From: a virus
Virus record (IMG/VR): IMGVR_UViG_3300027906_000042
Coordinates: 1-42,796 of that record
Reading direction: 5' to 3' (one strand)
Length of the DNA stretch: 42,796 bases
In this document: positions 1 to 42,796 of the stretch, piece by piece
Numbering within the stretch: position 1 is the first letter of the stretch
How the letters are laid out: every line of letters starts with the position of its first letter
Notes under the pieces: model-generated
What the model saw: the letters and a program-made list of their open reading frames with translations, nothing else
Database searches by the model: none
Told to the model about the DNA's origin: nothing
Made by a program: the position numbers and the translations under genes

Positions 1-1015
1 TAAGCTCTCCAAGGTTTTGACCCCCTGGAAGTGTGGTAATTTCAGTTCCTCTACCACCTTCGCGGCGAGGTAACCAGAAATCTTCCATCATAGACATGTA
101 TTTACGATCATCTCTGATCTCACCAGTGGCAGCATCGTACACTAATTTGTTACGATACCTTCCCATAACTTCACGAAGATATTGTTCTGCTTTAACTTTA
201 GGTAAGTTACCTACGTCAATATAAAATATTCTACGCTCTGGTGCACGGGATATACGATAGATGACCAAAGAATCTTCGATCATTCTAAGTTGATTGAGTA
301 CTTTGATACCCTTGTGCAAATAAGATAATACGATATTTCTATTGGTATCCATGATACCAGAAGTAATATAGGTTATAGCATCCTTTGCAATTTTAATTCC
401 ACTATTAGCAGATGTGTTATTCAATCCTTTTGGATTGTATATAAAGTACTCTTCAGATTTACCGAAGTCATACTTCATAAATTCATCTGCGGTCTTAGGC
501 TTATTAATCTGCCTTACTTTCTTAATCTTTGAAGGATCAACATAGCGAACTTCAAGAATACCGTCTTGAGGTGCATCTAAATTAATTACCTTATGATAAT
601 ATAAACGCCCATCGATGTACCATCTACGGAACATCTCATGGGCTTTACTATCAAATGCAAATAAGTTTTTGATGTAATCAAACTCAGTACGAATCATCCC
701 TTTAACGCTTTCGCTAACTTCGAGGTTATCTAAGTTAACTTGTACAGGACTATCATTCTTGTCAGCAACGATTGCTTCATGAATAATATCTTCGATAGCT
801 GAATCCACTTCTGGATGCATTGCCATCTCACGATACTTTTTCACCATATCGTACTCGGTCTTGAAGTTACCGTCTAGATCAAGATACTGACCATAGTAAC
901 CACCCGCAATATAACTGGTTGCGCCGTCCTCGCTTGAAGGGGCAATTGGAGAAGGAGCTCTGTCCTTCTCCTGAACCTTCTTCTTAAACGAGAAACCGAA
1001 TAACTCTGCTGCCAT
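1..1015 (-). CDS. 20: Portal vertex protein gp20 (3' end cut by window edge)
   Basis: Forms the dodecameric portal at the capsid vertex, through which DNA is packaged by gp17 and to which the neck attaches. I translated this frame by hand from the ATG at 1015 to the left edge: it is open for 338 codons with no stop, so the C-terminal part lies outside the window. It begins MAAELFGFSFKKK and contains EVDSAIEDIIHEAIV, the RRWYIDGRLYYHK stretch and, at the edge, GRGTEITTLPGGQNLGELE, all typical of T4-type portal proteins. It follows gp19 with 37 bases between them, which hold a possible late promoter (CTAAATAG). No clear Shine-Dalgarno sequence precedes the ATG. Gene order 17-18-19-20 is that of T4. 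Identification is firm; only the C-terminus is missing. Confidence 0.96.
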   Translation of the reverse strand, partial: MAAELFGFSFKKKVQEKDRAPSPIAPSSEDGATSYIAGGYYGQYLDLDGNFKTEYDMVKKYREMAMHPEVDSAIEDIIHEAIVADKNDSPVQVNLDNLEVSESVKGMIRTEFDYIKNLFAFDSKAHEMFRRWYIDGRLYYHKVINLDAPQDGILEVRYVDPSKIKKVRQINKPKTADEFMKYDFGKSEEYFIYNPKGLNNTSANSGIKIAKDAITYITSGIMDTNRNIVLSYLHKGIKVLNQLRMIEDSLVIYRISRAPERRIFYIDVGNLPKVKAEQYLREVMGRYRNKLVYDAATGEIRDDRKYMSMMEDFWLPRREGGRGTEITTLPGGQNLGEL

Positions 1016-1040
1016 AATATTTTTGGTTTCTGCTTACCTT

Positions 1041-1048
1041 CTATTTAG
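1041..1048 (-). promoter_or_regulatory. Possible late promoter box CTAAATAG before gp20
   Basis: The minus strand reads CTAAATAG about 26 bases before the portal start, in the short gp19-gp20 gap. It is close to the T4-type late box TATAAATA and to the CTAAATAA boxes found before gp18 and before the glycine-rich adhesin gene in this window. It is inferred from similarity and position only. Confidence 0.4.
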
Positions 1049-1052
1049 TCGC

Positions 1053-1655
1053 TTAACTAGGATCGGTATCAGCGTTAACTAAATTTTTATTAGCACCATC
1101 TTCAGTGACGTGGTACTGATATGCAAACTCAACATCAAATTCTTCATAAGAATCATTGTTGTCGTAAGCAACAGAAATCTGTGAAACACTAACTGGCCAT
1201 GCAGCAACCAATCTGTAAGTACGAATGGTTTTTAACGAATCACTTTTACCGAACTTGTCAAGTTGAGAAACAGTAATATCCTCAAAAATGTCATCTACGT
1301 CTGCCGATGCTAAGTTAGCATCTGCAGCATTTGTCAATGAGATCCATTTCTCATAAGCAGCTCTCATTTCAAATGCATCATCATTATAGAATGTACCAGT
1401 CCATGTCTCATAAGTTCTGTCTCCAGGAACTTTAACGACACGACCACGGAAAGGAAGTTCTACTGTACCTACATTAGTTGCTGGCAATGCAGCAGACTTG
1501 CACATAAATTGTACTGCGCTATCTGTATTGCCGTTGATAACAGGTGCTGTGACACCATCTGGCCAGACATGATTGACGGAAAAGAGGTTAGGGCGAACAC
1601 CACCTCTTATAGCTTCCTGAAAACTTAGTAGCCCTAGTTTGGTTGCTTCAGCCAT
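1053..1655 (-). CDS. 19: Tail tube protein gp19
   Basis: Builds the inner, non-contractile tail tube through which DNA passes into the host. The 200-residue protein has the usual family length (T4 gp19 is about 160-165 residues, marine relatives around 200). It contains FQEAIRGGVRPNLFSV near the N-terminus, LPFRGRVVKVPGDRTYETW in the middle and a C-terminal beta-rich part ending in FDVEFAYQYHV, which fits tail-tube proteins. It has a good ribosome site, AAGGAG at 1668-1673, 12 bases before the ATG. It lies between the sheath gene and the portal gene, as in T4. Confidence 0.96.
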   Translation of the reverse strand: MAEATKLGLLSFQEAIRGGVRPNLFSVNHVWPDGVTAPVINGNTDSAVQFMCKSAALPATNVGTVELPFRGRVVKVPGDRTYETWTGTFYNDDAFEMRAAYEKWISLTNAADANLASADVDDIFEDITVSQLDKFGKSDSLKTIRTYRLVAAWPVSVSQISVAYDNNDSYEEFDVEFAYQYHVTEDGANKNLVNADTDPS

Positions 1656-1681
1656 TTTCTTTTAATACTCCTTAATTAAAT

Positions 1682-3688
1682 TTAGCGTTTGGGGACGACT
1701 TCTTCAAAGCTAACACCAGTACGTGTAGCAATGAATGTCAGTGTGATGAAGTTAATCGAGCGTGCTGGCTTGATGTAGAAATCAGCCTTGAACTCGTTAG
1801 CGTCAATGACTGCACCAGTGTTATTGGTACTATCACAAACAACTAGGAAGTCGGTGATACCTCTTTCGGCTTGAATGCCTCTAAGATATGGTTCAACAAC
1901 ATTCTTAAAGTTGTTACGAGTGAACTCGTCATTGAGTTCAAAAAGAACCCCCTTCGCAGCGTTACCGATTGTCTTCTCAATCACGTTGAAGAGACGGCGA
2001 ACGTTTATGCGATCAAAAGCAGATGGTGAAGCGAGAGCAGTTTTGTCTCCGAACAGAATGATACCCTGACCAGGAAGAGAAGTAACTGGGTTAATTCTAT
2101 TCTGATAGAGTTTATCTCTCTCTGTTCTTGTTGGTGAGAATGCAAGTTTAACAGCATTCTTGATTGAACCACGATTCAAACCAGCAGGTGAGAACCAAGG
2201 TAATCCATTAGCAGTAGTAGCGGCACATAATCCTGCTGTGTCTCCGTTGCAGGGAACGTAACGATACTTGTCTGCAAATCTGTCGTAGACATACTTCCAA
2301 GTATTATCAAACACACCGAATGATGTTGCTTGAAGTGTATTGTAGAAGTCAACTACGTTTTGTGTTTGTGTTGCAGAGCTTGTTACTCCAACAACATCTC
2401 CTCTATATGGTGAGAGGAATGCGATACAATCTTTACGAGCAGAAGCAATTGTTAATGCAGCAGCTGCTACAGACTTTGAATTAGTCTTTGCAGATGCACC
2501 ACTTCCAGTATCTCCTGGACCTGCCAGTAGATAATCGATCAGAATTGTTTCAGGATCAGCAAACTCTTGCATCGCTGAGATGATCTCACCAGATGTTGCA
2601 CCACCTGATTCTGCACCTTTTGCTAAGGTGTAAGATCTTCCACCGATTAAGTCGAATGCTGTTGTGCTATCGTTACCAGCGTTGTTAGTACCAGCAAGGT
2701 TACCAGTAGCTAATTGGTTAGCACTTACATCATAAAGATCAGTAGCTTCATGAGATCCCCAGTATACCCAATTGGACTTATCTAGGAAAACTTGTGGATA
2801 GTAGTTACCAGATCCTTCAGCAGTCTTACCATTATTTGCTTTAGACAAATAAGTAAACTTCTCAAGAACTGTATTTGGAACTCCGCTAATTTCGCCTGTT
2901 CCGTCATATACTACTACATGAACTTCATCCTTAGATCCACCACGAGCAGCGACGTAAGGAGAAGTTCCAGGACGAGGAGCAATTGAACTCCAGTTCAGAC
3001 CTGTGAAAACTGTTTGCTCATCATACCACTCAGATTTTGCTGTGACGTTAAGGTCAGTAACACCGTTCTCAATGAGGTCGGTTGCAATCCAAGTGTCAGA
3101 AGTAATTAAGGAGACTTTATTGTTGGTGCCATCCCAAGCAAAGATGTACCCAGATTTAGCACCGTTGGGGCTAGCAGAGGCAGTGACTACTTGGGTACCT
3201 ACTGTTGTTGTTCCTAATGCACCGTCAAGTGTTAGAGTTATATCAGCACCAGCATCTATAGTTGCTACTCTTAGAGCATTCTGCTCTGTACCAATATTTC
3301 TAGATGCCCACTTGAATGCGTTATTACCTGCACTGAAGTAAGTTGCTTCATATACATCCTTTGTTGGTATAGAAAGAATGTATGGAGAAGTCGTACTATC
3401 GTCTGAAGCACTTAGTTGTCCTGAAGTAGATGCTCTAACGACATCCAATACTCCACCGTATGATAGGAAACTTGCAGCAGTCCACCATGTTTCTGCGTTT
3501 GCATCCGTGGGTTCACCGAAGGTTTCAATTAATTGAGCTTCTGTTGATATACGTATTGGTTTCAATACTGGTCCTTTTGTGAAGGCCCCAGCAATAGCTC
3601 CTACGTTTACTTCAACGGTCTCAATCGAACCAATAGTTAGATCCCTTTCCTGGATCTCAACTCCTGGCGATAAGAGCGTGCTAGCCAT
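1682..3688 (-). CDS. 18: Contractile tail sheath protein gp18
   Basis: Forms the contractile sheath around the gp19 tube; its contraction drives the tube through the host envelope. The 668 residues match the usual T4-type sheath length. The N-terminus has the sheath start LLSPGVEIQERDL followed by VGAIAGAFTKGP and the ETFGEPT motif near residues 53-60. The C-terminal third carries the conserved sheath core: VIEKTIGNAAKGVLFELND, EPYLRGIQAERGITDFLVV and FYIKPARSINFITLTFIA. A strong Shine-Dalgarno AGGAG lies at 3697-3701, and a late-type promoter box CTAAATAA at 3728-3735. The middle part, residues about 100-400, is variable and surface exposed in this family. Confidence 0.97.
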   Translation of the reverse strand: MASTLLSPGVEIQERDLTIGSIETVEVNVGAIAGAFTKGPVLKPIRISTEAQLIETFGEPTDANAETWWTAASFLSYGGVLDVVRASTSGQLSASDDSTTSPYILSIPTKDVYEATYFSAGNNAFKWASRNIGTEQNALRVATIDAGADITLTLDGALGTTTVGTQVVTASASPNGAKSGYIFAWDGTNNKVSLITSDTWIATDLIENGVTDLNVTAKSEWYDEQTVFTGLNWSSIAPRPGTSPYVAARGGSKDEVHVVVYDGTGEISGVPNTVLEKFTYLSKANNGKTAEGSGNYYPQVFLDKSNWVYWGSHEATDLYDVSANQLATGNLAGTNNAGNDSTTAFDLIGGRSYTLAKGAESGGATSGEIISAMQEFADPETILIDYLLAGPGDTGSGASAKTNSKSVAAAALTIASARKDCIAFLSPYRGDVVGVTSSATQTQNVVDFYNTLQATSFGVFDNTWKYVYDRFADKYRYVPCNGDTAGLCAATTANGLPWFSPAGLNRGSIKNAVKLAFSPTRTERDKLYQNRINPVTSLPGQGIILFGDKTALASPSAFDRINVRRLFNVIEKTIGNAAKGVLFELNDEFTRNNFKNVVEPYLRGIQAERGITDFLVVCDSTNNTGAVIDANEFKADFYIKPARSINFITLTFIATRTGVSFEEVVPKR

Positions 3689-3727
3689 GCGTTTAACTCC
3701 TGATGATAAATCAATTTTTGTCTAATA

Positions 3728-3735
3728 TTATTTAG
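3728..3735 (-). promoter_or_regulatory. Late promoter-like box CTAAATAA before gp18
   Basis: CTAAATAA on the minus strand lies about 40 bases before the gp18 ATG, in the 59-base gap after gp17, which is one of the longest gaps in the window. It differs from the T4 late box TATAAATA only at the two ends. The abundant sheath and tube proteins would be expected to have their own late promoter here. Confidence 0.5.
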
Positions 3736-3747
3736 AAAAAAGTGATT

Positions 3748-5436
3748 TTAGCGATACTCCCACATGTAGTTTCTATCTCCATACTCATCCAACTTCCAAT
3801 TCTCTGGATTAGAATCATTCATATCAATGGTCCAAATATTCCCTTCTTCGTCTACTACAGTCTCATCCTCCAGTCCATCATCAATAAAACCAAAGGGAGC
3901 CATGTCCTGTTCTATCTGATTCTTCTGCTCTTCATATATTCTCTTACGGATATCTTGATCCGTCATCTCTTTAAAGTAATCTTGCTGTACTAACCATGCA
4001 AATATAACGAGACACATCACAAGGTCGTCGTTGTATCCCTCGTCAGCTTCAAAGGATTGTTTGTTTTGAATGAAGGTAGTTAACTCAGCAACAATGTTAT
4101 AATCCTTAACAAGTAACTTATCATCTTCTATTAAATGCTTCAAGTTAGAGCACCCTTGTGCCTTAACTGTCTTACTCATCTTGACACCCATCTGGGTCTT
4201 AGTACCTGAGAATCCCTGACCTACTATTTGACCTGCTCTACCACGCATAGCACACATGAGAACATTCTCATACTCAATATCATAGAATAAACTCGAAGCA
4301 ACTGCTTCTCCAATATCATTTACTTCTATAAGAATATGTGCATTATTATAATTTGTACCAACATTATACATTACGTTGGGGAATAACATAGGTCTTATTT
4401 CATTACTCCTATACTTAGCAACCAATGACCATGGTGCTTTTGTTATATCAATGACTACAAAGGCAGAGTAATCCTGTGATAAACCACGAGATACGTCAAC
4501 ACATATGATGTAATCATGACCATCCAAAGGATCTTCATAAACATCTAATCCAGCATTTTTTATAATTGGGTCGTCATAAACCAATGTTCTTAGTTTAGCA
4601 GCCGATATTAAAGTGTCAACAGATCCTAAGAACTCACACTCAAACTCTTGAGTGAACTGTCTTTCAGATGTGTTGGCAATAGTTGTCTCTTTCCACTTGG
4701 CATCTCTACCAGGCACTTTACTCCAATGTACCTCAGTCCATGCATATCCATTCCTACCTTTCTGTGCATCAACCCAGAGTTTGTAGAAATGATTCATCCC
4801 ATATGGGGTTGAGATGATGATGACTTTGGTTTTTGTACCAGACGTAATAGTAGGATAAACAGAACTAAAGAATGCTTCTGCGATATGATTTGGGATAAAG
4901 GCGAACTCGTCGAGGAAAATGATATTGAACGACATGCCTCGGACAGCACTTGCAGATGTAGAAGCTGCCAGTATCTTTGATCCATTTTCTAACTCCATGC
5001 TACCTTTGTTGTACACAACAATACCCTGTTGTAGCCACAAAGGTAATTGTTCATATGCTAATTGCAATCTTCCAAGCAAGTCCCTAGCAGTGGATAACTT
5101 GTTTGCAAGAATACCAATATTAACATTATCATTAAACAAAGCATAATGCAAAAGGTAAGACACACACGTAGTGGACTTACCAGTCTGTCGAGGTAACTTT
5201 GCTATATTGAATCTATTGTTATGAAATTTTTCAATTAGTTCTTCCTGAAAATCCCACATCTCAAAAGGAACTATACCTTCATCAAGAGATATGATCTTGA
5301 TATAGTTCCTAGTGAAATAGATAGGATCATCCTTACACTTAAGATACTCCTCAATTTGTTCTTGAGTGAATTGTATCTCAGTACCAACCTTTTTAAGATT
5401 GGGGTTACCTAAGTAAAAATCTGATTGATCTGCCAT
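3748..5436 (-). CDS. 17: Terminase large subunit gp17 (packaging ATPase and nuclease)
   Basis: Motor that pumps DNA into the prohead through the gp20 portal and cuts concatemers. The 562 residues are somewhat shorter than T4 gp17 (610). The N-terminal ATPase has Walker A LPRQTGKST with the lysine at residue 87 and Walker B NIIFLDEF with D176 and E177, followed by the coupling-motif region VIIISTPYG. The C-terminal RNase H-like nuclease shows the first catalytic Asp in IICVDVSRGLSQDYSAF near residue 315, a middle acidic patch EVNDIGEAVASSLF and a late NDDLVMCLVIFAW motif. The start follows the upstream stop by one base, so translation is probably coupled. No frameshift or missing catalytic residue is seen. 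Confidence 0.97.
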   Translation of the reverse strand: MADQSDFYLGNPNLKKVGTEIQFTQEQIEEYLKCKDDPIYFTRNYIKIISLDEGIVPFEMWDFQEELIEKFHNNRFNIAKLPRQTGKSTTCVSYLLHYALFNDNVNIGILANKLSTARDLLGRLQLAYEQLPLWLQQGIVVYNKGSMELENGSKILAASTSASAVRGMSFNIIFLDEFAFIPNHIAEAFFSSVYPTITSGTKTKVIIISTPYGMNHFYKLWVDAQKGRNGYAWTEVHWSKVPGRDAKWKETTIANTSERQFTQEFECEFLGSVDTLISAAKLRTLVYDDPIIKNAGLDVYEDPLDGHDYIICVDVSRGLSQDYSAFVVIDITKAPWSLVAKYRSNEIRPMLFPNVMYNVGTNYNNAHILIEVNDIGEAVASSLFYDIEYENVLMCAMRGRAGQIVGQGFSGTKTQMGVKMSKTVKAQGCSNLKHLIEDDKLLVKDYNIVAELTTFIQNKQSFEADEGYNDDLVMCLVIFAWLVQQDYFKEMTDQDIRKRIYEEQKNQIEQDMAPFGFIDDGLEDETVVDEEGNIWTIDMNDSNPENWKLDEYGDRNYMWEYR

Positions 5437-5437
5437 A

Positions 5438-5599
5438 CTAATGGGTCGCTAGCCACTCCTCCGCTTCCTGCTTGGTGTTAAAGAAATGAAGGTGTCTGTT
5501 CAATTGTAGAGTATATTGATGATCAACTTGATCATACCCTATAATACCTTCATAGTCGATCCAATCAGGATCAAGACGATCTTCTGGAACTGTTGTCAT
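5438..5599 (-). CDS. Small unknown protein directly before gp17
   Basis: A 53-residue acidic protein starting MTTVPEDRLDPDWIDYEG and ending in FFNTKQEAEEWLATH. I prefer the ATG at 5599 over one 30 bases upstream because a clear GGAGG lies 9 bases before it and the overlap with the upstream gene is shorter (29 bases). The sequence looks like a small alpha/beta domain with a C-terminal helix. Its function is not recognised. The position between the small and large terminase genes hints at a packaging accessory, but that is only inference from location. Confidence 0.7.
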   Translation of the reverse strand: MTTVPEDRLDPDWIDYEGIIGYDQVDHQYTLQLNRHLHFFNTKQEAEEWLATH

Positions 5600-5726
5600 G
5601 GCTCTGGACCTCCGATTTCTTGAGCTCATATTCTAGCATAGATCTAAGCAATTTGGATCTAGTAGAATCCCCGAATGCTTCGAGGACTTGTAGTTCAGAT
5701 TGTAATTCGGCAATTCGCTTATCCAT
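5571..5726 (-). CDS. Small helical unknown protein
   Basis: A 51-residue protein starting MDKRIAELQSELQVLEAFG, with a heptad-like leucine pattern suggesting a coiled-coil helix, and ending in a Ser/Arg-rich tail. An in-frame ATG 48 bases upstream would overlap the previous gene by 32 bases, so I choose the start at 5726, 16 bases after that gene's stop. Its own 3' end overlaps the next small gene. Function is not recognised. Its ribosome site is weak. Confidence 0.6.
   Translation of the reverse strand: MDKRIAELQSELQVLEAFGDSTRSKLLRSMLEYELKKSEVQSHDNSSRRSS
5609..5613 (-). promoter_or_regulatory. Ribosome binding site GGAGG that fixes the 5599 start
   Basis: GGAGG on the minus strand sits 9 bases before the ATG at 5599. 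It argues for the shorter start of the 53-residue gene over the ATG at 5629. Confidence 0.65.
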
Positions 5727-5742
5727 TATATAGGTCCGTATG

Positions 5743-6276
5743 TTATTTTTTCTTGTTGTGTTGAGCCCACGCAAATGCGTATGCTTTGTCTTTTCCGACT
5801 TTCTTTTTTAAAGATTTAACTTGTTTCTCTCTTCCAGGAGGTGCATCCTCTCCGAAGATACCACCAACTACAGGTGGTAAAGATTGTTTACTACTATCAG
5901 CTGACCAGTGGCCATCTGAAATATTTGGTTTAAGAGGTTTCTTAGATTGACCTTTCTTTTTCCAGCTAGATGACTTCTTAGTCTTTGCTGCTATACCTGC
6001 AGAACCTCCATCAGTCTTTGCTGCTAAACCTCCACCACCACCTGTAGTTGATGCTAAAGATTCATTAGTCATGAATACTGTTCCATCAGTAGGATCTGAT
6101 TCATGATACTTGATTACCCTACTATTAGGATACACACTATTTGCTATCTTCTGTGCTTGAGGTCTCTGAAGTTTTTGTAACTTACTTCTAAACACAGTGA
6201 TATCATATTCTCTACCACGCCATACGACGGTGAGAACATAGTATCTTCCATACATTGTAGGAATACGTGATGCCAT
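5743..6276 (-). CDS. Unknown protein with basic C-terminus, in the terminase cluster
   Basis: A 177-residue protein in three visible parts: a compact N-terminal segment (residues 1-60, with GRYYVLTVVWRGREYDITVF), a low-complexity Gly/Ala/Lys-rich middle (75-125), and a basic C-terminus, residues about 148-177, with REKQVKSLKKKVGKDKAYAFAWAQHNKKK in two overlapping stretches. Short QVK-LKKK...AFAWA tails of this kind recur at the ends of phage proteins in my experience of such sequences; I would not derive a function from it. The start codon shares its A with the stop of the preceding gene (TAATG), indicating coupled translation. It could be a DNA- or procapsid-associated accessory, which is inference from charge and position. 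Confidence 0.75.
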   Translation of the reverse strand: MASRIPTMYGRYYVLTVVWRGREYDITVFRSKLQKLQRPQAQKIANSVYPNSRVIKYHESDPTDGTVFMTNESLASTTGGGGGLAAKTDGGSAGIAAKTKKSSSWKKKGQSKKPLKPNISDGHWSADSSKQSLPPVVGGIFGEDAPPGREKQVKSLKKKVGKDKAYAFAWAQHNKKK

Positions 6277-6533
6277 TAAGCAGATACAGCGTTGTTATCT
6301 TTATCATGACGCTGATACGCAGCAGGAGTCCTAGTAGTGTTATTAGTATTCCTTGCCTGATATGTACCAGGTGTCCTAGCAGAATTGTCAGTATTACGAG
6401 CTTGATAGTCTGCGTTCCAATTCTTGAAGGTCTTAGTAGACCATCCTTCATTACCACTGAACCAATTGACAGTTGTACTGCCTGGTTGTGGACTTACGGG
6501 ATCACAGTTTTCGTCGTTTCTTTGGTATGCCAT
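6276..6533 (-). CDS. Small repeat protein with YQ-type 15-residue repeats
   Basis: An 85-residue hydrophilic protein. Two near-identical 15-residue units, YQARNTDNSARTPGT and YQARNTNNTTRTPAA, are flanked by more diverged copies starting AYQRNDENCDPVSP (N-terminus) and AYQRHDKDNNAVSA (C-terminus). The middle has WFSGNEGWSTKTFKNW. It starts four bases after the gp16 stop and ends in a TAATG junction. No known function is recognised; composition suggests an extended, perhaps disordered, repeat protein. Confidence 0.7.
   Translation of the reverse strand: MAYQRNDENCDPVSPQPGSTTVNWFSGNEGWSTKTFKNWNADYQARNTDNSARTPGTYQARNTNNTTRTPAAYQRHDKDNNAVSA
6320..6415 (-). repeat. Two tandem 45-base coding repeats
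   Basis: Within the 85-residue gene, about two 45-base units encode the 15-residue YQARNT-type repeat. The units differ at many third positions, so the duplication is not very recent or protein-level selection has preserved it. Boundaries are approximate. Confidence 0.55.
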
Positions 6534-6537
6534 GTGA

Positions 6538-7017
6538 CTATTTATCTGTTTCCTTAGATACCTTTTTCAGCATTTTTTGGAGGTCAGCAGTACTACCAAC
6601 AAACAATGAGTTGTTAGTTACTACCTTTTTAGCACTCTCTTCCTTGACAGCTTTCTTGTCTTTTTGTAGTGCCATTAATTTGTCGGCTACATCTCCGACG
6701 TGCTTGATGAGTTGTCCAGCAACTTCATATGCTCTAGGGTGATCAGAAGACATAGCCAAATCAAGAGCACCGTTGACAGCTTCTTGTCCCTTATCCACCA
6801 ATAAGTAAAGGTTTCCTCGTGCATACTCATAATCATCCTGTACTTGATCTTGTCCATCAACTTTTTTAAGTTGATCTTTTCTTGTACTACACCCACCTTC
6901 AGGTGTAGTACTAACTTCAGTTGCAACTGCTTCTACAGTTTCAAATGCTTCATCCAATCCAGAAGTATCATCTTCGATTCTATCTTCTGCTGTTTTTTTC
7001 TTTGCCCAATTACTCAT
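6538..7017 (-). CDS. 16: Terminase small subunit gp16
   Basis: DNA-recognition subunit that stimulates gp17 and starts packaging. With the start at 7017 the product is 159 residues, beginning MSNWAKKKTAEDRIEDD, close to T4 gp16 (164). The central region, YEYARGNLYLLVDKGQEAV followed by ALDLAMSSDHPRAYEVAGQL, is the helical oligomerisation core of T4-type small terminases. An in-frame ATG at 7056 would add 13 residues inside gp15; I reject it because start 7017 gives the family N-terminus and only an 8-base overlap with the gp15 stop. The position directly after gp15 agrees with T4 order. Four small genes separate it from gp17. Confidence 0.92.
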   Translation of the reverse strand: MSNWAKKKTAEDRIEDDTSGLDEAFETVEAVATEVSTTPEGGCSTRKDQLKKVDGQDQVQDDYEYARGNLYLLVDKGQEAVNGALDLAMSSDHPRAYEVAGQLIKHVGDVADKLMALQKDKKAVKEESAKKVVTNNSLFVGSTADLQKMLKKVSKETDK

Positions 7018-8011
7018 AATACGATATGGTTTCTCCAAATCCGAAATCATCATCACTTGTTAATAGTGCATCATCAGCAGCATCAATTAGATCGACCTTT
7101 GTACCAGCAACTGCAGATGCAGCAGTGGTTCCATTCTGTGCTCTACGAACAGATAATTTATCTGGTGATGTTTTACTCTTAACATACATTACTTCATTAC
7201 CAATCTCAATATAGGATTGAGTAGGAATGTTGCTGTAGTCTTGAACTTGTACAACGAGATTTCTTGCGGTAATAGCACCTGCGAGTTCTGTAGTACCATC
7301 CTTGTCTTTGTCTGTCTTTGCCTTTGGTACAACCTGATAAGCAATCTGTCTTGTCTTTGAAAGATCGACATCCAAAGTAGTATCGACTTTTGCTTTCTTG
7401 ATTGGTCCCTGAGTTCCAACAGGTCCAAAGATGTAAGACTTGACTGTGAACTGCATAGTTATTAAGGTTATCTTCTTATCATCGAAAGAACCTTCATAAT
7501 CATCACTATAATTAATACTATTCAATACAATAGGAATATCTCTATACTCATTCATATCATCAACCAACTTAATAGTCATTTGATATGATGGTTGGAATAC
7601 TGGAACAATCTGTTCAGTTATTTCCAATGCTTCATCATTAGTCTTAGATATTATATTTAATTCAAAATCAATATTATAAGGAACAGGTGTAAACTGTTTC
7701 TTAACTGCGTTTGCTGTATTTGCTTTTAGTGTTAAAGTTGTAGGAGCAAGTTTCCTACTGGAATCATATGAGATACCAGTCATCTCAAATGATAAACGTG
7801 GAACAGTAATAGCAACCTTCTGATTAAGATCTGCTTGCTGTTCTAATCTTGCTAAAAATTTCTGTCGCGGACCATAAGCAAGAGGTACTTTCATTCTACT
7901 GTAAGTAGTACCGTCTGACTTTTCCTTACGAACTTCTATATTATTGAAGAGTGTACCAAATCCTATGACGCACTTTCTAATAATTTTATTGTATGTGTAT
8001 GCACCTAACAT
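7010..8011 (-). CDS. 15: Tail completion and sheath stabiliser protein gp15
   Basis: Caps the top of the tail and joins it to the head neck complex of gp13 and gp14. The 333-residue protein starts with YTYNKIIRKCVIGFGTLFNNI and continues with VPLAYGPRQKFLARLEQ, the conserved core of T4-type gp15. T4 gp15 is about 270 residues, so this one carries an extra C-terminal part from about residue 225, with a small beta-rich segment (IPTQSYIEIGNEVMYVKS and RRAQNGT). Its ATG shares one base with the gp14 stop (TAATG). Confidence 0.94.
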   Translation of the reverse strand: MLGAYTYNKIIRKCVIGFGTLFNNIEVRKEKSDGTTYSRMKVPLAYGPRQKFLARLEQQADLNQKVAITVPRLSFEMTGISYDSSRKLAPTTLTLKANTANAVKKQFTPVPYNIDFELNIISKTNDEALEITEQIVPVFQPSYQMTIKLVDDMNEYRDIPIVLNSINYSDDYEGSFDDKKITLITMQFTVKSYIFGPVGTQGPIKKAKVDTTLDVDLSKTRQIAYQVVPKAKTDKDKDGTTELAGAITARNLVVQVQDYSNIPTQSYIEIGNEVMYVKSKTSPDKLSVRRAQNGTTAASAVAGTKVDLIDAADDALLTSDDDFGFGETISYYE

Positions 8012-9351
8012 TACAAGTTACCTGCTAATCCAAATGGGTTTGTTTCAGTGAAGTCTAATATATTATCACCAGCTGTCTCAAAAGTGACAGCCTCAGAGTA
8101 TTTAGGATCTGCTGTTGCCATTTCGTCTCTATTATCTAGCACAATTGTAGCACCAGAATCTGAGCCCATGATTGTTTCACCTATAACAAAGGTAGCGGTT
8201 GGTGACTTCAATTTAATCCAACCTTCCTGTGCATCCCACTCAACCATCTGAGCAGTTGCACCAGTAGTACCACCAGTAACCTGTTCTGGTACTGAGAATG
8301 TACCTGTTATACCAGTAGGTGCTGCAGAGAATGTAGCAGTCGCAGATGTGTAAGAACTACCAGCGTTTGTTATATCAACTACTTTAACACTCTTATATCC
8401 AGAACCACCATTAACTATATTAACAGCAGTTAGAACTCCACCAGTAAACGTAGGTGTTATGACTGCAGGAACAGCACCACCATCAGGAGCACTGACTACT
8501 AAAGTAGTTCTATCCTCATCATATCCAGAACCACCATTAACAATCTGAACAGATCTAACCTGACCTTCTTTAACAGTACCTCGAATCTCAGCTTGGGTAG
8601 TTGGTGTTCCACCACTAAGTGTTATATTACATAGATATGCTGTTGCAGTCGCACCAGTTCCATCTCCAGCAATAGTAACAGTAGGAGCTTCATTGTACTT
8701 AGAACCATTGTCACTAATGTAAATGTTCTCTATTGTATTGGTACTGCTAATAACTGGAGTACCAGTAGCAGTAATACCATTTGTAGGAAGATAGAAATGC
8801 TTGACTGTGTACCCGTAATCGACCAGATCCTCATCACCCTCGAATAGATCTCCTTGCTCATCACTGTATTCAAAGAGTTCTGCCTTAAGTTTATAAATGT
8901 ATCCTTTACCTAACTGATAAAATGGTTCTTCATGCTCTACAAATTTTATCTCAAAATAATTACTTGTTAGTGGTAGGTATATTAAATCTCCTTCTTGTGG
9001 CCTCTCTGGTGCTTGGTAGTCTTTATCTAGTAAAAGAAACTGAGAAATAAGATCAGAAAATCTTTGCTGAGATATAACCATTGTTATCTCATCAGTCTGT
9101 GCTACACCAAACTTAGTTAATAAATCTCCACCACCTTGGAATCCATCATAGTTTTCCATGTATGCTTCAATAATATATGCATCATTAAACTCACCAATTA
9201 CTTCCTCATTAAACACACCATCCTTTTCCATAATCTCTCTAGGACAGTAGAGGATATCCATCCCAAACATCTTAAGAAACTCTTCCGTAAGATCCTGTTG
9301 TAGGAACTGTTCGTTACGAGTACCGTGTGTGAAATAAGTAGTTCTTGCCAT
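8011..9351 (-). CDS. 14: Neck protein gp14 with inserted GSGY repeat region
   Basis: Part of the head-tail connector. The N-terminal 190 residues are typical gp14: YFTHGTRNEQFLQQDLTEEF, MDILYCPREIM and MVISQQRFSDLISQF. From about residue 195 to 375 there is a region of repeats of the type GSGY followed by TVT or VVS strands (GSKYNEAPTVTIAGDGTGA, GGSGYDEDRTTLVVSAPDGG, GGSGYKSVKVV). The gp14-like C-terminus DNILDFTETNPFG then follows. At 446 residues it is much longer than T4 gp14 (256). The same repeat type occurs in the giant fibre and the edge fibre of this window. TAATG junctions at both ends show tight coupling with gp13 and gp15. Confidence 0.94.
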   Translation of the reverse strand: MARTTYFTHGTRNEQFLQQDLTEEFLKMFGMDILYCPREIMEKDGVFNEEVIGEFNDAYIIEAYMENYDGFQGGGDLLTKFGVAQTDEITMVISQQRFSDLISQFLLLDKDYQAPERPQEGDLIYLPLTSNYFEIKFVEHEEPFYQLGKGYIYKLKAELFEYSDEQGDLFEGDEDLVDYGYTVKHFYLPTNGITATGTPVISSTNTIENIYISDNGSKYNEAPTVTIAGDGTGATATAYLCNITLSGGTPTTQAEIRGTVKEGQVRSVQIVNGGSGYDEDRTTLVVSAPDGGAVPAVITPTFTGGVLTAVNIVNGGSGYKSVKVVDITNAGSSYTSATATFSAAPTGITGTFSVPEQVTGGTTGATAQMVEWDAQEGWIKLKSPTATFVIGETIMGSDSGATIVLDNRDEMATADPKYSEAVTFETAGDNILDFTETNPFGLAGNL

Positions 9352-10166
9352 TAGCCAATCATGTCAAGTGGTGGTGTTTCATAACTACGGATCATCTCAT
9401 CCTCAAGTTTCTCAACTGCTTCCTTACCTTCTCTATAAATGAATTCACCATTCATTGTGATACCACCAGGTAATTGTGCTCCTTGGAACTTAATTAAATT
9501 AGATCCCCACTGCCTCTTAATTAATGCAGTAACATATCTCTTCATCCAAAGATCATTATATACAGCAGCTGTACTAGTTGGATCTATTGCACGATAGACT
9601 TCAAGAATTAAATAGTCATTCTCTTTGACATCAGTTTTAAAGTCAAGATCCAAATAAAGTCTATCCCCTCTCATCTGGAATCTAGTTTGCTTCTGTCCTT
9701 CCAGCAAGAAGTATATGTCTTCCAACCTACGGTTAACCATTTCGTAAGTAAGAATTTCTGTATTAGTTAGATCCCAAAGATCATTTAATCTCCACTGATA
9801 TCTAACATCAAATAAGTTTGTGACATTCTTAGATACAAAATCAAATACTTTTATAACACTAGTGACATGCTCAGGAACTTTAATATAATTATTCTGCTCT
9901 TCCCAATTAACTGATATAGCTGATGAAGTTGCAGCAGCTACTGCTGTAGTTGCATCAGTAGTCATGTCATCAATCATGGCTTGAGTGAACTTCACTTTTA
10001 AATGAGTTCTAATATAACCATCCATGTGACGTTCATTATAAAACTGAACAGCATCATCTACTAGATCTGATATCTGATCATCTTCAATATTAATTTCTAA
10101 AACAGGAGCACCATTCTGACGCAATGCGTAATCAATAAGTCCCTGCCTTGTAGTAGCAATGGCCAT
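9351..10166 (-). CDS. 13: Neck protein gp13
   Basis: Head-completion protein that binds the portal and gp14 after packaging. The 271 residues fit the marine T4-like gp13 length. Diagnostic start: TTRQGLIDYALRQNGAPV, followed by EINIEDDQISDLVDDAVQFY and ERHMDGYIRTHLKVKFTQ. The C-terminus has WMKRYVTALIKRQWGSNLIKF and LPGGITMNGEFIY, conserved in this family. It starts 3 bases after the stop of the subtilase-Ig gene and overlaps the gp14 start by one base. Confidence 0.95.
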   Translation of the reverse strand: MAIATTRQGLIDYALRQNGAPVLEINIEDDQISDLVDDAVQFYNERHMDGYIRTHLKVKFTQAMIDDMTTDATTAVAAATSSAISVNWEEQNNYIKVPEHVTSVIKVFDFVSKNVTNLFDVRYQWRLNDLWDLTNTEILTYEMVNRRLEDIYFLLEGQKQTRFQMRGDRLYLDLDFKTDVKENDYLILEVYRAIDPTSTAAVYNDLWMKRYVTALIKRQWGSNLIKFQGAQLPGGITMNGEFIYREGKEAVEKLEDEMIRSYETPPLDMIG

Positions 10167-10169
10167 GTC

Positions 10170-13100
10170 TTAAGTTGGGTTAACGTTGAATCTAATTCTC
10201 ACTAGATATGTAGTATTTGCATCAAGATTAACATTACCAGGAAGTGTGTAAGATACTAAGTTGGTTGAGTTACCAAGAGATTGATGTAAGATAGTTGTAA
10301 ACTGTGGGTTTGATACAGGTACTTCTGCATTAGGAGCAAACTGCCAATCACTAGAAGTATGTTGATAACCAGTCTTTAGTGCAATAGCATCAACATTAAT
10401 GGTTGGATTAAATGCTGGTGTTATTGTTTGAATGTCTGGTTGGTCAACAATAGGTGTACTGAAGTTTGCTGCAGTAGAGTATGCACTCTCCAATCCAGCA
10501 TTGTCTCTGAATTTAACTTGTACAAAATAAGATGTATCAAAATCTAAAATCGATACAGGAACAGTAAAGGTTGTTAAGTTACCTGTGTCACCCTGAGCAA
10601 ACGTTCCACTTGTATCATATACAGTGACGTTATCACCAGTTCTTCTTATCCTCCAGAATGTAGAGTAATGAGTTGACCCTGCATATTCAGAAACGAAAGG
10701 AGCAGTATTGATAACTGGTTGTCTTGAAAGCGTCTTACTTGTATCAGAATCAACAGTTGGAGTTACTGTTGCAGGACCAGATACAAACTCAGATTCATTA
10801 ACAGTAAGAGTTACTGCATTTGAAGTTACTGAAGTTGCTTCAGTATTTGAAAGAACACAACGGAACTGTTCAGCTGGATTAGTTGGGAATATAGTTGTTG
10901 GTGTAGTATAAGCAGAAGCATTGGCACCATTAATATTAGACCATGTGCTACCAGAGTTAATTGATTTCTGCCATTGGTATGAAATTACATCACTAGTAAT
11001 TGCAGCAGTAATACTAAATGTTGCGGTCTGACCCTCAATAACAGCTGTATCTACTGGTTGTTGACTGACAGTAATAAGTCTTAGAACAGTCAGTTGACCA
11101 TGATCTGAAGTTATTGATGCAGCAGATCCAACAAGAGAAACTACACAACGATAGCGATCATCGTCATCATTTGCATGTACTAATGTTGGTGTTGTATATG
11201 TTGCACTTGTTGCACCACCTACAGATGCATAGTTTGAACCATTGTCATCAGATCTTTCCCACTGATATGTTGGTGCTCCACTACTTGAAGTTGCAGTAAC
11301 ACTGAATGCAGCAGTTGCACCTTCATTTGCAGTTGGGTTAGAAGGCTGTGCAGTAATTGAGAATGTTCTCTGTACTGTTAAGGTTACGTTATTTGTATAT
11401 GCAGAGTTGGATGCTCCAGTTGCATCTAACTTACAACGATATAAATCTTGGTTATCTGCAGCATATGTTAAAGCAGCAGTTGTATATGATGCAGCTGTTG
11501 CTCCTGCAACGTTGCTCCAATTTGAACCAGCATCATCTGATTTTTCCCACTGGTATGTTACTGAGGGTTCGTGATGGGATTGGGTTTCAAATCCTCCTCC
11601 ACCTCCTCCAGTAGGGGTTGTGAAGTTCTCAGTATCAAAGGATGAACTAGCAGCATTACCACCAAAAGGTTGCATAGTAACATCACCCAAGCAAGTGAAC
11701 GTTGCAGTAGCATTTTCATTGACTGTCTGATCTGTTGGTTGAGTTGATACTACAACTGTTACTGTTTCTACTTGTAACGTTGCAGCATTTGAAGGAATAG
11801 TTGTTGCTCCAGGACAAGATAACAAACAGCGATATTGATATTCATCATATGCTGTAGTTAATGTAGGAGTTGTATATGTTGCTGTTGTACCACCAGTACC
11901 TTCAATTACATTAGACCATGATGCACCATCAGTAATTGATACTTGCCATTGGAATGTAATATCTCCAGCATCATTATCAGATGTAGTTGCAGCAACTCCA
12001 AACTGTTCTTGACCACCAACAGCACCAGTTGTATTAGTTGGTTGTGCTGTGATATTGATAGTTCTAGTTACTAAGCTTCTTGCAACAGAACTAGTTACAT
12101 TGGCTGCACCTGCTGCAGCAAGAACACAACGATAGTAATCTCCATAGCTGTCATCATACGAGGTAGATCCTGTAGTATATGTTGCAGCGGTTGCACCACC
12201 AATAGATGTGTAAGATACTCCATCACCATTCTCAGATTTCTCCCATTGGAATGTGATAGGAGCAGAATCAAGAGTACTAGCAGCAACAGTAAATGATGCA
12301 GCTGCAGGTGCAACTGGAGATGAATCTACTGGTTGATTACTTATAGTAATAGTACGGAATACTGTTAGTGTAGCAGCATTAGTGTTAGATGGTTGTACTG
12401 CTGTAGTAGTATCTAACTCACAACGGAACTGATAAGTATTCTTAGCAAAGTCATCATCAACAGTTAAAGTACTTGTAGTTACTCCACTGTATCCACCACC
12501 ATTACTTAAATTAGACCAACCTACACCACCATTACTTGAGTATTGCCACTGATAGGTGATAGTAGATCCATCAGAACTAATACCTGCAACAGGACCAAAC
12601 GTAGCAGTATTTCCAGATCCAGCCTCAACAGAAGCATTAGATGGATGCTGAGTTATATTAACAAGAACACCAGTACCTGAAGTTGTGAATGAATATGAGC
12701 GAGCACTACCTGTAATATTCTCAGTAACTGTAAAGTTAAAAGTAGTATCAATATAATCTGAAGTTACAGTACCAGTAAGAAGACCTGTAGTAGTACCAAG
12801 AGCGAGACCTGAAGCAGCAATACTATCACCACTAAGACTATATGATTCTAATGTTGGTTCACTTGCAAATGTACTACCAGCTAATCCAAGGTCAACATTA
12901 ACATTAGCACCATTTGCTAATGGACTTACAGCTAAAGCACCAGCTGCAGTTGCCCAAGTTACATTAGTATCAACATATGGGAAGAAAGCACCTCGTGTAA
13001 CTGTAAGTGGAGATGTGTTAGCATCATACTTAAAGTCAACACCTGTATCTAATGGATAATAAATTACATTGGTATATGTACCAGTACCAGCAGCTTCCTG

Positions 13101-15314
13101 TACATCTGTCTGAGATCTTAAGGTTGTTGATGTAGCAACTACACCATCAGTGCCTTCATGAAGTTTACTCTCAGGATCTACTAAAGCAAGATAGTTATTT
13201 GATCCACCACCAGTAGTACTAGCAGTAGCATTAGCAAGACCATATACAGTAACAGTATTATTGACAGCACTCTCTGCCTGAATAGTCATAAAACCATTCT
13301 GTGATAATGCAGCAATATCTAAACCACCAACTGTTAAAGCACCAGTAGATCCAGTTGTTCTTAACTGGACTTTCTTACCAACGTTACCAATGAAATGTGC
13401 AGAATCTGCAGGGTCAAAAGATATCTTAAGTTGATTACTAGTATTTGTTGTTTCAAATGGATTGTCTGGTAACTTCTTATCCACCATACTATTGGTTGGA
13501 TAATTGGTATGAGCACCTTGAGTAATATCACCAGCACTTCCAGTACCTCTAGCAAAAGCTTTTGCAAGTCCCGCTATATTGTTAGTGCTAAGAGTGTATC
13601 CATTCTTTCCACACCATGCAGCAATAATTCCAGATACTAAAGGACATGAGAATGATGTACCATTAATAGTACTATAGTTTGCTGAACTAGTATATGGTGT
13701 ATTAGCAGTCCAGTCATATTGTGGTGTTAAGATTCTGGCACCTGGTGCAACTGTTGTACATCCAGCACCATAGTTTGAGAAGTCTGCCCATCTATCATTA
13801 TATTCTGTGGCACCAACGACAATCTTTTTCTGATTAGTATCTACGTTGTTAATACCACCAACTGCATTGTCATCATATCCAGCGGTTCTAGATCCAGCAA
13901 TAACCTTAGTTTGTAAAGGACCAACGAACACATCACTATTATTTTTAAATCCATTACCTGCAGATCTACAAACAATGATAGCATGGTTAGAAGAAATTGT
14001 TCCTTCAATATCATCTAACATTTCCTCATCAGTTCCACTATCAGCACCAGAATCATTTAATTCAACATATGGATATCCTTCTGATGGTATAGTAGGACCA
14101 AAGGATGCATTGATAATAGCAGGTCGAGTATTGTTTTTATAATTTCCATTACCACTGTCGTTATGATCTATAACTGCCTGATATGCACTAAGAATTGCAG
14201 TATAGGATCCAGAGTTACTAGCATTAAATGCTTTTAGTGCATAGATCTTTGCATTCTTTGCAACACCTGCAGTTCTACCAGCAGAGAGAATGGCACAATA
14301 AGTTCCGTGGCCATTATCATCCTCATTATTAGATCCATAAGAACCAGCGTAATGAGATAGTTGATGAACTCTATAGTTCTGTTGCTCAGAAGCACCGTTT
14401 AAATCAGATACAAAGTCTGGGTCATATAGTTCTGGATGTAGAGCAGCGTTGTTACCAGTTGGTCTACTTGCTCCACGAACACCTGTATCAATTATATAGA
14501 TATCAACACCATCAGCTGATTGATTGTAACTATACTGTCCGTTTAAATATTGACGATCTTGTTTTGTTATTCTATCTAAATGCCAGAAGTCATGTACGTT
14601 AATTGTTCCGTATCTACTAATAGGAGTATATGAATACCTACCCATATTAGAATGAGCAGTACAATAGAAGAATAAGACTGAAGGGGTTGAAGCACTAATA
14701 GCAATTACTGTAGTACCATCTGTACCTGGCGTACCTGAAGTAGTTACTCCAGTTGCATATTCTGCACCACCAGTAGTATGAGTTCCATCTGGTGTTAAAG
14801 AGAATCTAAATGGATGTCCAGCATTTGAAGCGTCTGACTGGTCAAATGTATATGTACCACCTTGAGCAAAACCAGTTTGGTTTGCATATAAAGAATAAGT
14901 TCCACCAAGAGTGGACGAGAAAACAAATAGATCATTACCACTAAAATTCTGTACCTTCACATAAATGGTACCTGCACCAGTAGTAGTTAGATTTCTAGTA
15001 TTAGCAGTAGTATTACTCTCACCAGTAGTATTCAGATTTAATGGATCAGAATTATCTACGGTTAAAGTTGCTCCTGTATCAACAGGATCTACAGAAAATT
15101 TATCTTCAGCATCCCAAGTACATTTCTTAACTGGCCCCAAAGCATTCAGCTTTTCAAGCAATCCACTTGAATACTTATCGGGACAATCAAGAGTTATGAT
15201 TGAAAAACTTCTAAATGATTCTTTAAAGGTGAGATAACCGTATAATTTTAGAATTGCTGCAGCAGCGGAATCCAAACTATAATTATCAGATACCCTAACG
15301 ACTACCCTCTTCAT
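10170..15314 (-). CDS. Giant subtilisin-like (S8) protease with cupredoxin-like insert and six Ig-like domains
   Basis: A 1714-residue multidomain protein. Residues 1-80 resemble a subtilisin I9-type propeptide, ending CTWDAEDKFSVDP. Residues about 85-235 are an insert with GGTYTFDQSDASNAGHPF and a C218-x2-H221-x2-M224 motif plus H167, like a type-1 copper site. Residues about 245-600 are an S8 catalytic domain with the full triad: D276 in YIIDTGVRG, H336 in NGHGTYCAILSAG, S554 in NGTSFSCPLVSG. The oxyanion Asn is expected in CRSAGNGF. Residues about 880-1505 hold six Ig-like repeats and 1510-1714 two FN3-like modules. There is no signal peptide, so it is probably virion-incorporated. It has its own late promoter and is followed directly by gp13, the place T4 gives to wac (fibritin). 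The protease fold is certain; the substrate is unknown. Confidence 0.9.
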   Translation of the reverse strand: MKRVVVRVSDNYSLDSAAAAILKLYGYLTFKESFRSFSIITLDCPDKYSSGLLEKLNALGPVKKCTWDAEDKFSVDPVDTGATLTVDNSDPLNLNTTGESNTTANTRNLTTTGAGTIYVKVQNFSGNDLFVFSSTLGGTYSLYANQTGFAQGGTYTFDQSDASNAGHPFRFSLTPDGTHTTGGAEYATGVTTSGTPGTDGTTVIAISASTPSVLFFYCTAHSNMGRYSYTPISRYGTINVHDFWHLDRITKQDRQYLNGQYSYNQSADGVDIYIIDTGVRGASRPTGNNAALHPELYDPDFVSDLNGASEQQNYRVHQLSHYAGSYGSNNEDDNGHGTYCAILSAGRTAGVAKNAKIYALKAFNASNSGSYTAILSAYQAVIDHNDSGNGNYKNNTRPAIINASFGPTIPSEGYPYVELNDSGADSGTDEEMLDDIEGTISSNHAIIVCRSAGNGFKNNSDVFVGPLQTKVIAGSRTAGYDDNAVGGINNVDTNQKKIVVGATEYNDRWADFSNYGAGCTTVAPGARILTPQYDWTANTPYTSSANYSTINGTSFSCPLVSGIIAAWCGKNGYTLSTNNIAGLAKAFARGTGSAGDITQGAHTNYPTNSMVDKKLPDNPFETTNTSNQLKISFDPADSAHFIGNVGKKVQLRTTGSTGALTVGGLDIAALSQNGFMTIQAESAVNNTVTVYGLANATASTTGGGSNNYLALVDPESKLHEGTDGVVATSTTLRSQTDVQEAAGTGTYTNVIYYPLDTGVDFKYDANTSPLTVTRGAFFPYVDTNVTWATAAGALAVSPLANGANVNVDLGLAGSTFASEPTLESYSLSGDSIAASGLALGTTTGLLTGTVTSDYIDTTFNFTVTENITGSARSYSFTTSGTGVLVNITQHPSNASVEAGSGNTATFGPVAGISSDGSTITYQWQYSSNGGVGWSNLSNGGGYSGVTTSTLTVDDDFAKNTYQFRCELDTTTAVQPSNTNAATLTVFRTITISNQPVDSSPVAPAAASFTVAASTLDSAPITFQWEKSENGDGVSYTSIGGATAATYTTGSTSYDDSYGDYYRCVLAAAGAANVTSSVARSLVTRTINITAQPTNTTGAVGGQEQFGVAATTSDNDAGDITFQWQVSITDGASWSNVIEGTGGTTATYTTPTLTTAYDEYQYRCLLSCPGATTIPSNAATLQVETVTVVVSTQPTDQTVNENATATFTCLGDVTMQPFGGNAASSSFDTENFTTPTGGGGGGFETQSHHEPSVTYQWEKSDDAGSNWSNVAGATAASYTTAALTYAADNQDLYRCKLDATGASNSAYTNNVTLTVQRTFSITAQPSNPTANEGATAAFSVTATSSSGAPTYQWERSDDNGSNYASVGGATSATYTTPTLVHANDDDDRYRCVVSLVGSAASITSDHGQLTVLRLITVSQQPVDTAVIEGQTATFSITAAITSDVISYQWQKSINSGSTWSNINGANASAYTTPTTIFPTNPAEQFRCVLSNTEATSVTSNAVTLTVNESEFVSGPATVTPTVDSDTSKTLSRQPVINTAPFVSEYAGSTHYSTFWRIRRTGDNVTVYDTSGTFAQGDTGNLTTFTVPVSILDFDTSYFVQVKFRDNAGLESAYSTAANFSTPIVDQPDIQTITPAFNPTINVDAIALKTGYQHTSSDWQFAPNAEVPVSNPQFTTILHQSLGNSTNLVSYTLPGNVNLDANTTYLVRIRFNVNPT
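10796..12675 (-). repeat. Six tandem Ig-like domain repeats (coding)
   Basis: Six units of about 95-130 residues each show a QP or HP start (ITAQPTNTT, VSQQPVDTA), a central F/Y-QW-E/Q-x-S core (YQWQKS, FQWEKS, YQWERS), an xYTT stretch and a Y/F-RC-x-L core (YRCVL, YRCKL, FRCEL). The tryptophan and one cysteine are retained, but the partner cysteine of classical Ig domains is missing in most units. The fourth unit is enlarged by an insert with a run of six glycines and QSHHEPS. Boundaries are approximate. Confidence 0.85.
14640..14860 (-). other. Cupredoxin-like domain inside the S8 protease
   Basis: The segment encoding residues about 150-226 runs from TYTFDQSDASNAGHPF to FFYCTAHSNMG. It has the order His167 ... 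Cys218-x2-His221-x2-Met224, the ligand order and loop spacing of amicyanin-type type-1 copper sites. A related segment lies at the right edge of the window. That it binds copper is inference. Confidence 0.55.
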
Positions 15315-15329
15315 TCTGACAGTGCACTA

Positions 15330-16535
15330 TTATCCTTCAGTTGTATTTATACTGAAAAAATTGGATAGTCTTTTTTCCATTTCATAAAAGAATTCATCAT
15401 CCCATAGGAAATTGGCAATAATTCTCATAGACTTATTCCTAGTCTTTGTTAGAACTATTCCTGATTCCTGCAATTCCTCTTGACTTAAATCCCTATGTGC
15501 ATCTAAAGATAGTAGCAAACCACTAAGTCTATACCCTGTAATATAGTTTTTATTTAATAAACTTTCAGAAACAGATCTGAGTTTATCTTCTATACCTTGA
15601 CATTTACTAAACAAATTCTCACGTACAATAATATCATTAACTGTATTCATAGCAGATATACCTGTCATGGTAGGTTGCCAAGTATGCCCCCAAGTCCAAT
15701 CCTTTTTCTTTATTACATCCCCAACCTTCTTATTAGCAACAGCACAACCAAGAGGTGTGTATCCAGCAGTTAAAGATTTTCCCAATGCAGATATATCAGG
15801 TTGTACTCCATACTTCTTATACCCATGGTAATCTCCACCCTTACCCCAACATACTGCACAATCATCACTCATCATAAGAATATCATTCTCATCACATATA
15901 TGACGAATCATTCTCCACCAAGATTTTGACCATGGAATACCACCATTAATCCATGGTAGAGTTTCCATAACTATACATCCAATCTTTCTCCCACAACAGT
16001 TATATGATTTAATAACAAGATCCAAATACTTAAGTGCTTTCTCCTCAGCCTTTGCTTGATCCTTTACATCTTTCCATATAGGAGTTGGTACCTTCTTAAG
16101 TCTCTTACTTACACTATCAACCTCACTCATATCTCTAGTGAGGAATGTTGTTCCATGATAGCTTGGTGTAAAGGTAACGATATAATTACTTTGATTACCC
16201 CAATACTGATCATTCATTTTGATTGCAGCTTCAACTGCAGATGATCCAGATATAGCCCAAGACAAAACATCCCAGTTGCCTGTTGAGCAAACTAGGTCTG
16301 TCATTTTTATACACAATTCAGAAGTCTCTCCTCGATTACCTCTGACAAAGTTAACTTCAGGTGCCAAAGCACCCATTACTTCTTTATTACCGTAACCTAA
16401 TATATACGCAGAATTTCCAGACTGAAGATCTATAAGTCTAGTTCCATCAGAATATTCTATCCAATACTTATCTGTCTTAGTTACAACTTTATCTAACGGT
16501 TCTTTACTCCAAGCCCTAAGTTCATGATAGCCCAT
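15330..16535 (-). CDS. Class-III PLP aminotransferase, BioA-like
   Basis: A pyridoxal-phosphate enzyme of the class-III aminotransferase family, 401 residues, slightly shorter than bacterial members (about 430). Visible motifs: DGTRLIDLQSGNSAYILGYG near the N-terminus, SGSSAVEAAIKMNDQYW (close to the BioA sequence around its GSVAVE motif), PSYHGTTFLTRDMS, the PLP-ring Asp in MSDDCAVCWGKGGDYHG, and the Schiff-base lysine K253 in ALGKSLTAGYTPLG. All key residues are present, so it should be active. The amino donor and substrate are unknown; diaminopelargonate, ornithine, glutamate-semialdehyde or an amino-sugar are all possible in this fold. It overlaps the preceding gene by 14 bases, and the late promoter of the S8 gene lies in its last codons, so it is part of a late operon. 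Confidence 0.88.
   Translation of the reverse strand: MGYHELRAWSKEPLDKVVTKTDKYWIEYSDGTRLIDLQSGNSAYILGYGNKEVMGALAPEVNFVRGNRGETSELCIKMTDLVCSTGNWDVLSWAISGSSAVEAAIKMNDQYWGNQSNYIVTFTPSYHGTTFLTRDMSEVDSVSKRLKKVPTPIWKDVKDQAKAEEKALKYLDLVIKSYNCCGRKIGCIVMETLPWINGGIPWSKSWWRMIRHICDENDILMMSDDCAVCWGKGGDYHGYKKYGVQPDISALGKSLTAGYTPLGCAVANKKVGDVIKKKDWTWGHTWQPTMTGISAMNTVNDIIVRENLFSKCQGIEDKLRSVSESLLNKNYITGYRLSGLLLSLDAHRDLSQEELQESGIVLTKTRNKSMRIIANFLWDDEFFYEMEKRLSNFFSINTTEG
15344..15351 (-). promoter_or_regulatory. Late promoter TATAAATA for the protease-neck-terminase operon
   Basis: An exact T4-type late box, read TATAAATA on the minus strand, about 30 bases before the S8 protease ATG. It lies in the last codons of the aminotransferase gene (encoding Ser-Ile-Asn-Thr). 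The following genes down to gp17 have no comparable gap, so it probably drives the S8, 13, 14, 15, 16 ... 17 unit. Confidence 0.8.
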
Positions 16536-16854
16536 CAGGTAAATACTTTCTCAGTTTCTTATCAATGTCTCTAGGATGACCACCCATCCTTTCAACTGGT
16601 TTGGTAAATTTTAAATCATGCTTGGCATCGAATTGAAATTTAGTTCTTAAATGGAACTTATCTCTTTCCACAATTACATGATAAGAATGTCCATAGACAT
16701 TCTCTGAGAATCCAAGTCCTATTATGATTCTACCATCATAGAGTTCCCCTACCTTATATGGGCATGTCTCTGCAGTTCCATCAAAAGGTATATGGAACTG
16801 CGTAGAATCTACATGCTCTTGTTGTCTAAGTTGGCTTGACTTCTTCAGAGGCAT
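16522..16854 (-). CDS. Unknown 110-residue protein before the aminotransferase
   Basis: A 110-residue protein, charged at both ends, with a central beta-rich part (CPYKVGELYDGRIIIGLGF, YGHSYHVIVERDKFHL). It overlaps the aminotransferase start by 14 bases and the upstream coiled-coil gene by 29 bases, so the three are co-translated. No family is recognised. One possibility is a small beta-barrel accessory of the virion or of the aminotransferase; this is guesswork from context. Confidence 0.72.
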   Translation of the reverse strand: MPLKKSSQLRQQEHVDSTQFHIPFDGTAETCPYKVGELYDGRIIIGLGFSENVYGHSYHVIVERDKFHLRTKFQFDAKHDLKFTKPVERMGGHPRDIDKKLRKYLPDGLS

Positions 16855-17014
16855 TTTCAGGTTCCTTTAGTGTCATATTGAGTGCTTCGATTGCACCTTC
16901 CAATCTCAACACTTGTTCCCTACGAGTGCTAAGTTGTTTTTCCAATTCAACAATTGTTGCTTTTTGATCCTTGAGTTGATCGGTGAACTCCTTCACCATT
17001 TGTTCAGCTTGCAT
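16826..17014 (-). CDS. Small coiled-coil protein
   Basis: A 62-residue protein that is almost one continuous amphipathic helix: MVKEFTDQLKDQKATIVELE and LSTRREQVLRLEGAIEALNM show heptad spacing of hydrophobic residues. The tail is acidic. It follows an exact late promoter box by 22 bases and starts the three-gene unit ending with the aminotransferase. Small helical proteins of this kind are common in T4-like late clusters and may be assembly adaptors, but no function is recognised. Confidence 0.72.
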   Translation of the reverse strand: MQAEQMVKEFTDQLKDQKATIVELEKQLSTRREQVLRLEGAIEALNMTLKEPENASEEVKPT

Positions 17015-17035
17015 AGTTTAGAATGATAAGTGTAG

Positions 17036-17043
17036 TATTTATA
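17036..17043 (-). promoter_or_regulatory. Late promoter TATAAATA for the aminotransferase unit
   Basis: An exact TATAAATA on the minus strand, 22 bases before the coiled-coil gene. Its TAA is also the stop codon of the upstream 84-residue gene (17039-17041). Confidence 0.75.
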
Positions 17044-17293
17044 GTTGTACTTTAGTAGCAGAATCAGAGATTGTGGACGGTATATTCCACTCCAATTGAA
17101 CCTTTCCTACGTCAGCATCGGTTGGGCGTTTGTCAAAATCAAACACAGGACCGCTGTACTGCCAAGTACCGCTGCCATCATAACCTGTCAAATCAGATGT
17201 CTGAGTATTCAAAACAAACTTATATTCAAGTTTGCAGATCCATTCGGAGCTCTTGTACAAGTCAACTACTTTTAAATTTGGGTCGTGTGCCAT
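17039..17293 (-). CDS. Unknown 84-residue protein
   Basis: An 84-residue, likely beta-rich protein with VVDLYKSSEWICKLEYKFVL, TWQYSGPVFDFDKRPTD and VGKVQLEWNIPST. It has its own late promoter (17317-17324) and an AGG ribosome site. Its stop codon is part of the next late promoter, so it is a single-gene transcription unit or the first gene of a longer one. A promoter to itself suggests a product needed in quantity, such as a minor virion component. No family is recognised. Confidence 0.75.
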   Translation of the reverse strand: MAHDPNLKVVDLYKSSEWICKLEYKFVLNTQTSDLTGYDGSGTWQYSGPVFDFDKRPTDADVGKVQLEWNIPSTISDSATKVQL

Positions 17294-17302
17294 TTTAATA
17301 AC

Positions 17303-18040
17303 TTAACCTGCAAAAGTATTTATAGACCTAAAGTATGAGGTTCTCTGTAGATGCATATCTTTTTGATTTGGCTCATCACATTCCCAATCTGGATTAAAAC
17401 CCCTCTTCATTGGTATGATATGAGTGAGTGGAGTTCCTGCTTTAATGATTTCAGTACCTTCATTCACATGCCAATATAACTGAGAGATTACTTTAGTTGA
17501 TTCCAATGGATCTAATATACCAGTCACACTAGTAAATCTTCTCTCCTCAGTGTAATGTAAGTTTGTTACCAAGAATACGACATCTTTTCTACTCTTTCCT
17601 ACTTGCCAACCTGCATCAATCTTTATAATACTTTCATTAGTATTATGAGGAGGAGGGCAATATTCATGAAGTACTTCAGGGTTATGCACAGCACAAGGAG
17701 CAAATCCTAGTTGACTATGTGAGAATGGAACATTGACATTGATAGTCTTACCATCACCATTGGTATTAATTCTAACATCAAATGGACACACTAGAATATA
17801 TCCAGTATGAAATAAATTATTCAATCCAGGACATCTACTAATATTTTTAATAAATGTACCAATATAATTGGATGTATAGAACTGTGGTGAGAAAGGACAG
17901 TTTGCTTTTAACTCATTAAGTTTCTCTTTATACTTCTTATTCGGTTCACTCATCCATTTTCTAGGGATCTTGGATGCTGATACAATTGGATATTCCTCAA
18001 GAATTCCAGCGATGGAATTCGTAAATCTAATTTTTGCCAT
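17303..18040 (-). CDS. Unknown protein with Cys/His motif, paired with 2OG oxygenase
   Basis: A 245-residue protein with a compact alpha/beta look: ITFxNS-like start (KIRFTNSIAGILEEYPIVSA), then HTGYILVCPFDVRINTNGDG, a Cys/His-rich motif C116-x2-H119-x5-H125-x2-C128-x3-H132, and a C-terminal WHVNEGTEIIKAGTPLTHIIP segment. The last part resembles phage and bacterial proteins of unknown function that end in a GTP-x-QIIPFKR-like stretch. It overlaps the oxygenase gene by 14 bases, so the two are co-translated and may act together. The Cys/His cluster could bind a metal. Function unknown. Confidence 0.8.
   Translation of the reverse strand: MAKIRFTNSIAGILEEYPIVSASKIPRKWMSEPNKKYKEKLNELKANCPFSPQFYTSNYIGTFIKNISRCPGLNNLFHTGYILVCPFDVRINTNGDGKTINVNVPFSHSQLGFAPCAVHNPEVLHEYCPPPHNTNESIIKIDAGWQVGKSRKDVVFLVTNLHYTEERRFTSVTGILDPLESTKVISQLYWHVNEGTEIIKAGTPLTHIIPMKRGFNPDWECDEPNQKDMHLQRTSYFRSINTFAG
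17317..17324 (-). promoter_or_regulatory. Late promoter TATAAATA before the 84-residue gene
   Basis: An exact TATAAATA on the minus strand, 24 bases before the ATG at 17293 and inside the last codons of the preceding gene. Confidence 0.75.
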
Positions 18041-18677
18041 TACTAAAGTTAAAATTAATTAAACATCTACGTCCTTTCTGTGGTGGAGAACCAGCATGAT
18101 ACTGTCTCGAAGGGAACTGGATTAGTGTACCTGCTTTAGGGGTAATCGAATCAATTGGTTCCCATTTATTATTTCTTCTATTATCCATAGCAATATCATC
18201 ACATGTTTCCTTAAAAAGAAAAGTATCTCCAGTGCAATCATGTGCATAGTATATAAAACTCCACACATCATGTTGAGACTGTTGACAGTCTGTGTGTGGA
18301 AGATAATGTTTTGGTGGATCTGATATATCAGTTTGTAATATACCTCTAGTACGATAATTTCTATATTCAGGAATTATCTCATCTACAATCTTAGAAGTTA
18401 ATCCAATGAGAGAGTAATGAATAGGTCCATGATTAATTTGACCCATGTTAAGTATCTCCAGAACAAACTGATGATATTTCACATTATGTCCCATTTCAAA
18501 TTCAACTTCATCCTTACCAACACCCGCCAAGGCATCATCACCTATACCATAATCCATGTTAGGTTGATATAACCATGGCTGATTGAACTGCATTAATCCA
18601 GATTCAATCTCCCTTTGGTATGCTGGTCCTACAAAGTCCTCATAGACTTTGAATTTATCAAAGTGTGTAAACCCCAT
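18027..18677 (-). CDS. 2-oxoglutarate/Fe(II)-dependent oxygenase
   Basis: A 216-residue non-haem iron oxygenase of the prolyl-hydroxylase-like type. The facial triad is visible: H128 and D130 in YLPHTDCQ, and the distal H194 in RQYHAGSPPQKGRR. The 2OG carboxylate is expected to bind R203 or R204, 9-10 residues after H194. The strands between (SFIYYAHDC and TGDTFLFKE) fit the double-stranded beta-helix, as does the following ITPKAGTLIQFPS. These enzymes hydroxylate proteins, nucleobases or small molecules; the substrate cannot be read from sequence. It is followed by the Cys/His protein with a 14-base overlap. T4-like marine phages often carry such oxygenases. Confidence 0.9.
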   Translation of the reverse strand: MGFTHFDKFKVYEDFVGPAYQREIESGLMQFNQPWLYQPNMDYGIGDDALAGVGKDEVEFEMGHNVKYHQFVLEILNMGQINHGPIHYSLIGLTSKIVDEIIPEYRNYRTRGILQTDISDPPKHYLPHTDCQQSQHDVWSFIYYAHDCTGDTFLFKETCDDIAMDNRRNNKWEPIDSITPKAGTLIQFPSRQYHAGSPPQKGRRCLINFNFSNGKN

Positions 18678-18687
18678 AATAAAATTA

Positions 18688-18706
18688 ATTATACTATACT
18701 ATTATA
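18688..18706 (-). promoter_or_regulatory. AT-rich gap with two TATAAT hexamers
   Basis: The 29-base gap before the oxygenase gene contains TATAAT twice on the minus strand (18701-18706 and 18688-18693). It has no late box and no obvious -35 element. It may be a host sigma70-type promoter, which would make the oxygenase transcribed differently from its late neighbours, or simply an AT-rich spacer. Confidence 0.3.
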
Positions 18707-20599
18707 TCACTTAATCCAGTAATTTGTCGTCTGTCCCCAAGTAGCTGATCTGTTACTTACACCATAACCATCACCGAACCACTGAATACCACCCCAACTT
18801 GTGTTCTCGTAATATCCTTCACAGCAGTTACAGTTATAGTTTCCAAGAGAAGTAATCTGATATGTACTACCTGATGAAGTACCGTTAGCACTTCCTATAC
18901 CAGTAGCAATGTTTCCCAAAGATCCATTACCGAAACCATTACCAGGTGGGTTACTGAACTGAGTACCACCACAATAATATGCCCAGACATTTGAACTATT
19001 GTTCCAGTTACCACTCATAGTGCTCTTAACAAAGGTAACAGTTTTGTTTACACCACTTCCTTGGTTAGGTTGTCTATCAGCAAACCATTGGTCGGCACTA
19101 TGACTAGACATAGCATAGTTAGTACATCCAGCAGAACTCCAAAGAGATCCTCTATTAGCTGGACTTAAACCATTATATCTGTACATATTATTATTCCACT
19201 CACCATCTCCAAGAACAGTCATAGGTGGTACGTCACTACCTCCTTGTCCTATTTGTGGGAATTCAAAGTAGTTACCATTACTACACCCTTGGTTTGGCCA
19301 GTTACCATTCTTATATACAAGCATCCAACCACCACCATCTGTGTTCATATCACACCAGATAGGAATAGCACCAGCAAAGTTTGTATTGATATAGTAGATT
19401 CCATCCTCTGCAGAGGGACGTGCTGCTTTAATAGCATTAGCACTATTTGCTGGATTGGCAGGAGTACCAAGTAATTCGGTATAACCATCAGTGGTTTTAT
19501 ATCTAACAATTACAACACCACTTCCACCTGTTCCACCACTGAACTGAGGAGTACCGCCATAGCCTCCTCCACCGCCACCGCCAGTGTTAGAAGAACCAGG
19601 GAAACCATCAGCAGATCCAGGGTTGTTACCCCCTCCTCCACCAGAACCGCCACCACCAGGACCACCAGCAGCACGATAACCAGAGTTATTACTATTGTAG
19701 TTACTATTATCATCGGCACCAGCACCACCGCCGCCTCCACCGAAGACACCACTATCACCATAGTTAACCCCAAAGAGGGTTTTAAGATTTATACCATGTC
19801 CACCTGTACCAGCATATCTACGTCCTGTGAAGTGACCTCCACCACCAGCACCACCGCCACCAGAACCATATGGATCACCACCAGCATCTCCAGAGTTATA
19901 CCAACGTCCACCCTTGTGTCCTATAGAAATATCTAATGTACCATTGATTCCTCTACTAGCAGAACCACCTCCACTAGGGCCTGAACCTGCGGCTTCTCCA
20001 CCACCAGATCCACCAGATCCACCAGTTCCACCTCCAAGACCAGCATCTCCTCCACCGCCACCTATAGCGGTATATGTTCCGAATGATGATTGTCCACCTG
20101 AACTACCATTTACACCTGGGTTATTATTACCTGCACCACCATTACCACCATTACCAATGGTAACTGTATATACTTGGCCAGCACTAACAGCAAGTTGTGT
20201 TTTTAATCGAACTTGACCTGCGCCACCGCCACCGCCACCGTGCCATGTGGAGTTAGCACCTCCACCTCCTCCACCGCCGCCACCGACGATAAGGACATCA
20301 ATCTTTGCACCTGGTGGAGCAGCTTGAACTGAAAATTCTCCTGATGATGTGAATACATGCATCGTATAATTAGACATCCCTGTGGTGTCAGTAATATTAC
20401 CACCAGTAGCTTTGAAGGGACCACCAAATTGGTCAATATTAACCCACGCTAATCCATCCCATACCTGACATATGCCAGAGTCTGTGTTGTATATTACTTG
20501 ACCTTTCGTTCCTGTAGCAGGTCTTGTGCTATTATTGAAGTTTGCAGCAATCACACCTACAGAAGTGGTTACGGTTCCTGCATTAAGATTACCAGCCAT
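18707..20599 (-). CDS. Glycine-rich adhesin with fibrinogen-like C-terminal domain
   Basis: A 630-residue likely receptor-binding tip protein. Residues 1-60 carry the fibre module GQVIYNTDSGICQVWDGLAWV. Residues about 85-100 lead into VLIVGG, and residues about 100-365 are extremely glycine-rich (runs of up to nine Gly, with SGG, GTGG and NPG turns), ending in SGVVIVRYKTTDG. Residues about 385-630 form a fibrinogen-C-like domain with DGIYYI, IPIWCDMNTDGGGWMLVYK and several cysteines (CNCCEGYY). Polyglycine-sandwich adhesins such as gp38 of T-even phages have a similar composition. A late promoter-like box lies 28 bases upstream. The glycine-rich DNA is locally more GC-rich than the surroundings. 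Confidence 0.85.
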   Translation of the reverse strand: MAGNLNAGTVTTSVGVIAANFNNSTRPATGTKGQVIYNTDSGICQVWDGLAWVNIDQFGGPFKATGGNITDTTGMSNYTMHVFTSSGEFSVQAAPPGAKIDVLIVGGGGGGGGGANSTWHGGGGGGAGQVRLKTQLAVSAGQVYTVTIGNGGNGGAGNNNPGVNGSSGGQSSFGTYTAIGGGGGDAGLGGGTGGSGGSGGGEAAGSGPSGGGSASRGINGTLDISIGHKGGRWYNSGDAGGDPYGSGGGGAGGGGHFTGRRYAGTGGHGINLKTLFGVNYGDSGVFGGGGGGAGADDNSNYNSNNSGYRAAGGPGGGGSGGGGGNNPGSADGFPGSSNTGGGGGGGYGGTPQFSGGTGGSGVVIVRYKTTDGYTELLGTPANPANSANAIKAARPSAEDGIYYINTNFAGAIPIWCDMNTDGGGWMLVYKNGNWPNQGCSNGNYFEFPQIGQGGSDVPPMTVLGDGEWNNNMYRYNGLSPANRGSLWSSAGCTNYAMSSHSADQWFADRQPNQGSGVNKTVTFVKSTMSGNWNNSSNVWAYYCGGTQFSNPPGNGFGNGSLGNIATGIGSANGTSSGSTYQITSLGNYNCNCCEGYYENTSWGGIQWFGDGYGVSNRSATWGQTTNYWIK

Positions 20600-20627
20600 T
20601 TAAGTCCAACATTATAAGTTCTCTTAC

Positions 20628-20635
20628 TTATTTAG
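20628..20635 (-). promoter_or_regulatory. Late promoter-like box CTAAATAA before the glycine-rich adhesin
   Basis: CTAAATAA on the minus strand, about 28 bases before the adhesin start. The final TAA is the stop codon of the upstream methyltransferase fusion gene. It is identical to the box before gp18. Confidence 0.5.
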
Positions 20636-22361
20636 ACAGGACAAGAACATACAATCCATTCCACCACATTTTAGAATCTTCTGGATCGTTAAGAAGTTCT
20701 CTTTCATATAAAATCTTAAGTTTACTAGCTTCAACAAACCTTTTGGTAATTGCTACATTGTTCTCTATATTTGCATCATCTATAATCAACGTAAATATAT
20801 CTTGAGTAAAATTCAACATATTAAAAAAGAACTCTCTCATTTTATGCTCTGCATTGTCTCCATCATAGAATATAATATTTACATCATGCTTAAAATCATT
20901 CTTAGAAAGATTAGATGAATCACCATTCAATACTTGAATATCAAAATCTAAAGTATCAGTAGTAATATTAGTTTGTAAATTCTTAACGAATGTACTTACA
21001 GTTACATCTTCCAATCCTAATTTTATATCTTCTCGAGCTGGTTGAAGATTTGGTTGTGACCAATTATCATTTGCATATGCTCCTACCATATCGTTATTCT
21101 GTATAGCAGCACAGAATGTAGAACCAGCATATACTCCCACCTCAAGATAGACAGCACCTTCCTGGGAACAGATATTGTTTAGGAAATGTCTAACCCTAGG
21201 TGATGATAAACCTTCTATATTATAGTAAGCATCTGGGTCATTAGGATCATATGTTTTATGATTAGATATGTATTTACCAGAGTTAATGAAAGCTTCTATG
21301 CAAGTCTCTACTTGTGGGTGTACTATTAGATCCTCTTTTTTCATATGAGATTCTACAACTCTCTCACAGTAACTACAATCCCAACAATCAAACTTACAAG
21401 TTTTAATCTTTTTCCTCCATGCATTAATAGGAGCATCTTTCATTTTTAATTCTGCCTGGTACTTCTTGTACTCAGGGAACATATATTCTTCTTTATCTGC
21501 CCACCTCTTAATAAGATCCATACTCTCTTGGAGTCTCATCATACTTTCTCTACCATGTAACTTAAATACATCAATACCTAAGTTGAGCATCTCTTCCCAA
21601 TCCTCTCTCCATGGTGGAAGATTTGCTTGTTTCAAATCATACTCTGGGTGCTCTACATCCCAAGTAGAACATGATACTCTACTAATAGCACTAGCAAAGA
21701 ATATAGGATCCTTTGGTCCTCTTGTACTATTATATTGATAATGCTCTGGCATAATAGGACAACCACCCCAACATGTTTCATTGACTAGCATTGATAACAT
21801 GATAGGCTTACCTATAAACTTACAGTAATCCTTTGCCTTTCTAATTTCAAGTAATTGATCATGGTCTCTCATGAGATCACGATCTAAATTAACATAATGA
21901 AATCCTGCTTCTGCTAAAGCAACAACTTCATTTGCTCTAGTTACTTCCCTTAATATAGTATTTTTAATAAACAGATCTGGGAATGCTTGTTGAATCTGAC
22001 CAGTAGATACCCATGATGTATGCGGAAGAGTTACAACTCTAGCTCCAGCATTATAGATAGGAGCAAAATTTTCAATCCATTCATCTAAATTCTTTTGATC
22101 TGGTCGTACCCATATATTATTAAAGGTAGCAGATAATGGAATGTTACTTGTATTTGAAATATAACAAGCAGATGATATTAAAGATTCTGGCGAATAGAAA
22201 CAATCCCCCATAGCGTCCTGATCGAACGGGGGAATCCTACATGTGAAATATAAATCTAGTATATAATCTCGATACTCTATAAGGAACGGGATGAACTTAT
22301 TGACTACAAAGTCTTCATCCAGCTTTGGATTGATCGGGAGACTGAAGACTCTTCTGTTCAT
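20628..22361 (-). CDS. Two-domain enzyme: U32-like barrel plus class-I SAM methyltransferase
   Basis: A 577-residue fusion. Residues about 1-310 resemble peptidase-U32-like TIM barrels: AGARVVTLPHTSW, AEAGFHYVNLDRDLMRDHD, and GKPIMLSMLVNETCWGGCP with C197 and C201. A cysteine cluster C322-x3-C326-x2-C329-x2-C332 follows, a likely Fe-S or zinc site. Residues about 380-577 are a class-I methyltransferase: motif I YLEVGVYAGSTF (residues 405-416), then VNIIFYDGDNAEHKMREFF and TLIIDDANIENN. Members of the U32 family modify tRNA, rRNA or ubiquinone precursors with Fe-S help; this one's substrate is unknown. It overlaps the upstream gene by 47 bases; an AGG lies before the ATG. The methyltransferase call is strong, the barrel call moderate. 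Confidence 0.8.
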   Translation of the reverse strand: MNRRVFSLPINPKLDEDFVVNKFIPFLIEYRDYILDLYFTCRIPPFDQDAMGDCFYSPESLISSACYISNTSNIPLSATFNNIWVRPDQKNLDEWIENFAPIYNAGARVVTLPHTSWVSTGQIQQAFPDLFIKNTILREVTRANEVVALAEAGFHYVNLDRDLMRDHDQLLEIRKAKDYCKFIGKPIMLSMLVNETCWGGCPIMPEHYQYNSTRGPKDPIFFASAISRVSCSTWDVEHPEYDLKQANLPPWREDWEEMLNLGIDVFKLHGRESMMRLQESMDLIKRWADKEEYMFPEYKKYQAELKMKDAPINAWRKKIKTCKFDCWDCSYCERVVESHMKKEDLIVHPQVETCIEAFINSGKYISNHKTYDPNDPDAYYNIEGLSSPRVRHFLNNICSQEGAVYLEVGVYAGSTFCAAIQNNDMVGAYANDNWSQPNLQPAREDIKLGLEDVTVSTFVKNLQTNITTDTLDFDIQVLNGDSSNLSKNDFKHDVNIIFYDGDNAEHKMREFFFNMLNFTQDIFTLIIDDANIENNVAITKRFVEASKLKILYERELLNDPEDSKMWWNGLYVLVLSK

Positions 22362-23082
22362 TACTATTACCTGTCAGTTTATTAAAGAGGTCAAGATTGA
22401 GATTTTCCTCAATGTTGTCAAATGTTGGAATTCTCGCTGAACTACCATCAGATAATATCTGATCTAAATGAGGTTTTAGTTCATTCTGTATTTTAGCAAT
22501 ACCAGTGTTGAGTAAACCTGCATATTGCATACCGATGTTGAGAGCATATATCTGATCCTCTTCTTTCATCATAGCAATAGAATCAATATTACCAATACCT
22601 ACTTTACCTGTGCAGTATATATCCATAGCAGCTTGTTTACCCATACGAGCAATCCAATACTTTCTTTCAGTCTCTTCATCATATTCTGCTGCTTTCTTCA
22701 TATCATCAAAGGATCCATAGCTCTTATTAATCCATTCCATGAAAGCATTCAACTCATTATCAGTTTGATTAAGAGTTACCTGAAACTTAGCAAGATTTAA
22801 GTGCTCTTCCTCAAGATCTAATTCCATAAGCCTTCTGGCAAATGGATCATCAGTAATTTCTATTTGTGCTTCTAACTGTGCTATCTTAACCTTCTTCCTC
22901 TCCATGTCCAAGAGATACTTCTTGCGATCATGCCATCTCCTTTCAACTTCAATTAGTACCTGCCGAAGTTGTCTTGCAGTTGTTACGTGTGAATTAATGA
23001 CGAAGTTCTTAATCTGTTCATGCGTCATTCCATAATCCATTTCACTCTCAACGAGAGCTTCAATCTCATCAGGTTTAATCAT
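22315..23082 (-). CDS. Helical unknown protein in fibre cluster
   Basis: A 255-residue, strongly helical protein. Residues 35-110 form a coiled coil (LRQVLIEVERRWHDRKKYLL, VKIAQLEAQIEITDD, RRLMELDLEEEHLNLAKFQ). A second helical part has DEETERKYWIARMGKQAAMD and YALNIGMQYAGLLNTG. It looks like a conserved unknown protein of marine T4-like structural clusters. Together with the next upstream gene (252 residues) it lies between fibre genes, so a fibre-attachment or chaperone role is possible, but unproven. Its 3' end overlaps the U32-methyltransferase gene. Confidence 0.82.
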   Translation of the reverse strand: MIKPDEIEALVESEMDYGMTHEQIKNFVINSHVTTARQLRQVLIEVERRWHDRKKYLLDMERKKVKIAQLEAQIEITDDPFARRLMELDLEEEHLNLAKFQVTLNQTDNELNAFMEWINKSYGSFDDMKKAAEYDEETERKYWIARMGKQAAMDIYCTGKVGIGNIDSIAMMKEEDQIYALNIGMQYAGLLNTGIAKIQNELKPHLDQILSDGSSARIPTFDNIEENLNLDLFNKLTGNSNEQKSLQSPDQSKAG

Positions 23083-23101
23083 TTAGAATCAAAAAATAAT
23101 T

Positions 23102-23860
23102 TTAAAAATGCAATCCTTGGTCAACGTCTACTATTTGTCCATTTGCGTCAAGCAATCCCAATTCTTCTGCCTGAAGATATGGAACTGAAATTCCCATGTA
23201 CTTTTGCCATAGAACGTTTAGTTCTCTTATTGTAGCACAGTCTTTGAATTCTTGCTTCAAAGCAACCATTTTAGAATTAAGTTCTATAACCTTTTCCTTA
23301 AAATCTGCTTGACCAGTAAGAGTAGATGCTGCTACATCCTTTACTTCCTGCCCTTTGGCAGTAGCAATACTATTTAGAACAGGTGTCTCACCTTCCAAAT
23401 TATTGGATTCCCGTACCTGTGAATCCCATAAGAACTGTTCAAGTTTAGAATTTCTAGATTTTAAAGTAAGGAATTTACGATCAAATTCATCTTCAATAAT
23501 AAGTTTAGCAGCGAGTTTCATAAACTCAATTACGCTGTTAATCTTTTCCTCTGGTAATACTATTTTTGCTTTTGGTCCTTCTGCTGAAACTTTATAAAGA
23601 TCATCTACATCATCAAGAACTTCATCATCTGCCATGACCTTTGTTGTTGCACGGACTTCACCAAAAAATTGTGTACCGTATTGTCCAAGATCTTTACCAA
23701 TCTCTTCATAAGAACGTTGTAACTTACAAAGATCTCTAGTCCATTTCTCTGGAATACTGAATACACATACTCCATACATATTCCACATTACATCAGCACC
23801 TGTGATGGTTTCTATTTGTGGAGTTAATCTTCCTATGTAATACTTAAGACTGTCAGACAT
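23102..23860 (-). CDS. Unknown structural-cluster protein
   Basis: A 252-residue, mostly helical protein starting MSDSLKYYIGRLTPQIETIT. Features: MYGVCVFSIPEKWTRDLCKL, helical VIEFMKLAAKLIIEDEFDRK and LNSKMVALKQEFKDC, and a C-terminus with LQAEELGLLDANGQ. A strong ribosome site GGGGAT precedes the ATG, and the upstream fibre gene stops only one base away. I recognise it as the kind of conserved unknown protein found between fibre genes of marine T4-like phages, not as a named family. Confidence 0.82.
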   Translation of the reverse strand: MSDSLKYYIGRLTPQIETITGADVMWNMYGVCVFSIPEKWTRDLCKLQRSYEEIGKDLGQYGTQFFGEVRATTKVMADDEVLDDVDDLYKVSAEGPKAKIVLPEEKINSVIEFMKLAAKLIIEDEFDRKFLTLKSRNSKLEQFLWDSQVRESNNLEGETPVLNSIATAKGQEVKDVAASTLTGQADFKEKVIELNSKMVALKQEFKDCATIRELNVLWQKYMGISVPYLQAEELGLLDANGQIVDVDQGLHF

Positions 23861-23861
23861 T

Positions 23862-25031
23862 TTACATCCCCGTGTAACCGTACATCAAATCACCATATGC
23901 GACACCTGCACCAGATGCCCTTCCACTAGTTCCAATACTATCCATTCTAGAATCTCTTTGGAAACTATGACTTGCATAAGTGAAGAGATAACCATTATTA
24001 TTCTGGTTACCATCATACTGACCAACAATGAATCCATACTCATTTCCAGTATGCATCGTTTCCTCACCAGTTGTTATGCCATTCTTACTTACACTTGCTT
24101 GACGACCACCAGTAAAGTAATCCCTTACATGCCAGTCATTAGAGGTACGATAACCACCACCAGTGTTCCAATAGGCAAAACCATTTCTACTAGAAAGAGT
24201 TTTGTTAGTACCATCAGTACCTGGATTGTCTGTCCAATATGTGAATACTTCAGTTGAGAAATTAAATGCTCTTGAACCTCCTGATTTAATCCAACCAACT
24301 GTTGGTCCTTGACCTCCAGCAGGGTTGTTCTGAGTTCCATCTGGATGGTTTGTACTAAGATTATTTGCTTGAGTTGATAAGTTGTATTTAACTAACTGAC
24401 TGGAGTTACCACCACCATGTACATATGCATAAACAAAATCTCTAGTCATTGTTGTGGCTCTGTTTCTTGTTGCTGCCATACTAGTAGCCAATCCAGTATT
24501 AGATTCAGTTACCATACTGATAGAAGAAACATTATTAGTAGTTGCGTCCCAACTATTACCTGTTGCAAAGACGTATGCCTTCATAGTGGAACTTGGCTTA
24601 CCGTCAATATAACCACCAGAGTATGTAAGTAGATCTCCTAAATTAGTATTTGTAAATGTGGCATGTACAAGTCTATTTACGTTTCTCCAAGAACTACCAC
24701 CACGATATCCAGCACAAGTATATCCTTTAGTAATATTAAAACCTGCTTTATATCTTGCTTGAGATGATCCTGTTACAGAACCTTCACCACTATCGTTATC
24801 CCAGTATGCAGTTCCAGATGTACCACCAGACCTTAAAACTGATCCTAAGTTTGTAGCATCCTGTGTAGGTAAAGTTACAAATGGAGATCCATTTTGCAGT
24901 AACGTACCTGTGAAATTTATATTACCTTGTACATCAATAGCACCACTAAAGTTCGCTCCACCTGTCGGAAACGATACTACTCCCGACTGAGCTAGATTGG
25001 TTACTTCATCAACTTTAATTCTAGATGCCAT
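23862..25031 (-). CDS. Tail-fibre-like protein
   Basis: A 389-residue fibre-type protein. The N-terminus MASRIKVDEVTNLAQSGVVS with FSGAIDVQGNINFTGTLLQNG is a standard attachment segment of marine phage fibres. The rest is rich in Gly, Ser, Thr, Asn and Tyr with repeated short blocks (YVHGGGNSSQLVKYNLSTQ, NGFAYWNTGGGYRTSND, YGFIVGQYDGNQNNNGYLF), which suggests a beta-propeller or repeated beta-sandwich tip. Its start shares one base with the preceding stop (TAATG). Receptor unknown. Confidence 0.8.
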   Translation of the reverse strand: MASRIKVDEVTNLAQSGVVSFPTGGANFSGAIDVQGNINFTGTLLQNGSPFVTLPTQDATNLGSVLRSGGTSGTAYWDNDSGEGSVTGSSQARYKAGFNITKGYTCAGYRGGSSWRNVNRLVHATFTNTNLGDLLTYSGGYIDGKPSSTMKAYVFATGNSWDATTNNVSSISMVTESNTGLATSMAATRNRATTMTRDFVYAYVHGGGNSSQLVKYNLSTQANNLSTNHPDGTQNNPAGGQGPTVGWIKSGGSRAFNFSTEVFTYWTDNPGTDGTNKTLSSRNGFAYWNTGGGYRTSNDWHVRDYFTGGRQASVSKNGITTGEETMHTGNEYGFIVGQYDGNQNNNGYLFTYASHSFQRDSRMDSIGTSGRASGAGVAYGDLMYGYTGM

Positions 25032-25339
25032 TAGCTTACACTAACCTTTGGGTATTTTGTATCAACAGCACTACGACTATCTTTAATAGCTGTCAGTTTA
25101 TCTGTATCATTATATAGAAGAGCAGTAACAGTCTCTGAATCAGATGGATACTCTGCTGCACGCAGCATATCACATTGATAATTCATTCCAATAACTAACT
25201 TTTCACGTTTAGTTACGCCATTGATTTTCTCGTCAAAATCAGCTCCATACGCTGCAATATGTCGTATTCTCTCAGCAGCACTTTTAGAAAGCCAATCGAG
25301 ATAGTTTGAGCAACGTGCTTCAAGTTCAGTTCTATTCAT
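25031..25339 (-). CDS. Small unknown protein between two fibre genes
   Basis: A 102-residue helical protein beginning MNRTELEARCSNYLDWLSKS. I take the ATG at 25339 because it forms an ATGA overlap with the upstream stop; an ATG three codons earlier is less likely. Motifs such as REKLVIGMNYQCDMLRAAEYPSD are not recognised. Position and size would fit a fibre assembly chaperone (compare the small gp38 or gp57A-type helpers), but this is inference. Confidence 0.75.
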   Translation of the reverse strand: MNRTELEARCSNYLDWLSKSAAERIRHIAAYGADFDEKINGVTKREKLVIGMNYQCDMLRAAEYPSDSETVTALLYNDTDKLTAIKDSRSAVDTKYPKVSVS

Positions 25340-26481
25340 TTGACCCACCAGTATAGACCTCCATATGAACTTCCACTGTTGTAGTTATAAGTACTCATAT
25401 TAGCACTTGCACTACCTCCAATATAAGTTCCTCTGTTACCATCATCATAACCAGTGTGAACATTTGCTTGTCCTAGATCCTGTCCAGCTGCTGAGTTTGA
25501 TGTGAAGTTACCAGTTGGTAAAATACCCATAGAACCGTCAGATGTAGTAGAACCGTTAGCATACCTTTGATAGTATACTGAGAAGAAACGTCCAGGTGTG
25601 GTTAATGCTGTCCAGTAGATAGCAGTCACGTTTGCAGTAGCACCACTTGAATCAGGAATATTTGGTGGATACTGGGAATCAATAGTAGCATCACATAATG
25701 ACATATGTGTTTGCTCACTTGTATTATAACCCCATTTCAAGTTGTATGCACTAGTAAATGGTCTTAACATTTGTCTATCATGTGTACCACCACCATCATT
25801 ATACATGTAAGGTGAGTAGTTATTTCCTGAATAGATGTCAGCACCACCAGGACCATATGCCCACCACTCTTTCCATCTTGGTGCAGATGAATTATAGAAA
25901 TACCAGTCAGCAAGTGCACTTGCTCCTAAGTTTCTATCTACGTTTGCATCTATTGTTTGTCTAAACATAGTTGCATCATAATCACCCAAGTTAGAACTGA
26001 TCTGTCTTCCAGATGCAGTAGGTCCAATCTCAGTGGATTGAGTCATTGCACCAAAAGTCCATTCGTAGTCAACTGCATACGATGCAACTAACATCCATCC
26101 AGACTTTCCAAATTGATCTTGTGTATCAAAATCACACCATACTCTCTTAACACCACCATTAGGTGTATTGATATATCTCCAAGATTTTCCTGAAGTTACA
26201 ATACCATCATCATATAATTGCTTTGCAGAGGTTGCAGCACCATCAGCAGTTGAACCATCCTGTGATCCAGACCACGCAGTGCCACTCCAAATACTTAAAT
26301 TTTTAGTATCAGAATTATAAACTACATCTCCTTCTTCATTACCAGTAGCAGGTAACTGAGCTGTAGTGAGGTTTCTTAACTTAAGTGCTCCCTCAAATGT
26401 TAAACGATGTCCTGTAGGAACTCTTATCTTATTTGAAAAGGCCGAGATCCCTTTTAAATCGTGTAGTGATAAAGTACTCAT
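25336..26481 (-). CDS. Fibre protein with fibrinogen-like domain
   Basis: A 381-residue protein. Residues 30-75 contain the fibre module LPATGNEEGDVVYNSDTKNL with IWSGTAW, also present in the glycine-rich adhesin. From about residue 95 a fibrinogen-C-like domain begins: GKSWRYINTPNGGVKRVWCDF, then GKSGWMLVASYAVDYEW, and WKEWWAYGPGGADIYSGNNY. It ends in SYGGLYWWVK. Fibrinogen-like domains in phages are thought to bind glycans. It starts three bases after the giant fibre stop and is coupled to the next gene by ATGA. Confidence 0.83.
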   Translation of the reverse strand: MSTLSLHDLKGISAFSNKIRVPTGHRLTFEGALKLRNLTTAQLPATGNEEGDVVYNSDTKNLSIWSGTAWSGSQDGSTADGAATSAKQLYDDGIVTSGKSWRYINTPNGGVKRVWCDFDTQDQFGKSGWMLVASYAVDYEWTFGAMTQSTEIGPTASGRQISSNLGDYDATMFRQTIDANVDRNLGASALADWYFYNSSAPRWKEWWAYGPGGADIYSGNNYSPYMYNDGGGTHDRQMLRPFTSAYNLKWGYNTSEQTHMSLCDATIDSQYPPNIPDSSGATANVTAIYWTALTTPGRFFSVYYQRYANGSTTSDGSMGILPTGNFTSNSAAGQDLGQANVHTGYDDGNRGTYIGGSASANMSTYNYNSGSSYGGLYWWVK

Positions 26482-26484
26482 GTC

Positions 26485-29400
26485 TTAAACAATGCTCCAC
26501 GTACCGCCATTATTAATCGTGATCGTATTTCCATTATTTATAGTGATAGGGCCTGCGCTCATTGTGTTATCACCGTTATTTACTTGGATATCCTCAGCAA
26601 CAGTATCTCTGTTACGTCTGAATATTCCGTAAGTATCAATCCACAATTTATCGCCACTTGCTCTTAGAACTGTGCTCTTCTGACCACTTGATAATCCTTC
26701 AGATGCATTCAAGTTAACACCATTCAAACCATTAACTTGTAAACCATATGTTGATTGTGTCGTATCACTACCTGAGTAGAATGTCCAACAACCATTATCA
26801 TTAAGTGAACCAATAGATGTATCAGCATCATTCCTAAAGAAGAAGTCGGAACCAGTTCTAAAGTATGTGTGAGAATTATTAGAGAAGTAGAATCTTGGTT
26901 GACCTTCAGAACTATCGTTCCAAGTGTTAATAAGTGCTCTTAAGTATGGAAGGTTGTTTGCAGTATAACCTTGTAGTTGTGCTGCGTTAAGATTAGTACA
27001 CTCTGTAGTAGAAGAAACTACGATAGGTGAAGTACCAGTTGCAACTGTAGATCTTAGAACATTAGTTGTGCGAATATCACCAGCAACATCAAGAAGATAA
27101 CTTGGTGTTGTATCATTAATACCAACGTAGTATGTTCCACCATCCTGTCTTAGTGTTACTATATCATTATCAGTGGCAGATGAATTTCTAAGACCAAATC
27201 TAGCAATTGCTCTGTCGCCACTCTCACGACCTGATTTGATGTATAAACCACGATCATTACCATGATGACCAACTCTAAGAATAGCACCACTGTCATTTGA
27301 ATCATTACCTGCAGCGAAGTGTGCTATTTCTTTATATCCTGATGAACCACCACCATCTGTTACTGCAAGTAGTGTAGTATCTGTACCAGCCGAGAAGTTT
27401 GCTTGTGGATCGTTAGTACCAATTCCAAGTCTACCTCCACGGAAGTGAACGTTGTTATATGATAGAGATGTTCCATCCCAACCAAAGTCATTACCATCAG
27501 TACCAAAGCGGATGTAACCAACAGAACCACTGTTTCTACCCTTAACGGATAGTGAGTTAGTTGCTGCCTTACCTAGGTCAACACCATTACCACCAGCAAG
27601 TTGTAGGACAGAAGTACCAGTGTTATTGAAGATACCTTGGTCACCAGTTAAATCGTTAACTGTAAGGTGCCCAGAAGCGTCTCTACGGGCGATTGTATTA
27701 CCACTGGCAGCAGTAGACTGGACAAATCCATCTAAGTAATGAGCGTCTAGCTGTGAGGAACTACCATCATTACCTGCGTGCCACACGGTGTTACCGTTGA
27801 CGGTGATATCACCAGTGTTAATTCTTAAAGTACCGTTTCCATCGTTGGTGTTACCACCAGAAACGATCATCTGAACATCATAGTTTGGAGCTTGTCCAGA
27901 AGAACGGAAGTCAAGTGTTGGGGTTGTGGAAGTAGCTGCCTTACCAATTTGTAGTTTAGCACCTGCAGCAGCATCACGTAATCCAATAACTGTAGTAGAA
28001 CCACTGGAGATTGGGTTGGATGATGTTACAGTCCACTTGGTGCCTGGGTTAGGACCAACAACATAAATGTTTGCATTAGTATTATTACCAACAAATGCGA
28101 TTGTACCTGTGACTAAGGTGTAGACTTCACCAGATGTGTGAGTTGCTTCAGTAACACCGTTAGCATCAACTACGATAGAACCAATGTTATTTGTTGCACC
28201 TACATCAGAGTAGATAGTGTAAGTACCACTTGGGTTAATATTACCGTTAGTACCAGTTCTTGCGTGATAGTCTGGGATGTAAAGTGTGTACTTCAGTCCA
28301 CTGTCATTAACATAGAAGTTCTCAAAGACCATCTTGTCCTGACCGAGGACTTCAGGTAAGAACATATCACCCATAGGTTTGTTAATACCACCTTGGGAAG
28401 CACCGAAGTTATAACCAGACTGATACCATAGACCTTGATGTGCATCTAGTTTATCAGCATCTAGGCCGCTTGCGGCACCATCATTAGCACCTGACCAGAT
28501 TTGATTCCAGTTACCATATACAGCATTACCACCAGAGTTACCTCTAATCCAAAGGTTGTCATTATCAGTCCAACCTAGCTGAATAGCAGCAGAACCTGTT
28601 GCTTCTCTTCTGTAGGTCGTAATACCATGTGTGGTACCACCATCAGTTAGACCAGTTGCACTGTTATTTCTTAATGCAGCAGATACACCATTCGCTGCCT
28701 GAGCAGGACTTGGGTTAGAAGTTAGAGATGCAGTCTCGTTAAATATTCTGTTTGCAGTATCTGCAGTACCAGATATAGAAATGTTATATGTGGTATTTGC
28801 AAGACGTGCAGGGTCAATAGTACCAGCAGTTAAGTTACCTGCATTCTGATAGAATGCACCGTGGTTACCATCCAGTTTGTCAGCATTAAGTTCAGATCCA
28901 GCACCCTGATCAATAGTTACCTGACCATTATTGTCAATTACGAAACCACCTTGATCTTGGTTACCGACTGCCTGGTTAGCAACATCCTTACGGAAACGGA
29001 ATACACCGTAGTTACCATAGACAGTAGCAGCAGGTGTTAAGTTATCACCCTTTCTAATATCAATCTCAATGTTACCATAAGATCTATTAATAGTACCCTT
29101 AACAGCAGCAAGGATCGCTCCATTACCACCACCAAATTCAGCAGGAATTGTAATACTAAATCCAGCAGTATATCCTGTACCAGAGTCAGTTATAGTAGCA
29201 GATGTAATTACACCAGAAGTAACGATGTAAGTTGCTCTTGCAACACCAGTGTCAGTAACACTAACGTTACCACCTTCAAGTGGAATGTTCTGATAGGTAC
29301 CATCTGTATATCCAGTACCACCATTAGTAATTGTAATACTATCGATGTATGTACTATCTGTTAAAGATCCACCAACAACTACACAATCCTGAGTAGTAGG

Positions 29401-32400
29401 TCTAATTGCTTGTAGTGCATACTCCCAAGAAGAATCACCACGTAAGAATGTGTAAGAGTTTGAAGTTCCCTTACCAGCAAGACGTTCTGGGTCAACAACA
29501 CCAGCAACAATGTTAGAAGCATCAATGTTGGTTGATGTTAACTGTGTCCAGTTTGCTGCGTTAGATGCAGAAGTGTTAATTACTCTTGCAAGGTCAATAA
29601 TTCTCTTACGAGAAACGTTACCAGAAGTAGTTACTGAAGTAGCAGAAGTTACTGTATACTGATTAGCATTGACTAGAGAGATAGTATAGAAACCATCATT
29701 AGAAGCACCACTAGTGAAATCTAAGTAAACAAGAGATGCATTGGATAGGTTATGACCATTCTCATTAATAGTAATTGTTGTAGCACTCTGAGTGTAAGTA
29801 CCAGTGCCTTCATTAGCACCTGCTCCATCAAGAATGAAATCACCAGCATCAAACTTGATATTATTTGCAATATTAATTGCAACTCTACCTTCAATCTGTG
29901 CAGCAATTACAGCAGTAGTTCCTGATCCTGGAGGAGTTACTGTTACTGTTGGCTGACTATAATATCCAGAACCAGCGTTAGTAATAGTAACCTTAGTTAC
30001 AACACCACTTGTTACATTAGCAGTAGCAGCTGCCTGTGTACCAGAACCTGAATCAGGTGCGCTGATTGTTAGTGCAAAGTCACCAGTATATCCAGTACCA
30101 CCATCACTAATAACGAAGTTATAAATTTGACCATCGTTATATGACTGAATAGTACCACGAGCAGTAGTAGAACTACCAGTTATGATATTACCATTGGTGA
30201 ATGCGTAATTCTGATTAGGAATGAATGCTAAGAACTGAGATTCTAAGTCATTCTCCAAGATGTAGGAGATTGCAGTACCATCAGTTGTAAACGTATGAGT
30301 ACCTGTACCTTGACCAGTAAGGTCAATAGCAGTACCATTTGATGCGTTTGATGTTGTAGAAGCAAGCTTAACGTTGTTATCATCAACCTTGATGACAAAG
30401 TACTTGGTAGCAGTTGAAAGTCCACCAATCGCTGTTGTTCCCTCAGTGTATGTTAAACCATCACCAGTGTTTCTACCATGACCTGTAATAGTAATGGCTT
30501 CAGTACCTGTATTAACAGAAGCAGGAGCAACACTAAATGATGTAGCAGTTGTTTCAATTGCAATGTCACCAGCACTTGCATCCTCGATAGCAAGTCTTTC
30601 TGCTTCAGATGCAACTGAAGTAATATTAAATGGACGTAAAGCAGGTATCTGGTCAATATTGATCTTACCTGAAGATGTTAACTGAACCAGTGCAGAAGGA
30701 ACTGCGTTTGTTGAATATGGCTGGTTTAGATATGGTCCAAGATTATTTGAAATGTAATCCTTGACAGATGCCTGTGTAGGTAGTAAAGCATCAGATGCGA
30801 AAGTACCACCAAGGTTATCATCGTCAGAGAAACCAGTAATCGTGATGTCACCACCAACGATCTTAATGGATGATAGTTCAGAGATACTAACAGTACCAAC
30901 GAAACTAATGTTACCAGTTCTGTTGTAGATAGTAACGAAATTACCAACCTTAAAGTCACCAAATTCGTTAGTACCAGAGGTATAAACCTGACCGAAGGAT
31001 TGTTCTGAAGCTTCGTATGCAGTACCTAGACCGAAACCACCGTTCTGTGGTAGGGCAGCATAAGTATTACCAGATCCAGAGTATTCCCAAGTATGTGATG
31101 AGGAGTTAACAATGGATGGTCTGTGGAATTGGATTGCTCTACTTACAAGACCACCTAAGTTACCATCAGCATATCTGTAACGAGTATTAGGAGATGCTGT
31201 ATCGGTATAGTCCATCGACCTGTTGGTCGTGATCTTAGCAACAATCTGAGTTCCTGGAGAACCACTAATAACCTCAGTCTCAAGAATGATGTGCTCAACA
31301 GCAGGGTCAGTTGGTGATGTACCACCAATTCTAATGATATAATCCTCTGTTGGAATATTAGTTAGAGCTGTACCAGAGACTTGAATAACCTGTCTACCAG
31401 TTTCAACTTGGTTTCCATCAACATCATTAGTGATAGAATCAATAACACCAATATCAAATGCATATGGATCTGCTCTAAATCCAGAGGCACGTAGAGAATA
31501 TGTACCAAAGTTAGATGCAGAGTTAGTAACAGATGCGTAACCACCAGACTGACATACAATACCATCTTGACAGAAGATAGCGAATACAGAAACGACCTGT
31601 GTATATCCATCATTGGTTATGTTGTATCCAGTACCACCAAAGGAGATGATAGTGAATGCGTTTGCAACCATCGACTTACCTTGTGGGTCGAATTGTGCAA
31701 TAGTATTACCTTGTGAATTAAGTTTTAGACCTGGGCGAGGTACGTTTGGTGTAGCACACTTCGCTCCGTCAATATCACAACCAGAACCACCAAGGAATGA
31801 AATCAGAGAAGCGTTCTGAATGAATGGAGATGCCTCAATAACAGGCAAGTCTAAGAAAAGATTTAATAATGGGAACGTATACTTAGCAGCATCCTGCTCA
31901 CTAATGAGAGGATCTGGATTTGTTATCGTACCGCTATATGCAGTGGCACTAGATAAAACATTGTCTAATATACCCCAATTGGTAGTGAGTGCAGAAACTA
32001 CGTTAGCACACTCAGGAGCACTTGAATCTACAGTAATTGAACCATTAGATACTGGAGCAATCTGTGAGAAGAAACCTGCTTCAAGGTTATTTCTAATCGC
32101 CTTGATGCACAACTCTTTGGCATATGCAAAGATTGCACGAGTGTAATCTACTTCTTCAGTAACGTGTGATATTGCACCACTAGTAATATACTTGTTAGCA
32201 GCTTCAACTGTCTTAGAGTTACCAGTGTATCTAAGGTCATACTGGAACGCTCTAACAACATGAAGAATGTCATCAATACATTGTTGATCTCCTTCAGATA
32301 CTGTTCTTACTACGGAATTTAAGTTTCCATATGAACCATCTGTACCTAAAGCAGTTGTAACGATAGCGAATAAAGTATCAGTTGCAGAAACTACATCAGT

Positions 32401-35400
32401 ACATGTTGGTGTAGATGCAGCAGTGTCAGTAGCATGTGCAAGACTATCAGTTGCGATTGCTTGTTCTACAATAGAGAATAAAGTATCAACTGTTGATTTG
32501 GGAGTTGCACAACCATTAGGATCAACTGTAATAGTAAGATCTTTAGTCTGCTCTACTCCATGCCAACCTCTAATGTTAACTGTTTCGTTAGCAATAACTT
32601 GTTGAGTGATATCACTTGCAATCTCAAATACAGCACGAGCTTGGAATTGTTCTCCATCTACATGAGTAGTTCCAACAAAGTATCCTGCATGATCGTAAAC
32701 AGCATCATTACCGCCATTGACCAAGTTGTATGCAACTGCTCTTAGAACATCAGAAGCATCATCCTTACAATCTTGATTATGATTTGGAATTGTAAATCTT
32801 GGATTCGCAATTGGGTCAGTTGCACGAGGATATGTGTGATTACCTGCACCATGACCACAACTATAGATTATGGAATTAGTTGCAATCTTAACTGTAGATC
32901 TAGCATAGCTAATGGCATCAGCAGCAGCACTCTGATAAGTGTGAGGTGTTGTATTAGTTGAAGGAACTGTATCTAATACTTGTACATCAAATGTATTAGC
33001 AGTTACATTAGCAATCGTAACCCACTTATTAGCAATTGGGTCTGTTGAACGAGGATATGCGGTTGTTCCACCACTACCATGAGTACAACTAAAGCTTATA
33101 GCACCAACAGCAAACTTAACTTTATCACCAACCTTAAATCCATGATTGGTAATAGTGACAGTCATGATACCTGTGAGAGGATCATAAGCACCACCAGATG
33201 CTGTATGTGTAGTAGGAGCTAAGAAATTATTCGATCCAATAGTAAGAACCATAGCACCCGTATTTGGGTCATAGGTTGAAGCAGATGGATTGTAATTATT
33301 AATGGTAGAAGAAGTTGCTCTCTTAACACCATTTGATGTTGCACTTATCCATGTGTGTGCATAGTTACCACCAGTGATAACTGAGTTTCCTAATGCAGAT
33401 TGATAAGCATGTGTTGTAGTGTTAGTTGAAATACCAACATCAAGAGTAACTGTAGTTCCAGTAGTTGCTACAACAGGAACTGAAGTGTTATATGACTTGT
33501 CACGCTTCTGTGTAATTCCACCTGATGTTGCAGATACAAATGTATGAGTATCAGTATTTGTAGATGGAATTGTAGATAATACCTGTACCTCAAATGTGGT
33601 TGAAGTTACATTAAAGATCTTCTGCCATTTTCCAGCAATAGGATCAGTTGCTCTTGGATAAGACTTCTGAGAAGCAGGTCCAGATGCACCACCAAATGCA
33701 CAACTGAATGTGATGGAATTTTCAGCCATCTTAATCCAGTCACCATTTCTCATTCCATGAGCAGCAGTGGTGGTAATTTTCATGATACCTGTAGCAGGAT
33801 CATAAGTTGTACCAGCACCAGCAGTGTGTGAATCTACGGTAGTTCTTGGATATGAGTGCTCAGTTGACTGACTATCTTCATCACACTTAAATGTAATAGC
33901 ACCGTTAGTTAACTTAATATTCTCTGCAACGTGCTTTAATGAATTGGATACTGCTGATACAAATGTATGAGCATCATTAACTGTTAATGCTGCACCACCA
34001 GTACAATCAAACTTAAATGTATTTTGAGTAACACCCCAGATGTTGACCCACTTACCATCTAAGTACTGACCTGCTTTTGGATAACTTTCTGAACCACTAC
34101 CACCATAAGCACAACTCATAGTGATTGCACCAACAGCAAGATTAATCTTATCTCCCTCTTGGAATCCGTGATCATTAATAGTCACGGTCATGATACCTGT
34201 GCTATTTTCTAAAGTAGCACCAGTAGGAGTATGTGATGTAGGAGCTGTTATACTATGGTTACCTATAGTAACTTCCATTAGACCCGTTGTAGGGGTGTAT
34301 ACAGCGTTTGTGGGGGTATATGTGACGGGGGGTGTAGTACCTACGTTAATATCAAAAGTATCAGTTGTGATATTAGAAACACTCTTCCAAACATTAAGAG
34401 CTGGATCAGTTGCTCTTGGATATGTGTGCTTGGAGAAGTTGTCATCCATTGTACATGTGAATGTCAATGAATCTTGTGCTACCTGTACTTTCTCACCAAT
34501 AGTGAAACCATGACCAGGAATTTTAAGAGTTAGTACACCTGTTATTGGTTCGTATGATGCACCTGTTACAGTGTGCTGAGTATATCCAATATCATTGTAA
34601 ACAACAGCTCTTGTTATAGCGGTTGATGTTGCACTTACAAATGCATGAGCAGTAACATCAGTTTTTGCTTTACCGACATTAACTTTAATATTATTAGCAT
34701 CTACCTTACGTACACCAATATACTTGTTATAGTATGGGTCAGTTGTACGAGGGTATGTCTTAGTAGCAGTGTCTCCATCCAAGTCACAAGTGAATGATAA
34801 TGAGTTAGGAGCAATTAAAATCTTATCTCCATCTACAAATGGGTGGCTAGCAATAGTGATAACCATCTCACCTGATATAGGATCATATGTAACATTCGTT
34901 GGTTGGAACTGATATGTACTTAAACCTTGGAATGTATGTGCAGTAGTATTAGTTGGAGTAGTACCATTAAGTGCATTTATAGTAATATCATTACCACTTA
35001 CTGCATCAATTGGAGTCTCAGTAAGACTTGAAATAAAACGCTCTACTGCTTCTTCTGAGATAAACTTATTATTAACATTAATTAAATTAGCAGCATCCTG
35101 AGTTAGGTTAGGTACAGTACCATATGTTGCTCTATCAAGAGTAATAGTTTCATACTGTTGAGGATGAGTAGTATATGGATGTCTTAGAATCGGTAGATTA
35201 CGAAGAACCTTCTGAGCATATCCTTTAGCAAGATTAAATGCAGTTACATACTTACTCTGATTACTTGTAGTTACATCCTTAAGGAAGTAGTTAGCAGCAT
35301 CATATACTCTATCATTACCACCCCATTTGAGGTTGTGATAGAGGGACTTCTTAAGGAAGTCTTTGATATCATCAGTACATGCTGTATTGCCAGTAGGTAC

Positions 35401-38400
35401 ACTATAACCAGTGTCAGCAACCATCTTCTCGACAGCTACTTCAGCAATCATCTCAGCATTAGCAGCAATAAGATCTGCAGCGTCTGCTTGCTTATTATTA
35501 GCTGGGAATGTATTTGGAGTTCTATATGGTTTTCTTATGTCTACAAATGTACCATCTGTTCCAGTAGTAGCAGTAGCAAGAGTAGTAAGACCTAGATCAA
35601 GAATGAATGTTCTATGATCAACAATATCAGAAATTGCCCATGTGCCATTAATAGCAGCAGTTCCACTACCAGCAATCTTAACACCAGCAGAAACTCCAAC
35701 ATTAACAGTAACTGAACTAGCTGCATCTACTGCTGTAATTGCTAGAGTAGCACCGTATGCAGGGTCTGTTGCTCTTGGATACGTATGAGATGTAGCATGG
35801 TTATCTCTGGAGCATGTAAAGCTTAGAGCACCATTACCAATGGTTAATGTATTAGCAGTTGTATAACTATGTGCACCAATTGTTAATACTAGATCACCTG
35901 TTACAGGATCATATGTAGCACCAGTTACGTTCTTCTGAACACTGCCTTGAGTGATAGTAATAGCATTAGTTGCTGTACCACCATTGTAAGTATGATTGTG
36001 ATTCTGGAAACCACGGAATAAATTATGTCCAGTATTACATTTAACAGTAAGTTTATTATATGCAGTAGACCATTCGGTTATAGGATGTGTGAATGTATCT
36101 CCTAATGCATTGAATGTAGTAGGTCCAATTACTAGGTTAGATGCTCTAGTAGAAGACTTCTCATAGTGAGACTTAACATATCCGTATGCTTCTTGTGCAA
36201 TAAATTCTTGGTTTGCTCTAATAGATTCAGCACCATCCCTGAAACGAGCAGTCTGAGAAATCTTAGTAAATCCATAAGGAGAGTTCCTTAGAGATGCTAA
36301 GACATAGTTACTAGTTGATATGACCGACTGGTTACCAGTTGGATTTAAAGTTGCATCAAATACACTAACAGCTGCTCTTACAACAAACTGTAAGGAGTAA
36401 CCATCAGCACGTTCAATACGATTAGTAATATACCTACGACCATTAAGATCTTCAACGTTATCTAAGACACTGACTGTAGATCCACTAGCAGTTGCAGTAT
36501 TAGTTGTTGACTGAATATCTGCTACCTTTAATACAAAGGTGACAGTTAAATTGGAACTATTGTAATTACCACGTCCTAAACCTAATTCAGTATTACCTGG
36601 AAGAGAAGGTGCGGTAGATCCTGTTGTGAAACTATCAATTTCATATACCTTACTTAATGCTTCAGATCCAGCTCCACTGAAGTTAAACTTAAGTCCACAT
36701 GCACCGAGTGATGACCAATTACTGAACAATGCAGTAGTCAGTGAATTATCTACAGTGCTTATAGTAACTGTAACTTCACCACTTGCTAAAGACCAAGAGG
36801 TATTAGTAGATGCACCAAAGTTAATAGCAGCACTTTGGAAACCATAAAGATTAACTTCTTGTCCTACCTCATAGTCATGATATGAAGTACCAGATAAATT
36901 AAAGACTGGACCATTATAAGTTTGTTGTGTAGCTAGAGATGTATCAATAGTAGCAATTGACAATACTCTACTTGCTAGTTCAAATCTTTGATATCCTTGA
37001 CCTGTACCAGTAAATGTTAGAGTAACAGGATTATCATTACCTTGAGCATCCTTTTGTACAGCGTTAGCAGCAGATGCAGCAAGTCTAACCCAATTAGTAT
37101 TCTCTTTATAGATGTAATAAGTAGTACCATCTACAAGACCAGTGATTCCACCCATCTTGCTTTCACGATATACTACACCATCACCAGTTGCAAATTGATG
37201 GGTATCAATAAAGATATGATTACCTTCTGGCATAACCTTACCAGAAGTAAATAAGTGAAGCTTAGTATCTGTAGATACTGCAGTTAAATCTTTTCTACCT
37301 GTAGTTGAAGTAGTTGTAGTAGCGTTTGTCCAAGTATCAAAAAGTTGAATGCTATTAGCATCAATAAACCTTACATAATATAAGCTATTATCAATAAGAC
37401 CACCAAGTGCTGTGGTGTTCTCATCCTTTTGATAATAAACTTGATCACCAGTCTTAAATGAATGACCAGTTATAGTAATAGTATCAGTGGTTAAATTAAC
37501 CTTAGTAGAATCACCAGCGAAAGCTGTGGTCTCTCTTTCAGAATTAATAGTATGCTGATAGATCTGGTTAGAAATAGTCTCTAATTCAGGTCTTAATGAT
37601 TCAGCGTCAGCAACGTCAAATCTATCGGATGGATTGTTATTGATGTCTGTGACAATATTAGCTGCTACAGCATCATAGAATAGTTTCTCAGCGTCCTGGA
37701 ATACGTCATTAACACCTGACGTAATTAAAATAGTACAAGTACCAGTTGAGTATGGAGATGCAACAGGACCAGTAAAGTTAACACTCTGAACAGTACCTAA
37801 AGTACCTGAAGATCCACCTTGTACAAAGTAACCAGCTACGAGAGTAGTATTGTTACCTGTATGGTTTGTAAAGGTAATCTGGAATATATTATCACCACGG
37901 AACTTATCACCAGGTATTGCAGGAACTTGTCCTAGTTCTGGCTCATAATACATACGTTGCTTATCGTCAAAGACGAATGCATACTTCCACGTATGAATTA
38001 CTGTACTCTGTGGGTCTGAAGAATTCTGAAGTGCATCTCTGAATACACAACCAAACACATACGTCTCATTAGACGCTTTGATCATGTGACGATCAGCATT
38101 CTGAGGTCTTACAATTACACGACGTAGGTTGTCACCAATCAGTGAGCAGTTTCTTGGAAGTGAAATTGGGTTGTCTTCTAGGTATTCACCACCAGATACA
38201 ATCAATGAAACGTATTCATCACTAGGATCTGGAGTTGCTTTCTGTAAAGTGTAAGCAATCTGTGCTGCTTTCTTAATAGTTTTTACAGGTCTTGCAGCAG
38301 AACGACCATCATTTAGGTCACTACCAATAGTCTGAGAAACATATACACGTCCACCAGTGTCATTTGTAGCAACTTTATAAACAAAATCTGTAGTTGCGAC

Positions 38401-39045
38401 ACGTCTTGACTGATCAGTCAGAGGTGGAGTGTCAGCAGTTGGGTAGAAAGTAGTTCCGTAAGTATCACTTGTTACGTCTGTATCTTCGTAGTTTATTAAA
38501 TTAGGAGCACGAAGAGCCAGTGCAGGGTTGATAATGGTCTGGATGTCTAAGTTAACAACCTGAGCAGTATCAGAAATGATAGAACGAGTAGTTCTGATTT
38601 GACCCTCAACGTCAAGTTCGTACTGAGGATCGGTAGTATTAACACCAACGCGAATATTATTTTGTGGATTCAGGTTTAAAGTTAATGCATCTTTCTCATT
38701 AGCATCAACACCCACAGACATTTCTATGGTTTCATCACCTTGAATACTTAAAGATCTTACTCTTTTATACGAAAGAGTATTACCAGCAGTTATAACTCCT
38801 AAGTTTGAACTAGAAAATTGAAGATTATCGTCGTCTACCTTTGTTACAGTATAAGTTCCATCAACTTCACCACCAGATGTAAAGTCGATGTAAAGTTTCT
38901 CACTCCCAATAAAACCGTGAGCAACAGAAAGAATATTTACAGTACCAGATACCGTCCTACTATAAGTAGCGTTTACCCAATTACCAGTAGGAGTAACACC
39001 AGATGCCTGTATTCTTTGCTGGTCAGAATTAATCTTAAGACTCAT
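26485..39045 (-). CDS. Giant fibre/baseplate-associated structural protein, 4186 residues
   Basis: One uninterrupted ORF of 12.6 kb. Residues 130-150 hold VGVNTTDPQYELDVEGQIRT, a standard fibre module. Residues about 235-340 resemble a right-handed beta-helix (RVYVSQTIGSDLNDGRSAAR, GGEYLEDNPISLPRNCSLIGD). Residues about 1085-2080 hold at least eight YPR-TDP repeats. Residues about 2690-2760 have FKVGNFVTIYNRTGNISFVG and LLPTQASVKDYISNN, a tail-fibre-type core. Residues about 2880-3250 have GSGY repeats (GGTGYTGDFALTISAPDSGSG, GSGYYSQPTVTVTPP). The C-terminal 1000 residues contain fibre modules (IWSGANDGAASGLDADKLD, RLGIGTNDPQANF, YVGINDTTPSYLLDVAGDI). No S74 chaperone domain is seen. Ribosome site AGGAA. 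It is probably a very long side or baseplate fibre; receptor unknown. Confidence 0.88.
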   Translation of the reverse strand: MSLKINSDQQRIQASGVTPTGNWVNATYSRTVSGTVNILSVAHGFIGSEKLYIDFTSGGEVDGTYTVTKVDDDNLQFSSSNLGVITAGNTLSYKRVRSLSIQGDETIEMSVGVDANEKDALTLNLNPQNNIRVGVNTTDPQYELDVEGQIRTTRSIISDTAQVVNLDIQTIINPALALRAPNLINYEDTDVTSDTYGTTFYPTADTPPLTDQSRRVATTDFVYKVATNDTGGRVYVSQTIGSDLNDGRSAARPVKTIKKAAQIAYTLQKATPDPSDEYVSLIVSGGEYLEDNPISLPRNCSLIGDNLRRVIVRPQNADRHMIKASNETYVFGCVFRDALQNSSDPQSTVIHTWKYAFVFDDKQRMYYEPELGQVPAIPGDKFRGDNIFQITFTNHTGNNTTLVAGYFVQGGSSGTLGTVQSVNFTGPVASPYSTGTCTILITSGVNDVFQDAEKLFYDAVAANIVTDINNNPSDRFDVADAESLRPELETISNQIYQHTINSERETTAFAGDSTKVNLTTDTITITGHSFKTGDQVYYQKDENTTALGGLIDNSLYYVRFIDANSIQLFDTWTNATTTTSTTGRKDLTAVSTDTKLHLFTSGKVMPEGNHIFIDTHQFATGDGVVYRESKMGGITGLVDGTTYYIYKENTNWVRLAASAANAVQKDAQGNDNPVTLTFTGTGQGYQRFELASRVLSIATIDTSLATQQTYNGPVFNLSGTSYHDYEVGQEVNLYGFQSAAINFGASTNTSWSLASGEVTVTISTVDNSLTTALFSNWSSLGACGLKFNFSGAGSEALSKVYEIDSFTTGSTAPSLPGNTELGLGRGNYNSSNLTVTFVLKVADIQSTTNTATASGSTVSVLDNVEDLNGRRYITNRIERADGYSLQFVVRAAVSVFDATLNPTGNQSVISTSNYVLASLRNSPYGFTKISQTARFRDGAESIRANQEFIAQEAYGYVKSHYEKSSTRASNLVIGPTTFNALGDTFTHPITEWSTAYNKLTVKCNTGHNLFRGFQNHNHTYNGGTATNAITITQGSVQKNVTGATYDPVTGDLVLTIGAHSYTTANTLTIGNGALSFTCSRDNHATSHTYPRATDPAYGATLAITAVDAASSVTVNVGVSAGVKIAGSGTAAINGTWAISDIVDHRTFILDLGLTTLATATTGTDGTFVDIRKPYRTPNTFPANNKQADAADLIAANAEMIAEVAVEKMVADTGYSVPTGNTACTDDIKDFLKKSLYHNLKWGGNDRVYDAANYFLKDVTTSNQSKYVTAFNLAKGYAQKVLRNLPILRHPYTTHPQQYETITLDRATYGTVPNLTQDAANLINVNNKFISEEAVERFISSLTETPIDAVSGNDITINALNGTTPTNTTAHTFQGLSTYQFQPTNVTYDPISGEMVITIASHPFVDGDKILIAPNSLSFTCDLDGDTATKTYPRTTDPYYNKYIGVRKVDANNIKVNVGKAKTDVTAHAFVSATSTAITRAVVYNDIGYTQHTVTGASYEPITGVLTLKIPGHGFTIGEKVQVAQDSLTFTCTMDDNFSKHTYPRATDPALNVWKSVSNITTDTFDINVGTTPPVTYTPTNAVYTPTTGLMEVTIGNHSITAPTSHTPTGATLENSTGIMTVTINDHGFQEGDKINLAVGAITMSCAYGGSGSESYPKAGQYLDGKWVNIWGVTQNTFKFDCTGGAALTVNDAHTFVSAVSNSLKHVAENIKLTNGAITFKCDEDSQSTEHSYPRTTVDSHTAGAGTTYDPATGIMKITTTAAHGMRNGDWIKMAENSITFSCAFGGASGPASQKSYPRATDPIAGKWQKIFNVTSTTFEVQVLSTIPSTNTDTHTFVSATSGGITQKRDKSYNTSVPVVATTGTTVTLDVGISTNTTTHAYQSALGNSVITGGNYAHTWISATSNGVKRATSSTINNYNPSASTYDPNTGAMVLTIGSNNFLAPTTHTASGGAYDPLTGIMTVTITNHGFKVGDKVKFAVGAISFSCTHGSGGTTAYPRSTDPIANKWVTIANVTANTFDVQVLDTVPSTNTTPHTYQSAAADAISYARSTVKIATNSIIYSCGHGAGNHTYPRATDPIANPRFTIPNHNQDCKDDASDVLRAVAYNLVNGGNDAVYDHAGYFVGTTHVDGEQFQARAVFEIASDITQQVIANETVNIRGWHGVEQTKDLTITVDPNGCATPKSTVDTLFSIVEQAIATDSLAHATDTAASTPTCTDVVSATDTLFAIVTTALGTDGSYGNLNSVVRTVSEGDQQCIDDILHVVRAFQYDLRYTGNSKTVEAANKYITSGAISHVTEEVDYTRAIFAYAKELCIKAIRNNLEAGFFSQIAPVSNGSITVDSSAPECANVVSALTTNWGILDNVLSSATAYSGTITNPDPLISEQDAAKYTFPLLNLFLDLPVIEASPFIQNASLISFLGGSGCDIDGAKCATPNVPRPGLKLNSQGNTIAQFDPQGKSMVANAFTIISFGGTGYNITNDGYTQVVSVFAIFCQDGIVCQSGGYASVTNSASNFGTYSLRASGFRADPYAFDIGVIDSITNDVDGNQVETGRQVIQVSGTALTNIPTEDYIIRIGGTSPTDPAVEHIILETEVISGSPGTQIVAKITTNRSMDYTDTASPNTRYRYADGNLGGLVSRAIQFHRPSIVNSSSHTWEYSGSGNTYAALPQNGGFGLGTAYEASEQSFGQVYTSGTNEFGDFKVGNFVTIYNRTGNISFVGTVSISELSSIKIVGGDITITGFSDDDNLGGTFASDALLPTQASVKDYISNNLGPYLNQPYSTNAVPSALVQLTSSGKINIDQIPALRPFNITSVASEAERLAIEDASAGDIAIETTATSFSVAPASVNTGTEAITITGHGRNTGDGLTYTEGTTAIGGLSTATKYFVIKVDDNNVKLASTTSNASNGTAIDLTGQGTGTHTFTTDGTAISYILENDLESQFLAFIPNQNYAFTNGNIITGSSTTARGTIQSYNDGQIYNFVISDGGTGYTGDFALTISAPDSGSGTQAAATANVTSGVVTKVTITNAGSGYYSQPTVTVTPPGSGTTAVIAAQIEGRVAINIANNIKFDAGDFILDGAGANEGTGTYTQSATTITINENGHNLSNASLVYLDFTSGASNDGFYTISLVNANQYTVTSATSVTTSGNVSRKRIIDLARVINTSASNAANWTQLTSTNIDASNIVAGVVDPERLAGKGTSNSYTFLRGDSSWEYALQAIRPTTQDCVVVGGSLTDSTYIDSITITNGGTGYTDGTYQNIPLEGGNVSVTDTGVARATYIVTSGVITSATITDSGTGYTAGFSITIPAEFGGGNGAILAAVKGTINRSYGNIEIDIRKGDNLTPAATVYGNYGVFRFRKDVANQAVGNQDQGGFVIDNNGQVTIDQGAGSELNADKLDGNHGAFYQNAGNLTAGTIDPARLANTTYNISISGTADTANRIFNETASLTSNPSPAQAANGVSAALRNNSATGLTDGGTTHGITTYRREATGSAAIQLGWTDNDNLWIRGNSGGNAVYGNWNQIWSGANDGAASGLDADKLDAHQGLWYQSGYNFGASQGGINKPMGDMFLPEVLGQDKMVFENFYVNDSGLKYTLYIPDYHARTGTNGNINPSGTYTIYSDVGATNNIGSIVVDANGVTEATHTSGEVYTLVTGTIAFVGNNTNANIYVVGPNPGTKWTVTSSNPISSGSTTVIGLRDAAAGAKLQIGKAATSTTPTLDFRSSGQAPNYDVQMIVSGGNTNDGNGTLRINTGDITVNGNTVWHAGNDGSSSQLDAHYLDGFVQSTAASGNTIARRDASGHLTVNDLTGDQGIFNNTGTSVLQLAGGNGVDLGKAATNSLSVKGRNSGSVGYIRFGTDGNDFGWDGTSLSYNNVHFRGGRLGIGTNDPQANFSAGTDTTLLAVTDGGGSSGYKEIAHFAAGNDSNDSGAILRVGHHGNDRGLYIKSGRESGDRAIARFGLRNSSATDNDIVTLRQDGGTYYVGINDTTPSYLLDVAGDIRTTNVLRSTVATGTSPIVVSSTTECTNLNAAQLQGYTANNLPYLRALINTWNDSSEGQPRFYFSNNSHTYFRTGSDFFFRNDADTSIGSLNDNGCWTFYSGSDTTQSTYGLQVNGLNGVNLNASEGLSSGQKSTVLRASGDKLWIDTYGIFRRNRDTVAEDIQVNNGDNTMSAGPITINNGNTITINNGGTWSIV
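32800..35900 (-). repeat. YPR-TDP coding repeat array
   Basis: Inside the giant fibre, units of roughly 70-115 residues recur with a first part like GIMTVTITNHGF or LVLTIGAHSY, then a S/TF-x-C segment (SFTCDLDGD, SFSCTHGSG), then YPRATDP or YPRSTDP, then a strand ending DVQVL or NVG, and finally HTFVSATS or HTYQSA. Copies centre near 35780, 34745, 34420, 34080, 33845, 33650, 33050 and 32825. One copy reads YPKAGQY in place of YPR-TDP. Boundaries are approximate. Confidence 0.75.
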
Positions 39046-39060
39046 TTCGTTCCTATTCTG

Positions 39061-39594
39061 TTATGATACGACTGTGATATCTAAAATACCAATCCACTTA
39101 ACAGTAGAATTGGTTGTCACGGACTTCACCTCAAATGTGAAGAATGGAGATGCTCCAATTAGGAAAGCGTCTGGAGTTACACTCCAAGTTTCTTGTCCAG
39201 GTGGATTGTTCCTAATAATGTTTTCAAAGTTACTTGCTACGGTTGGTGTACCGTCATTTGCAGTAGTTACTATGATATCAAATGTTGTTGCGTAAACATA
39301 TTGATTACTAGTAGTTTCCTGACCAAAAACTCTTGCCTTAACAAAAGATACCCTATCTGCAGCAAGTGCAGGGGTATTAGTCGTTAGGGCTGTAGTACCA
39401 TCTAACGTCAATTGTAAGGTATTGTTGGCAGAATCTGTCACTCTCTTAACAAGATACTTGTCATGAGTTGCATCAGCGAAATTATCGCTGACCATATGGA
39501 TTGCTGAGATGTTCTTGAGTTCGTAACTGGTGTTAACGATCTCGGTAGAACCTACGGCAAACCCTCCGATTGATGAAAAATTCTTGGTTGGCAT
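39061..39594 (-). CDS. Small structural-type protein before the giant fibre
   Basis: A 177-residue, beta-rich protein starting MPTKNFSSIGGFAVGSTEIV, with VSDNFADATHDKYLVKRVTD, AADRVSFVKARVFGQETTSN and a C-terminal VKWIGILDITVVS. It has an exact late promoter box and a GAAGGT ribosome site upstream, and is followed after 15 bases by the giant fibre. The high Thr/Ala/Val content fits a minor virion protein, possibly a fibre base or collar component. No named family is recognised. Confidence 0.8.
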   Translation of the reverse strand: MPTKNFSSIGGFAVGSTEIVNTSYELKNISAIHMVSDNFADATHDKYLVKRVTDSANNTLQLTLDGTTALTTNTPALAADRVSFVKARVFGQETTSNQYVYATTFDIIVTTANDGTPTVASNFENIIRNNPPGQETWSVTPDAFLIGASPFFTFEVKSVTTNSTVKWIGILDITVVS

Positions 39595-39616
39595 GACGCT
39601 ATAATACCTTCAGGTT

Positions 39617-39624
39617 TATTTATA
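39617..39624 (-). promoter_or_regulatory. Late promoter TATAAATA for the giant fibre unit
   Basis: An exact TATAAATA on the minus strand, 22 bases before the 177-residue gene. The TAA is also the stop codon of the upstream edge fibre gene (39620-39622). It probably drives the 177-residue protein and the 12.6-kb giant fibre. Confidence 0.78.
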
Positions 39625-42600
39625 CCTTGACCTTAGTAGTTGTATATCTACCAGTGAAGGATGTGGATGTTGTTGCTGCGGAAGACTTATTCAAACTGAT
39701 ATTAATACTATTACCTGCAACCGCAACTGTTGCATCCATCAAATCATTATCTGAAGTAATAGAATTGGTAATGGTTGCGTGAGCAGCTGTTCCAGCAGCA
39801 GCACATACAGCAGTCACTTCAAACATATGGACTTTGCCATCATCACTTTCAATAGTAATTAACGTCTTCGCTCCTTTATATGTAGTCTTATCAAATGCAG
39901 TGATAGAAGCGTTTGATGCGAATGAAGTTAATTGTCCACCTTCTACTCTACAATCATCCAACTCAACAAAATCACCAGTTGAATCAAATACTGTTAAGTA
40001 GCTAGTAGTACCAGCATTCCAACCTCTATTGATTTTCCATGCTGCTTGTGCAGCATTACCATCCAAACTAATGAATGGTTTACTATCTAATTGACTTACA
40101 AAGTCTTGGTTAACAACATCAAGTCTAGCAAAAGCTGGAGCAGTATTTGCTATCGCTGTAACTGTAAATGTTACATCATTTGCAGGAGTAGCAGCACCAA
40201 GTAAATTACCTGCTATGGTAACTGTCTCAAGTGATTCAAATCCTGTACCTGCAGCATTGAGTGCAACTGATGTAATATTCTGTGAACCATCTACTACAAC
40301 ATCAAATGTTGCTCCTACACCTTCAAACTCTCCAGTACCTGCAACACCAGTGAATGTTGTAGATGCAGTATATACACCTGAAGTTGAAGTAGGAGAACCA
40401 ATAGTTGCAATTGTACCTTGAATAGGAACTGCTCTTAATCTTAATCCACCAGTAACCTCAAAGTCTTTCTTGGTTCTAACCTTTGCTACTGATATTCCGT
40501 TTCTCTTGACCTCAAAAGAATCAACTGAGTTGTCAGTACCATCAACTATTAAAGTACCTGGTACACTAAGTAATTTTGAAGTCTTAAATGTAAGTTTATC
40601 TTTATCAACTGACAAACAGTTAACACCTTGAGCAAAGAATTCAAATGTATCTTCATCAGAACCAGGTGCTGATTCAGTTAATATGTAAGTATCTTGGTCA
40701 ACGTCACGTACACCACCAAGAGATACAAAGTCAGTTCCATTAAATCCTTCAAACTGTAATTGGGTAGTATTATATCTAATAGCACCAGGTCTGCGATCTA
40801 ATGCAGCAGGACGTTCGTTTGTAGTACCTGAAGGAACTACTAATGATCCAGTAGTTTCACAAAGAATATCAGAACCTGAACTTGGTTTTAATACAACACC
40901 AGAACCATCTATATCATTAACTGTAATTGTTTTACCAGATCCACCACCAGCTGCAGTGATTAATAATGTATCACCTACAGAGTAGTTCTGACCTTTTGCA
41001 ACAACTGTAACTGCCGAGAAAGTCCCACTTGCCACAGTTACTGTAACAGTACATCCAGTACCAGAACCACTACTTGTTGTTGCAGTTGCAGTGTAAGTTC
41101 CGTCTGTATATCCAGATCCAGTACCTGATACTGTTATTCCTAAAATTTGACCGAATGATCTTGTAGCAGTGCTACTATTATTTTGAACTGTATTATCAAC
41201 TAAACGAAGTAAACCTGCGTCAAGATTACCTGTAAATGTAGCATCACCGTTCTCTGTGTCAATCTTGAATGTCTCTGTAGATCCATCTGTAATAGAGAAG
41301 TCTACATTAGTTCCACCATTAAATACAAAGTTTCCTTCTCCTTTAGTATCAAAGTTGAGAGGAACATTAAGATCTGTACCACCAGTTGTAATTGTATTTG
41401 TAGCATCAATCTCAAGGTTAGTTGCAGCAGAACCAATTTGTACTTTATTAGTAGAACTATCTACTTTAAAGAATGGTGTAAGACTATCAGGAGTAGCGTC
41501 AACTTGGAACTTATGGATATCTACACCATTAGCACCAATAGATCCTTTAGCAGAACCTGCAACAGCAATACCTATCTTATCAGCATCTAATCTATAGAAA
41601 CCAGTTGTATTAGAATTGGTAAGAGAAAGTGAAGGAGCAGCAGCTGAACCATCTGCTAATTGAAGTGATGCTCTCTTTATATCACTATCGGCACCATCAA
41701 CATTGATTCCTGCATTAAAGGTTCCAAGTCCAGTGAATGATGATGTACTTCCAACACTTAATGTTGTAGTAGATGAAAGACTTGTCTGAGAAGATAAGGC
41801 ATTAAAAGTACCACTACCACTAGCAGTAACGCTCCAACTAGTAGCTGCTATCTGCCCATCAGGAGATATTATAGTATTTGCACCAGTAGGACCAAGAGTT
41901 AACCTACCATCTTGAGCAAGTTGAATTGATTTTGTTTGGTTTAAAGTACTAATACCAACTACTAAACCACTACCTTGAGTTTCCCCAACAGCAACTTCAC
42001 CTAAGATAAGGGTATCAGTCGCTTCAAATCCATATCCTCCGTTTGAAACGGTAACTGTAGATGGAACACCAACACTAGCAACAGTGAAACCAAATCCAGA
42101 TCCACCGCCACCACCTACATTGGTATCACTAACACTTAGTACATCACCAATCTGATATCCACTACCAATAGGAGATATATCAGATACAACAGTAATTCCA
42201 GTTTGTGCTCCAGATAATGTGTAAACGAAACCACTACCTGTTCCACCAACATCATCTGCATCCACAAAGAATGTATGTCCAACAGCGTAGTTACCACCAG
42301 TTCCTTGGTTTACAATAGTAGCAGCAGTAACTGCACCACCAGAAATAGTAAGGTCAACTGTCATTCCAACACCAGACTGACCTGCAGCACCAGTAGTAAA
42401 CGTAATTGTACCACCAAGACCCATATCAGCACCATGCTGTACGCATCTATAATCAGTAGTTCCTTCGCCAGCTACAGCAGATTGTGCACCAACTACAACT
42501 TCCCAATAAGATCCAGCAGATCCTGGATTGATATTTGACTGTCTGGTCTGAACATTAGTTGCAGTACCTAATTGTAAATTATGATTTGTATTAGAAGCAT

Positions 42601-42796
42601 CACTAGTATCAAACTTATATGTGTTATTATCAATTAAACTAAAGCTTGCAGCTTCAACTCCATCAATTACCCATCTGTTTGCAGCAGTTTGTAGGGTAGC
42701 GATTCCAGCAGTAGCAGTACTAGTTCCACCAACAGCATTCTCTACGTTAGCATCTTGGAACGCACCAGTTACATTACTTAAGAAAATATATTCGTT
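39620..42796 (-). CDS. Fibre-like structural protein, N-terminus cut by right edge
   Basis: Open from the right edge to the stop at 39620: 1058 residues are visible and the start is outside the window. The first internal ATG (42424) is not the start: the 124 codons before it are open and encode a cupredoxin-like segment with H72 and C118-x2-H121-x3-M125, whose Met is that ATG. Then come GSGY-type repeats (GSGYQIGDVLSVSDTNVGGG, NGGYGFEATDTLILG; visible residues 125-300), a fibre shaft (LAQDGRLTLGPTGANTIISP, SFTGLGTFNAGINVDGA, RLDADKIGIAVAGSAKGS), more GSGY units, the module PGAIRYNTTQLQFEGFNGTDF, and a beta-rich C-terminus with FEVKRNGISVAKVRTKKDF. It lies upstream of the giant fibre and could be a gp10-like baseplate fibre or another long fibre. 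Confidence 0.82.
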   Translation of the reverse strand, partial: NEYIFLSNVTGAFQDANVENAVGGTSTATAGIATLQTAANRWVIDGVEAASFSLIDNNTYKFDTSDASNTNHNLQLGTATNVQTRQSNINPGSAGSYWEVVVGAQSAVAGEGTTDYRCVQHGADMGLGGTITFTTGAAGQSGVGMTVDLTISGGAVTAATIVNQGTGGNYAVGHTFFVDADDVGGTGSGFVYTLSGAQTGITVVSDISPIGSGYQIGDVLSVSDTNVGGGGGSGFGFTVASVGVPSTVTVSNGGYGFEATDTLILGEVAVGETQGSGLVVGISTLNQTKSIQLAQDGRLTLGPTGANTIISPDGQIAATSWSVTASGSGTFNALSSQTSLSSTTTLSVGSTSSFTGLGTFNAGINVDGADSDIKRASLQLADGSAAAPSLSLTNSNTTGFYRLDADKIGIAVAGSAKGSIGANGVDIHKFQVDATPDSLTPFFKVDSSTNKVQIGSAATNLEIDATNTITTGGTDLNVPLNFDTKGEGNFVFNGGTNVDFSITDGSTETFKIDTENGDATFTGNLDAGLLRLVDNTVQNNSSTATRSFGQILGITVSGTGSGYTDGTYTATATTSSGSGTGCTVTVTVASGTFSAVTVVAKGQNYSVGDTLLITAAGGGSGKTITVNDIDGSGVVLKPSSGSDILCETTGSLVVPSGTTNERPAALDRRPGAIRYNTTQLQFEGFNGTDFVSLGGVRDVDQDTYILTESAPGSDEDTFEFFAQGVNCLSVDKDKLTFKTSKLLSVPGTLIVDGTDNSVDSFEVKRNGISVAKVRTKKDFEVTGGLRLRAVPIQGTIATIGSPTSTSGVYTASTTFTGVAGTGEFEGVGATFDVVVDGSQNITSVALNAAGTGFESLETVTIAGNLLGAATPANDVTFTVTAIANTAPAFARLDVVNQDFVSQLDSKPFISLDGNAAQAAWKINRGWNAGTTSYLTVFDSTGDFVELDDCRVEGGQLTSFASNASITAFDKTTYKGAKTLITIESDDGKVHMFEVTAVCAAAGTAAHATITNSITSDNDLMDATVAVAGNSINISLNKSSAATTSTSFTGRYTTTKVKV
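42421..42650 (-). other. Cupredoxin-like segment in the edge fibre
   Basis: Visible residues about 49-126 run from NTYKFDTSDASNTNHN to DYRCVQHGADMG. They parallel the insert of the S8 protease: TY-FD-SDASN-xH, then C-x2-H and a Met. The Met spacing is x3 here and x2 in the protease. Copper binding is inference. Confidence 0.5.

Follow-up and report, generated by a model that had tools for sequence, protein, structure and literature searches.

The large gene directly upstream of gp13 in this T4-like cyanophage DNA encodes what we consider, on balance, to be a modular, late-expressed virion appendage whose N-terminal part is an active subtilase resembling proteinase K. It is best read as a stalk of Ig and FN3-like domains that bears an exchangeable protease head; we infer its target, metal binding and virion position. 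The most interesting result lies outside the original prediction made for this DNA: blue-copper-type domains occur in cyanophage virion proteins and are repeatedly fused to subtilases. The window (the whole 42,796-nucleotide stretch that was analyzed) is kin to the Eurybiavirus isolates P-HM1, P-HM2 and MED4-213, and its genes lie on the minus strand. This also holds for the protease gene, a real open reading frame for which no strand had been given (Table 1). From N- to C-terminus, the product comprises an I9-like prodomain, a cupredoxin, an S8 subtilase, a beta region, six Ig repeats and two FN3-like repeats.

Table 1 Features of the protease gene and its immediate surroundings (window coordinates).
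Feature	Position	Strand	Basis or remark
Whole gene	10170..15314	(-)	1714 aa, single unbroken ORF; family phrog_27200 = T4-GC519
Late-promoter-like box TATAAATA	15343..15350	(-)	30 bp 5' of ATG
I9-like prodomain, residues 1-70	15105..15314	(-)	AF2 beta-alpha-beta-beta-alpha-beta, pLDDT about 80
Cupredoxin-like domain Cup1, residues 113-236	14607..14978	(-)	AF2 beta-sandwich, pLDDT mostly 74-94
His167, candidate metal ligand, invariant	14814..14816	(-)	Alignment of relatives
C218-x2-H221-x2-M224, candidate type-1-copper ligand motif	14643..14663	(-)	Alignment of relatives
S8 subtilase catalytic domain, residues 237-600	13515..14606	(-)	Pfam, AF2, Foldseek
Asp276, catalytic	14487..14489	(-)	Alignments of relatives and phage subtilase families
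His336, catalytic	14307..14309	(-)	Alignments of relatives and phage subtilase families
Asn454, oxyanion hole	13953..13955	(-)	Alignments of relatives and phage subtilase families
Ser554, nucleophile	13653..13655	(-)	Alignments of relatives and phage subtilase families
Beta-rich region, residues 601-910	12585..13514	(-)	Sequence
Cup2 insertion point, residues 657-665	13320..13346	(-)	Most relatives carry Cup2 (~122 aa) here; absent in window protein
Six Ig-like repeats, residues 911-1506	10797..12584	(-)	W...C pairs, Pfam, PHROG
C-terminal FN3-like pair, residues 1507-1714	10173..10796	(-)	Proposed virion anchor; conserved in all relatives
gp13 neck protein (head-tail adaptor family)	9351..10166	(-)	phrog_211, 8e-40; annotated gp13 in P-HM1/P-HM2

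Enzymatically, sequence and model together place the protein among the proteinase K-like subtilases, with a predicted subtilisin alpha/beta fold. Pfam Peptidase_S8 matched residues 269-580 (E = 3e-25, well above the curated cut-off), and the nearest PDB sequences to this part were aqualysin, keratinase and proteinase K. The triad D276-H336-S554 sits where it had been proposed, in D-H-S order within family S8 motifs, and N454 can be added as the oxyanion residue. None of the four residues varies among the full-length IMG/VR relatives or the cultured isolates. They are also invariant (54/54) across three phage subtilase families, once the S-H9-1-like (phrog_9158) and S-CREM1-like families were added from IMG/VR, and in a 66-sequence alignment, the families being aligned at ~20-27% identity. 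Evolutionarily, codon comparisons indicate that the S8 domain is under strong purifying selection, with dN/dS of ~0.10-0.14 in the pairs divergent enough to be informative, a value usually at or near the minimum among the domains of the protein. When the AlphaFold2 alignment for residues 1-645 comprised just close relatives, the S8 domain was poorly modeled (mean pLDDT 56). A deep alignment including the two extra families gave a pTM of 0.81 at a mean pLDDT of only 70, and the top Foldseek matches of that model were keratinase (TM 0.74 by target) and aqualysin (TM 0.76 by target, rmsd 3.2). Such modeling had been suggested as a check for a collapsed active site, and it predicted instead a subtilisin fold in intact order. 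Judging from motifs and model, the subtilase is apparently active. A search for a cellular source of the protease returned as its best match an 84% identical protein on a Red Sea contig, with other matches at 24-29% identity; that contig, assigned to a Dehalococcoidia MAG, probably stems from a phage and was misbinned.

Upstream of the protease, a propeptide of ~240 residues had been proposed. Residues 1-70 are indeed I9-like, with a ferredoxin-like topology confidently predicted for residues 1-67, although Pfam I9 gave no match in the N-terminal region up to E = 5, but residues 113-236 form a separate cupredoxin-like beta-sandwich (Cup1) that had been overlooked. Its candidate ligands (H167, C218, H221 and M224) follow an amicyanin-type H...CxxHxxM spacing, the CxxHxxM part being that of amicyanin. 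M224 and H167 are invariant, and C218 and H221 are kept except in one clade (C to N, H to T). Several independent losses of C218 and H221 were considered and rejected, as the six sequences concerned are 92-100% identical and form a single clade. Metal binding by Cup1 would be dispensable in that clade, whose phages keep a second cupredoxin, Cup2. The case for Cup1 as a cupredoxin-like domain is indirect, since its own profile found no significant match in the PDB and the link runs through Cup2: hhalign aligned Cup1 with the plastocyanin-like Cup2 (78%, E 1.8e-5) with the ligand motifs in register. Foldseek with the 645-residue model listed no cupredoxin among 50 matches, which subtilisins dominated.

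Cup2 itself is an insert of 114-133 aa in most relatives, and all 42 of their second domains carry the Cup1-type ligand motif (42/42). Its sequence matches plastocyanin 1b3i (5.7e-5), and its profile matches CuNiR 2dv6 (3.1e-5), plastocyanins and amicyanins. By sequence relation and ligand set, the Cup2 of relatives is a type-1 copper cupredoxin with predicted copper binding. Both cupredoxin types recur in proteins of cyanophages, pelagiphages and methylophilales phages, where proteins sharing the module are annotated as tail fiber, gp9/baseplate wedge or virion structural protein (their PHROGs including tail-fiber and baseplate ones); the gp9 homologues of many cyanophages also match it. Fusions with S8 occur at four positions: between prodomain and S8 (the window family), after S8 (P-HM1-type), inside S8 (S-BM3) and at the C-terminus of phrog_9158 proteins (S-H9-1, ACG-2014e/i/j). 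A C-terminal cupredoxin with the full motif is present in 56/78 complete phrog_9158 proteins, and a fused cupredoxin in just 3/72 complete proteins of the S-CREM1-like family. Because the module is common in fibers, module shuffling may explain the fusions, and a functional link is possible. In the open-access literature we found no paper on cupredoxins in cyanophages or on copper domains in tail fibers, nor a report of cupredoxins coupled to phage subtilases.

For the metal part alone, and compatibly with an active protease, the cupredoxins could instead be metal-free beta-sandwich spacers whose H-C-H-M motif is a structural relic, which we regard as possible but clearly the less probable option. 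It would fit the clade that lost C and H while keeping H167 and M224, as well as the commonness of the domain as a module in cyanophage fibers. Against it, the full motif persists in all 42 of the 42 Cup2 domains, in 56 of the 78 complete phrog_9158 proteins, and in unrelated fibers too.

Structurally, the Ig and FN3-like part of the protein would form a stalk. The six Ig-like repeats that had been proposed are borne out by six W...C pairs (residues 921-965, 1022-1063, 1121-1163, 1254-1294, 1350-1390 and 1446-1486), by one repeat that passes Pfam (Ig_3, 9.6e-8), and by PHROG matches to Hoc-like and head Ig families over the region (phrog_4069, 2e-5; phrog_613, 7e-41). The two FN3-like repeats are plausible from sub-threshold Pfam matches, but the C-terminal pair found no match in the PDB. 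Read by eye, the sequence shows no signal peptide.

Transcriptionally, the proposal of a late promoter directly upstream of the gene holds, because the seven-base core ATAAATA of TATAAATA occurs six times in the window, always on the coding strand (6/6), and five of the six copies lie 22-54 bp ahead of a gene start, in intervals that cover ~3% of that strand. The main text of the P-HM2 transcriptome study (Thompson 2016) gives no value for the homologue PHM2_106. Downstream, the stop codon of the protease gene falls within a few bases of the gp13 start, and gp13 is followed by gp14, gp15, gp17, gp18 and gp19 (Pfam and PHROG scans). On the other side, between the fiber genes and the protease gene (window 15330-22361), three products are encoded, a class-III aminotransferase (2.9e-45), a 2OG-Fe(II) oxygenase and one whose C-terminal domain resembles Methyltransf_24, at a position where P-HM1 and P-HM2 carry different genes. 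Farther away (26485-39045), a fiber-like protein of 4186 aa without a confident Pfam domain is, by position, probably the counterpart of P-HM1/P-HM2 'YapH' (GC513).

The slot itself is conserved. Of the 68 loci whose 3' end is not truncated, 67 have gp13 directly after the protease gene, and the position is the same in the isolates P-HM1, P-HM2 and MED4-213. The one exception, S-BM3, has the gene ~12 genes from gp13, still within the gp8-gp13 block. The comparison across relatives that had been called for thus finds a fixed slot and not a scatter over unrelated positions. In T4, the gene before 13 is wac, which encodes the neck whisker (fibritin). The original prediction's term 'fibritin (wac) slot' is apt for the adjacent upstream position but not for any likeness of the protein, in which Pfam and PHROGs scans found no fibritin family. 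We read the place before gp13 as a variable-appendage slot, because other Kyanoviridae fill it with unrelated fiber or adhesin proteins, including Mtd_N-bearing structural proteins (ACG-2014b, S-SZBM1), a short 'tail fiber' protein (Melnitz-3) and, elsewhere, other short proteins; LamG or DUF4815 proteins are encoded nearby.

A single locus, L044 (2110-6165), offers a genuine replacement of the N-terminus. It shares the slot, Cup2, Ig repeats and C-terminus with the window family, and another N-terminal module (~190 aa), which weakly matches (6e-4) the beginning of an S-CAM1 protein with a proximal tail fiber annotation, stands in place of prodomain, Cup1 and protease. Exchangeable heads mounted on a fixed stalk would be expected to give just such a variant. 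Three further loci (L017, L026 and L058) were rejected as protease-less variants, being frame splits that leave two ORFs of one gene.

Proteomically, indirect support comes from the relative S-SZBM1, whose purified virions yielded 25 peptides of SSZBM1_200 and nine of SSZBM1_206 by mass spectrometry (PMC9146016 Table 1). SSZBM1_200 is encoded 6 bases before gp13, and SSZBM1_206 (L361:2611-4107) is a baseplate wedge protein with a complete C-terminal cupredoxin motif (HPF...CTIHSGM), so the gp13-slot product and the cupredoxin module are both virion components in that phage. The neighboring product SSZBM1_207 (L361:4134-5732), also detected in virions, shows an apparent YHYH-like domain and an Ig-like repeat when its translation is read by eye. 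By analogy with S-SZBM1, the window protein is probably virion-borne. A protease on the neck or collar had been proposed, of which a protease in an appendage slot is the reasonable part; neck or collar is not singled out, as the Ig repeats score against head-decoration/Hoc-like families and tail families alike. An open-access literature search for a Felixounavirus structure by which to place the Ig repeats found no paper.

Taken with the catalytic residues, predicted fold, slot, Ig scaffold and late promoter, these data favor the proposed active protease in a virion appendage, shorn of wac likeness beyond position. We posit that the C-terminal pair would anchor the protein on the particle, with the Ig repeats as its stalk, and that the I9-like domain would chaperone the protease and keep it inhibited until it cleaves itself after residue ~70. 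Once mature and displayed on the virion, the protease could cut proteins on the Prochlorococcus surface or in surrounding debris during attachment. The cupredoxin would most likely bind a metal, probably copper, taken up after release into seawater, and may serve as a metal-stabilized structural or adhesive module as in other cyanophage fibers, electron transfer not being implied. If this is true, phages that infect the extremely abundant photosynthetic Prochlorococcus carry an active protease on the particle, borne by an interchangeable stalk in a conserved slot. Moreover, with blue-copper-type domains in cyanophage fibers and baseplates, one of them in a proven virion protein, marine phage particles may bind copper.

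The strongest competing account, to which we assign a distinctly smaller chance, is that of an assembly-time protease that sits on or near the particle, cuts itself or neighboring appendage proteins once during maturation and persists as an inert structural domain. The I9-like prodomain and zymogen layout would suit it, as would the subtilases of S-H38 and S-CREM1 among baseplate genes and that of P-SSM2 beside a fiber gene, where structural substrates are made. It sits poorly, however, with other Kyanoviridae, whose large proteins encoded ahead of gp13 are fiber- or adhesin-like and not processing enzymes, with the retention of the scaffold in L044 without a protease, and with the fact that no conserved substrate gene was identified.

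We think it unlikely that the product is a soluble cytoplasmic or lysis-phase protease outside the virion, whose Ig repeats just bind other phage or host proteins. The missing signal peptide is compatible with this, the virion proteomics come from other phages, and the prohead protease gp21 illustrates that T4-like phages can encode non-appendage proteases. Yet the six Ig repeats match virion families, the C-terminal pair is conserved, the gene has a late promoter within a structural gene cluster, and the gp13-upstream slot has a virion-detected product in S-SZBM1.

More improbable still is a metal-gated virion protease, in which the cupredoxin would hold no metal as long as it is in the host's reducing cytosol, and seawater copper would alter the prodomain linkage, leaving the protease active only on the free virion; the repeated fusions would then reflect functional coupling and not shuffling. 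Phage adhesins often recycle enzyme folds, but a binding-only pseudo-protease that retains the S8 fold as an adhesin is the least credible account, given that all three families keep the four catalytic residues unchanged and that the S8 domain is among the most constrained of the protein.

Our preferred reading, the active protease head on a virion stalk, builds on a gene that had received a one-line mention: Sullivan et al. 2010 listed 'an S8 peptidase (T4-GC518)' among the genes common to P-HM1 and P-HM2 only (PMC3037559). Since these genomes hold one S8 gene each (PHM1_104/PHM2_106, GenBank label GC519), that is almost certainly the gene meant, and the S8 peptidase of P-HM1/P-HM2 was in this sense already known. 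These two proteins and CPMG_00018, all of Eurybiavirus and annotated as hypothetical protein only, share slot, catalytic residues and ~68-70% identity with the window protein, and differ by carrying Cup2 after S8. S-BM3 SBM3_00202 ('peptidase S8', L003:9316-17262) has an S8 domain with complete catalytic motifs, Ig repeats and a C-terminal pair 41.5% identical to that of the window protein, but bears one cupredoxin inside S8, another after it and none before, as well as a YHYH domain, and lies apart from gp13. Pfam misses its S8 because the inserted cupredoxin splits the domain; the suspicion that its name was an annotation transfer was rejected, as tblastn and translation show a complete S8.

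More distantly, the phrog_9158 lineage (S-H9-1, ACG-2014e/i/j) also pairs a phage S8 with a cupredoxin, usually C-terminal and with the same motif, but its proteins are mostly ~670-690 aa, lack an Ig stalk, lie elsewhere in the genome and have an S8 ~22% identical to the window's. The peptidases of P-SSM2 (PSSM2_297, PF00082), S-CREM1 and S-H38 are likewise S8 enzymes encoded among baseplate or fiber genes, and the S-CREM1-like proteins, unlike the window protein, are almost never fused to a cupredoxin. Beyond phages, aqualysin I (4dzt) and keratinase (5wsl), both proteinase K-like, share the catalytic fold and active-site motifs but are enzymes secreted by cells and have neither a phage scaffold nor a cupredoxin. 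Plastocyanin, amicyanin and CuNiR are matched by Cup2 in sequence and profile, whereas the phage domains are embedded in a structural protein and their metal binding is predicted. T4 fibritin resembles the window protein in its position before gene 13 only, with no recognizable sequence similarity and with an enzymatic N-terminus and Ig repeats found in the window protein instead; those repeats are similar to Hoc (phrog_4069, phrog_613).

Follow-up and report, generated by a model that had tools for sequence, protein, structure and literature searches.

A predicted cupredoxin domain with a conserved type-1 ligand set at the propeptide-protease junction of a marine phage subtilase

Introduction

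Blue copper proteins are familiar from electron transport and as components of oxidases. Amicyanin, plastocyanin and pseudoazurin (PF00127) combine the cupredoxin fold with the ligand order His-Cys-His-Met, and in amicyanin the last three ligands lie in a loop of the length C-x2-H-x2-M. Gln and Leu are also known as axial residues of type-1 sites (stellacyanins, fungal laccases). Some cyanophages carry plastocyanin (petE) as a metabolic gene. For marine picoplankton, copper is either limiting or toxic, according to its concentration. Metal centres in phage tail proteins have been proposed as well: sections of PMC11705849 deal with HxH motifs of tail fibres (the Ferrojan Horse idea), in which iron is held between paired His in the fibre.

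Here we analyzed a subtilase encoded in the window, a stretch of viral DNA of 42,796 nucleotides. Like amicyanin, plastocyanin and pseudoazurin, one of its domains has a predicted cupredoxin fold and the order His-Cys-His-Met; unlike them, it is part of a phage protein of 1714 amino acids and not a free periplasmic electron carrier. As in the case of petE a cupredoxin is encoded by a marine phage, but the petE product is a free photosynthetic electron carrier of the host type, whereas the domain of the window is built into a large phage protein. From the HxH motifs it differs by being a cupredoxin with Cys and Met.

Results

Domain layout of the subtilase

The ORF at positions 10170-15314 on the minus strand encodes an orthologue of PHM2_106 from phage P-HM2. 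The gene is located upstream of gp13-gp14-gp15, and the gene order around it is common to P-HM2 and MED4-213. This gene order, together with the annotation of relatives as structural, tail fibre or baseplate proteins, suggests that the subtilase is part of the virion. The following features were assigned:

10170..15314, minus strand: subtilase of 1714 amino acids with propeptide, cupredoxin, protease domain and C-terminal Ig-like domains
15105..15314, minus strand: subtilisin-type propeptide, residues ~1-70 (predicted secondary structure and pro-subtilisin alignments)
14619..14981, minus strand: predicted cupredoxin domain of the blue copper type, residues ~112-232 (model and profile chain)
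13485..14591, minus strand: subtilase catalytic domain, residues ~242-610 (PF00082 and invariant catalytic residues)
11136..11360, minus strand: best-scoring C-terminal Ig-like domain, residues 1319-1393 (PF13927, E 9.6e-8, two stretches)

A preliminary description of this DNA had placed a type-1 copper-like domain between propeptide and protease domain, and this arrangement is in agreement with our structure comparison. The model of residues 1-628 (mean pLDDT 64.5), used only for the propeptide and the overall subtilase match, overlays unprocessed pro-subtilisin E with a Z of 24.6 and an rmsd of 4.0 (294 aligned residues, model range 1-610). Residues 2-67 are predicted as strand-helix-strand-strand-helix-strand with a pLDDT of 83-93 in this block, and the alignments with pro-subtilisin E, pro-Tk-subtilisin and PCSK9 all begin at residue 1 of the model. 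In the model the propeptide appears to adopt the ferredoxin-like beta-alpha-beta-beta-alpha-beta fold and is positioned as in pro-subtilisins; a Pfam search gave no match for this region. The catalytic domain is matched by PF00082 at residues 269-580 (E 3e-25), and the triad D276, H336 and S554 as well as the oxyanion residue N454 are invariant in 44 of 44 rows of the subtilase alignment, as in an S8 peptidase.

Propeptide and catalytic domain can be overlaid with the three S8 proteins named above; unlike these, the phage protein carries a cupredoxin at the junction and Ig-like domains at the C-terminus. The peptidase S8 of Synechococcus phage S-BM3 (39% identity) is likewise a subtilase from a marine cyanophage and contains cupredoxin modules with H, C, H and M. 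In contrast to the window protein, one of these modules is located inside the catalytic domain (294-398, between GHGT 191 and AGNG 428) and a cupredoxin at the junction is absent.

Fold of the domain and relation to blue copper proteins

The domain comprises about 120 residues (~112-232, window positions 14981-14619). The preliminary description had recognized a beta-rich segment, which corresponds to the second half of the domain; its length of 80-90 residues was too short. Three strands are predicted upstream of H167 (model residues 30-74, protein residues 114-158). The model of the domain reached a pLDDT of 81.3, mostly 85-98 in the core, and a pTM of 0.79. In the Foldseek and VIA lists nearly all rows were cupredoxins besides SO1698, the top match of Foldseek, which is deposited as an aspartic peptidase. 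The best VIA match was 2dv6, the N-terminal cupredoxin of the nitrite reductase from Hyphomicrobium denitrificans, with a Z of 7.8, in the range called common by VIA, an rmsd of 3.2 and 104 aligned residues, yet only 14% identity. Two-domain laccases and ceruloplasmin were nearly tied with it, within 1 Z and at 8-12% identity. The multicopper enzyme architecture of nitrite reductase, laccases and ceruloplasmin was not seen in the phage protein.

At the level of profiles the link to plastocyanin runs via a sister module, which is not found in the 1714-amino-acid protein. Comparison of a profile of 16 phage modules with the sister-module profile using hhalign gave a probability of 96.2% and an E of 2.3e-9, with H/C/H/M in register. 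Searched against the PDB, the sister-module profile retrieved plastocyanin (E 7.1e-6), followed by nitrite reductases, amicyanins (E 0.0025 to 0.18) and rusticyanins. The Pfam family Copper-bind matches 22 of 33 sister-module members at E<=0.01, and an Ig-like family also matches 24 of the 33. The direct PDB match of the domain's own family was pseudoazurin with an E of 0.12, which is not significant (E 1.8 from close relatives alone). For the domain at residues ~112-232 no match was obtained with PF00127 Copper-bind and PF13473 Cupredoxin_1 in Pfam or in NCBIfam, amicyanin TIGR02657 included. On PF00127 the sister modules of MED4-213 and P-HM2 scored 15.9 and 19.8 bits, below the cut-off of 21.2, and TIGR02657 gave 15.7 bits for the MED4-213 sister module against a curated equivalog score of 110.2. 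Ascorbate oxidase, at the top of a phmmer search of the PDB (E 0.0036), was discarded as evidence, as C218 faces Asn in this alignment and antibodies follow next. With the predicted model and the profile chain via the sister module, the reading of residues ~112-232 as a cupredoxin fold, as proposed in the preliminary description, is well supported.

Conservation of the predicted copper ligands

The pattern H167 ... C218-x2-H221-x2-M224, reported previously, was confirmed and its codons were placed as follows:

14814..14816, minus strand: H167, first predicted copper ligand (59/59 distinct close relatives, window included)
14661..14663, minus strand: C218, predicted copper thiolate ligand (56/59 close relatives, lost only jointly with H221)
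14652..14654, minus strand: H221, predicted copper ligand (56/59 close relatives)
14643..14645, minus strand: M224, predicted axial ligand (58/59 close relatives, one Leu)

The ligands are spaced as H-x50-C-x2-H-x2-M. A search with the looser pattern H-x40-65-C-x2-H-x2-M gave a single match in the protein. When the whole protein was shuffled 20000 times this pattern arose in 4 cases, and when residues 85-240, a region with one Cys and one Met in total, were shuffled as often it arose in one. Judged from the sequence, the order His-Cys-His-Met, in which one C-terminal loop provides the last three residues, corresponds to a type-1 ligand set. The four residues align in register with those of the blue-copper-related sister module, and the loop has the amicyanin length, as had been suggested.

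Six columns are invariant among 16 diverse phage members, which share 26-67% identity with the window: F73, H83, F87, C134, H137 and M140, corresponding to the four ligands and two Phe. A larger set consisted of 522 site-spanning rows drawn from 555 domain rows; because these rows are redundant (two loci are pieces of the window and some contigs entered by two scans), the 102 representatives with less than 80% identity are quoted first. They comprise 91 domains with H-C-H-M, 7 with H-C-H-Q and 4 in which Cys and second His are both lost, and none with loss of just one of the two. Intact sites are over-counted in both sets, because retrieval relied on short peptides, some of them with C-H-M in their sequence, and because intact copies were the source of the profile. 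In the 522 rows the ligand sets were HCHM (487), HCHQ (12), HNTM (10), EGTL (6), EATL (3), HCHL (2), YDYR (1) and YDFG (1). Cys and second His are both kept in 501 and both gone in 21 of these rows, and a single loss was never found; in 11 of the 21 losses all four ligands are gone. Homologues therefore do not lose Cys or His freely, and the two vanish only together. Where Cys and both His are kept, the axial position is Met, otherwise only Gln or Leu. The ligand columns rank 2, 3, 4 and 7 of 89 in conservation, and the ligand-free copies (EGTL, EATL, YDYR, YDFG) retain the surrounding sequence signature.

The 33 rows which failed the span filter, among them the second copy of the window described below, are outside the 522. 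Of these rows, 24 are second copies from loci of baseplate wedge proteins and lack the first His, two (P-RSM6, S-WAM1) are copies from tail fibres with the C-H-M part unaligned, and seven are fragments or have no aligned Met. Inclusion of the 24 baseplate wedge copies would increase the ligand-free count. A disulfide role for C218 was rejected, as the presence of exactly one Cys in 477 of the 487 HCHM domains speaks against it. We regard it as nearly certain that the domain is a cupredoxin with a metal site held by selection.

Spread among marine phages and a probable second copy in the window

A single tail-fibre module used as query matched 155 of 50,697 phage records, whose names refer to cyanobacteria, Pelagibacter or Methylophilales or contain the words cyanophage, marine or uncultured. 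The module is present in tail fibres, baseplate wedge proteins and subtilases, is widespread in marine phages and is not peculiar to the protease of the window; it also occurs in secreted-looking giant bacterial proteins. Orthologues of the subtilase contain up to three cupredoxin copies, some of them following the protease and some close to the C-terminus. Subtilase motifs were detected in 132 of 405 ORFs that encode a site-spanning module, cut ORFs included, and a module protein of ACG-2014h shows no protease motifs in its first 900 residues. A further candidate is located close to the end of the window:

42416..42694, minus strand: probable second, divergent cupredoxin copy (His, then YRCVQHGADMG, equivalent to C-x2-H-x3-M)

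The corresponding protein is a baseplate wedge subunit (phrog_32294) cut by the contig end. The copy was identified by pattern match and recovered by the broader 16-member profile; the profile of close relatives alone missed it.

Within the open-licence PMC literature we found no report of cupredoxins in phage structural proteins, and the sections consulted of PMC9605863, PMC11705849 and PMC9004378 contain nothing on this subject. In the consulted parts of open-licence papers on cyanophage baseplates copper appears only as the material of electron-microscope grids.

Discussion

Taken together, the domain is probably a true cupredoxin with an intact type-1 site, acting as a metal-stabilized module of the virion surface and belonging to a marine-phage family. 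There is a good chance that copper is bound in nature. The domain would fold metal-free in the reducing cytoplasm of the host, with its single Cys remaining free, and one copper ion would be acquired after lysis or at the host surface. Seawater copper is mostly bound by organic ligands, and for this reason copper loading is not guaranteed. Bound copper would lock the beta-sandwich and produce a stable, protease-resistant surface module, which could serve as a rigid spacer or contact domain like the Ig-like domains of phage virions. In the subtilase, autocleavage would decide on which side the cupredoxin at the propeptide-protease junction remains. The chances of a structural or contact role rather than a redox role appear to be about even.

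Copper in tail or baseplate could also assist attachment, either recognized by metal-uptake receptors of the host or bridging ligands on its surface. The recurrence of the module in proteins with a tail fibre or baseplate wedge annotation is consistent with this idea, as is the iron discussed for HxH motifs of tail fibres in parts of PMC11705849. However, the named hosts are diverse (cyanobacteria, Pelagibacter, Methylophilales) and a copper receptor common to them would be hypothetical, the module is also found in the giant bacterial proteins, and a buried type-1 site would be a poor handle for a receptor, and we consider such a role unlikely.

Selection on four residues alone does not name the metal, and several metals are bound by cupredoxin sites in vitro. 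The H-C-H-M site might thus hold Cu(I) only, Zn(II) or another ion in a purely structural role, but ligand set, loop length and the exchange of Met for Gln or Leu fit type-1 copper centres and the relatives found by profiles are blue copper proteins, which makes another metal quite unlikely.

The location at the propeptide-protease junction, and the other associations with subtilases (after the protease, near the C-terminus, inside the catalytic domain of S-BM3), would be compatible with redox sensing or electron transfer by the copper site, and with control of subtilase autoprocessing by this site at the surface of the host. This appears very unlikely: the three H-N-T-M rows of the subtilase alignment retain D276, H336, S554 and N454 without Cys and second His, S-BM3 has no cupredoxin at the junction, and just 132 of the 405 ORFs contain subtilase motifs. 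Copper gating of activation, which had been considered in the preliminary description, is unlikely to be obligatory because the clade without Cys and His keeps the triad and the cupredoxin of another phage is located elsewhere. Copper scavenging, also proposed there, would be a further hypothetical role.

A metal-free Ig-like beta-sandwich for adhesion, with the four residues retained for packing, would agree with the ligand-free copies of intact signature and with the Ig-like domains of the same protein, but is highly improbable, as packing alone does not predict the joint loss of Cys and second His in 21 of 21 cases (all four ligands in 11) and the ligand columns belong to the best conserved ones. 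Photosynthetic electron transfer is unlikely with Pelagibacter and Methylophilales among the named hosts.

As a tentative and rather doubtful extension, marine tailed phages might be copper-carrying particles loaded in seawater or at the host surface, with copper involved in attachment, entry or stability. Virions would then add a so far unrecognized class to the strong copper ligands of the ocean, and copper would join iron in the discussion of phages as metal ligands. A family of blue copper modules in the structural proteins of common marine viruses, with the metal site under selection, would be a novelty in phage biology and in copper biology alike. With regard to annotation, many tail proteins listed as 'hypothetical' would receive a recognizable domain; some of the phage cupredoxin domains may already carry a label in fold databases.

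Conserved residues of a predicted copper site in the phage subtilase

The protein under study is encoded within a 42.8-kb virus contig of a T4-like phage with genes for terminase, sheath, tail tube, neck and sheath stabiliser:

10170-15314, minus strand: 1714-aa ORF, subtilase carrying the cupredoxin

This subtilase, with intact catalytic residues, contains a cupredoxin domain whose H-C-H-M site is maintained by selection. The predicted ligands H167, C218, H221 and M224 are located where the preliminary description had placed them, and their spacing pattern arose in only 4 of 20000 shuffles of the whole 1714-aa protein; the domain itself was described as too short and spans about residues 112-232. 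Among close relatives (59 distinct sequences from 80 IMG/VR loci and the window) H167 was found in 59/59, C218 in 56/59, H221 in 56/59 and M224 in 58/59, and the three sequences without the cysteine also lack the second histidine. The invariant columns across 16 diverse phage members are limited to the ligands, four in number, and two phenylalanines.

A profile of this phage family (A2), run on 388 loci and the window (389 sources in total), yielded 555 domain rows, with a bias toward intact sites as the retrieval peptides partly include the motif and the profile was built from intact members. The site is spanned by 522 rows, in which cysteine and second histidine are both present (501/522) or both absent (21/522). 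Below 80% identity 102 representatives were left, with the residues HCHM (91), HCHQ (7), EATL, EGTL, YDYR and HNTM (1 each) at the four positions. By conservation the ligand columns rank 2, 3, 4 and 7 of 89, with a chance of 1.4e-5 assuming independent columns. The HCHQ representatives are C-terminal copies within the same subtilase family and may have a single origin, and the ligand-free copies stem from few lineages, so that independent events are far fewer than rows.

Fold and relationship to blue copper proteins

Residues 85-240 were modelled with AlphaFold2 using 50 sequences (window and IMG/VR), which resulted in a mean pLDDT of 81.3 (85-98 in most of the core) and a pTM of 0.79. C218 is located at a strand end (E129-134, model numbering) and H167 just ahead of another strand (E85-88), the positions expected in a cupredoxin. 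SO1698 entries aside, Foldseek against the PDB retrieved laccases, CueO and copper nitrite reductases. In VIA the best match was 2dv6 (Z 7.8, rmsd 3.2, 104 aligned), and laccases and ceruloplasmin scored no more than 1 Z lower. The fold match by itself is not decisive, because a VIA Z below 8 can reflect merely a common arrangement.

Judged from sequence profiles, the homology link to blue copper proteins via a sister module is stronger than this fold match. This second, shorter module occurs near residue 700 of the same subtilase in phages P-HM2 and MED4-213 and in many orthologues from IMG/VR, and H, C, H and M are invariant in its alignment (A4, 33 sequences). Searched against the PDB, the A4 profile matched plastocyanin (E 7.1e-6) and nitrite reductase 2dv6 (E 3.3e-5); 67 sequences were obtained at E<=1, and the best 60 of these 67 all belong to the blue copper proteins and copper enzymes, a fragment of cytochrome c oxidase subunit 2 among them. 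When the A2 and A4 profiles were compared with each other, the probability was 96.2% (E 2.3e-9) and each of the four ligands of one family aligned with its counterpart in the other. The window's own family (A2) matched the PDB weakly, with pseudoazurin on top (E 0.12, C-x2-H aligned), and no Pfam or NCBIfam model reached the window cupredoxin domain.

Domain order and catalytic residues

A PF00082 subtilase domain was detected at residues 269-580 (E 3e-25), and Ig-like domains are present at the C-terminus. Residues 1-628 were modelled from 44 sequences (mean pLDDT 64.5, pTM 0.72), and residues 2-67 are predicted as strand-helix-strand-strand-helix-strand (block pLDDT 83-93). The VIA matches of this model include pro-subtilisin E in its unprocessed form (Z 24.6, 294 aligned, range 1-610), PCSK9 and pro-Tk-subtilisin. 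The propeptide fold and these overlays bear out the earlier placement of the cupredoxin between propeptide and protease. Synechococcus phage S-BM3, in contrast, has a cupredoxin (ORF residues 294-398) within the catalytic domain, with GHGT 191 before it and AGNG 428 after it, and another module is located at residues 694-836. D276, H336, S554 and N454 are invariant in 44/44 subtilase sequences, including L046, L052 and L075 of the H-N-T-M clade, relatives without the cysteine and second histidine. The suggestion that copper could gate activation of the protease is weakened by this clade and by the S-BM3 arrangement.

We infer that copper is the bound metal. It would be acquired outside the cytoplasm, and the domain, stabilised by the metal, may serve a structural or contact role. 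Copper may also take part in attachment, in a parallel to the idea put forward for iron in phages (PMC11705849). A search of the open-licence papers in PMC turned up none that deals with cupredoxins in structural proteins of phages; we rate the fold and the type of site as already known and the setting as new.

Genomic context and spread of the module

Downstream of the subtilase, in the direction of transcription, a 271-aa ORF comes first, then the genes of a T4-type neck protein and of gp15, the sheath stabiliser. Prochlorococcus phage P-HM2 is annotated with a matching order (subtilase, gp13, gp14, gp15, gp16), and its PHM2_106 is the orthologue of the window subtilase (identity 66% in the cupredoxin domain, 74.5% in the protease). 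Directly upstream, inside the tail gene cluster, lies a class-III aminotransferase gene (15330-16535, minus strand; PF00202, E 2.9e-45), for which the best 25 NCBIfam matches were all under the cut-off. The cluster also holds a 577-aa ORF (20628-22361, minus strand) whose methyltransferase match (PF13578, E 7.7e-4) stays below threshold and which also matches phrog_1458, of unknown function. A 2OG-Fe(II) oxygenase gene (18027-18677, minus strand; PF13640, E 1.9e-8) is located amid structural genes; in phage S-H38 such oxygenases are likewise close to the cupredoxin-module gene.

The subtilase orthologues contain up to three cupredoxin copies, and a second copy past the protease was detected in 22/68 (profile) or 46/68 (pattern) of the ORFs long enough. 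In several phages the baseplate wedge proteins pair an intact with a ligand-less copy; L276, L278, L291 and further loci of this kind encode two modules per protein, with HCHM in the first and EATL or EGTL in the second. Pattern and A2 profile point to a further copy in the window, in a protein assigned to the baseplate wedge by a phrog match:

42416-42694, minus strand: probable second copy, baseplate wedge protein

A 4186-aa protein (26485-39045, minus strand) matches tail fibre family phrog_5342 and others; the A2 profile search found no cupredoxin copy in it.

Of 50,697 phage records, 56 were matched by the window domain and 155 by a tail-fibre type module; the latter are named after Synechococcus, Prochlorococcus, Pelagibacter or Methylophilales, or as cyanophage, marine or uncultured. 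Annotations beneath the matches of both queries include tail fibre, baseplate wedge, virion structural and peptidase S8. A genome scan revealed 14 loci in assemblies of bacteria or archaea, some of them probably phage DNA. A 3861-aa ORF with the module on a 1.06-Mb Bacteroidetes contig and the giant proteins of two Flavobacteriaceae MAGs (L188, L189; two copies each, one HCHM, one with none of the four ligands) look cellular. In BFVD, beta-sandwich proteins of Pithovirus LCPAC302 (E 5e-5) and Marseillevirus LCMAC201 (E 2.2e-4) weakly match the model.
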